Made by a program: the position numbers and the translations under genes. Below are positions 1-35,940 of a stretch of 35,940 nucleotides of DNA, piece by piece. The DNA is from an uncultured Myxococcales bacterium. Its GTDB lineage: Bacteria; Myxococcota_A; Polyangia; Polyangiales; Polyangiaceae. Where the stretch lies: NCBI GenBank assembly GCA_937902985.1, contig CALFNG010000547.1, positions 1-35,940 on the forward strand, written 5' to 3'. Position 1 is the stretch's first letter, and every line of letters begins with the position of its first letter. Below the pieces are notes generated by a model. That model saw only the letters and a list, made by a program, of their open reading frames with translations. It searched no databases and was not told the DNA's origin.

Positions 1-46
1 CGAGATGCCTAAGTGACTGGAGTTCAGACGTGTGCTCTTCCGATCT
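1..46. other. Illumina sequencing adapter (artefact)
   Basis: Bases 1-46 match the Illumina TruSeq indexed adapter: the tail of the P7 end, a six-base index (GCCTAA at 7-12, the reverse complement of TruSeq index 3), then the read-2 primer site ending in the CTTCCGATCT ligation end. This is library-construction sequence left on a contig end. The apparent GTG start at 32 lies inside it and is not a gene start. The match is from memory of the adapter sequence, but it is long and exact. Confidence 0.97.
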
Positions 47-418
47 GATGGCTATGAGATTCACATGGGCACTGTGGAGGCCCTCGAGCCGGGCTGCGCC
101 GCGTTCGAGATCTGCGCGCGCAACAGTCGCGAGCAGCGCGCGCTCGATGGGGCCGTTGCAGCGGGGGGCGCTGTCGTCGGTACGATGATCCACGGACTCT
201 TCGAGAACGACCGGCTCCGCTCGCGATTGGTCGCTGCGCTCCGCGGGAAAAAGGGCCTGCCCGAGTTCGGTCCGGCACCCGCGCCGTGGAGCAAGGATGC
301 GGAATATGATCGTGTTGCCGACGCCATAGGCGCGAGCATCGATCGGGGTCTTCTCGAGCGCATCGTGCGAGGCGAGAGGCTCCACGAGCGCACGTCGCAC
401 GGCACCGAGGAACCATGA
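47..418 (+). CDS. cobQ: Cobyric acid synthase, C-terminal fragment
   Basis: This is the last ~123 residues of a CobQ/CbiP-type amidotransferase, which amidates adenosylcobyrinic acid a,c-diamide to adenosylcobyric acid using glutamine and ATP. What is visible is the end of the class I glutamine-amidotransferase domain: the GYEIHMG segment just after the truncation, and the GTMIHGLFEND segment that carries the conserved His of the family. The 5' part is missing because the contig begins here; the frame opens into adapter. The stop overlaps the next start (ATGA, 415-418), so translation is probably coupled to cobU. Confidence 0.9.
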   Translation, partial: DGYEIHMGTVEALEPGCAAFEICARNSREQRALDGAVAAGGAVVGTMIHGLFENDRLRSRLVAALRGKKGLPEFGPAPAPWSKDAEYDRVADAIGASIDRGLLERIVRGERLHERTSHGTEEP

Positions 419-930
419 TCGCGCTCGTTCTCGGGGGAGCCCGCTCCGGCAAGAGCCGACACGCCGCGCAGATGGCGCTGCGGCGAACGGCGTCGCCCGT
501 GATGATGGCGCCCTCGCGAGCCTGGGACGCCGACCACGCTGCCCGCATCGCGCGCCACAAGGCCGATCGCGAGCCAGGGTGGACGACGATCGAGGAGGAG
601 ACAGCAATCGCCCGGACGGATCTGGGCGGTCGGGTCGTCGTCGTCGATTGCGTCACGCTCTGGCTCACGAACTTCTTCGCGGACGCTGACTGGAAGGCCG
701 CGCCGGCGCACGAGGCGGCGCGCGCCGAGCTGGCACGCGCCTTCGCGATCGACGCCACCTGGATCTTCGTATCCAACGAGCTCGGCATGGCGCCCCACGC
801 CGCGAGCGAGTCCGCGCGGAAGTTCGTCGACGTTCAAGGCTTCATCAACCAGGAGATCGCCGCCCGGGCCGACGCCGTGGTGCTGATGGTCGCGGGCATT
901 CCGCTCGCAGTGAAGGGGGCCGCGGAGTGA
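415..930 (+). CDS. cobU: Adenosylcobinamide kinase/guanylyltransferase
   Basis: A 171-residue CobU/CobP enzyme, the usual family length. It phosphorylates adenosylcobinamide and then transfers GMP to give adenosylcobinamide-GDP. The P-loop GGARSGKS is at residues 7-14. His48, in the context RIARHKADR, corresponds to the guanylylated histidine of the family, and a VVVVDCVTLWL strand forms the second nucleotide-binding element. The C-terminal SNELGMAP and GFINQEIA segments are also typical. The ATG overlaps the cobQ stop and the gene's own TGA overlaps the GTG of the next gene, so it sits in a tightly coupled operon. Confidence 0.95.
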   Translation: MIALVLGGARSGKSRHAAQMALRRTASPVMMAPSRAWDADHAARIARHKADREPGWTTIEEETAIARTDLGGRVVVVDCVTLWLTNFFADADWKAAPAHEAARAELARAFAIDATWIFVSNELGMAPHAASESARKFVDVQGFINQEIAARADAVVLMVAGIPLAVKGAAE

Positions 931-2705
931 ACGACCTCGTCCTTAAGCCGGAGGAGATCGCGCGCTTCTCCGACCAGGCGAGACGGGCGGTGTACGACGT
1001 CATCGCGCTCCGTCGTGATGTGCGTCACTTCGTGAAGGACGCCGACGTCGACGGGGCGGCGCTCGACCGCATTCTTCAGGCCGCGCACCAGGCTCCGAGC
1101 GTCGGGTTTTCCCAACCGTGGGGGTTCATTGTCGTGCGTGAGCTCCCGACACGCGCGCGGATCCGCGAGAGCTTCCTCGTCTGCCGCGACGCCGAGTCCG
1201 TCCGGTATCCGCCGGAGCGAAGGGCGCAGTACCTGTCGTATCGCCTCGAGGGCCTCGTCGAGGCGCCGGTCCACGTGTGCGTCGCCGTCGATCTCCGCCC
1301 ACGCGACGAGGCCATTCTGGGCACGACAGTGCAGCCCGAGGCGGTTCGCGCGAGCGCGTGCTGCGCCGTGCAGAACATGTGGCTCGCCGCCCGCGCCGAG
1401 GGGATCGGCGTCGGGTGGGTGAGTATTGTCGAGCCAGCGGTGCTGCGTCGCGAGTTCGCGCTCCCGGCGGGCGTCGAGCCGATCGCGTATCTGTGCGTCG
1501 GGCATCCGGTGGCCTTCCGGGCAAAGCCGATGCTCGAAGAGCTCGGCTGGCGGCCGCGCCGGTCGCTGGCCGACGTGACGCACCGCGAGCGCTGGAAGGA
1601 AACGCCGCCGCGCAGCCCGGCGCCTCCGCGGGCTCCTGAGCGCCCGGCAGAGGGTGTCGTCACCAGCCCCGACCAGCGAGCCCGCGCGGCGGCCCGCGCG
1701 CATCAAGATCTGCTTACGAAGCCGGCCGGAAGCCTGGGCCGGCTCGAGGAGATCGCCACGTGGTACGCGGCGGCGCGCGGCGCGTTCCCCGTCCCTCCCC
1801 CGGAGCGCCCCGCCCTCGCGCTCTTTCTCGCCGATCACGGCGTGACGGTCGAGGGCGTGAGCGCGTACGGTTCGCAGATCACCGCGGCGATGGCGTGCAA
1901 CGTCATGGCCGGGGGCGCTGCGGCCAGCGTGCTCGCCCGCCGGCGCGGGGTCGACCTCGTGCTGGTCGATGTGGGAATCGCAGGGGACATGAGCGCGGCT
2001 CCGCTTCAGCCGGTCGTGCCACTCGTTCGCGCGACCGTGCGCCGAGGCACAGGCAATCTTCGGGTCGAGCGGGCGATGACGGACGACGAGGCCCTCGCCG
2101 CGATGAACGTAGGCAGGCGTATCGCCGACGAAGTGTACGCACGCGGCTCGCGCATCGCCGCGGTGGGCGAGATCGGCATCGGCAACACCACGTCCGCGGC
2201 GGCGCTGGTCAGCGTCTTCACCGGTGCTCCCCCCGACGAGACATGCGGTCGCGGCACCGGCGTCGACGACGCGACGCGGGCTCGCAAGCTCGCCGTCGTT
2301 CGCGACGCCCTTCGCCTCCACGCACCGAGACCGGAGAACCCGCTCCGCGCCGTCTGTGCCGTCGGCGGCCTCGAGATCGCCGCGATCGTGGGATTCATCC
2401 TGCGAAGCGCCGCGTTGCGCTTGCCCGTGGTGCTCGACGGGGTCGTCACGAACGCTGCGGCACTTGTCGCGCAAGCGATGGATCCGAATGTCGTGCATTA
2501 CCTCGTCGCGTCCCACGTGAGCCCGGAGCCCGGCGCGCGGATCGCCCTCGGACACCTCGGGCTCCGACCGCTGCTCGCTCTCGAGATGCGTCTCGGCGAA
2601 GGCACTGGGGCATTGCTCGCGATCGATCTGATCGCCGACGCGATCGCACTGCAGGCCGAGATGAGCACGTTCGCGACGGCCGGCGTTGTCCGGAGCGATG
2701 GATGA
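927..2705 (+). CDS. bluB-cobT: BluB-CobT fusion: DMB synthase and NaMN:DMB phosphoribosyltransferase
   Basis: A 592-residue two-enzyme fusion. Residues ~1-220 are BluB, the flavin-destroying nitroreductase-fold enzyme that converts FMNH2 to 5,6-dimethylbenzimidazole; the RRDVRHF and APSVGFSQPWGF segments are characteristic. Residues ~240-592 are CobT, which transfers phosphoribose from nicotinate mononucleotide to that base to form alpha-ribazole phosphate: KPAGSLGRLE near 265, LADHGVTVEGVSAY, the GEIGIGNTTSAAA loop, and RLGEGTGA with the likely catalytic base Glu558. An Ala/Pro/Arg-rich linker joins them. The GTG start at 927 overlaps the cobU stop (GTGA). Fusion would pass DMB directly to its consumer. 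Domain assignment is firm; channelling is inference. Confidence 0.93.
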   Translation: MNDLVLKPEEIARFSDQARRAVYDVIALRRDVRHFVKDADVDGAALDRILQAAHQAPSVGFSQPWGFIVVRELPTRARIRESFLVCRDAESVRYPPERRAQYLSYRLEGLVEAPVHVCVAVDLRPRDEAILGTTVQPEAVRASACCAVQNMWLAARAEGIGVGWVSIVEPAVLRREFALPAGVEPIAYLCVGHPVAFRAKPMLEELGWRPRRSLADVTHRERWKETPPRSPAPPRAPERPAEGVVTSPDQRARAAARAHQDLLTKPAGSLGRLEEIATWYAAARGAFPVPPPERPALALFLADHGVTVEGVSAYGSQITAAMACNVMAGGAAASVLARRRGVDLVLVDVGIAGDMSAAPLQPVVPLVRATVRRGTGNLRVERAMTDDEALAAMNVGRRIADEVYARGSRIAAVGEIGIGNTTSAAALVSVFTGAPPDETCGRGTGVDDATRARKLAVVRDALRLHAPRPENPLRAVCAVGGLEIAAIVGFILRSAALRLPVVLDGVVTNAAALVAQAMDPNVVHYLVASHVSPEPGARIALGHLGLRPLLALEMRLGEGTGALLAIDLIADAIALQAEMSTFATAGVVRSDG

Positions 2706-3460
2706 TCGCTCCGGCTCCGCTGCGCGGCTTGCGCGCCGCGTTCGTCTTCCTCACGCGCCTCCCTGTCGGCGGCTTTCCGTACACGGACGACGAGTGGCGC
2801 TGGGCCGCCGCGCATTTTCCTCTGGTGGGCGCGCTGCTGGGTGTGGTCGTGGGGGTAGTCGACTACTTGCTCCTCCCGCTCGGCGAGCTCGCGGCAGCCC
2901 TCGGCGCCATCGGCGTATCTCTCTTCCTCACGGGGGCGCTCCACGAGGACGGCCTCGCCGACACGAGCGATGCGCTCGGTGGGGCATTCGATCGCGACAA
3001 GATCCTGGCCATCCTGAAAGACAGTCGCGTGGGGACGTTCGGCGCGGGCGCGCTGGTCCTGTCGATCGCGGGACGATCGGCGCTCCTCGCTCGGCTGGGG
3101 CCGGGCGCGCCGTGGGCCTTTGTGCTCGCCGGCGCGGCCGCGCGGGTGGGGCCCGTTTGGCTGATCGCGACAATGCCATACGTCTCGTCCGCGCAATCGA
3201 AGAGCCGGGGCGTGATGGGCGCCGGGTATGTCCAAGCGGGGATCGGCGCGGCGTGGACGGTGATCGTCTCGCTCACGATCGGCAGGACCATGGGGGTCTC
3301 CCCGAGACGCCTTTCGGCCGTCCTCGCGGCGGTCGCCGTGGTCACCCTGCTCACTGGGTGGCGATATGCCCGCCGGCTCGGTGGCATCACCGGAGATTTC
3401 CTCGGAGCGACGGAGCAGATCTGCGAGCTTGCGGCGCTCGGCGTCCTGGCGTGGCAATAG
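2702..3460 (+). CDS. cobS: Adenosylcobinamide-GDP ribazoletransferase
   Basis: A 252-residue integral membrane protein of the CobS family, which joins adenosylcobinamide-GDP and alpha-ribazole (phosphate) to finish the cobalamin nucleotide loop. It shows the N-terminal FLTRLPVG motif, the acidic GALHEDGLADTSDALGG segment that binds Mg2+, the DSRVGTFG motif, and several hydrophobic helices. The C-terminal GGITGDFLGAT motif is also family-typical. The ATG overlaps the stop of the bluB-cobT fusion (ATGA), so it is the last of four coupled genes. No cobC or cobD is seen in the window. Confidence 0.95.
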   Translation: MIAPAPLRGLRAAFVFLTRLPVGGFPYTDDEWRWAAAHFPLVGALLGVVVGVVDYLLLPLGELAAALGAIGVSLFLTGALHEDGLADTSDALGGAFDRDKILAILKDSRVGTFGAGALVLSIAGRSALLARLGPGAPWAFVLAGAAARVGPVWLIATMPYVSSAQSKSRGVMGAGYVQAGIGAAWTVIVSLTIGRTMGVSPRRLSAVLAAVAVVTLLTGWRYARRLGGITGDFLGATEQICELAALGVLAWQ

Positions 3461-3949
3461 CTTCCGGGGTTGCAGACCTTGCCGCAGTCGCCCGGGCGCG
3501 CCGGGCAAGGCGGACCGGGAGCACGGAGGGCGGTAGACGTGCCCTCATCGCCGCCCTACCCGCCGCTGCAGTCAGAGCAGACATTTCGAGGCTGGTAGGA
3601 CCTCGTAGCGCTTCCGAGCGGTCAAGGGACCCCGGGAGTACGGCGGAAGGCTGCCGCGGTCGGCCGCGGCGGTCATTGCGCCGATTCGCGTCATCAAGTC
3701 CGTTCGGTCAACGAGCAACACGGTCGCTACGCATCCCTCGGCACAAGTCACTGCGCACCGATTGACGCAAGCGGTCTTTCCTCACCGCTCCAGTGCACCT
3801 CTATTTGGCCTCTGTTGCGCCTATATTTGGCCCCTATCGAGTTGGCGCGGAGGGGATCTCGGGGTACGGATGCCGTTGGTGGCGTTGTCACGCGGCCCCT
3901 TGTCCGTGTCCTGCTTGGCCATTGGCGTGATCGTCAGGAGAGTTTTGTC
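3461..3949. other. 489-base intergenic region
   Basis: No convincing gene is seen between cobS and the hydrolase lipoprotein. The region holds a perfect short hairpin (3653-3670) and two near-identical AT-richer blocks, CTATTTGGCC at 3801-3810 and CTATATTTGGCCCC at 3821-3834, which could be part of the promoter or an operator for the downstream gene. A purine-rich ribosome site (AGGAGA) lies just before the ATG at 3950. Confidence 0.5.
3653..3670. terminator. Perfect hairpin, possible cob operon terminator
   Basis: GCCGCGG and CCGCGGC form a 7-bp perfect stem around a TCGG loop, about 190 bases after cobS. There is no T-tract, so it is at best an atypical terminator and may be chance in GC-rich DNA. 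Confidence 0.2.
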
Positions 3950-5365
3950 ATGAAGTGGACGCAGGCCGTGTTCTTTGGATGTTTGGCCGCGGCGGCAGCT
4001 TGCTCCTCGCCGGGGTCTCCGACGAGTGGTACCCCCCAGTCCGCCGGCAACGGCGCGTCAAGCAGTAGCGGCGCATCGAGCAGCGGCGACGGCTCGAACA
4101 GCGGAAGCTCAGGGAGCGGAAGCTCGGGCAGCGGAAGCTCGGGCAGCGTCAGCGCGAGTGGCAGCTCGGGGGCGAGCTCGGGGTCTAACGGCTCCAGCGG
4201 CTCGAGCAGCGGCGGCGATTCGGGGACTCTCGGGCCCGACGCGACCACGACCACGGTCGCCGAGGCGCCCGGCTGCGGGAGCACCAAGCTCCTCGCCGTG
4301 CCGGACGACACGTCGGCGCCGGGGCCGTGGCCCGTCGGCGTCAAGACGGCGATGGTGACGATGACGGGGGGCAGCCGGCCCGTCGAGGTGTGGTACCCCG
4401 CCACGATCGGAAGCAACGCCGGAGTTGCCCAGACGACCTACGATCCGGTGAGCTGGCTGCCCACGAGCGAGCAGCAAAAAGTGCTCATGAACCCGATGGA
4501 CGACAAGATTCAGACGTGCGACTGCTACCGCGACCTGCCGATCGACTCGAGCCACGGGCCTTATCCCGTGGTCATCTTCCTTCACGGCACGGCGTCGTTC
4601 CGGACGGCGTCGCTCAGCACGATGACCACCTGGGCCAGCCGCGGCTTCATTGCCGTCGCGGCGGATCACGCCGGACTCTACCTCGCCGACTTTCTCGTCA
4701 CCTTGGGGGCCGGCTGCACAGGAGGCTCGGGAGTAAGTTATCTCGGGGGCTCGAACCTGAGCGCCGACGTGGACGCGATGATCGCGGAGATCACGGGCAA
4801 GAAGGCCGAGTTCGCATTCCTCGGAAACAGCGCAGATATGTCGCGCATCGGGATCGGCGGCCACAGCCAGGGTGCGTCGGACGCCGCCTCCTACAGCAAC
4901 AAGCCCAACGTCCAGATCGACATCCCCCTCGCCGACTTGGGCGGAACCGTCCCTCCCGCGACCTCGGCGCTCAAATCGGTGCTCGTGGCCGGCGGCGCGA
5001 GCGACACCGTCGTCCCGTATTCGAGCGACACGTCCGCGTACACGGGTTCAACCGCGCCGATCAAGCGACTCGTCGGGATCACGGGGGGTGAGCACCTCGA
5101 CGTCACGGATCTGTGCTGGCAGACCAACGCTGCAGGGCTGACGGCCATTCAGGTCGCCAACAAAGACATGGTCTGCGGGATCGGGATCTTGAACTCGCTC
5201 GCCAAGTGCGGAAACGTCATGCCCCCGAAGGCCGGGCCGGAGATCGTGAACTACGTCACGACCGCCGCGCTCGAAGAGACGCTGCACTGCGCCAACCGCG
5301 ACGCCGCGTTCGCCGCGCTCAAGACGAAGTTTCCGCAGGTGAGCGACTACCAACACAAGCCGTGA
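3950..5365 (+). CDS. Alpha/beta-hydrolase lipoprotein
   Basis: A 471-residue exported hydrolase. The start at 3950 is chosen for its AGGAGA ribosome site and for the signal MKWTQAVFFGCLAAAAAC, whose Cys18 would be lipidated (relaxed lipobox). A ~70-residue Ser/Gly spacer follows, then a catalytic domain. The oxyanion strand is VVIFLHGTAS; the nucleophile is Ser306 in GHSQG; the likely acid and base are Asp352 (GASDTVVPY) and His382 (GGEHLDVTD). The layout resembles the dienelactone-hydrolase, PAF-acetylhydrolase and cutinase-like esterase group, so an ester substrate outside the cytoplasm is likely, but the substrate cannot be told. Extra Cys residues may form disulfides. It is convergent with the next gene. 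Confidence 0.85.
   Translation: MKWTQAVFFGCLAAAAACSSPGSPTSGTPQSAGNGASSSSGASSSGDGSNSGSSGSGSSGSGSSGSVSASGSSGASSGSNGSSGSSSGGDSGTLGPDATTTTVAEAPGCGSTKLLAVPDDTSAPGPWPVGVKTAMVTMTGGSRPVEVWYPATIGSNAGVAQTTYDPVSWLPTSEQQKVLMNPMDDKIQTCDCYRDLPIDSSHGPYPVVIFLHGTASFRTASLSTMTTWASRGFIAVAADHAGLYLADFLVTLGAGCTGGSGVSYLGGSNLSADVDAMIAEITGKKAEFAFLGNSADMSRIGIGGHSQGASDAASYSNKPNVQIDIPLADLGGTVPPATSALKSVLVAGGASDTVVPYSSDTSAYTGSTAPIKRLVGITGGEHLDVTDLCWQTNAAGLTAIQVANKDMVCGIGILNSLAKCGNVMPPKAGPEIVNYVTTAALEETLHCANRDAAFAALKTKFPQVSDYQHKP
4103..4147 (+). repeat. Three 15-base tandem repeats in lipoprotein linker
   Basis: Three consecutive 15-base units (GGAAGCTCxGGxAGC; the last two identical) encode Ser-Gly linker residues. Copy-number change would keep frame and only alter linker length. 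Confidence 0.8.
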
Positions 5366-5457
5366 GCCAATGTCCGCGGAGACGCGGGGGCCTCGAGATC
5401 CGCTTGCTCGCGAAACCCCGCCGGCCAGGTCAGCTCGGCGCGCTCCGGACCCCGGAG

Positions 5458-6411
5458 TCAGGGCTTGCACGCTCGCTCGACGGCCTGACGCGCGTCGGGC
5501 GCGAGCACCTCGTCGGCACCGTCGACGGTGACCGTTACGCTCCCCGTCTTGCGGTTCACCGTGTACCAGACGCGCGCCTCGAAGCGTTCGTCGCTATGGA
5601 CGCCGATGCCGAAAGTGACCGTTCCGTCGCCGTTGTCGATCGGGCCCATGCCGCCGAGAGCAAGCGGCGAACCGCCGTCCCGGGGCGCGACGTCCTGTTC
5701 GAGACCTCTCACGGAAGGCAAAACGTGGACGGCACGAGACGCCGCGTCGTCGCAGGCCTGGGTCCGCGCGTTCACATCGTCGCTGGGTTGATCGCTCTCT
5801 CCGTGAATCACGAGACGAGACTCGCGCGTGCGTCGAAGCGAGAGGCGCGCTCGAACCTTGGCGACCGCATGGCCGGAACCGGAACGCTTGACGAAGGTCG
5901 CGGTGAAGAGACCGCCATCGCCGCTGGCGACGTCGATGTCGCCGACGATCGTCTGGTGAAATGCCGGCGCCTGCGCGAGAGCAACTCGCTTTCGCTCGAC
6001 GACGACGGCGCGCTGGAGCCACTCGTCTCCATAATACGCGACGACGTCGTCGTAGCATGCAGCGAGCCCTTTGAGATCGTGCCGGTCGAGCGCGTCGCTC
6101 CAGGCGCGGACGGTGGTGCGGACAGCGGTGACAACGGCGGCATCGAGAGGCTCCGGAATTCGCGCGGGCGTTGCGCTCGACGATGTGCCGGCGCCCGCAT
6201 CGGTTGGCGACGTCGAGGTCGCTGGCCCCGCGTCCGATGGAGCGGACGCGCGCAGCGCCGCGTTCCCCGGATTCGAGCTCGCCGAGCACGCGACGAGGCC
6301 GCATAGGGCGGCGATGACCACGAGGCGACGTGAAGCTCGCAGAACCGACCGGCTGCGACGAGAGCTCCGGTCTGTGATGCGATGGAGGAGCGGTACGCGT
6401 GTTGAGGACAT
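5458..6411 (-). CDS. Lipoprotein with NTF2/SnoaL-like domain
   Basis: A 317-residue exported protein of unknown function. The N-terminus has many Arg, then a hydrophobic core and a lipobox ending LVAC, followed by a Ser/Thr/Asp/Ala-rich spacer. Residues ~85-190 look like an NTF2/SnoaL-type cone: an amphipathic helix (VRAWSDALDRHDLKGLAACY), then strands alternating with FHQTIVGDI and FTATFVKRSG. The C-terminal ~90 residues form a second beta-rich part (GTVTFGIGVHSDERFEARVWY). Such domains often occur in secreted proteins of large Gram-negative genomes without a known reaction. The ATG at 6411 is the most upstream sensible start; it is divergent from the calpain gene 84 bases away. Confidence 0.72.
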   Translation of the reverse strand: MSSTRVPLLHRITDRSSRRSRSVLRASRRLVVIAALCGLVACSASSNPGNAALRASAPSDAGPATSTSPTDAGAGTSSSATPARIPEPLDAAVVTAVRTTVRAWSDALDRHDLKGLAACYDDVVAYYGDEWLQRAVVVERKRVALAQAPAFHQTIVGDIDVASGDGGLFTATFVKRSGSGHAVAKVRARLSLRRTRESRLVIHGESDQPSDDVNARTQACDDAASRAVHVLPSVRGLEQDVAPRDGGSPLALGGMGPIDNGDGTVTFGIGVHSDERFEARVWYTVNRKTGSVTVTVDGADEVLAPDARQAVERACKP

Positions 6412-6495
6412 GACGGGTTCGACGCCCAAGATAGTGCGCAACCGAGCGCAGGCCATGACCGATAGGGCCCACAAGGCGAAAGGAGCCTTGGGCGC

Positions 6496-7467
6496 ATGGC
6501 CGGGAGCATTCGAGAAGTTGGCGCGTACGGTGGGCCAGTCGGCGGGGAGCCTGGCGGTTCGAGCGGGGGTCCGCCCCTCGATCCCACCGTCGCCGCGCGC
6601 CTGCAGCGCTCCGAGGCCGCCGCGAGGCTCGATGCGTTCGCCGCGAGCGACCCTTGCGGCGATGGCGCGACCAACCAGCTCGATCACGGTCGCCAGTGCG
6701 ATACCGAGATCAACGATGCCGCTCTCTTCGAGAAGCAGCCCGGCGACGTCGACGCGGTGGACTCGCGAGACCTCCAGCAGGGCCGCCTCGCGGATTGCTA
6801 CCTCCTCGCTCCCCTGGCCGCCATGGCCGGAACGCCCGAAGGATGCGCCTTTCTCCGCCACGCCATCGTCGAGAACAAGAGCGCGGACGGACACGTCGTC
6901 AGTTACACGGTGACCCTGCACGAGCTTCAGCACGGCCGCTTCGGGATGGCCAGGGCACGCGACGTGCCCGTCACAGTCGATCCCCGCTTTGTGGTGGGGC
7001 ATGCGGGTCTTCGCCTGGAAGGCAATCACCACGAGATCTGGCCGCTCGTCGTGGAGAAAGCATGTGCCAAGTACCTCGGCGGTTACAACCAGCTCGACCG
7101 AGCGCGCTCCCCGTCTGACGCACTGGCGCTTCTGACCGGCCGTCAGCCGCAATACGTCTCCTTCGACTGGCCCAAACGTTGGGTATCGCCCTATTCCGAG
7201 ACCACCTTGAAGGCCGACCTGGCGAGCGGAAAGCTAGTCATCCTGAATTCGCGCTCGGACATCGCAGGCCCGACGCGGGCGCCCGAGAGGGAGGCCGCGC
7301 ACGGGTTGGCCCCGAGCCACGCTTACTTCGTGAAGGCGGTCGAAGAGCGCGATGGAAAGTGCTTCGTGCGTCTCGGCAATGTGTGGCCGGGCGCGAAACC
7401 TGTCGTCATTCCCTTCGATGAACTCACGAGGTGGTTCTCCGGCGTTCATCTCGGTTCGCTGAGGTAA
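6496..7467 (+). CDS. Calpain-family cysteine protease
   Basis: A 323-residue protein whose core matches the calpain (peptidase family C2) fold. The catalytic Cys101 sits in QQGRLADCYLLAPLAAMA, the bacterial version of the calpain QGxLGDCWFLAALA motif. His275 (GLAPSHAYFV) and Asn295 (RLGNVWPG) supply the rest of the triad in the expected order and spacing. Only the protease core is present, with no calcium-binding EF-hand region. The first ~30 residues are Gly/Pro-rich with no signal peptide. An AAAGGAG ribosome site precedes the ATG. The next gene starts 4 bases after the stop, so the two are co-translated. Protease activity is inferred from the intact triad; the substrate is unknown. Confidence 0.85.
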   Translation: MAGSIREVGAYGGPVGGEPGGSSGGPPLDPTVAARLQRSEAAARLDAFAASDPCGDGATNQLDHGRQCDTEINDAALFEKQPGDVDAVDSRDLQQGRLADCYLLAPLAAMAGTPEGCAFLRHAIVENKSADGHVVSYTVTLHELQHGRFGMARARDVPVTVDPRFVVGHAGLRLEGNHHEIWPLVVEKACAKYLGGYNQLDRARSPSDALALLTGRQPQYVSFDWPKRWVSPYSETTLKADLASGKLVILNSRSDIAGPTRAPEREAAHGLAPSHAYFVKAVEERDGKCFVRLGNVWPGAKPVVIPFDELTRWFSGVHLGSLR

Positions 7468-7471
7468 CCGC

Positions 7472-8203
7472 ATGGAGCCGATTCACTTCGCCATGAAGCT
7501 GATCGCCGTCGCGGGCGTGACAGCCTCCGTGGCGTGCAACGATGAACAGAAGGTCGGTGGCGGGTGCCCGCTGGTCAACAGTCCGATCGATCTCAGCGAG
7601 GCCGCTTGCGACTCGCATGACATCTGCCACTACATTTATGGAGACGCGCCTCAAAATATTCGAGGCGCCACCATTGGCCTCGACAGCTGCGGCTCCTCCG
7701 ACGACGCGACGTTCTTCGGCTCGTGGCAACTCGACGACGCGTCTTCGCGCGCCTTCAAGTGGAGAGGGCCTGTACGTATCGGAGGCATGTTCCCGTCGCG
7801 CGGCTACCTGGCCAGCCCCGTGCAATGCACGCCGGCCGATCGCTGCTACCCCTACCCGACCACCACGGTTGCCGTCGCCCTCACCGGCTCCGACTGGCCC
7901 AAGCTGGACGACGACGACGTCTTCATCCCGCTTCACGGCCTCGCCACGATCGATCACGCGTTCCATGCGAGCGCGACGCTCGATGACCGCGGCGACGCGG
8001 CTGGGGCGCGGGCCACCATCTTCGCCGAAGGTGTCCACGGCGCGAAGACCACGGACGCCGGCGTCGGCGATGCCTTCCCGTGGGGTCGCTACCTCGCCTC
8101 GGTCGTCCGTATCGTCGAGCCGCAGGACGGCGTGCTCGGGCCCGTCGGGTGGGTCGAGATCAAGTTGTCGGACGCGAAGCCCGACGCGGGGGCGCGTCGA
8201 TAG
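7472..8203 (+). CDS. Exported protein, copy 1 of tandem pair
   Basis: A 243-residue protein of no recognised family. Residues ~1-22 form an export signal ending SVACN, a weak lipobox (Ser at -3). The mature part has conserved Cys residues (GCPLV, AACDSHDIC, LDSCG, QCTPADRC), suggesting disulfides in an exported protein, and a C-terminal block (DAFPWGRYLASVVRI) almost identical to copy 2. It begins 4 bases after the calpain gene, so it is probably translationally coupled to it. It could be an inhibitor or immunity-type partner of the protease, or a surface lipoprotein; this is inference from position only. Confidence 0.75.
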   Translation: MEPIHFAMKLIAVAGVTASVACNDEQKVGGGCPLVNSPIDLSEAACDSHDICHYIYGDAPQNIRGATIGLDSCGSSDDATFFGSWQLDDASSRAFKWRGPVRIGGMFPSRGYLASPVQCTPADRCYPYPTTTVAVALTGSDWPKLDDDDVFIPLHGLATIDHAFHASATLDDRGDAAGARATIFAEGVHGAKTTDAGVGDAFPWGRYLASVVRIVEPQDGVLGPVGWVEIKLSDAKPDAGARR

Positions 8204-8267
8204 TGGACGCGGCGCACGCGCGCTCGGATGACGATCATCGCCGGGATTGATTGACCGGGCAGAGCCG

Positions 8268-8296
8268 CCGGCGCTCACCTCGGTTCTATGAGGTAA
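8268..8296 (+). pseudogene. Remnant of calpain 3' end carried with the duplication
   Basis: The 29 bases before copy 2 read G-A-H-L-G-S-M-R-stop in frame, matching the last residues of the calpain gene (G-V-H-L-G-S-L-R-stop). The same short spacer then leads to the ATG. This shows that the duplicated unit began inside the calpain gene. Confidence 0.8.
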
Positions 8297-8301
8297 CGGG
8301 C

Positions 8302-9033
8302 ATGGATCCGATTCCCTTCACCATATCGTTGATCGCCCTCGCGGGCGTGGCGGCCTCCATGGCGTGCGACGACCACCCGAAGGTCGGCAGTGGATGCCCG
8401 GCGGTCAACAGTGCGATCGACCTCAGGAAAGCCGTTTGCGGCTCGCGTGGCGTCTGCAATGACATTGCGGCAGACGAGCCTCCCCGGTTTCGAGGCGCGT
8501 ACATTGGCCTCGACAGCTGCAGAACCGCCAACGGCGCGGCACTCTTCGGCTCATGGCAAATCGACGGCGCGACTCCAAGCGCCTTCGAGTGGAAAGCGCC
8601 GGTACGTGCGGGAGGCGTCTTCCCGTCGCGCGGCTACCTGGCCACCCCCGTGCATTGCGCCCCCGCCGACCGGTGCTACCCGTTCTCGACGACGACGGTG
8701 GCTCTCTTCCTCACCGGCTTCGACTGGGTCGAGCCAGACGCCGACAACGTCTTCATCCCGCTTCATGGCGTCGCCACGATCGACCACGCCTTCCATGCGA
8801 GCGCAACGCTCGATGAGCGCCGTGACGCGGCTGCAGCGCGGGCCACCATCCTCGCCGAAGATCTGCACGGCGCAGAGACCACGGACGCCAGCGTCGGCGA
8901 CGCCTTCCCGTGGGGCCGCTACCTCGCCTCCGTCGTCCGCATCATCGAGCCGCAAGACGGCATGCTCGGGCCGGTCGGGTGGGTCGAGGTCAGGCTGTCG
9001 GAGCCGAAGCCGGATCCGGGCGTGCGTCGATAG
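8302..9033 (+). CDS. Exported protein, copy 2 of tandem pair
   Basis: A 243-residue paralogue of the preceding gene, with exactly equal length. The ATG at 8302 is chosen because it aligns with the start of copy 1 and the upstream bases are also shared. The signal region ends SMACDD (weak lipobox). The Cys positions and the C-terminal DAFPWGRYLASVVRI block are conserved, while the region around residues 35-65 has diverged (DSHDICHYIYG versus GSRGVCNDIAA). Both copies keep full frames, so both are probably functional. No family is recognised. Confidence 0.75.
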   Translation: MDPIPFTISLIALAGVAASMACDDHPKVGSGCPAVNSAIDLRKAVCGSRGVCNDIAADEPPRFRGAYIGLDSCRTANGAALFGSWQIDGATPSAFEWKAPVRAGGVFPSRGYLATPVHCAPADRCYPFSTTTVALFLTGFDWVEPDADNVFIPLHGVATIDHAFHASATLDERRDAAAARATILAEDLHGAETTDASVGDAFPWGRYLASVVRIIEPQDGMLGPVGWVEVRLSEPKPDPGVRR

Positions 9034-9221
9034 TGCGCCCCGCGCGTCCTCGACGCGTGGGGAACTCTATGACCGCCACGCCCTCGACCGCGGCTCCTTC
9101 TTTCACTTCGCAGTGGCCGAACCGCGCCAGGAAAGTCGCCGGGTGACCTTCCATGAACACCGGCGCCTGTTCGGCGTACTGGTCAAGTTCGGTCTGGTTC
9201 CGCGTGCGCGCCTACCGAGTC

Positions 9222-12200
9222 CTACGCCGCCGTATCCGGTTGGTCTCCGGGAGTGGCCTCGTCGTTGGTCTGGGGAAGGCCACGTCCCTTCCAGATTCCG
9301 AAGATGGCCGGGTACACCGTCAACTCGAGCAAGAATGACGTGACCAGCCCTCCGACCATGGGCGCCACGATGCGCTTCATGACGTCCGCTCCGGTCCCGG
9401 TGCTCCAGAGGACGGGAACCAGACCGATGATCATCGTGGCCACGGTCATGAGCTTGGGCCGGAGGCGCTTCGCCGCACCCTCGACGATGCTCTCGCGAAG
9501 GTCTTCGAGCGACCGGAGCCGCCCCTCGCGCGCGTGCCGGTCATAAGCGAGCGTCAGGTAGAGCAGCATCACGACGCCGGTCTCGGCATCGAGGCCGGCG
9601 AGAGCGATGACGCCGACCCAGACGGCGACGCTCACGTTGTAGTGCAGCAGAAAGAGAAGCCAGATGGCGCCCACGAGCGAGAACGGCACGGCGAGCATGA
9701 CGATCACCGTCTCGACGACCGACTTCGTGTTGAAAAAAAGCAGCACGAAGACGATGCCGAGCGTCAGCGGAATGACCCACTTCAGCCGTTCCTTCGCGCG
9801 CTCGAAGTATTTGAACTGGCCCACCCATTCGAGGCGGGTGCCGGCGGGAAGCTGCACGTCATGGGCGACGGCGTGCTTCGCCTCGGCCACGTAGTCGGCA
9901 ATGGGGCGATCGGTATCGACGAACACGAAGCCGACGAGTTTGCCTCCTTCGCTTCGAATCATGGGCGGCCCGAGAACGCCGCGGACGCTCGCGACCTGCG
10001 ACAGGGGGACCTGCGCGCCCTTACCCTCGTCGTCGCGCGTGCTGATGAGCGTGCGCACGAGGAGCTCGGGGTCGTCGCGGAACTCGCGCGCGTAGCGCAC
10101 GTTGATGGGATAGCGCTCGCGGCCCTCGACGGTCTCGGAGACGTTCTCCCCGCCGATCGACTGGGCGACGACCATGTTGACGTCTGCGACGCTGAGGCCG
10201 TGACGGGCGGCCGCCTCGCGGTCGACCTGGAAGTCGATGTAGAAACCGCCGGTCGAGCGCTCGGCGAAGGCGCTGCGCGTGCCGGGCACGTGGGAGACGG
10301 CGTGCTCGACCGCGATCGCGGCCTTCTCGATGGCCTCGAGATCGTCGCCGTACACTTCGATGCCGAGGGGGCTCTTCACGCCCGTCGCGAGCATCTCGGT
10401 GCGCGTCTGGATGGGCATCCACCAGACGTTCGGCATCCCGGGGTAGTGGAGCTTTTCGTCCATCTGCTTGAGAAGGGCGTCCCAGGTGAGCCCGGGCCGC
10501 CACTCGGCGCGCGGCTTGAGCACTACGATCACCTCGGCCATCCCCAGCGGGGCGGGATCGGTCGCCGTCTCCGAACGGCCCATCTTGCCGAAGACGCTCA
10601 CGACCTCGGGGAACTTCTTCAGCTCCCGGTCCATCGATTGCAAGATGACCGACGCTTCGTTTTCCGACATGCCGGGCGGCGCCGTGGGCATGTAGAGAAT
10701 GACGCCCTCGTTGAGAGGCGGCATGAATTCGCTGCTCAAGCGGAGCGCCGCGGGCGCGGTGAGAACCATCGTGAGCACCGCCGCGATGACGACCTTCCAG
10801 CGGTGCTCGAAGACGAAGCGCACGACCGGCGTGTAGGCCGCCGTCAGCCACCGGTTGATCGGATTCCGCGTTTCGTCGAGCACCTTGCCTCGAATGAAGA
10901 GGACCGCGAGCGCCGGGGTGAGCGTGACGGCGAGGATCGACGCGAAGCCGATCGAGTACGTCTTCGTGAACGCGAGCGGCTTGAAGAGACGGCCCTCGGT
11001 GGCCTCGAGCGTGAAGACGGGCAGAAACGAAATCGTGATGACGAGCAGCGAGAAGAAGATCGACGGCCCGACCTCTTGCATCGCGTGGATGATGACGTCG
11101 GTCCGCGGCTCTGGTTGGCCCGCATGCTCCCATTCGCCGAGCTTCTTGTGGATGTTCTCGATGATGATGATCGACGCGTCCACCATCGCGCCGATCGCGA
11201 CGGCGACCCCGCCGAGCGACATGATGTTCGCGGTCAAATGCTGGTAGAACATCGGCACGAACGCGAGCAGAACGCCGATCGGCAGCGTCAAGATGGGGAT
11301 CAGCGCGCTCCGCGCGTGGAGCAGAAAGACGAAGATGACGACGCTGACGACGATCATCTCTTCGATGAGCGTGTGCTTGAGCGTCGCGACCGATTCTTCG
11401 ATCAGCGTCGACCGATCGTACGTGGGGACGATCTCGACGCCCTTCGGCAGGCTCGGCTGGATCTCGCGGAGCCGCTCCTTGACCGCTTCGATCACGGTCA
11501 GCGCGTTCTCTCCGTATCGCATGATGATGATGCCGCCGGGAGCTTCGCCTTCGCCGTTGAGCTCCGACAGGCCTCGGCGGATATCCGGGCCGATGCTCAC
11601 TTGAGCGACGTCGCGCACGCGAACGGGGGTGCCGTTCACCACCTTGATGGGACTGCGGCCGATGTCGTCGGGATCCTTCACGTAGCCGCGGCCGCGGATG
11701 ATCTCTTCGTGGCCGCCCATCTCGAGAACGCGGCCGCCGACCTCCTGGTTCGACGCACGCACCGCCTTGACGACGTCGTCCATGCCGATGCCGTATCCGA
11801 GCAACTTCGTTGGATCGACATTGACTTGGTATTGCTTCACGAAGCCGCCGACGCTCGCGACCTCCGCCACGCCCGGAACGCTGCCGAGCGCGTACCGCAG
11901 GTTCCAGTCCTGGATCGAGCGCAGCTCCTGAAGGTCGTGCTTGCCCGTCCGGTCGACGAGCGCATACTCGTAGACCCAGCCGACCCCCGTGGCGTCGGGT
12001 CCCAAGATGGGATTGACCCCTCCCGGCAGCTTCGCGCGGACCGAACTCAGGTACTCGAGCACGCGGCTACGGGCCCAGTAGATGTCGGTGCCCTCGTCGA
12101 AGATGACGTTGACGAACGACATCCCGAACATCGACTGACCGCGAACGGCCTGCACCTTTGGCGCGGAGATGAGCACGGACGAAATGGGATACGTGACCTG

Positions 12201-12425
12201 GTCTTCAACGAGGTTCGGGCTCTGTCCCATCCACTCGGTGAAGACGATGACCTGCACGTCCGAAAGATCCGGAATCGCATCGAGGGGCGCTTGCCGTAAC
12301 GAAACGACTCCCCAGGCGGTCGCCGCGGCGACGAAGAGGATGACAACGAAAGGATTGCGGGCGCTCGCCGCGATGATGCGGGCGATCAAGCCCGGGCTTT
12401 CGGGCGAAGTGCTTGTGGACTTCAC
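9222..12425 (-). CDS. cusA: CusA-type Cu(I)/Ag(I) RND efflux permease
   Basis: A 1067-residue heavy-metal-efflux RND inner-membrane pump, close to the usual ~1050. It uses proton motive force to push Cu(I)/Ag(I) out through a CusB-CusC conduit. The helix-4 signature GAMVDASIIIIENIHKKLGEW is the CusA form. Met678 (RTEMLATG) and Met822 (GPPMIRSE) correspond to two of the three pore methionines described for E. coli CusA; the third position has GGENVSETVEG (Glu760-Asn761) where E. coli has a Met. The GTG start at 12425 overlaps the cusB stop (GTGA). It is the last gene of a minus-strand operon. Confidence 0.93.
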   Translation of the reverse strand: MKSTSTSPESPGLIARIIAASARNPFVVILFVAAATAWGVVSLRQAPLDAIPDLSDVQVIVFTEWMGQSPNLVEDQVTYPISSVLISAPKVQAVRGQSMFGMSFVNVIFDEGTDIYWARSRVLEYLSSVRAKLPGGVNPILGPDATGVGWVYEYALVDRTGKHDLQELRSIQDWNLRYALGSVPGVAEVASVGGFVKQYQVNVDPTKLLGYGIGMDDVVKAVRASNQEVGGRVLEMGGHEEIIRGRGYVKDPDDIGRSPIKVVNGTPVRVRDVAQVSIGPDIRRGLSELNGEGEAPGGIIIMRYGENALTVIEAVKERLREIQPSLPKGVEIVPTYDRSTLIEESVATLKHTLIEEMIVVSVVIFVFLLHARSALIPILTLPIGVLLAFVPMFYQHLTANIMSLGGVAVAIGAMVDASIIIIENIHKKLGEWEHAGQPEPRTDVIIHAMQEVGPSIFFSLLVITISFLPVFTLEATEGRLFKPLAFTKTYSIGFASILAVTLTPALAVLFIRGKVLDETRNPINRWLTAAYTPVVRFVFEHRWKVVIAAVLTMVLTAPAALRLSSEFMPPLNEGVILYMPTAPPGMSENEASVILQSMDRELKKFPEVVSVFGKMGRSETATDPAPLGMAEVIVVLKPRAEWRPGLTWDALLKQMDEKLHYPGMPNVWWMPIQTRTEMLATGVKSPLGIEVYGDDLEAIEKAAIAVEHAVSHVPGTRSAFAERSTGGFYIDFQVDREAAARHGLSVADVNMVVAQSIGGENVSETVEGRERYPINVRYAREFRDDPELLVRTLISTRDDEGKGAQVPLSQVASVRGVLGPPMIRSEGGKLVGFVFVDTDRPIADYVAEAKHAVAHDVQLPAGTRLEWVGQFKYFERAKERLKWVIPLTLGIVFVLLFFNTKSVVETVIVMLAVPFSLVGAIWLLFLLHYNVSVAVWVGVIALAGLDAETGVVMLLYLTLAYDRHAREGRLRSLEDLRESIVEGAAKRLRPKLMTVATMIIGLVPVLWSTGTGADVMKRIVAPMVGGLVTSFLLELTVYPAIFGIWKGRGLPQTNDEATPGDQPDTAA

Positions 12426-14128
12426 GGCGTTCCCTGCTTCGGCATCGGCGGCGCCGTGGGCGATTCGGCGCTGTCCCAGTACTTCGAGGCCGTGCTGATT
12501 CGAGCCTCGGCGGCAATGAGAAAGACCCCCGAGGTGGCCACTTGGTCTCCGGGCTTCAACCCGGACAGGACCTCGTACATCCCGTTCGACTCGGTGCCGA
12601 CCGACACCTCCTCCGGACGGAAGCGACCCTGCCCGAGGTCCACGAAGACGAGGCGCCGCGGGCCCGTGTACACGACGGCCGCCGCAGGGACCTGCAGGCG
12701 CGGTCCGAGATCCGCGCCGAGAGCGACGCTGGCGTACATCCCGGGCCTCAAATCGAGATCCTTGTTCGCGAGCTCGAGACGCACCTGGGCGGTGCGCGTC
12801 TGCGGATCGAGATACGGGTACACGTACGCGACCTTCGCGTCGTACGTCCGACCCGGAAGGTAGTCGAGGGTCACCGACGCGCCCTGGCCGGCGCGCACGT
12901 GTCCGAGATCGCCCTCGTAGACCTGAGCCTCGATCCACACCTTGGTCAACGCCGCGATGCGATAGAGGCGCATGCCCGCGTCGACCGACGCGCCTTCCAC
13001 GACGTTCTTCTCGATGATGAAGCCGCTCGCGGGCGCCGCGATCGAGACGCTCTCCGAGGGCGTGCCTTGCTTGACCAGGGCCTCGATCTGGGAGTCTTCG
13101 AGGCCCATCAAATGCAGTCTCTGGCGCGCAGCGCGCGCCAGAGACTCGACGCGATTCGGGGCACCGTCCGTCGAGAGCGAGGGCGTCGCCGCTCCCTGGT
13201 TCGCGAGGATGAAATCTTGCTCGGCGTTGTAGAGCTCCGGGCTGTAGAGCGACAGGAGGGGCTGCCCACGCGTGACCTTCTGGCCCGTCTGACTCACGTA
13301 CAGTTTCGTGATCCACCCGTGGACTTTCAGGTTGACGTCCGCGAGCGACGACTCGTCGTAAGTGACGTGACCGACCACGCGGAAGTCTCGGCGCATCGGA
13401 CCGAGAGTCACGGCCTCCGTGCGTACCCCGATCAGCTGGCGGCGCACGTCGTCGATCATGACCACACCCTCTTGCTGCTGCTCCTTGATCACCGGGATGA
13501 GGTCCATGCCGCAGATGGGGCACTTGCCCGGAGCCGCCTCCTTGACGGACGGATGCATCGAGCACGTGTAGTGATCGACCTCGCCGGGGTTGCCGCCCAT
13601 CGCGGAGCCACCCGGCATGGGGGCCGTCTCGCCCGTGGCGCCGCCCAGCGGCGACACGCCCGCAGTACCCACAGTCAGTGAGAACCTTTGCGAGACCGCC
13701 GCCGCAGGGGCATGAACGTCGACCTTGAGGGTCCAGCTGCCGTTCATCGGCAGATCGAAGTGGGCGCGGTAGACTCCGTCCTTTTCATGGTCCACGCGGG
13801 CCCCACCCTTCATCTCGGCCATCGCGCCCATCGCGGGCATGTCGTACGAGACTTGGACGACCGCGTCGTTGACGGGATTGCCGCTTGCGTCTCGGACCTG
13901 GACCACGAGCGCATTGTCCTGGGTCCGGGGAGGATCGGGGTCGAGCGACGCAGAAAGCGACAGACCGGAGGCGTGAACCGTGACGCTCGAGCCGGAGGAG
14001 CCCGCGATGCTCTTGCCCGAAAACCAGGCGATGAGCTGCCGGTGGAAGACCAACGCGAGCACGACGAGGGCGGCGACGAGCACGATCGACACGATTCGGC
14101 TTCGCGTTTTGCGATCTTGGACGCTCAT
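12422..14128 (-). CDS. cusB: CusB-type adaptor with YtkA-like and metal-binding domains
   Basis: A 568-residue periplasmic membrane-fusion protein, longer than E. coli CusB (~400). After an N-terminal membrane anchor (residues ~10-30), residues ~50-135 form a FixH/YtkA-like beta domain (DPDPPRTQDNALVVQV, PAMGAMAEMKG). Next comes a heavy-metal-binding module around Cys189 with the pattern C-x-M-H-P-x9-C-P-x-C-G-M. The rest is the standard lipoyl, hairpin and beta-barrel adaptor (HGWITKLYVSQTGQKVTRGQPL). The adaptor bridges CusA to CusC and may load Cu(I). Both ends overlap neighbours by 4 bases (ATGA with cusC, GTGA with cusA). Confidence 0.92.
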   Translation of the reverse strand: MSVQDRKTRSRIVSIVLVAALVVLALVFHRQLIAWFSGKSIAGSSGSSVTVHASGLSLSASLDPDPPRTQDNALVVQVRDASGNPVNDAVVQVSYDMPAMGAMAEMKGGARVDHEKDGVYRAHFDLPMNGSWTLKVDVHAPAAAVSQRFSLTVGTAGVSPLGGATGETAPMPGGSAMGGNPGEVDHYTCSMHPSVKEAAPGKCPICGMDLIPVIKEQQQEGVVMIDDVRRQLIGVRTEAVTLGPMRRDFRVVGHVTYDESSLADVNLKVHGWITKLYVSQTGQKVTRGQPLLSLYSPELYNAEQDFILANQGAATPSLSTDGAPNRVESLARAARQRLHLMGLEDSQIEALVKQGTPSESVSIAAPASGFIIEKNVVEGASVDAGMRLYRIAALTKVWIEAQVYEGDLGHVRAGQGASVTLDYLPGRTYDAKVAYVYPYLDPQTRTAQVRLELANKDLDLRPGMYASVALGADLGPRLQVPAAAVVYTGPRRLVFVDLGQGRFRPEEVSVGTESNGMYEVLSGLKPGDQVATSGVFLIAAEARISTASKYWDSAESPTAPPMPKQGTP

Positions 14129-15489
14129 CGCGCGTCCTCCTTTCCATCCAGTCCGGGCATGCGTCCCAGCGCGCGATCGAGCTCGCCGCGCCGCCGGTCG
14201 TAGTCAGCCTCCGCCACTTGCTGGTCGAGCTCGACGCCGCGCAGGTTCTTCTCCGCGTCGATCACCGAGACGAAGGGCACCCCCGACGAGACGAACGCCG
14301 CGCGGGCCGCGTCGACCTGTTGCCGGGCGATCGGGAGAAGCCGCTCCTCGAAGATGTGCAGGACGTGGTTCGCCTCCTCGAGCTGCTTCAACGCGACGAC
14401 GACCTGCGTGCGCGCCATGTCGCTCATTCGGGCCGCCTCCGCCTCGTACTGACCGCGCATGGCGTTCGCCTCGTCGACGGCACCGTGGCGCCGGCCCGCC
14501 TGGACTGGGAGGTTGAAGCTGAGCCCCACCATCCAGCGGTGCTCGGGCATGTCCCACATCGAGTTGTACGAAGTCGAGACCGTGACGTCGGGGTACGACT
14601 CCCGCTCGGCGCGCTCGCCGCGCGCTTCTTCTGCACGCGCGTGCTGCCGAGCGCCAGCGATGTCGGGCCGGCGGTCGACCGCCTCGCTCTCCAAGCGCGC
14701 TGGCGCCGCCGTCTCCGTAGCCGGCGGCACCGGAAGAGCCTTCGGCGGCGGGGGCAGCGGAAGCTCGGGATCGCGGTGCAGAAGCTCGTTCATTTGCGCC
14801 ATGGTGACGTCACGCTGCGAAGCGAGGATGACCGTGTCGTGCTCCATGTGCGTGAGCTCGAACTCGGCCTGCAGCGAGTCCTGCGCCGATGCGCGACCCG
14901 CCTCGAATTGCGCGATCGCCGCCCCGTGCATCGACCGCATCAGCTCGACGTGATGCGCGTTGATCTCGATCGACCGAACGGCGACGAAGTACGCGTCGTA
15001 GAGCAGCGACGCCGTGAGCGCGAGCTCGCGACGGGCGGCTTCGTAGTCGCATCGCTGGGCGTCGGCCTCCGCCTTGGAGATCGTCTCCTCGAGTGAGAGT
15101 TTGCCCGGCCACGGCAGCCTCTGGCTGATCATCCCGGTCCAGCCGAAGGGAGCGCTCGAGGATCCGATCGACAGCGGAGCCACCTCGAGGGTCACCATCG
15201 GGTCTTCGAACGCCCCCGACTGTCGAACGCGCGCGATGGCGCCGCGCCAGGCCTGCCGTGCCGACTCGATCGAGCGGTTCCGACTCAGCACGGCGCGCAC
15301 GTAGGCGGAGCGACCGAGCACCGGCCCGTTCAGAGTGGCGTCGTCGTCCGCCTGCTGGCGCTCGTCGGCGACTGCGCGCTCGGGCTCGGCTCGCATCGCG
15401 TCGTACGACTCGGCGCCGGTCGTGGCGCAACCCAGAAGCAGCATCGCTGGCGCGGTCCAGCAGGCCCGGCTCGAGATCCACACGTTCAT
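14125..15489 (-). CDS. cusC: CusC-type outer-membrane efflux lipoprotein
   Basis: A 454-residue outer-membrane factor of the TolC/CusC family, forming the exit duct of the cus pump. The start at 15489 has a GGGAAG ribosome site and gives a signal peptide with lipobox LLLGC, so the protein is probably acylated. Two long alpha-helical repeats with Gln/Glu/Ala-rich stretches follow (residues ~75-230 and ~265-440), including SVIDAEKNLRGVELDQQVAEAD near the C-terminus. A Pro/Leu-rich spacer lies between them. The stop overlaps the cusB start. Confidence 0.9.
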   Translation of the reverse strand: MNVWISSRACWTAPAMLLLGCATTGAESYDAMRAEPERAVADERQQADDDATLNGPVLGRSAYVRAVLSRNRSIESARQAWRGAIARVRQSGAFEDPMVTLEVAPLSIGSSSAPFGWTGMISQRLPWPGKLSLEETISKAEADAQRCDYEAARRELALTASLLYDAYFVAVRSIEINAHHVELMRSMHGAAIAQFEAGRASAQDSLQAEFELTHMEHDTVILASQRDVTMAQMNELLHRDPELPLPPPPKALPVPPATETAAPARLESEAVDRRPDIAGARQHARAEEARGERAERESYPDVTVSTSYNSMWDMPEHRWMVGLSFNLPVQAGRRHGAVDEANAMRGQYEAEAARMSDMARTQVVVALKQLEEANHVLHIFEERLLPIARQQVDAARAAFVSSGVPFVSVIDAEKNLRGVELDQQVAEADYDRRRGELDRALGRMPGLDGKEDAR

Positions 15490-15648
15490 GACACTTCCCG
15501 ACGCACGCGGGCCGAGCCCGACGTACATGATCAGACGACAGAGATCGCCCGCCGCACGGGAGGGTGCAGTCAGGCGCGAAGCTCGCGGACGCGCGATCGC
15601 CGTTTCAGCGCGTCGCGGTCAATCCCTGGGCGAGCCTCGCCGGGCGTC

Positions 15649-16122
15649 TCAGATCAGAAACACCATGAGCTGGGCGCGGACGTCATTCGAGGTTCGTGGC
15701 GGAGGACGCCATCTCTCGAACGATCGCTCCGACCGCGAGGGCGCCGCGAAGTCCGTCCAGCCTACGAGCCCGAGAGCCGGCAGGATGGCCACGCGAGCCG
15801 CGGGGGCGACACTCGGAGCCGCTACTTGCGCCCCCTGGGGCATCGCAGCCAGGGTCACGATCTCGCAGCAATCGGCAGGGCGCTCGCCCAGCATGCCAAA
15901 CGGGCTCTTGTTGTGAGCTTCGCCAGCGGCTTCCGCGCAGGGATCAGACGGCAAAAGGCCGAGAGCCTCGCAGTAGAAATACCGGCCGCCCGAGTGCACG
16001 ATCCCGAAGAGAACGGCGAACGCGAGCACCCAATGGGCCGCCGCCGCCAACGCGCGCGGCACTCGCCTGCGCTTCGGCGCTCGGTTTTTTGCAGCGGGGT
16101 GCACGCTCTCTGGGCCTATCAC
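15649..16122 (-). CDS. Small exported Cys-containing protein in cus operon
   Basis: A 157-residue protein of unrecognised family. The GTG at 16122 is chosen over a TTG 24 bases upstream because it has a GAAGGA ribosome site and overlaps the preceding gene's stop (GTGA). A basic N-terminus leads into one membrane helix ([17 protein letters not shown]). A Cys-bearing segment follows ([14 protein letters not shown], then ADCCEI), then a Pro/Ala-rich tail. The Cys residues could bind metal or form disulfides in the periplasm. Its place 159 bases before cusC suggests a metal-handling accessory role; this is inference. Confidence 0.65.
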
Positions 16123-16448
16123 TGACAATCCTTCATCGCAAGGCAAGGGGGCGCGCTAGGCGTGAGCAACGCGGCCTGCACGCGCGCCGCGACGACCGGC
16201 AAGAGGAGACCACCGAGCAAGCCGGCGACGCCGCCCAGGCCGGCGCACGCGCACCCGAGGGACCCGACGAGCAAGGCCGTCGCGCTCGCCGCGAACACGA
16301 ACGCCAGCGGCGACGGCTGCTTCCGCGCGACCCAGGCGATCCACAGGCCCGCGACCAGGCTTCCCGACGCGCAGACGGCCGTGCACCCGGGGATCAACGC
16401 CAGCCCTCCGCACCCATGTCCATAGACCTGCATGCAGAGGCCAAACAC
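16119..16448 (-). CDS. Small multi-pass Cys-rich membrane protein
   Basis: A 109-residue hydrophobic protein with about three membrane helices and Cys residues near both ends and in the helices ([38 protein letters not shown]). A GTG start at 16448 is assumed; an internal ATG six codons in is possible. The stop overlaps the next gene (GTGA). No family is recognised; it is not a clear MerT or MerC. It is the first gene of the cus operon and divergent from copA, so a role in copper or silver handling in the inner membrane is a reasonable guess. Confidence 0.6.
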
Positions 16449-16578
16449 GAGCGGGACGGCGCCGCCGGCCAGTCCCGCGAGCGCACCGCGTCCGAGCTGG
16501 TCCGCCCAGGACGGGAACAGGCGCCGACCCTCCGGAGTCGATCGGCGGGCGGGCTCTCGAAAACTAATCGTCGGGGCC

Positions 16579-16609
16579 TTGACCCTCTACCAAGGTACAG
16601 ACCTTATGG
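16579..16609 (+). promoter_or_regulatory. MerR/CueR-type promoter and operator of copA
   Basis: A -35 box TTGACC (16579-16584) and a -10-like TTATGG (16604-16609) are separated by 19 bases, the overlong spacer typical of MerR-family promoters. The spacer contains the inverted repeat CTCTACC-AA-GGTACAG (one mismatch in 7-base arms). This is the arrangement CueR-like activators untwist upon binding Cu(I) or Ag(I). No merR/cueR gene is seen in the window, so the regulator must lie elsewhere. The -10 box ends only 10 bases before the copA ATG. Confidence 0.7.
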
Positions 16610-16619
16610 TTGGGGGGTC

Positions 16620-19121
16620 ATGGTCACATCAAAGGACCTCACCGGTTCCGCCGCGTCGAATCCTCACGGCGAACAGCAGGGCTCTCCCGTCGACGAGAAG
16701 GCGCGAGACCCCGTCTGCGGCATGGCGGTCCGCCGCGCGAACGCCAAGTGGATCACCGAACACGACGGGCAGACGTACTTCTTCTGCAACCCACGGTGCC
16801 TGACGCGGTTCCAAGAGGACCCCGACAAGTACCTCAGTCCCAAGCCGGCCCCGGCGGCCGCGCCCGCACCCGCTTCCGCACCCGCACCCGCGGCGGGCAC
16901 GGTCTTCATCTGCCCGATGCACCCTGCGGTACGCTCGCCGACGCCCGGCAGCTGCCCCGACTGCGGCATGGCCCTCGAGCCCGACGTACCGGTCGCCGCG
17001 ACCAAGGTCGAATACGTCTGCCCCATGCACCCGGAGATCGTCCGGGGCGAGCCGGGCGCGTGCCCCATCTGCGGCATGGCGCTCGAGCCCCGCACCATCA
17101 CGCTCGAAGAGCTGCCCAACCCGGAGCTCGTCGACATGACGCGACGGTTCTGGTGGTCGCTCGCCCCCACGGCCATCGTCGTGCTGCTCGGCATGGCGGA
17201 GATGATTCCCGGGCAGCCGCTCGCCCACGCGCTTTCGGCGCGAACCCTCCAGTGGGTCGCGTTCGTGCTGGCGACCCCCGTCGTCGTCTGGGCCGGCTGG
17301 CCGTTCTTCGAACGAGGCGCGGCCTCGATCGTCCGGCGCAGCCTGAACATGTTCACGCTCATCGCGCTCGGCACCGGCACGGCGTACGCCTTCAGCGTCG
17401 TCGCGACGATCGCGCCCTCGCTCTTTCCCGCCTCGCTCCGGCGGACGGACGGCACCGTCGACGTGTACTTCGAGGCGGCCGCCGCGATCACCGTCCTGGT
17501 TCTTCTGGGGCAGGTGCTCGAGCTCCGCGCGCGCAGTCGAACCGGGCACGCCATCCGCTCGCTCCTCGGGCTTGCCCCGAAGACCGCCCGGCGGCTCCGC
17601 GCCGACGGAGGCGAGGAGGACGTGTCGCTCGACCAGGTGCAGCCGGGGGACCGCCTGCGCGTCCGCCCCGGCGAGCGCGTACCCTGCGACGGGACGGTGC
17701 TCGAGGGCTCGAGCGCGGTTGACGAGGCGATGATCACCGGAGAGCCGCTGCCGGTATCGAAGACGCCCGGCTCCGCCGTCACGGGCGGTACCGTCAACGG
17801 AACGGGCGGCTTGCTGATGAAGGCCCAGCGCGTCGGCAGCGACACGCTCCTTGCCCAGATCGTCCGTCTCGTCAGCGAGGCGCAGCGAAGCCGCGCCCCG
17901 ATCCAGCGCCTCGCGGACAAAGTGGCCGCCCTCTTCGTCCCGGCCGTGATCGCGTCGGCCGTGATCACGTTCGCCGTCTGGGCCCTGGCCGGACCCGATC
18001 CCCGCGTCGCGCACGCGCTCGTCAACGCCGTGGCCGTCCTCATCATCGCGTGCCCGTGCGCGCTCGGGCTGGCGACCCCGATGTCGATCATGGTGGGCGT
18101 GGGCCGCGGCGCCACGATGGGCGTCCTCTTCAAGGACGCCCAGGCCCTCGAGACCTTGCAGACCGTCGATACGATCGTCGTCGACAAGACGGGCACGCTC
18201 ACCGAGGGGAAGCCTCGCGTCGTCTCGGTGCTCGCCGCGCCCGGATTCGACGGGTCCGAGGTGATCCGGCTGGCCGCCAGCCTGGAGCGCGGCAGCGAGC
18301 ATCCCGTCGCGGGCGCGATCGTGACCGACGCGAAAGCCAGGGGGCTCGCGCTCGAGGAGCCCGCGAAGCTCCGGGCGAGCGCTGGAAAAGGAGTCTCCGG
18401 TCAGGTCAGCGAGCGCCGCGTCGGGGTCGGGAATCAGGCCTTGCTCGAGGAGCTCGGCGTCGTGGACTCGAGCCTCGACGAGCCAGCGGAATCGCACCGG
18501 GCGCAGGGCGAGACCGTCGTCTTCGTCGCGATCGACGGCCGGCTGGCCGGCCTCCTCGGCATCGCCGATCCCATCAAAGAAGAAGCGCGCGACGCCGTCC
18601 GCGCGCTGAAGGACGACGGCGTTCACCTCGTCATGCTGACCGGAGACACGCGGACGAACGCCCTCATCGCCGCCCGAGTGCTCGGCATCGACGAGGTCGA
18701 GGCCGGCGTGCTCCCGGCGCAGAAGGGCGAAGCCGTGAAGCGGCTCAAGGCGCAGGGGCGCATCGTGGCCATGGCCGGCGACGGCATCAACGACGCCCCT
18801 GCCCTCGCCGAGGCCCACGTCGGCATCGCAATGGGAACGGGGACGGACGTCGCCTTGCAGAGCGCGGGGGTCGTTCTCCTGCGAGGCGATCTTCGCGGCC
18901 TCGCGCACGCCCGCGCCCTGAGCCGCGCCACGATGCGCAATATCCGGCAGAACCTGTGGCTCGCGTTCGTCTACAACGCGGTCGGCATTCCCGTCGCCGC
19001 GGGCGTTCTCTATCCCTTCCTGGGCGTTCTGCTCAGCCCGATGATCGCGAGCGCGGCGATGAGCCTCAGCTCCGTGTCGGTCATCACGAACGCGCTGCGA
19101 CTTCGGCACGTACGTATCTAG
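16620..19121 (+). CDS. copA: Cu(I)-exporting P1B-1 ATPase with YHS and two metal-binding modules
   Basis: An 833-residue copper P-type ATPase. Instead of the usual ferredoxin-like HMA domains, the N-terminus carries a YHS domain (from Asp30, DPVCGM...FFCNPRC) and two C-x-M-H-P...C-P-x-C-G-M modules (from Cys98 and Cys134), separated by an Ala/Pro linker. The membrane core has Cys478-Pro-Cys480, phosphorylated Asp522 (DKTGTLTEG), GSEHP for nucleotide binding, [10 protein letters not shown], and a last helix [15 protein letters not shown] with the Cu(I)-type Met/Ser signature. It pumps Cu(I)/Ag(I) from cytoplasm to periplasm, feeding the divergent cus pump. The MerR-type promoter just upstream fixes the start near 16620. 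Confidence 0.94.
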
Positions 19122-19143
19122 TTCAGAGGCCGCACGAGATGCC

Positions 19144-19350
19144 TTGCGCGTTCGAAGCGTGGCTCCTACGCTCCCGTCCGTGAGCCTCTGGCGACGGCAA
19201 CCGGCTCCAAGCGGAAGCGCCGGAGCGTCCGTAACGACCGCAAGCGACGCGGGCGTCATCTACACCTGCCCCATGCATCCCGAGGTGCAAGAGAGCGCCC
19301 CGGGCCACTGTCCCAAATGCGGAATGACTCTCGTTCCGAAGAAGCCGTGA
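19144..19350 (+). CDS. Small heavy-metal-binding protein
   Basis: A 68-residue protein whose C-terminal half is one metal-binding module of the same pattern as in CopA and CusB (C-P-M-H-P-x9-C-P-x-C-G-M). The N-terminal part is basic and Ser/Ala-rich. The start is uncertain: TTG at 19144 or GTG at 19180, neither with a strong ribosome site. It lies 22 bases after copA in the same direction, so co-transcription is likely. It may act as a copper buffer or chaperone for CopA; this is inference. Confidence 0.7.
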
Positions 19351-19394
19351 AGCATCTCTTTTGCATGGTCTCGCTGGCGCTTCTCGGCGGGTGA
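19347..19394 (+). pseudogene. 15-codon signal-peptide stub ending where a lipobox Cys is expected
   Basis: A GTG overlaps the stop of the metal-binding protein (GTGA) and opens [15 protein letters not shown] followed by TGA. The peptide looks like a lipoprotein signal whose lipidated Cys codon (TGC/TGT) has become TGA. Beyond the stop the same frame runs only to 19446. It is either a truncated lipoprotein gene or chance. Confidence 0.35.
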
Positions 19395-19439
19395 AGAACG
19401 CGACGTTCCGGTGGCCGTTTGCTCTTGACCGAGCCGGGG

Positions 19440-21329
19440 TCACCGCTTGCTTGATCGAAGAAGTCGCAGACCGTTGAGTGTCACGAGCAGCGTGCTTCCC
19501 TCGTGCCCGACGACCCCCCAGGGAAGCGTAATCCACCCGAGCAGGTCCGACCCGACGAGGACGACCATCATCCCCAGGGCCAGGACGAGGTTCTGCTTCA
19601 CGACACGAAGGGCCCGTCGCCCGAGAGCTACGGCATAGGCGATCTTCTCGAGCTCGTCCGTCGTCAGGACGATGTCGGCGGTCTCGAGCGCCACGTCCGT
19701 CCCGGTCACTCCCATGGCAATGCCGACCGTCGACGAGGCGAGCGCGGGCGCGTCGTTCACGCCGTCGCCCACCATCGCGACCTGCCCGCAGCGACGCGTG
19801 AGTTCCTGGACCACGCTCACTTTGTCCTCAGGAAGAAGGCCCGCGTGAATCTCGACGATCCCGAGCTCCCTTCCGATCGCAGCGGCGGTTTCGCGGGTAT
19901 CGCCGGTGAGGAGCACCATGGGGCGGATGCCGAGGTCGACAAGCGCGTGGATGGCCTCGCGCGCCCGCGGGCGAATCGTGTCGCGCAAGGCGATCAAGCC
20001 CTGCGCCCGTCCGTCGCCGATCAAGACGACCGTCTTCCCATCCGCCTCGAGCCCGTGCTGGCGGGTGCTTATCTCGTTGGAGACCGTACCAAAGAGGGAT
20101 GACTTCCCTATCGACCATCGTTGACCGCCGACGGTGGCGTGCGCGCCTTCGCCGGGAATCGCCTGCAGATCCGACGCTGCGACGACCGCCAGGTTCCTGC
20201 GCTCCGCCTCGGCGACGATCGACCGTGCCAGGGGGTGTTCGGACAGTCTTTCGACCCCTGCAGCGATCGCGAGAAGCTCGTCATCCGCTGCCACCGAGAA
20301 CGAAAGAACATCGGTAACGACGGGACGCCCGGCAGTGACGGTGCCCGTCTTGTCGAAGGCCATCGCCCGGACACGCCCCAGGGCCTCGATGAACGCGCTC
20401 CCCTTGAACAAGATGCCGTTCCGGGCCCCGTTGGAAAGGGCCGAAAGCAGGGTAGGCATCATCGAGGCGGCGAGCGCGCAGGGCGACGCGACGACAAGAA
20501 AAATCATGGCCCGATAAAGCGCCTGTCGAAACGTCCACCACCCGGCCAGGCTCGGCAGCGCGACGACCAAGATGGCTCCGATCACCACGACCTTCGCGTA
20601 CGTCCGCTCGAACCGCTCGATGAACAGCTGGGCAGGCGGGCGCCGCTCTCGAGCGTCCTCCACGAGCTTCACCATGCGGGCGAGGAGGGTGTCGCCCCCC
20701 GGACGGGTGACGGTCACACGTAGCGCTCCGTGCCCGTTGATGGTTCCGGCAAAGACCTCGTCTCCCGGCCCCCTGTCGACCGCGATCGACTCGCCCGTGA
20801 TCGCGGCCTGGTTTACTGCAGAGAAGCCCTCGACGACCCTCCCATCCGCCGCTATCCGCTCGCCGGGCCTCACGAGGACCGTATCGCTCACGCCCAGCGT
20901 GTCCGCGCGGACGCGCTCTTCGCGTCCATCGCGGACCACCAGGGCATCTTCCGGATGCAGGGCCATCAAGGCTTCGATGTCCCGCTTCGTGCGCGCGCCC
21001 GCGTAGCCCTCGAGCGTTCCGCTCGAGGCGAAGATGAAGATGAGCAGGGCCCCATCGAACCAGTAGCCAATGGCCGCGGCGCCGATCGCGGCGACGACCA
21101 TGAGCAGATCGACGTCCAGCTCCCGGTCTTTGACGAGCGTTCTGGTGCCCTCGATCGCCTGGCGGTACCCGCCGAGGACGTAGCCCAGAAGATAGAGCGC
21201 GTTCGTTCCGACGAGCCCGACGCCCGCCCGAGAGGCAAACCACCCCGCTGCAACGAAGACGGCACACAGGGCCGTCGTGTACGCCTCCCCGTGCCTTTCC
21301 CAGAGTTTCGCATAGGCCACGGACCGCAT
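19440..21329 (-). CDS. P1B-4-type (Co/Fe/Ni) metal-exporting ATPase
   Basis: A 629-residue heavy-metal P-type ATPase without an N-terminal metal-binding domain. The membrane motif is Ser282-Pro-Cys284, not CPC, and the last membrane region has His609 in GHEGSTLLVTLNGLRLL. SPC plus HEGST defines the P1B-4 group (CoaT/CtpD-like), which exports Co2+, Fe2+ or related ions. Asp326 (DKTGTVTAG) is phosphorylated; SEHPLA and GDGVNDAPAL are present. The start at 21329 lies 20 bases after the regulator gene, with no clear ribosome site. It is convergent with the copA cluster. Confidence 0.9.
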   Translation of the reverse strand: MRSVAYAKLWERHGEAYTTALCAVFVAAGWFASRAGVGLVGTNALYLLGYVLGGYRQAIEGTRTLVKDRELDVDLLMVVAAIGAAAIGYWFDGALLIFIFASSGTLEGYAGARTKRDIEALMALHPEDALVVRDGREERVRADTLGVSDTVLVRPGERIAADGRVVEGFSAVNQAAITGESIAVDRGPGDEVFAGTINGHGALRVTVTRPGGDTLLARMVKLVEDARERRPPAQLFIERFERTYAKVVVIGAILVVALPSLAGWWTFRQALYRAMIFLVVASPCALAASMMPTLLSALSNGARNGILFKGSAFIEALGRVRAMAFDKTGTVTAGRPVVTDVLSFSVAADDELLAIAAGVERLSEHPLARSIVAEAERRNLAVVAASDLQAIPGEGAHATVGGQRWSIGKSSLFGTVSNEISTRQHGLEADGKTVVLIGDGRAQGLIALRDTIRPRAREAIHALVDLGIRPMVLLTGDTRETAAAIGRELGIVEIHAGLLPEDKVSVVQELTRRCGQVAMVGDGVNDAPALASSTVGIAMGVTGTDVALETADIVLTTDELEKIAYAVALGRRALRVVKQNLVLALGMMVVLVGSDLLGWITLPWGVVGHEGSTLLVTLNGLRLLRSSKR

Positions 21330-21349
21330 GGTGGGCGAAGAGCGCGGCC

Positions 21350-21625
21350 TTACTTCAGGAAGGCGCGGACGACGTCGATCAGCTCCTCGGCAGCGCGAGC
21401 GCGCTTCGAGTTCGCCTTCGCTTCGGGGTCCATGACGTGGAAGCGAACGTGGTCCTCGAGAATCTCCGAAGTCAGCGACGCCAACGCGCCCCGGCAAGCC
21501 GCGACCGTCATGAGCACGCGCGAGCATTCCTCTTCGTTTGCGATGGCCTTTTCAACCGCCTCCACCTGACCTCGGATGCGGCGGACCCTCGCGATGAGCT
21601 TTTCCTTGTCGCGTGTGGTGTGCAA
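21350..21625 (-). CDS. RcnR/CsoR-family metal-sensing repressor
   Basis: A 91-residue all-helical repressor of the CsoR/RcnR/FrmR family. The residues at the metal-site positions are His2, Cys34, His59 and His63, matching the His-Cys-His-His fingerprint of E. coli RcnR (Ni/Co) and not the Cys-His-Cys of copper CsoR. This agrees with the cobalt-type ATPase it precedes. RGQVEAVEKAI is the family DNA-binding segment. The start is a TTG at 21625, chosen because it places His2 correctly. The gene is likely autoregulated through the palindrome just upstream. Confidence 0.88.
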   Translation of the reverse strand: MHTTRDKEKLIARVRRIRGQVEAVEKAIANEEECSRVLMTVAACRGALASLTSEILEDHVRFHVMDPEAKANSKRARAAEELIDVVRAFLK

Positions 21626-21636
21626 AGCATGGTGAT

Positions 21637-21655
21637 GATACCCCCGTAGGGTATC
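21637..21655 (-). promoter_or_regulatory. Operator palindrome for the RcnR-like repressor
   Basis: GATACCC-CCGTA-GGGTATC is a perfect 7-base inverted repeat with a G/C-tract centre, 12 bases before the repressor start. CsoR/RcnR-family operators have this A/T-flanked G-tract form. It overlaps the expected ribosome-binding and promoter area, so occupancy would silence both repressor and ATPase until metal binds. Confidence 0.8.
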
Positions 21656-21676
21656 TTCGCAAGGGGTGCGGCGCGC

Positions 21677-21787
21677 CTACGTCGGGTGCGCCATCTTCCG
21701 CGGATCGACCATCGCGTCGAACGTCCGCTCGTCGATCCAGCCGGTCTCGAGGGCCTCCTCCTTCAGGGTCGCTCCGTGAGCTGGCGC
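21677..21787 (-). pseudogene. 3'-end fragment of a class II fumarase-type gene
   Basis: The frame ending at 21677 reads AHGATLKEEALETGWIDERTFDAMVDPRKM before its stop. This is the C-terminal segment of the fumarase II/aspartase superfamily (T-L-K-E-A-A-L-x-L-G...F-D-x-V-x-P-x-x-M). Nothing upstream of about 21787 continues the homology, so only ~35 codons remain. The rest of the 21656-21988 gap holds no gene that I can support. Confidence 0.6.
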
Positions 21788-21988
21788 TCTCCTTCCGGCG
21801 CCGATGAGCAATTGGCGTACCGGGCCCCGCGAAACCGGCGTCGACCCCTGGCGCCGCACGTGCGACGTTGAAGGGTGGCCCTGTCTTCGGACTACTCATT
21901 GGTCACACTGGCTCCGAACTGACCGGAAGCACGAGGCGACGCGAACGCGACGAGGACGAGCGCCGCGACCGCGCTTGCGTCACGAGCG

Positions 21989-23320
21989 TCACGAGCGCCC
22001 GAGCGCGGCGAGGAGCTGCGCGCGCGCTGAGGCGAGCCCGTACCGCGCTTGAACCGCCTGCGCCGCGGCGGCCGTATATACGACCTGCGCGTCGTTCAGC
22101 TCGATGATGCTGCCGACGCCCGTGGCGTAGCGTTGCTCGGCGAGTGTGAGCTGCTCGCGCGCGCTCGTGACGGCGTCGTCGGCCGCGGGGATCGTGGCCT
22201 TTGCGGCGCGCACGGCGAGCCGCGCCGAGTCGACGTCGAGGCGGATCTGAAGCTCCTCGACCGACCTCTGGGCGTGGACGTTCTCCAGCCCCGCCTCGGC
22301 CGTCTGCACCTGCGCCTTCGTGAGCCCTCCCTGGAAGATGGGCACGCTGAGGACCAGGCCTCCGTACCAGTTCGGTATCAGTTCGCCGATCGCGAGCCCG
22401 ACTTCCGACGCGCCCGCCGCCGCCGACAGCGTCGGACCGAAGGCCCCCTGGGCCGCACCGATGGTGGCCTCCTGCGCCTGGCGCTGCGCGTCGAGGGTGG
22501 CCATCTCGGGCCGCACGGCGACGGCCTTCGCCGCCAGGTCTTGCAGGCCTCCGTCCTCGTCGCCGACCGGCCCGAGCGTCTCGTCGGCGACGTCGTAGTC
22601 GGTCCCCTGGGCGAGACCCGCGGCCTGGTTCAGCTGCGCCTTGGCGGCCTCGTAGTTGCTCTGAGCGCCGATGAGCAGGACCTGCGCGTTCGCGACGGCG
22701 GCTTTCTGCTGGGCAAGCGCGATCTCCGGCTGGGTGCCGACCTGAACGAAGGCCTGCACCTGCACGAGATGCCGGTCCTGATCCTGGAGCGTCTCGTCCG
22801 CGACGCCGACGAGCTCCTTCATCGCGCGCGCGTTGAAATAGGCGCGCCGCACGCCGAGCGTCACCTGCAGGCGGGTCGTCCGCTCCGCGAACTCCTGCGC
22901 CGCGGCCGTCTTCTGTGCGGCCGCGTGGCGCTGCGACGCCTGTCCGAAGTCGTAGATCAGCTGAGTCGCGTCCACGTCGAACTGCCAGTAATCGAAGGAC
23001 GTCGTGAGGGACGTTCCCGCGCCGGCCCCCGCGTTTCTCTGGTTCGGGTTCGAAGCGAAGTTGCCTGTCTCCCGCGTGTACTGCGCGGACGCCGTGACCT
23101 GAGGGAGCAGCGGAGCTCTCGCCTGGTCCGCCTGCCCCTGGGCGATGCTGGCGGCTGCGCGAGCGACGAGCACCTGCGGCTGCTCCTGGGCGGCGCGTTC
23201 GACCTCCGCCAGGGTGAGAACGCGAGCGCCCTCCGCTCCCGCCGGACGCGGCGCGAGCATCGTCAGCGATGCTGCGAGGGTCGCGGGCGCTGCGAGTGCC
23301 AGGAATCGTGCGGGCGGCAT
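21989..23320 (-). CDS. TolC-family outer-membrane efflux protein
   Basis: A 443-residue outer-membrane factor. The start at 23320 has an AAGGGG ribosome site and gives a signal peptide ending near AGA-EG; no lipobox Cys is seen. Two TolC repeats follow, with the expected VLTLAEVERAAQEQPQVLVARA start, VPIFQGGLTKAQV in the middle, and EQRYATGVGSIIELNDAQV near the end. It probably forms the exit duct for the RND permease/adaptor encoded divergently 198 bases away. Its similarity to CusC is only at family level. Confidence 0.88.
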   Translation of the reverse strand: MPPARFLALAAPATLAASLTMLAPRPAGAEGARVLTLAEVERAAQEQPQVLVARAAASIAQGQADQARAPLLPQVTASAQYTRETGNFASNPNQRNAGAGAGTSLTTSFDYWQFDVDATQLIYDFGQASQRHAAAQKTAAAQEFAERTTRLQVTLGVRRAYFNARAMKELVGVADETLQDQDRHLVQVQAFVQVGTQPEIALAQQKAAVANAQVLLIGAQSNYEAAKAQLNQAAGLAQGTDYDVADETLGPVGDEDGGLQDLAAKAVAVRPEMATLDAQRQAQEATIGAAQGAFGPTLSAAAGASEVGLAIGELIPNWYGGLVLSVPIFQGGLTKAQVQTAEAGLENVHAQRSVEELQIRLDVDSARLAVRAAKATIPAADDAVTSAREQLTLAEQRYATGVGSIIELNDAQVVYTAAAAQAVQARYGLASARAQLLAALGRS

Positions 23321-23518
23321 CCCCTTCGAAAGTGCAAGCGCTCGGCCAGTGCTCCCGCGCGCGGGCGCGAACCTTCCCGCTCGGCGCACTTCGACGGAGG
23401 CGACCGAAGCGACTGCCGAATACGCACGCGTGGACGTGCGGAATCCGCATGACCACGTGGTTCTCGCGCGCTTTCCCCCTCCGAGCCGCGGCACGCGCCA
23501 TGCTTTAGGGGGGCTGCC

Positions 23519-26500
23519 ATGTGGATCGTCCGTCTGGCGCTCCGGCGTCCCTACACGTTCGTGGTCCTCGCGATGCTCATCCTGCTCATGGGTGTGCTCG
23601 AGATCCTTCGAACGCCGACCGACATCTACCCGGAGATCAACATCCCGGTGGTCGCGGCGGTCTGGTCCTACACCGGGCTCGCGCCCTCCGAGATGGAGGG
23701 CCGCATCACCGCGCAGTTCGAGCGCGCCGTGACGACCACCGTGAGCGGGATCGAGCACACCGAGAGCCAGTCGCTGGCCGGTGTGTCCGTCGTCAAGGTC
23801 TTCCTCCAGCCCGGGACGTCGATCGACGGGGCGATGGCGCAGGTGTCCGGCGTGGCGCAGCCCGTCATGAAGGCGATGCCGCCGGGCACCACGGCTCCGC
23901 TCATCATCCAGTACAGCGCGACGAACGTTCCGATCGTCCAGCTCGGTCTCTCGAGTCCGACCCTCGACGAGCAGCAGATCTACGACCTCGGAACGAACTT
24001 CCTTCGACCCGGGCTCGCGACCGTTCGGGGCGCGCAGCTGCCGCTGCCGGTCGGCGGCAAGCAGCGCGAGATCGTGGTCGACCTCGACACCTCCAAGCTC
24101 TTCGCGTGGGGCCTGTCGCCCGCCGACGTCTCGAACGCCGTGAACCTCCAGAACCTCGTCCTTCCGAGCGGAACGGTGAAGATCGGGCCGCAAGAATACC
24201 CGATCAACCTCAACGGTAGCCCCCCGGTCGTGGACGCTTTCAACGACCTTCCGGTCGAGACCGTCGGCGGGACGACCGTCTATCTGCGCGACGTCGCCCA
24301 CGTGCGCGACGGGTACGCGCCTCAGACGAGCCTCGTCGTGACGGACGGTACGAGGGGCGGCCTCTTGCCCGTGCTCAAGGCCCAGGGAGCGAGCACGCTC
24401 GATGTCGTCTCGCAGGTTCGCAAGACGGTACCGAAGGTGCTGGCGACGCTCCCGCAAGGCTTCCAGATCAAGCAGCTGTTCGACCAATCGGTGTTCGTGC
24501 GCGGCGCGATCGACGGCGTCGTCCGCGAGGCGACCATCGCCGCCGGCTTGACGGGGGTGATGATGCTGCTCTTCCTCGGCAGCTGGCGGAGCACGTTGAT
24601 CGTCCTCGTGTCGATTCCGCTCGCGCTCCTGGTCTCGATCATCGTCCTCGGTCTGCTCGGGCAGACGCTGAACCTGATGACCCTCGGGGGGCTGGCGCTG
24701 GCGGTCGGCATCCTCGTCGACGACGCGACGGTCGAAGTCGAGAACTTCCAGCGCCAGCGGGGCCTTCGCAAGCCGCTGGTGCAGGCGATCCTCGACGGCG
24801 CGCAAGAGATCGCGGCTCCCGCGTTCGTCTCGACGCTGTGCATCTGCATCGTCTTCGTGCCGGTCGTCTTCATCGCCGGCGCCGCGAACTCGCTCTTCGT
24901 GCCGCTGGCGATGGCCGTCGTCTTCGCGATGCTCACCTCGTACTTCCTGTCGCGCACGCTCGTCCCGACGATGGAGCACTACCTCCTCGCCAGCGAGGAG
25001 CCGGGGGGAGCGGGCCGGGGGCCGCTCGGGCGCGTGCACGGCGTCATCGAGCGCGGGTTCGAGCGGCTGCAGCAAACCTACGCGCGCGCGCTCTCCCGGC
25101 TGCTCGAGCGGCGCCGCGCCTTCATCGGGGCCTTCGCGGCGCTCTGCGTCGGCTCGTTCGGGCTCGTGCCGCTCCTGGGCCAGGACTTCTTCCCCAATGT
25201 GGACGCGGGCGAGCTCCGCCTCCATGTCCGGGCGCCCCCGGGTACCCGCATCGAGGAGACAGCGCGCCTCTTCGCTCGCGTCGAGGAGCACGTGCGTCAG
25301 CTGGTGCCGGCGGCCGAGCTCGATACCGTGATCCAGGACATCGGCGTTCCCATCAGCGGGATCAACCTCGTGCTCGGCGATCCGTCGATGATCTCGTCGG
25401 CCGATGGCGAGATGCTCGTGGCGCTGAAGCCGGCGCACAAGCCGACCGCGGACTACGTGCGCGCGCTTCGCCGCGACCTCGCCACGTCGTTTCCAGGCGC
25501 GACGTTCTTCTTTCTCCCCGCGGACATCTCGAGCCAGGTCCTGAGCTTCGGGCAATCGGCTCCGATCGACGTCCGGATCACGGGGCCGGTCACCAACGAA
25601 CACGCGAACATCGGCGTCGCGCGCGACCTGGTGAAGCGGTTCGCCGCGCTCCCGGGGGCGGCCGATGTGCACCTCGCCCAGGTCGTCGACACGCCGGAGC
25701 TCGACGTCGACGTCGACCGGACGCTGTCGCAGCAGGTCGGGCTGTCTCAGCGTGACGTGGCGGGCGACATCCTCGTGTCGCTCTCGTCGAACGTTCAGAC
25801 CGCGCCCAACTTCTGGCTCGACCCCAGGTCCGGCGTTCAGTACAGCGTCGCCGTCCAGACGCCCCAGTGGCGCATCGATTCGATCGACGCGCTCGGGAGC
25901 ATCCCGCTCACGGCCGGCGTGAAGACGTCCGCGCCTCCCCAGCTCCTGGCGAACGTCGCGACGACCTCGCGGACCCTCGGTCCGACCAACCTGACGCACT
26001 ACAACATCGCGCGGTCGTTCGACGTGCTCGTCGGCGTCGACGGAACCGACCTCGGCGCGGTGGCTTCCCCCGTGCAGCGCATCGTGGATGGAACGCGCCT
26101 GCCGCGCGGAACGTCGATCGCGGTGCAAGGGATGGCCGAGAACATGAACGCGTCGTTCCGCGGCCTGGCCCTGGGGATCGGCTTCGCGGTGGTGCTCGTG
26201 TACATGCTGATGGTCGTCAACTTCCAGTCGTGGCTCGAGCCTTTGATCATCCTCATGGCGCTGCCGGGCACGCTCGCCGGGATCGCCTGGATGCTGTTTC
26301 TCTCGAGAACGACGCTGAGCGTGCCCGCGCTGATGGGCGCCCTCATGAGCATCGGGGTCGCGACCGCGAACAGCATCCTCGTCGTCACGTTCGCATCCCA
26401 GGAGCTGCGCCGGGGTGGCGACGTGAAGGCGGCCGCCCTCGAGGCCGGCCGCACCCGCCTCCGGCCGGTGATCATGACCGCTGTGGCGATGGTGCTCGGC

Positions 26501-26665
26501 ATGCTTCCCATGTCGCTCGGCCTGGGCGACGGCGGCGAATCGAACGCACCGCTCGGACGGGCCGTGATCGGCGGTCTGCTCCTGGCAACCATGTCCACGC
26601 TGTTCTTCGTGCCGGTGATGTTCACGGTTCTGCAGCGGAACAAGCCGGCGGAGGTGTCCCCATGA
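23519..26665 (+). CDS. RND efflux permease (HAE-type)
   Basis: A 1048-residue RND pump with twelve membrane helices and two large periplasmic loops. The N-terminus RRPYTFVVLAMLILLMGVLEI and the helix-4 motif GGLALAVGILVDDATVEVEN carry the paired Asp of proton-relay RND proteins. No CusA-like pore Met motif is seen, so export of hydrophobic compounds is more likely than metals; the substrate is unknown. A G-rich ribosome site precedes the ATG at 23519. The stop overlaps the adaptor start (ATGA). Confidence 0.92.
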   Translation: MWIVRLALRRPYTFVVLAMLILLMGVLEILRTPTDIYPEINIPVVAAVWSYTGLAPSEMEGRITAQFERAVTTTVSGIEHTESQSLAGVSVVKVFLQPGTSIDGAMAQVSGVAQPVMKAMPPGTTAPLIIQYSATNVPIVQLGLSSPTLDEQQIYDLGTNFLRPGLATVRGAQLPLPVGGKQREIVVDLDTSKLFAWGLSPADVSNAVNLQNLVLPSGTVKIGPQEYPINLNGSPPVVDAFNDLPVETVGGTTVYLRDVAHVRDGYAPQTSLVVTDGTRGGLLPVLKAQGASTLDVVSQVRKTVPKVLATLPQGFQIKQLFDQSVFVRGAIDGVVREATIAAGLTGVMMLLFLGSWRSTLIVLVSIPLALLVSIIVLGLLGQTLNLMTLGGLALAVGILVDDATVEVENFQRQRGLRKPLVQAILDGAQEIAAPAFVSTLCICIVFVPVVFIAGAANSLFVPLAMAVVFAMLTSYFLSRTLVPTMEHYLLASEEPGGAGRGPLGRVHGVIERGFERLQQTYARALSRLLERRRAFIGAFAALCVGSFGLVPLLGQDFFPNVDAGELRLHVRAPPGTRIEETARLFARVEEHVRQLVPAAELDTVIQDIGVPISGINLVLGDPSMISSADGEMLVALKPAHKPTADYVRALRRDLATSFPGATFFFLPADISSQVLSFGQSAPIDVRITGPVTNEHANIGVARDLVKRFAALPGAADVHLAQVVDTPELDVDVDRTLSQQVGLSQRDVAGDILVSLSSNVQTAPNFWLDPRSGVQYSVAVQTPQWRIDSIDALGSIPLTAGVKTSAPPQLLANVATTSRTLGPTNLTHYNIARSFDVLVGVDGTDLGAVASPVQRIVDGTRLPRGTSIAVQGMAENMNASFRGLALGIGFAVVLVYMLMVVNFQSWLEPLIILMALPGTLAGIAWMLFLSRTTLSVPALMGALMSIGVATANSILVVTFASQELRRGGDVKAAALEAGRTRLRPVIMTAVAMVLGMLPMSLGLGDGGESNAPLGRAVIGGLLLATMSTLFFVPVMFTVLQRNKPAEVSP

Positions 26666-27864
26666 GCGTCGTCGCGACTCCGTTTCCTCCCGTCGAAGGG
26701 CGGCGGCGCCGCTGGCGGATTGGCCTCCTCGCGGCGAGCGTCCTGGCGCTCCTGTTCCTCGCCGGGTACTGGCCGCGCCGCGCCGCGGAGAAGAAGCTGG
26801 CCGCCGAGGCGATCGCGAGCCAGGAAGCCTTGCCTCGGGTCAAGGTGGAACCGGCCGTCGTCGTGGACGGTGGACGGTCGCTGGCCTTGCCGGGAAGCCT
26901 GGTGGCAAACCGGGAGGCGTTCATCAACGCGCGCGCGACCGGCTACGTCCTGAGGTGGCGCGTGGACATCGGCGACCGCGTGCGAGCGGGCGACGCCCTG
27001 GCGGACCTCGACACGCCGGAGCTCGACCAGCAGCTCGCGCAGGCGCAGGCGACGCTGCAGCAGCAACAGGCGGCGCTCGAGCAGGCCCTGGCGAACCGCG
27101 ACTACGCCAAGGTCACGGCCTCGCGCCAGGACATCCTCGTGGCCCAGAATCTGATCGCGAAGCAGGACGCCGATCTGGCCGACGCCCAGTTCAAGGTCGG
27201 TGAGGCGAACGTGCACGCGGGCCTGGCGAACGTCGCCGCCGCGCAGGCGAACGTCCGAGAGCTCACCCAGCTCGTGTCGTTCGGGCACGTCGTCGCGCCG
27301 TTCGACGGCCGCATCACCCAGCGGAGCATCGACGTCGGGAGCCTCGTCATTGCCGGCGGCGCGGCGGGCAGCCTCCCCCTCTTCCGGATCGAGGCGATTG
27401 ATCCGATCCGCGTCTTCGTCCAGGTGCCGCAGGCCTTTGCCCCGAGCGTGCACGACGCCGAGGAGGCCAGCGTCTCCATCCGGCAGATTCCCGGGCGCGT
27501 ATTCGATGGCCACGTGACGCGCACCGCGGGGACGCTCGACCCGGCGGTTCGCACCCTGAACGTCGAGATCGACATCCCCAACCCGAAGGGCGAGCTCCTC
27601 GGCGGGATGTACGCCGAGGTGACGATCGCCGTCGCCGTGGCCCATCGGGTCGTCCGCGTCCCCTCGAGCGCCGTGATCACCGACGCGCGCGGCGTCCATG
27701 TCGCGACCGTCGACGGCGCAGGTGCGGTCCACCTGGTCGAGGTGCTGCGGGGCCTCGACAACGGCCGCGACGTCGACCTGGTCGAAGGCCTCGTCGGCGG
27801 GGAGCGGGTCATGGTGAACCCGAGCGGCGACGTCGCCGACGGGGCGCGCGTCGACCCGGAATAG
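26662..27864 (+). CDS. RND periplasmic adaptor (membrane-fusion protein)
   Basis: A 400-residue HlyD/AcrA-type adaptor that couples the permease to an outer-membrane channel. An N-terminal anchor helix (IGLLAASVLALLFLAGYW) follows a basic start. Then come a lipoyl half-motif (ARATGYVLRWRVDIGDRVRAGDAL), an Ala/Gln-rich coiled hairpin at residues ~115-200, the second lipoyl half (VVAPFDGRITQRSIDVGSLV), and a beta-barrel domain (VRTLNVEIDIPNP). The ATG overlaps the permease stop, so the two are translationally coupled. Confidence 0.92.
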   Translation: MSVVATPFPPVEGRRRRWRIGLLAASVLALLFLAGYWPRRAAEKKLAAEAIASQEALPRVKVEPAVVVDGGRSLALPGSLVANREAFINARATGYVLRWRVDIGDRVRAGDALADLDTPELDQQLAQAQATLQQQQAALEQALANRDYAKVTASRQDILVAQNLIAKQDADLADAQFKVGEANVHAGLANVAAAQANVRELTQLVSFGHVVAPFDGRITQRSIDVGSLVIAGGAAGSLPLFRIEAIDPIRVFVQVPQAFAPSVHDAEEASVSIRQIPGRVFDGHVTRTAGTLDPAVRTLNVEIDIPNPKGELLGGMYAEVTIAVAVAHRVVRVPSSAVITDARGVHVATVDGAGAVHLVEVLRGLDNGRDVDLVEGLVGGERVMVNPSGDVADGARVDPE

Positions 27865-27924
27865 GCTCCGGTGCAAACCTCGGCACGCGCGTTGCGTTGT
27901 GGTGAACCACCCGGGAGGACTCCC

Positions 27925-28266
27925 ATGCCGCCCAAGATCACGGCAGCGCTGGCCACGGGGTTCACCCTCTTCATGGTCAAGGCGCTGCTCAACGGCAGAG
28001 CCGACGAGGTGGTCGATCTCGCCCAGACGAAACGTTTGGCGCTGAACCGCCCTCATTTCTTCGACGAGAGCGGCGACCTCGTCGGTAGGGGGCCGATCTT
28101 CGAGGGATCGCCGCAGATTGCAACCCGGCGTTCGCATCTTTCCCCGGCGGGTTCGAACCACATGTCATTTGGGCGCGAGAACGTCGCCCCGGCACGAGGC
28201 ACGGCGAATGCACCGACCCGATGTGTTGGAGGAGTCGTGATGAACTCGAAGAAACCTGAAGGCTGA
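27925..28266 (+). CDS. Hypothetical protein with N-terminal hydrophobic segment
   Basis: A 113-residue frame with a good ribosome site (GGGAGGAC) before the ATG. Residues ~5-21 (ITAALATGFTLFMVKALL) are hydrophobic and could anchor or export it. The rest is polar with no recognised motif, and the last ~50 residues look unlike a folded protein. It may be the 5' part of a decayed gene. It lies 60 bases after the adaptor gene. Confidence 0.4.
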   Translation: MPPKITAALATGFTLFMVKALLNGRADEVVDLAQTKRLALNRPHFFDESGDLVGRGPIFEGSPQIATRRSHLSPAGSNHMSFGRENVAPARGTANAPTRCVGGVVMNSKKPEG

Positions 28267-28271
28267 GCGCC

Positions 28272-28541
28272 GTGCCGGAGAAGCCGATTCCGTCTCCGAT
28301 CCAGGCGGCCATCCGCGCCGCCGCGGGTGACGACGCGAGCTTGCTGATGGCGCTTCGGCTGTTCGTGGAAGACACGGGCGAGCCGGGCCCCGACGATCAG
28401 GTTACCGAAGGCAGGCTCGAGCGCGCCGTCGCGCGAGCGATGCTCGAGGCTTGGCTTCACGGTGTGGGCTCGGCCGCGAGCGTTGGACTGGCGTACGCCG
28501 CGGTCGGCAACTGCCTCATGCAGGCGCTGGGGGCCGTCTGA
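28272..28541 (+). CDS. Small hypothetical protein
   Basis: An 89-residue protein, mostly Ala/Leu helix, ending in a hydrophobic stretch (GSAASVGLAYAAVGNCLM). The GTG start is 5 bases after the preceding stop, with GAAGG upstream, so the two may be co-translated. No family is recognised. Confidence 0.4.
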   Translation: MPEKPIPSPIQAAIRAAAGDDASLLMALRLFVEDTGEPGPDDQVTEGRLERAVARAMLEAWLHGVGSAASVGLAYAAVGNCLMQALGAV

Positions 28542-28620
28542 GCGATACGGCTCGGTATTGCCGCGAACGCCGCCCCGGGTCGCCGTGTTTGGCGTGCTTC
28601 CTGCGGACGACGAGTCTCTC

Positions 28621-28719
28621 ATGAAAAGCAAAATGCACGCGGCGGTCGTCGAGCAGTTCGGAAAGCCCTTGGCGCCCGCGCGCGTCTCCACCGCGCGGGC
28701 AAGCGCGAAGGCCAGGTGA
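28621..28719 (+). pseudogene. 5' stub of a zinc alcohol-dehydrogenase gene
   Basis: The frame starts MKSKMHAAVVEQFGKPLAP. The stretch from the second Met resembles the first residues of medium-chain zinc alcohol dehydrogenases (M-K-A-A-V-V-x-x-F-G-K-P-L). Homology stops near 28680, where a pyruvate-kinase-like frame takes over, and the stub terminates at 28719. It is best read as the front end of a gene cut by rearrangement. Confidence 0.5.
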
Positions 28720-29262
28720 CGCTCGACGGGCGGATCCTCACGGTGGTCGAGCGCGCCGAGAAGAAACGCGGAACGTTCGTCCTTCGCGTGGTTCGCACGC
28801 AAAAGGAAACCGCCAAGCTCCGCGCCGAGAAGGGCATCAACCTTCCCGACACGCTCACGACGGTGCCCAGCATGACCGAGGCGGACCTCCGCGCGCTCGC
28901 CTTCATCGCGAGGCACTCCGATGCCGTCAGCCTGTCGTTCGTTCGCACGCCCGACGACGTTCGCAAACTGCACGAAGAGCTCGACCGGCTGGGACGCCCC
29001 GACATCGGAGTCGTGCTCAAGATCGAGAAGCGCGAGGCCTTCGAGAATTTGTCTCGCATGCTCCTTGAAGGCCTAAAGAGGCCGCCGCTGGCCGTCATGA
29101 TCGCGCGGGGAGACCTTGCGGTGGAGGTCGGGTTCGAGCGTCTCGCCGAGCTACAAGAGGAAATCTTGTGGCTCTGCGAGGCCAGCCATGTGCCAACGAT
29201 CTGGGCGACCCAAGTCCTCGACACGCTCGCGCGCACGGGTGTGCCTTCGCGAGCAGAAGCCG
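28681..29262 (+). pseudogene. Pyruvate kinase internal fragment
   Basis: The reading frame through GTG 28716 encodes the middle of a pyruvate-kinase-like protein: KGINLPDT, DAVSLSFVRT, VVLKIEKREAF, the metal/substrate segment VMIARGDLAVEVGF, and TIWATQVLDTLARTGVPSRAE. The normal N-terminal barrel strands are missing, and homology ends at PSRAE, where the barrel's last strands and the C-terminal domain should follow. The frame then runs on into the arsC region. Both ends are broken, so activity is unlikely. It abuts an alcohol dehydrogenase stub. Confidence 0.8.
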
Positions 29263-29298
29263 GTTCGATCATTGCACCGGGGGGTGGCGGAGGATTTC

Positions 29299-29772
29299 AT
29301 GAGCGACTCGAAGCGGGTCCTGTTCCTTTGCAACGGAAATTCGGCCCGCAGCCAGATGGCGGAGGCGTTCCTTCGCCACGTCGGCCACCCTCGTTTCGAG
29401 GCGTTCAGCGCCGGCGCGCGCCCGGATTCGGACGTGCACCCGCAAGCTTTGGAGACGCTTCGCCGCAACGGTGTGCCCGTTGACGGGCTCGCGACGAAAG
29501 ACATCGCGATGTTCGCACGGCAAACATTCGATTTCGTCATCAGTCTCTGCGATCGGCAGCGAGAACAGCCCTCGGTCGTGCAGGGCGCCGACATGATCTA
29601 CTGGACGTTCTGCGATCCGGCGGAGCCTGCCGAGGCGACTGCACGAGCCCATGCGTTCGACGACGTGTTCCGGGGTCTCGAGCGGCGCATCCGGCTTCTC
29701 ATCGCAGTCAACAGCAGACGCACCGTGTCGGCGCCGCGTCTGGTTTCCTCTGACGCGTCCCACTCGACGTGA
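29299..29772 (+). CDS. arsC: Arsenate reductase / low-MW phosphatase family protein
   Basis: A 157-residue LMW-phosphatase-fold protein. The P-loop Cys11-x5-Arg17 (CNGNSAR) followed by SQMAEAFLR, and the Asp106-Pro acid motif (WTFCDPAE), fit the ArsC/Wzb group. GGAGGA precedes the ATG. In thioredoxin-coupled ArsC a second P-loop Cys and a Cys pair near residues 82 and 89 carry the redox cascade; here the P-loop position is Ala, Cys84 is present, its partner is missing, and Cys105 is extra. So arsenate reductase with a different reductant is likely, but a tyrosine phosphatase cannot be excluded. No arsB, acr3 or arsR is nearby. Confidence 0.8.
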   Translation: MSDSKRVLFLCNGNSARSQMAEAFLRHVGHPRFEAFSAGARPDSDVHPQALETLRRNGVPVDGLATKDIAMFARQTFDFVISLCDRQREQPSVVQGADMIYWTFCDPAEPAEATARAHAFDDVFRGLERRIRLLIAVNSRRTVSAPRLVSSDASHST

Positions 29773-29830
29773 TCGGGGACCGTGCAACGCAGGAGCCCAG
29801 GGAGTGTATGGTCCGCGCGAGGTGACGGAC

Positions 29831-29995
29831 ATGACGCTCTGCCCAATCGCCCTGGCCGTACACTGCACTGGCTGCCCGCTCGTGAAAGCTTGCCCCGCCA
29901 AGCGCGCGCTCGGTGACTTCGGGACGTACGTTCCGGCGGCGGGAGCAAAGCCCGATCGCGACGCCACGACCCAGAGGACCGATCGCGACCGGTGA
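29831..29995 (+). CDS. 54-residue Cys-rich small protein
   Basis: A short protein starting MTLCPIALAVHCTGCPLVK, with four Cys at positions 4, 12, 15 and 21 (C-x7-C-x2-C-x5-C) and a polar tail. The Cys spacing suggests a bound metal or Fe-S cluster. It lies 58 bases after arsC, same strand, so co-transcription is plausible. I recall similar short proteins in other bacteria but cannot name a family or function. Confidence 0.5.
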   Translation: MTLCPIALAVHCTGCPLVKACPAKRALGDFGTYVPAAGAKPDRDATTQRTDRDR

Positions 29996-30205
29996 CGGCT
30001 GGTTCTCATGCTGACGAAGCTCCTTCCTGGTGGGCCTCTCGTTGGCGCGACCGATGCCCCCCATCGTGGGGAACGATCGGATCGCTCGGGCCGCGGTACG
30101 CGATCTCCGTGATGGGACGGGACGGGTGACACGGCTCTTCGGTGATCGGCAAGCTCTTGCCGTCGCGGCTGAGGTGCGCGATGATGACCCCTCGGGAGGA
30201 CGTAC

Positions 30206-30856
30206 ATGAAGCCTTGGAGCGCCCGGATCGCGATCGTGGCGACGGTGACGGTGACGGTGGCGGGGTGCAGCAGCAGCAGCAGCAGCGGCTCCGACGGGGC
30301 GGCCGGGAGCTGCGGGAAGGTCGCGGCGTGCGGCGGTAACCTGGTCGGGACCTGGACGATCGTCGCCGGGTGCCAGAGCGGCGCTCCGTCGATCCCGATG
30401 AACCCGGCGTGCCAGAGCGAGACGGTCCAGTCGGGGCCCGTCACTGCGAGCGGGACGGCCACGTTCAACGCGGACATGACGTACTCGGTGTCGCTGACGG
30501 AGACGACCACGGACACGCTCGTCGTGCCGACGAGCTGCCTCGCGCAGGGCGGAGTCACCCTGACGTGCGACCAACTCGCGGGGGTGCTCAACAATGCGCT
30601 CTCGGGCGACGCCGGGACTGCGACGACGTGCACCACTTCCGGCTCGAGCTGCAACTGCCCTTTAACGGTGTCGGCGACCAGGGGGCCCGAGATGGGCACG
30701 TACGCGGTCTCCGGCAACACGTTCACGACGACCTCGTCGGGCACGACGGGAACCCCCGCGGGCTACTGCGTCCAGGGCAACACGTTGCACGTCCTCGCGA
30801 CGACGATGGCCATGGGCGCTTCGACGACGGTCGACCTCGTAGCGACGAAGCAGTAG
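30206..30856 (+). CDS. Lipoprotein with Cys-rich beta-type domain
   Basis: A 216-residue lipoprotein with a GGAGG ribosome site, signal peptide and lipobox VAGC (Cys21), then a run of six Ser. The mature part has eight or more Cys and Thr/Ser-rich alternating strands beginning NLVGTWTIVAGC, which resembles the lipocalin-like start seen in secreted proteins of myxobacteria. This suggests a disulfide-stabilised beta-barrel or sandwich. No catalytic motif is visible; function unknown. Confidence 0.72.
   Translation: MKPWSARIAIVATVTVTVAGCSSSSSSGSDGAAGSCGKVAACGGNLVGTWTIVAGCQSGAPSIPMNPACQSETVQSGPVTASGTATFNADMTYSVSLTETTTDTLVVPTSCLAQGGVTLTCDQLAGVLNNALSGDAGTATTCTTSGSSCNCPLTVSATRGPEMGTYAVSGNTFTTTSSGTTGTPAGYCVQGNTLHVLATTMAMGASTTVDLVATKQ
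30269..30286 (+). repeat. (AGC)6 microsatellite in lipoprotein linker
   Basis: Six AGC units encode Ser22-27 directly after the lipidated Cys. Slippage would change linker length in steps of one residue without breaking the frame. Confidence 0.7.
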
Positions 30857-30946
30857 CGCGCCTGCGCGACGTGCATCGCGAGAGGCGCGCGCGAGGGGCG
30901 ACGCGGACCTGCGCTCGTCCCCCAAGCAGCGTACTCTCGCTCCTCC

Positions 30947-31068
30947 GACCAGGGATTGGGCAACTTGATCCCGTTCCCGTCCGGCGTCACTTCCCCGGAC
31001 GGCCGCATGGGCCGTCGCGAGAGGCTCGGGGGGGTCTCCTCAACTTCTACGAACGAAAAGCCGCGTAG
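30947..31068 (+). pseudogene. Transposase 3'-end remnant (integrase-core type)
   Basis: The frame reads QGLGNLIPFP...GRMGRRERLGG and, after a one-base shift in a run of seven G (31028-31034), LLNFYERKAA-stop. The same tail occurs at 34106-34275. It is the C-terminal end of an rve/DDE transposase (IS3/IS481-like), whose usual ending is H-Y-H-x-E-R-N-H-Q-G-L. Only this tail remains. Beyond the stop, GGGACAGTACA near 31088 may be the element's terminal repeat. Confidence 0.6.
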
Positions 31069-31179
31069 AACCGCGCGGATCGTCCGTGGGACAGTACAGG
31101 GTGCGCTTTGGATGCGCCGTTCACAAAGATATTGCAAGAACGAGCCGTTTCCGGCGAGGCGTCGTGATTGGCTGCGCGC

Positions 31180-32325
31180 ATGAAAAACCACCTCCGGCCG
31201 AATCGGCCACACGCCCCCATTGCTCGCCGTCCCCGTTTCGCAGCGAGCGCCACGCTTCTCGGCGCCGCCACAGCCGCGGTCGCGGTTCTGGCCCCCGCGC
31301 GAGCCGCGATGGCCGACGACGACAGCAAGATCCGAACCGTGTTCGTCATTGCGATGGAGAACCACAACTTCACGCAGTCGAGCCCCACCTCGAGCCCGCA
31401 GCAAATCCTCGGCGACCCGGCGGCACCGTACATCAACAGCCTGGTCACCCCGGGAAATCCGAATGCCGCGCAGGTTTCGTACGCCACGAAGTATTACAAC
31501 GCGGGCGTCGGCGTGCACCCGTCCGAGCCCAACTACGTATGGGCCGAGGCAGGGACGGATTTTGGCGTGCACACGGACGCCGACCCTCGTCCGGCGAACG
31601 GCAACATCTTCGCTTCCGACCACCTTACGGCGCAGCTGAACGCGGCAGGCATCTCCTGGAAGAACTACCAGGAAGACGTGCAGTTGAGCAGCGACGCGCT
31701 GACGAGCGCCTCGGGCACGAACGGCCCAGTCAATCCGTACAACGGCACCACGCAGTTCAACTACGCGGTCAAGCACAATCCGATGGCTTTCTTCCCGGTT
31801 ACGGGTACGCAGAACGTCTATCCGCTCGCGCAGGTCTTCCAGGATCTGTCATGCGGCGACGTCGGACAGTACAACTGGATTACGCCCGATCAGTACAACG
31901 ACCAGCATAGCGCCCTGGCCGGCGGCTTTACGTACCAGGGGACGTTGTACACGGGTGACCAGGCGTCGATCGCCCAGGGCGACAACTTCCTGTCGATCGT
32001 CGTCCCACAAGTCATGGCGTCGAAGGCTTACAAGCACAACGGCGTCATCGTCATCTGGTGGGACGAGAGCGAACAGGGCGACACGGCAAACCAGACGCTC
32101 GGCGAAATCGTCATCTCGCATCAGGCGAAGGGGAACGCCTACGCCAGCAGGGTGGAGCTGAACCATTCGTCCGACCTCAAGACGATGGAGGAAATCTTCG
32201 ATCTCCCCTTCGTGAATAACGCGATTCCCACAAGCGAGACCAACGTCGAGGGGAGCGGCTACAACACGGTCCCCTCGGTCAACGACCTGAGCGACCTCTT
32301 CGTCGCGAAGGCGTTCAAGAAGTAG
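31180..32325 (+). CDS. Secreted phosphoesterase (acid phosphatase/phospholipase C-like)
   Basis: A 381-residue exported enzyme of the phosphoesterase family that includes AcpA-type acid phosphatases and phospholipase C. The N-terminus has a RRPRF motif and a hydrophobic core ending ARAAMA, compatible with Tat export. Metal-site motifs follow: VFVIAMENHNF (first Asn/Glu/His site), VIVIWWDESEQGD, and VELNHSSDLKTMEEIF. It would hydrolyse phosphomonoesters or phospholipids in the periplasm or outside; the substrate is unknown. The ATG at 31180 is preferred; a TTG 12 bases upstream has a slightly better-placed GAGG. A transposase remnant lies just upstream. Confidence 0.88.
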   Translation: MKNHLRPNRPHAPIARRPRFAASATLLGAATAAVAVLAPARAAMADDDSKIRTVFVIAMENHNFTQSSPTSSPQQILGDPAAPYINSLVTPGNPNAAQVSYATKYYNAGVGVHPSEPNYVWAEAGTDFGVHTDADPRPANGNIFASDHLTAQLNAAGISWKNYQEDVQLSSDALTSASGTNGPVNPYNGTTQFNYAVKHNPMAFFPVTGTQNVYPLAQVFQDLSCGDVGQYNWITPDQYNDQHSALAGGFTYQGTLYTGDQASIAQGDNFLSIVVPQVMASKAYKHNGVIVIWWDESEQGDTANQTLGEIVISHQAKGNAYASRVELNHSSDLKTMEEIFDLPFVNNAIPTSETNVEGSGYNTVPSVNDLSDLFVAKAFKK

Positions 32326-32374
32326 GACGGCAACGGGGACGACTAGAAGCAAGCGCGAGTGAGTTGACACTTGG

Positions 32375-32390
32375 GGGGGCCTTCGCCCCC
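32375..32390 (+). terminator. Hairpin after phosphoesterase gene
   Basis: GGGGGC-CTTC-GCCCCC forms a 6-bp stem with a compact loop, 50 bases after the stop. No T-run follows, so the terminator assignment is tentative. Confidence 0.35.
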
Positions 32391-32512
32391 GCGAGCTCTC
32401 AAAAAGAGTTGGAAATAATACTGCTTAGATTAGGGGGCGCGCCGCACCGGCCGGGCGCCCCGCTGTAGATTGGGTGTAGCCGGCCACACGGATCCGGAGG
32501 AAGCGGACGCGA

Positions 32513-32540
32513 GTCGGGGCGGCGCGTCAGCGCCGCCCCG
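32513..32540 (-). terminator. Strong GC hairpin after the split minus-strand gene
   Basis: CGGGGCGGCGC-GTCA-GCGCCGCCCCG (32515-32540) is an 11-bp perfect stem with a 4-base loop. It starts 14 bases beyond the TGA of the minus-strand frame ending at 32555, the usual place of a terminator in GC-rich genomes. Confidence 0.55.
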
Positions 32541-32554
32541 GATCTCGGTTCCGG

Positions 32555-32980
32555 TCACTCCTCCGTGGCCGTCTTACGGGCCTTCCCCGTAGTGTCCCAG
32601 ATCTCGATCGCGGCCGATTTCAGCTGGAACTCGCGGAACGTTTCGCGTCGCGACCGGGTCGGGCGTTCGGTCCAGCGATCACGATGAAATGACCGCTAGG
32701 TTGCCGCCGCCGTTGCTGAACACCCGATGCCGAGAGCCGGGCCTTTCAGTTCCGCGAGCTCCTCGTTCGACAGGGGGAAAGAAGCCCACTTCCGATAGAA
32801 CGACTCGTCCTCCCACCCGAAGCTGATGGTCGCCAAGGGTCGGTTGTCACCCAGACGAGGGCTGACATCGACCAGCACCTGGATGAATGCACGCCGGCAG
32901 TCACAGCGCTCGTCGTTGCAGAACATCTCCACGAACCCGTAGGTGCCGGAAAGGGACCGATGGCCCGTCAGCCGTACCAT
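32555..32980 (-). pseudogene. Hypothetical gene interrupted by an in-frame TAG
   Basis: From the ATG at 32980, a 94-residue frame runs to TAG (32696-32698). The same frame then continues for 46 codons (…REFQLKSAAIEIWDTTGK…) to TGA at 32555, directly before a strong hairpin. The first part has TYGFVEMFCNDERCDCRRAFIQV and ISFGWEDESFYRKWASFPL, which looks like a known but unnamed small bacterial family with a C-x4-C-x-C cluster. The gene may be a nonsense-mutated single gene or two fused remnants. Without readthrough the product is 94 residues. Confidence 0.5.
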
Positions 32981-33152
32981 CGCGTCGAACGGACCTGCCC
33001 TTCACGGCGTCGTGGACGCGATTTCGCGGCAAGTACAGCAGGCCCGAATGAGCGCCGTGAAGTGCGCGTCGAAGCCCACCCTCGCGACGTCGTTCGCGGC
33101 GAGGCTCGGCGCGGCCATCCTACCCAAAGTGGTGCGTCTCGGTGTCCACGCT

Positions 33153-33190
33153 TGACGTCACGGCCGGCACTGGTCAGAGTACATGGTCAG
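33153..33190 (+). promoter_or_regulatory. Possible operator of the toxin-antitoxin pair
   Basis: The bases before the antitoxin start contain a perfect palindrome TGACGTCA (33153-33160), whose overlapping TTGACG could serve as a -35 box, and a direct repeat TGGTCAG at 33171-33177 and 33184-33190. Phd-type antitoxins autorepress at repeats in this position. There is no ribosome site, so initiation may be leaderless or weak. Confidence 0.35.
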
Positions 33191-33472
33191 ATGAAGTCGA
33201 TTGCCGTCACCGAGTTCAAGGCGCAATGTCTCGCGCTCCTTGAGGCCGTTGCCCGCACCGGGCAGCCTCTCGTCGTCACCAAGCGCGGCAAGCCCCTGGC
33301 GCGCATCGTCCCGAGCGGACGTGGCGAGACGGTCTACCAGCAAGATAGCCTCGCCGGAACGGTGACGATCGTCGGGGATGTGGTGTCGCCCATTTTGCCT
33401 CCGTCGGCATGGGACGCGCTACGTGGTGAGCTCTTGCCGTCCGGGCGTCCCGCGACGAAGCCGCGAGGGTGA
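33191..33472 (+). CDS. Phd/YefM-type antitoxin
   Basis: A 93-residue antitoxin. The N-terminal DNA-binding fold is typical (MKSIAVTEFKAQCLALLEAV, then PLVVTKRGKPLARIVP). The C-terminal half (SLAGTVTIVGDVVSPI) is the toxin-wrapping segment common in antitoxins paired with PIN toxins. The stop overlaps the toxin's GTG (GTGA). It neutralises the toxin and should autorepress the pair. Confidence 0.88.
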   Translation: MKSIAVTEFKAQCLALLEAVARTGQPLVVTKRGKPLARIVPSGRGETVYQQDSLAGTVTIVGDVVSPILPPSAWDALRGELLPSGRPATKPRG

Positions 33473-33864
33473 TCGCGCTTCTCGACACGCACGTCCTGCT
33501 GTGGTGGTTCGAGCAGCCCAGGCGCCTCGCGGTGGCGCAGCGGCGCGTGCTCGCCAAGGCGGGCGACGCCCGCGCAGTCGGCGTCTCCGACGTGACGCTG
33601 TGGGAGGTCGCGTTGCTCTTCGAGAGGGGCCGCATCCGGCTCGCGCTCCCGCTCGACGAGTGGCTTGTGCGCGCCACCGCAGCGCCAGTCGTCGAACGGT
33701 GCGGCATGTCGCCCGCGATCGCCCGCGAGATGGTCGACCTCAGTGCCACCCGCGACTGGGACCCGGCCGACCGGATCATCGTTGCCACAGCGCGAGTGCT
33801 CGGCGTGCCCGTCGTTACTGCGGACAATCGTATCGTGGAGTCCGGGCTCGTGCGGACGGTATAG
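33469..33864 (+). CDS. vapC: PIN-domain toxin ribonuclease
   Basis: A 131-residue PIN-fold nuclease. The acidic metal-binding residues are Asp6 (LLDTHVLLW), Glu46 (TLWEVALL), Asp101 (DPADRIIVATA) and Asp119 (VVTADNRI), all intact. Such toxins cleave tRNA or other RNA when the antitoxin is degraded; the target here is unknown. The GTG start overlaps the antitoxin stop. The pair lies beside transposase fragments, consistent with accessory DNA. Confidence 0.9.
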   Translation: MIALLDTHVLLWWFEQPRRLAVAQRRVLAKAGDARAVGVSDVTLWEVALLFERGRIRLALPLDEWLVRATAAPVVERCGMSPAIAREMVDLSATRDWDPADRIIVATARVLGVPVVTADNRIVESGLVRTV

Positions 33865-33882
33865 AGTCGGCCGCCGCCCGAC

Positions 33883-34104
33883 TCAGTCCCGCGGCAGAGC
33901 GACCACCTTCCCGAGCTCCCTCGGCTCGACCTCGTGTGTGACCGGCGCGTCGCCGTCGAGGCTCATGTGCGGGCGGTCGTTGTTGTAGTAGCTGGCGTGC
34001 TGGCGGACCAAGTGGAGGAGACGACGCTCTCCGAGCACGATCACGTGATCGAGCAGCTCTCGACGAAGGGTGCCCACCCACCGTTCCGCGTACCCGTTGC
34101 GTGC
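33883..34104 (-). pseudogene. Transposase 3'-end fragment, minus strand
   Basis: On the minus strand, from about 34104 to the stop at 33883, the sequence reads ARNGYAERWVGTLRREL…ASYYNNDRPHMSLDGDAPV. This is the C-terminal part of an rve/DDE integrase-core transposase, including the region after the third catalytic acid (N-G-x-x-E-R-W). No earlier part is present: at 34105 the sequence switches to an oppositely oriented transposase tail. The element is therefore dead. Confidence 0.8.
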
Positions 34105-34105
34105 C

Positions 34106-34275
34106 GTCGTGCGCGAGGTCGTGGAGCACTATCACATCGAGCGCAACCATCAGGGCCTAGTCTAGGCAACGTCATCCCCTTCCCTTCCCCCGATTCGGTC
34201 ACCGCCGTCGGCCGTGTCGGACGAAGGCGAACGCTCGGAGGCATCCTCAGCTTCTACGAGCGAAAAGCCGCATGA
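34106..34275 (+). pseudogene. Transposase 3'-end fragment, plus strand
   Basis: The frame from 34106 reads VREVVEHYHIERNHQGL, then a 5-base insertion around 34160 (CTAGTCTAG) creates a stop and shifts the frame. The continuation, GNVIPFPSPDS…ILSFYERKAA-stop, ends at 34275. The tail matches the remnant at 30947-31068. Past the stop, GGAACAGTAC near 34302 parallels the putative end repeat of the first copy. It lies head-to-head with the minus-strand fragment. Confidence 0.75.
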
Positions 34276-34392
34276 ATCGCGCTGGGATCGCAATTCGGAA
34301 CAGTACGACAGATGTTATAGTGGCGGTCCCAATTGCCGGGAAACCAGCGAGCGAGGACGGCTTGGTTCTTGCCAAGGGAAGGTTATGAAGTT

Positions 34393-35172
34393 ATGAAGAG
34401 TCGCCTGCTTCCTTTCTACGGTTCGTTCCTCGGCCTGTCCGTTATGGCGTGCGGTGGGGCCTCGTCGACGGAACCACCCCACGGAATGGCATCCAGCGAC
34501 GGTGGCAACGCGGCTGACGCTGCGAGCGCAACGATGAGCGACGCCTCCGCACCAGAGGGGGAAACAAGCAGCCCCATCGATAATCTCTGTCCTGGCGCGT
34601 CGCCGGATGCGGGCGAGAACGATTCCGCGACTACTTCAGGGGCCGGAGCCCTGGATGGTTCGTTTGCGGCCTGCGGTTGTACGCGCCGGCCGGGAGCCGG
34701 GAGCTCGTTCGAATGCCCGATGGGCGGCGGCGACACAGCAAATGGCGTCATCGGCCCGAGCGGCGGCATGCTGGAGCTGAAGGGGCGCCAATTCATCCGA
34801 AGTGGCCTCGCCGCTAGCCTCACCGTGCCTCCGTCGGCACTGGCTGCGCCGACGATGGTGGCGCTCACCGAAACGACCGTTCCGCCCCCCGCCGCGCTAT
34901 TGGACTGGTCGCCCGTCTACCGGCTGGACCCGCTCGGCCTGCCGCTCGCTCAGGCGGTGGATGTCGTCCTTCCCTGGAGCAACTCCGCCGGAACGTTCTC
35001 GCCGGCCGACCCTCCCCCACTCTCGATGTGGTTCTCGGCCGACGGCACGTGCTTCACTCGACTCGCGGATTCCAACACGAACGGCGCCGGCTTCGAGCAA
35101 GCGACCATCACGGCCTTCGGATTCATCGTCGTAGGAGCCCCGAGATCGCCGTCGACGGCGACGTGTCCATGA
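34393..35172 (+). CDS. Lipoprotein with ZU5-like domain
   Basis: A 259-residue exported protein. The ATG at 34393 is chosen because it gives a signal with lipobox VMAC (Cys20); an ATG 8 bases upstream hits a stop at once. An Asp/Ala/Ser-rich spacer and a Cys-bearing segment (FAACGCTRRPGAGSSFEC) follow. Residues ~135-220 resemble a ZU5 domain (VIGPSGGMLEL, LTVPPSALAAPTMVALTE, SPVYRLDPLGLPLAQAVDVVLPW). Such surface lipoproteins are common in Polyangia-type genomes; a structural or adhesive role is a guess. It ends 4 bases before a convergent gene. Confidence 0.75.
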   Translation: MKSRLLPFYGSFLGLSVMACGGASSTEPPHGMASSDGGNAADAASATMSDASAPEGETSSPIDNLCPGASPDAGENDSATTSGAGALDGSFAACGCTRRPGAGSSFECPMGGGDTANGVIGPSGGMLELKGRQFIRSGLAASLTVPPSALAAPTMVALTETTVPPPAALLDWSPVYRLDPLGLPLAQAVDVVLPWSNSAGTFSPADPPPLSMWFSADGTCFTRLADSNTNGAGFEQATITAFGFIVVGAPRSPSTATCP

Positions 35173-35176
35173 CGAC

Positions 35177-35940
35177 TCATCTCCTGGGGTTCCGAGCACC
35201 CTCGCATTCTGCCCCGTCGGTTGCACCGGGACGCTCGAATTCCTGCACGGAGATGACCCGCGTCGTCCACCAGCTTCCCCGTTCCCGCTCCGCGGGCTTG
35301 GCGAAGTGAAACTCCGAAAGGACGACCCGGAATCGACGTGGTGGCAGACTGGGTGCACTCTCGAAGAGCGACGTCACCTGAGGCGACCGGCTCCCGAGGC
35401 GCCAGACGAGGGCTCGCAGCAGCGGCTCGTTGCCGACGAATCCCAGCTTCGAAGCACGCCACATGTGCCAGTCGAGCCGGCACTGATACGGCCAGACAAG
35501 CCTTGGTGTGGTCTTGTCGTCCAAGGTCAAGCACCGGTAACGGTAGGAGTTCCAGTTCGTTCCGTCGTTACTGCCCTGGATCTCGATTCTATACCCGGCT
35601 TGCCCTATGTCCTCATACAAGCCATACGTATTCACCAAGTGGGCGAGCCCCATGCTCGGCGGACGGAGTCGAAAGGGTCGCGCGAGAGCGGAACGATTCT
35701 CGGAAAGATCGCGACCAGTGTCGCTGCGGCGCTGCGGCGTAGAGCGCGGGGAGCTCGAGACCTCGAAGCCGCGGCCGCTCGCGCGAGAGCGAGAGGTAAC
35801 CGGTGATCCCTTGGCGCACCATGGCGCTCGGGCCCGACCGTTCGCTCCACGCGAGGAAGCCGAGCCCGATCACGAGCAGATTCAAGAAGGAGTAGCTTGC
35901 AGTGGCGGCTATGCCGAGCTGGAGCGCGAGGTTGATCGCG
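35177..35940 (-). pseudogene. Lipase-maturation-factor family gene, partial and frameshifted
   Basis: On the minus strand the C-terminal frame (stop at 35177) carries the LMF1-family signature: LVNTYGLYEDI, YRIEIQGSNDGTNW, QCRLDWHMW, ERERGSWWTTR. The upstream membrane part (NLALQLGIAATASYSFLNLLVIGLGFLAW) lies in a different frame that stops at 35613, and a third frame has a further hydrophobic piece between them. So at least one, probably two, indels separate the parts, whether real mutations or assembly errors. The gene also runs off the contig end. Intact relatives are membrane proteins with a periplasmic or lumenal domain. Confidence 0.7.

What the first reader, a model, noticed from the sequence alone, without database searches (positions are those of the whole stretch)
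6496..9033. Calpain-type protease coupled to a duplicated exported partner
A minimal calpain core with an intact Cys101/His275/Asn295 triad and no signal peptide is followed within 4 bases by two paralogous exported Cys-containing proteins of equal length. One enzyme plus duplicated partners resembles effector-immunity or protease-inhibitor loci. I know of no described system of this composition.
Basis: inference. Interest (0 to 1): 0.62.

Follow-up and report, generated by a model that had tools for sequence, protein, structure and literature searches.

The report
Calpain protease with duplicated exported partner
A bacterial relative of the animal protease calpain sits in front of two copies of a small, apparently exported partner gene, and in other bacteria calpain genes are repeatedly followed in the same way by one of several unrelated partner genes, which looks like a weapon or protease encoded next to its own antidote.

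Summary
A calpain-family (C2) protease with intact Gln95/Cys101/His275/Asn295 (6496-7467) is followed 4 nt later by pA (7472-8203) and its tandem copy pB (8302-9033; 68% identical, all 7 Cys kept). The duplicated unit includes the calpain's last codons, so pA was already coupled to the calpain when it was copied.

pA/pB have no detectable relative in 377 genomes of the phylum, in plasmids or in viral contigs. Looking at the calpain instead of the partner changed the picture. Of 80 related calpain genes, 52 are followed by a gene from one of four partner families: DUF6406-like (mostly exported lipoproteins), a 120-aa family, right-handed beta-helices, or a 97-aa family. Almost all lie between -26 and +28 nt from the calpain stop. 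In two genomes the calpain is fused to a VgrG spike. Partners are also duplicated elsewhere (Janibacter, L168), and one family replaces another inside a supported calpain clade.

Best reading: a protease effector with cognate, variable immunity or inhibitor proteins. The window is a fifth, orphan, duplicated partner type. Delivery, activity and binding are inferred, not shown. pA/pB's C-terminal part weakly resembles DUF6406 (inconclusive).

The parts
6496..7467 (+). calpain-family (C2) cysteine protease, 323 aa; Q95, C101, H275, N295, W297; N-terminal ~80 aa of unknown function; no signal peptide visible
   Evidence: Pfam PF00648 64 bits; PDB calpains; residues; alignment with 8 relatives
7460..7471 (+). 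calpain stop codon with overlapping GAGG ribosome-binding site for pA (translational coupling inferred)
   Evidence: sequence; duplicated with pB
7472..8203 (+). partner pA, 243 aa; hydrophobic N-terminus with lipobox-like SVAC at C22; 6 further Cys; mature N-terminal half fast evolving (dN/dS 0.95), C-terminal half constrained (0.34)
   Evidence: no Pfam family
8268..8301 (+). relic of the calpain 3' end (GAHLGSMR*) plus copied ribosome-binding site in front of pB
   Evidence: blastn of the repeat; frame translation
8302..9033 (+). partner pB, tandem copy of pA, 243 aa, 68% identical, all 7 Cys kept

Best explanation
The locus is a calpain-domain protease effector with its cognate neutralising partner, tandem-duplicated. 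The calpain would be made without a Sec signal and leave the cell by another route (T6SS or a similar machine, or lysis), or act on neighbours or prey. pA and pB would be lipoproteins of the producer's envelope that bind and block the calpain arriving from kin or leaking at home. The duplicate lets the partner's fast-evolving N-terminal half diverge, either to cover a second toxin variant or as a spare immunity gene. Shown: a protease family with an intact catalytic set; adjacency and duplication of the partner after linkage; the same slot filled by other partner families next to other calpains; fusion of calpain to VgrG in two genomes. Inferred: activity, delivery, binding, neutralisation, and that this particular calpain is an effector.
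For: (1) Intact catalytic residues, invariant among relatives. (2) pA starts 4 nt after the calpain, and the duplicated unit carries the calpain tail, so linkage preceded duplication. (3) In 52 of 80 calpain loci from a GTDB-wide scan, the next gene belongs to one of four partner families (A DUF6406-like 20, B 18, C beta-helix 10, D 4), 49 of them at -26 to +28 nt. (4) DUF6406-like partner: 39 of 70 calpain genomes against 2 of 80 calpain-less ones; without the 13 training genomes 26/57 against 2/80, p 3e-10. 33 of 43 hits lie next to a calpain, 30 of them directly downstream. (5) Most A partners are lipoprotein- or signal-peptide-like while the calpains lack one, as for T6SS effectors with periplasmic immunity proteins (Tae4/Tai4, PMC3695027). 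(6) VgrG-calpain fusions in two genomes of the same family, each overlapped or directly followed by a beta-helix partner. (7) Partner duplication recurs: Janibacter L202 (two DUF6406-like genes), Aureispira L182 (two domains), L168 (family D twice). (8) Partner D sits inside a calpain clade otherwise of type A (SH-aLRT 97*), i.e. a partner swap; labels cluster on the tree with 18 changes against 49.8 when shuffled.
Against: No delivery domain, T6SS gene or eCIS gene lies in the window; VgrG genes are on another contig of the genome. The pA/pB family was found nowhere else, so conservation of this particular pairing cannot be tested. Signal peptides are atypical (no basic n-region). 28 of 80 calpain loci carry no recognised partner downstream (some at contig ends). 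No interface was computed. The window calpain is a long branch of unsure placement.
Confidence: 0.55

Rival explanations
1. Protease plus dedicated inhibitor, not an interbacterial weapon: the calpain is a housekeeping or prey-digesting enzyme and the envelope lipoproteins restrain it until release, like staphopain-staphostatin.
For: The same genomic facts (adjacency, partner families, catalytic integrity) fit. No delivery domain on the window calpain, and relatives without VgrG are common.
Against: VgrG-calpain fusions with partners, partner switching and duplication fit immunity better; an inhibitor of a cytosolic enzyme need not be exported.
Confidence: 0.25
2. Partners are substrates or surface tethers of the calpain: a signalling or surface-remodelling module in which the protease trims or releases the lipoproteins.
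For: Partners are exported and Cys-rich, and duplicated substrates are plausible. Two relatives' calpains (L039, L044) have hydrophobic pilin-like N-termini.
Against: Four unrelated partner families in one slot are hard to explain as substrates of one conserved protease domain; the window calpain shows no export signal.
Confidence: 0.12
3. Chance neighbours: a calpain gene next to an unrelated duplicated lipoprotein.
For: The pA/pB family is an orphan.
Against: 4-nt spacing with a ribosome-binding site overlapping the calpain stop, the calpain tail copied along with the partner, and the same slot filled next to most related calpains.
Confidence: 0.08

Closest known systems
Cpe1-Cpi1 papain-like protease toxin and immunity protein (PMC12136450)
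   Same: Papain-like-fold cysteine protease toxin followed directly by an immunity gene of 79-239 aa with strong sequence divergence; T6SS and CDI delivery; no known fold relatives of the immunity protein
   Different: Cpe1 is a papain-like toxin family; here the enzyme is a Pfam Peptidase_C2 calpain, with several unrelated partner families, mostly exported in type A; no activity shown here
Tae4-Tai4 T6SS effector and immunity (PMC3695027)
   Same: Effector without Sec signal, immunity protein shuttled to the producer's periplasm
   Different: Tae4 cuts peptidoglycan; the substrate of the calpain is unknown
Bacterial calpains (MEROPS C2; PMC4631099)
   Same: Same catalytic family; rare and patchy; some fused to WXG100 secretion domains and suspected toxins
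   Different: The passages read mention no adjacent partner genes, operons, DUF6406 or T6SS; partners are new here
Pfam PF19944 DUF6406
   Same: Occupies the slot directly after calpain genes in Myxococcota, Bacteroidota and Actinomycetota; all-beta domain
   Different: pA/pB do not match it in Pfam; only a weak C-terminal resemblance to an extended profile

Membership tests
Calpain family C2 (Peptidase_C2) | Sequence similarity over the catalytic core | tested here: met
   PF00648, 64.3 bits against cut-off 23.8; PDB calpains
Calpain family C2 (Peptidase_C2) | Cys/His/Asn catalytic residues plus oxyanion Gln | tested here: met
   Q95, C101, H275, N295
Calpain family C2 (Peptidase_C2) | Proteolytic activity | not testable with these tools
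   needs purified protein
DUF6406 (PF19944) for pA/pB | Pfam match over gathering cut-off | tested here: not met
   no Pfam family even at E 10
DUF6406 (PF19944) for pA/pB | Remote profile similarity of the C-terminal part | tested here: inconclusive
   extended profile: pA 6.9 bits, 1 of 4000 shuffles, above all other non-partner proteins of 292; pB 2.2 bits, 23 of 4000; earlier profiles and HHalign not significant
Effector-immunity (polymorphic toxin) system | Partner gene directly after the toxin gene | tested here: met
   4 nt gap; relatives
Effector-immunity (polymorphic toxin) system | Conserved enzyme with variable, swappable partners | tested here: met
   four partner families plus pA/pB; D nested among A
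Effector-immunity (polymorphic toxin) system | Delivery domain or secretion locus | tested here: not met
   absent in the window; present in relatives as VgrG fusion; own genome has 3 VgrG on another contig
Effector-immunity (polymorphic toxin) system | Toxicity neutralised by the partner | not testable with these tools
   needs co-expression assay
Cpe1-Cpi1 | Membership in the Cpe1 protease family | not tested
   only Peptidase_C2 was reported by Pfam; no direct comparison with Cpe1 made
Known protease-inhibitor folds (chagasin, staphostatin, cystatin) for the DUF6406 partner | Shared fold | tested here: inconclusive
   AF2 model pLDDT 95.7, all-beta; best VIA Z 7.6 (rmsd 3.5, 80 aligned) to CcsBA; none of these inhibitors listed
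Bacterial lipoprotein (lipobox) for pA/pB | Hydrophobic segment with lipobox Cys and a basic n-region | tested here: inconclusive
   lipobox-like SVAC/SMAC at C22, but no K/R in the first 7 residues

The most novel reading that the evidence does not exclude
Bacterial calpains are a widespread class of protease effectors or controlled proteases, each encoded with its own antidote: at least five unrelated partner families (DUF6406-like lipoproteins, a 120-aa family, beta-helix proteins, a 97-aa family, and the orphan Cys-rich pA/pB pair) sit in the same downstream slot, are duplicated and are swapped between calpain lineages. DUF6406 would gain its first function, as calpain immunity or inhibitor.
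Probability: 0.5. Interest if true: 0.78.

Novelty: new variant of a known kind. Interest (0 to 1): 0.62.

Why it matters
Calpains are studied almost only as calcium-dependent regulators of animal cells; their bacterial relatives have no known role, and a 2015 review argues that none may have been properly characterised biochemically. A recurring calpain-partner pair in several phyla gives a directly testable function for bacterial calpains, a first function for DUF6406 and for several unnamed families, and candidate new natural calpain inhibitors. It would also bear on the idea that eukaryotic calpains descend from a bacterial gene, possibly one used in conflict.

Tried and rejected
Partner homology: no Pfam, NCBIfam (best RiPP_CPAC 17.7 bits against a cut-off of 60), PHROGs, PADLOC or PDB relative. 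Weak hits in the order search are chance: antisense or low-complexity. The phylum hit in G441 lies in an aldolase-like ORF. Direct membership of pA/pB in DUF6406: tested with three growing profiles and HHalign; not significant until divergent partners were added, so left open. Structure of pA from two sequences failed (pLDDT 30). The PF19944 Pfam search of whole genomes mostly hit short stretches of long ORFs; the purpose-built profile A4 was used instead. The fold of the DUF6406 partner matches no known inhibitor in the lists, which does not exclude one. An initial Fisher test on rough counts was replaced by one without the training genomes.

Full report
What is there. The ORF at 6496-7467 encodes a 323-residue calpain-family protease (PF00648, 64.3 bits; PDB calpains) with Q95, C101, H275, N295 and W297 in place. 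It is single-domain and has no visible export signal. Four bases after its stop, pA (7472-8203) begins, using a GAGG that overlaps the calpain stop. pB (8302-9033) is a tandem copy: 68% protein identity without gaps and 82% DNA identity from 7439-8205 to 8268-9035. The copied unit starts inside the calpain: a relic GAHLGSMR* stands before pB where the calpain ends GVHLGSLR*. The calpain-pA order is therefore older than the duplication. All seven cysteines are kept. The mature N-terminal half diverges at dN/dS 0.95, the C-terminal half at 0.34. Export is likely (hydrophobic stretch, lipobox-like SVAC/SMAC) but atypical, because the n-region has no early basic residue. No terminator-like or promoter-like site was found between the genes.

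Distribution of the partner. pA/pB match no family and no other genome: 144 of the class, 183 of the order, 377 of the phylum, viral contigs, plasmids, and a limited pattern scan of genome contigs. Two congeners in the order search lack both the calpain and pA/pB.

Turning to the calpain. Calpains of this type are patchy: 7 of 144 class genomes, 7 of 183 order genomes with any hit (some of them weak), and 68 of 377 phylum genomes. Reading their neighbours showed that stand-alone calpains are nearly always followed by a small gene. Thirteen of these genes were aligned (A4); nine match Pfam DUF6406. A profile search of calpain genomes against calpain-less ones gave 39/70 and 2/80; without the 13 genomes used to build the profile, 26/57 against 2/80, Fisher p 3e-10. 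Of 43 hits, 30 lie directly downstream of a calpain and 3 just upstream. The genomes were chosen for having a calpain, so adjacency, not co-occurrence alone, is the stronger point.

A wider scan (GTDB r220) gave 80 calpain loci in Myxococcota, Planctomycetota, Bacteroidota and Actinomycetota. In 52 the next gene belongs to one of four families: A DUF6406-like (20), B a 117-125 aa family beginning MAKPPEP (18), C right-handed beta-helix (10), D a 96-99 aa family (4); 49 of 52 start between -26 and +28 nt from the calpain stop. With correct starts, most A partners carry lipoprotein-like or other signal peptides. Duplication recurs: two DUF6406-like genes after the Janibacter calpain (L202), two domains in an Aureispira lipoprotein (L182), and two D genes in L168. 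In two genomes of the window's own family the calpain is the C-terminal domain of a VgrG spike, overlapped or directly followed by a beta-helix partner. On a calpain tree the partner labels are strongly clustered (18 changes against 49.8 shuffled, 0 of 200), and type D lies inside a supported clade otherwise of type A, i.e. a partner replacement (quick tree, long branches including the window's are unsure).

Mechanism. A conserved protease domain with several unrelated, duplicated and replaceable neighbours is the signature of toxin-immunity loci, and VgrG fusion shows that at least some calpains are T6SS cargo. The best reading for the window is a calpain effector (or tightly controlled protease) with duplicated exported neutralisers. 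The T6SS precedent for an unsignalled effector with periplasmic immunity is Tae4-Tai4 (PMC3695027, abstract), and for a papain-like protease toxin with divergent adjacent immunity proteins it is Cpe1-Cpi1 (PMC12136450). Activity, delivery and binding are inferred. The window's genome has three VgrG genes on another contig, which permits but does not show T6SS delivery.

Is pA/pB a DUF6406? Pfam says no. Profiles of growing breadth align its C-terminus in the same register each time; with the most divergent partners included, pA scores above every other non-partner protein tested (6.9 bits, 1 of 4000 shuffles), pB less (2.2 bits), while HHalign is not significant. This was a post hoc search; it is recorded as inconclusive. 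The DUF6406 domain itself folds confidently as a small all-beta domain (pLDDT 95.7) with no clear solved relative; pA did not fold, and co-folding was not available.

Novelty. A 2015 review of bacterial calpains notes WXG100 fusions and possible secretion; the passages read mention no partner genes. No paper on DUF6406 or on calpain effectors with partners was found in the library searched. The kind (protease effector with immunity) is known; the calpain version with several partner families, and this orphan duplicated pair, appear undescribed.

Noticed in passing
L041:2581-5403 and L042:3581-6523: VgrG-calpain fusions (Phage_GPD, Phage_base_V, Gp5_trimer_C and Peptidase_C2 in one protein) each directly followed by a beta-helix protein: candidate T6SS protease effectors in the window's family.
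   Followed up: partly
L039:5388-6497, L044:5500-6576: Two stand-alone calpains have a hydrophobic pilin/TadE-like N-terminal segment, suggesting another export or anchoring route; judged by eye from the sequence only.
   Followed up: no
L158:1007-4753: Annexin repeat and calpain domain in one 1248-aa bacterial protein with a DUF6406-like lipoprotein after it.
   Followed up: no
L166-L169 and others: Calpain at the C-terminus of ~1500-aa proteins, polymorphic-toxin-like, with the 97-aa partner family D.
   Followed up: partly
L156, L167: Public MAG records titled Klebsiella pneumoniae whose calpains group with those of Myxococcota and Deltaproteobacteria MAGs; probably mislabelled.
   Followed up: no
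window 33191-33864: PhdYefM antitoxin and PIN toxin pair.
   Followed up: no
window 9222-15528, 16620-21329, 23519-27864: Cus-type RND efflux system, two P-type ATPases and a second RND pump: a heavy-metal resistance block next to the calpain locus.
   Followed up: no
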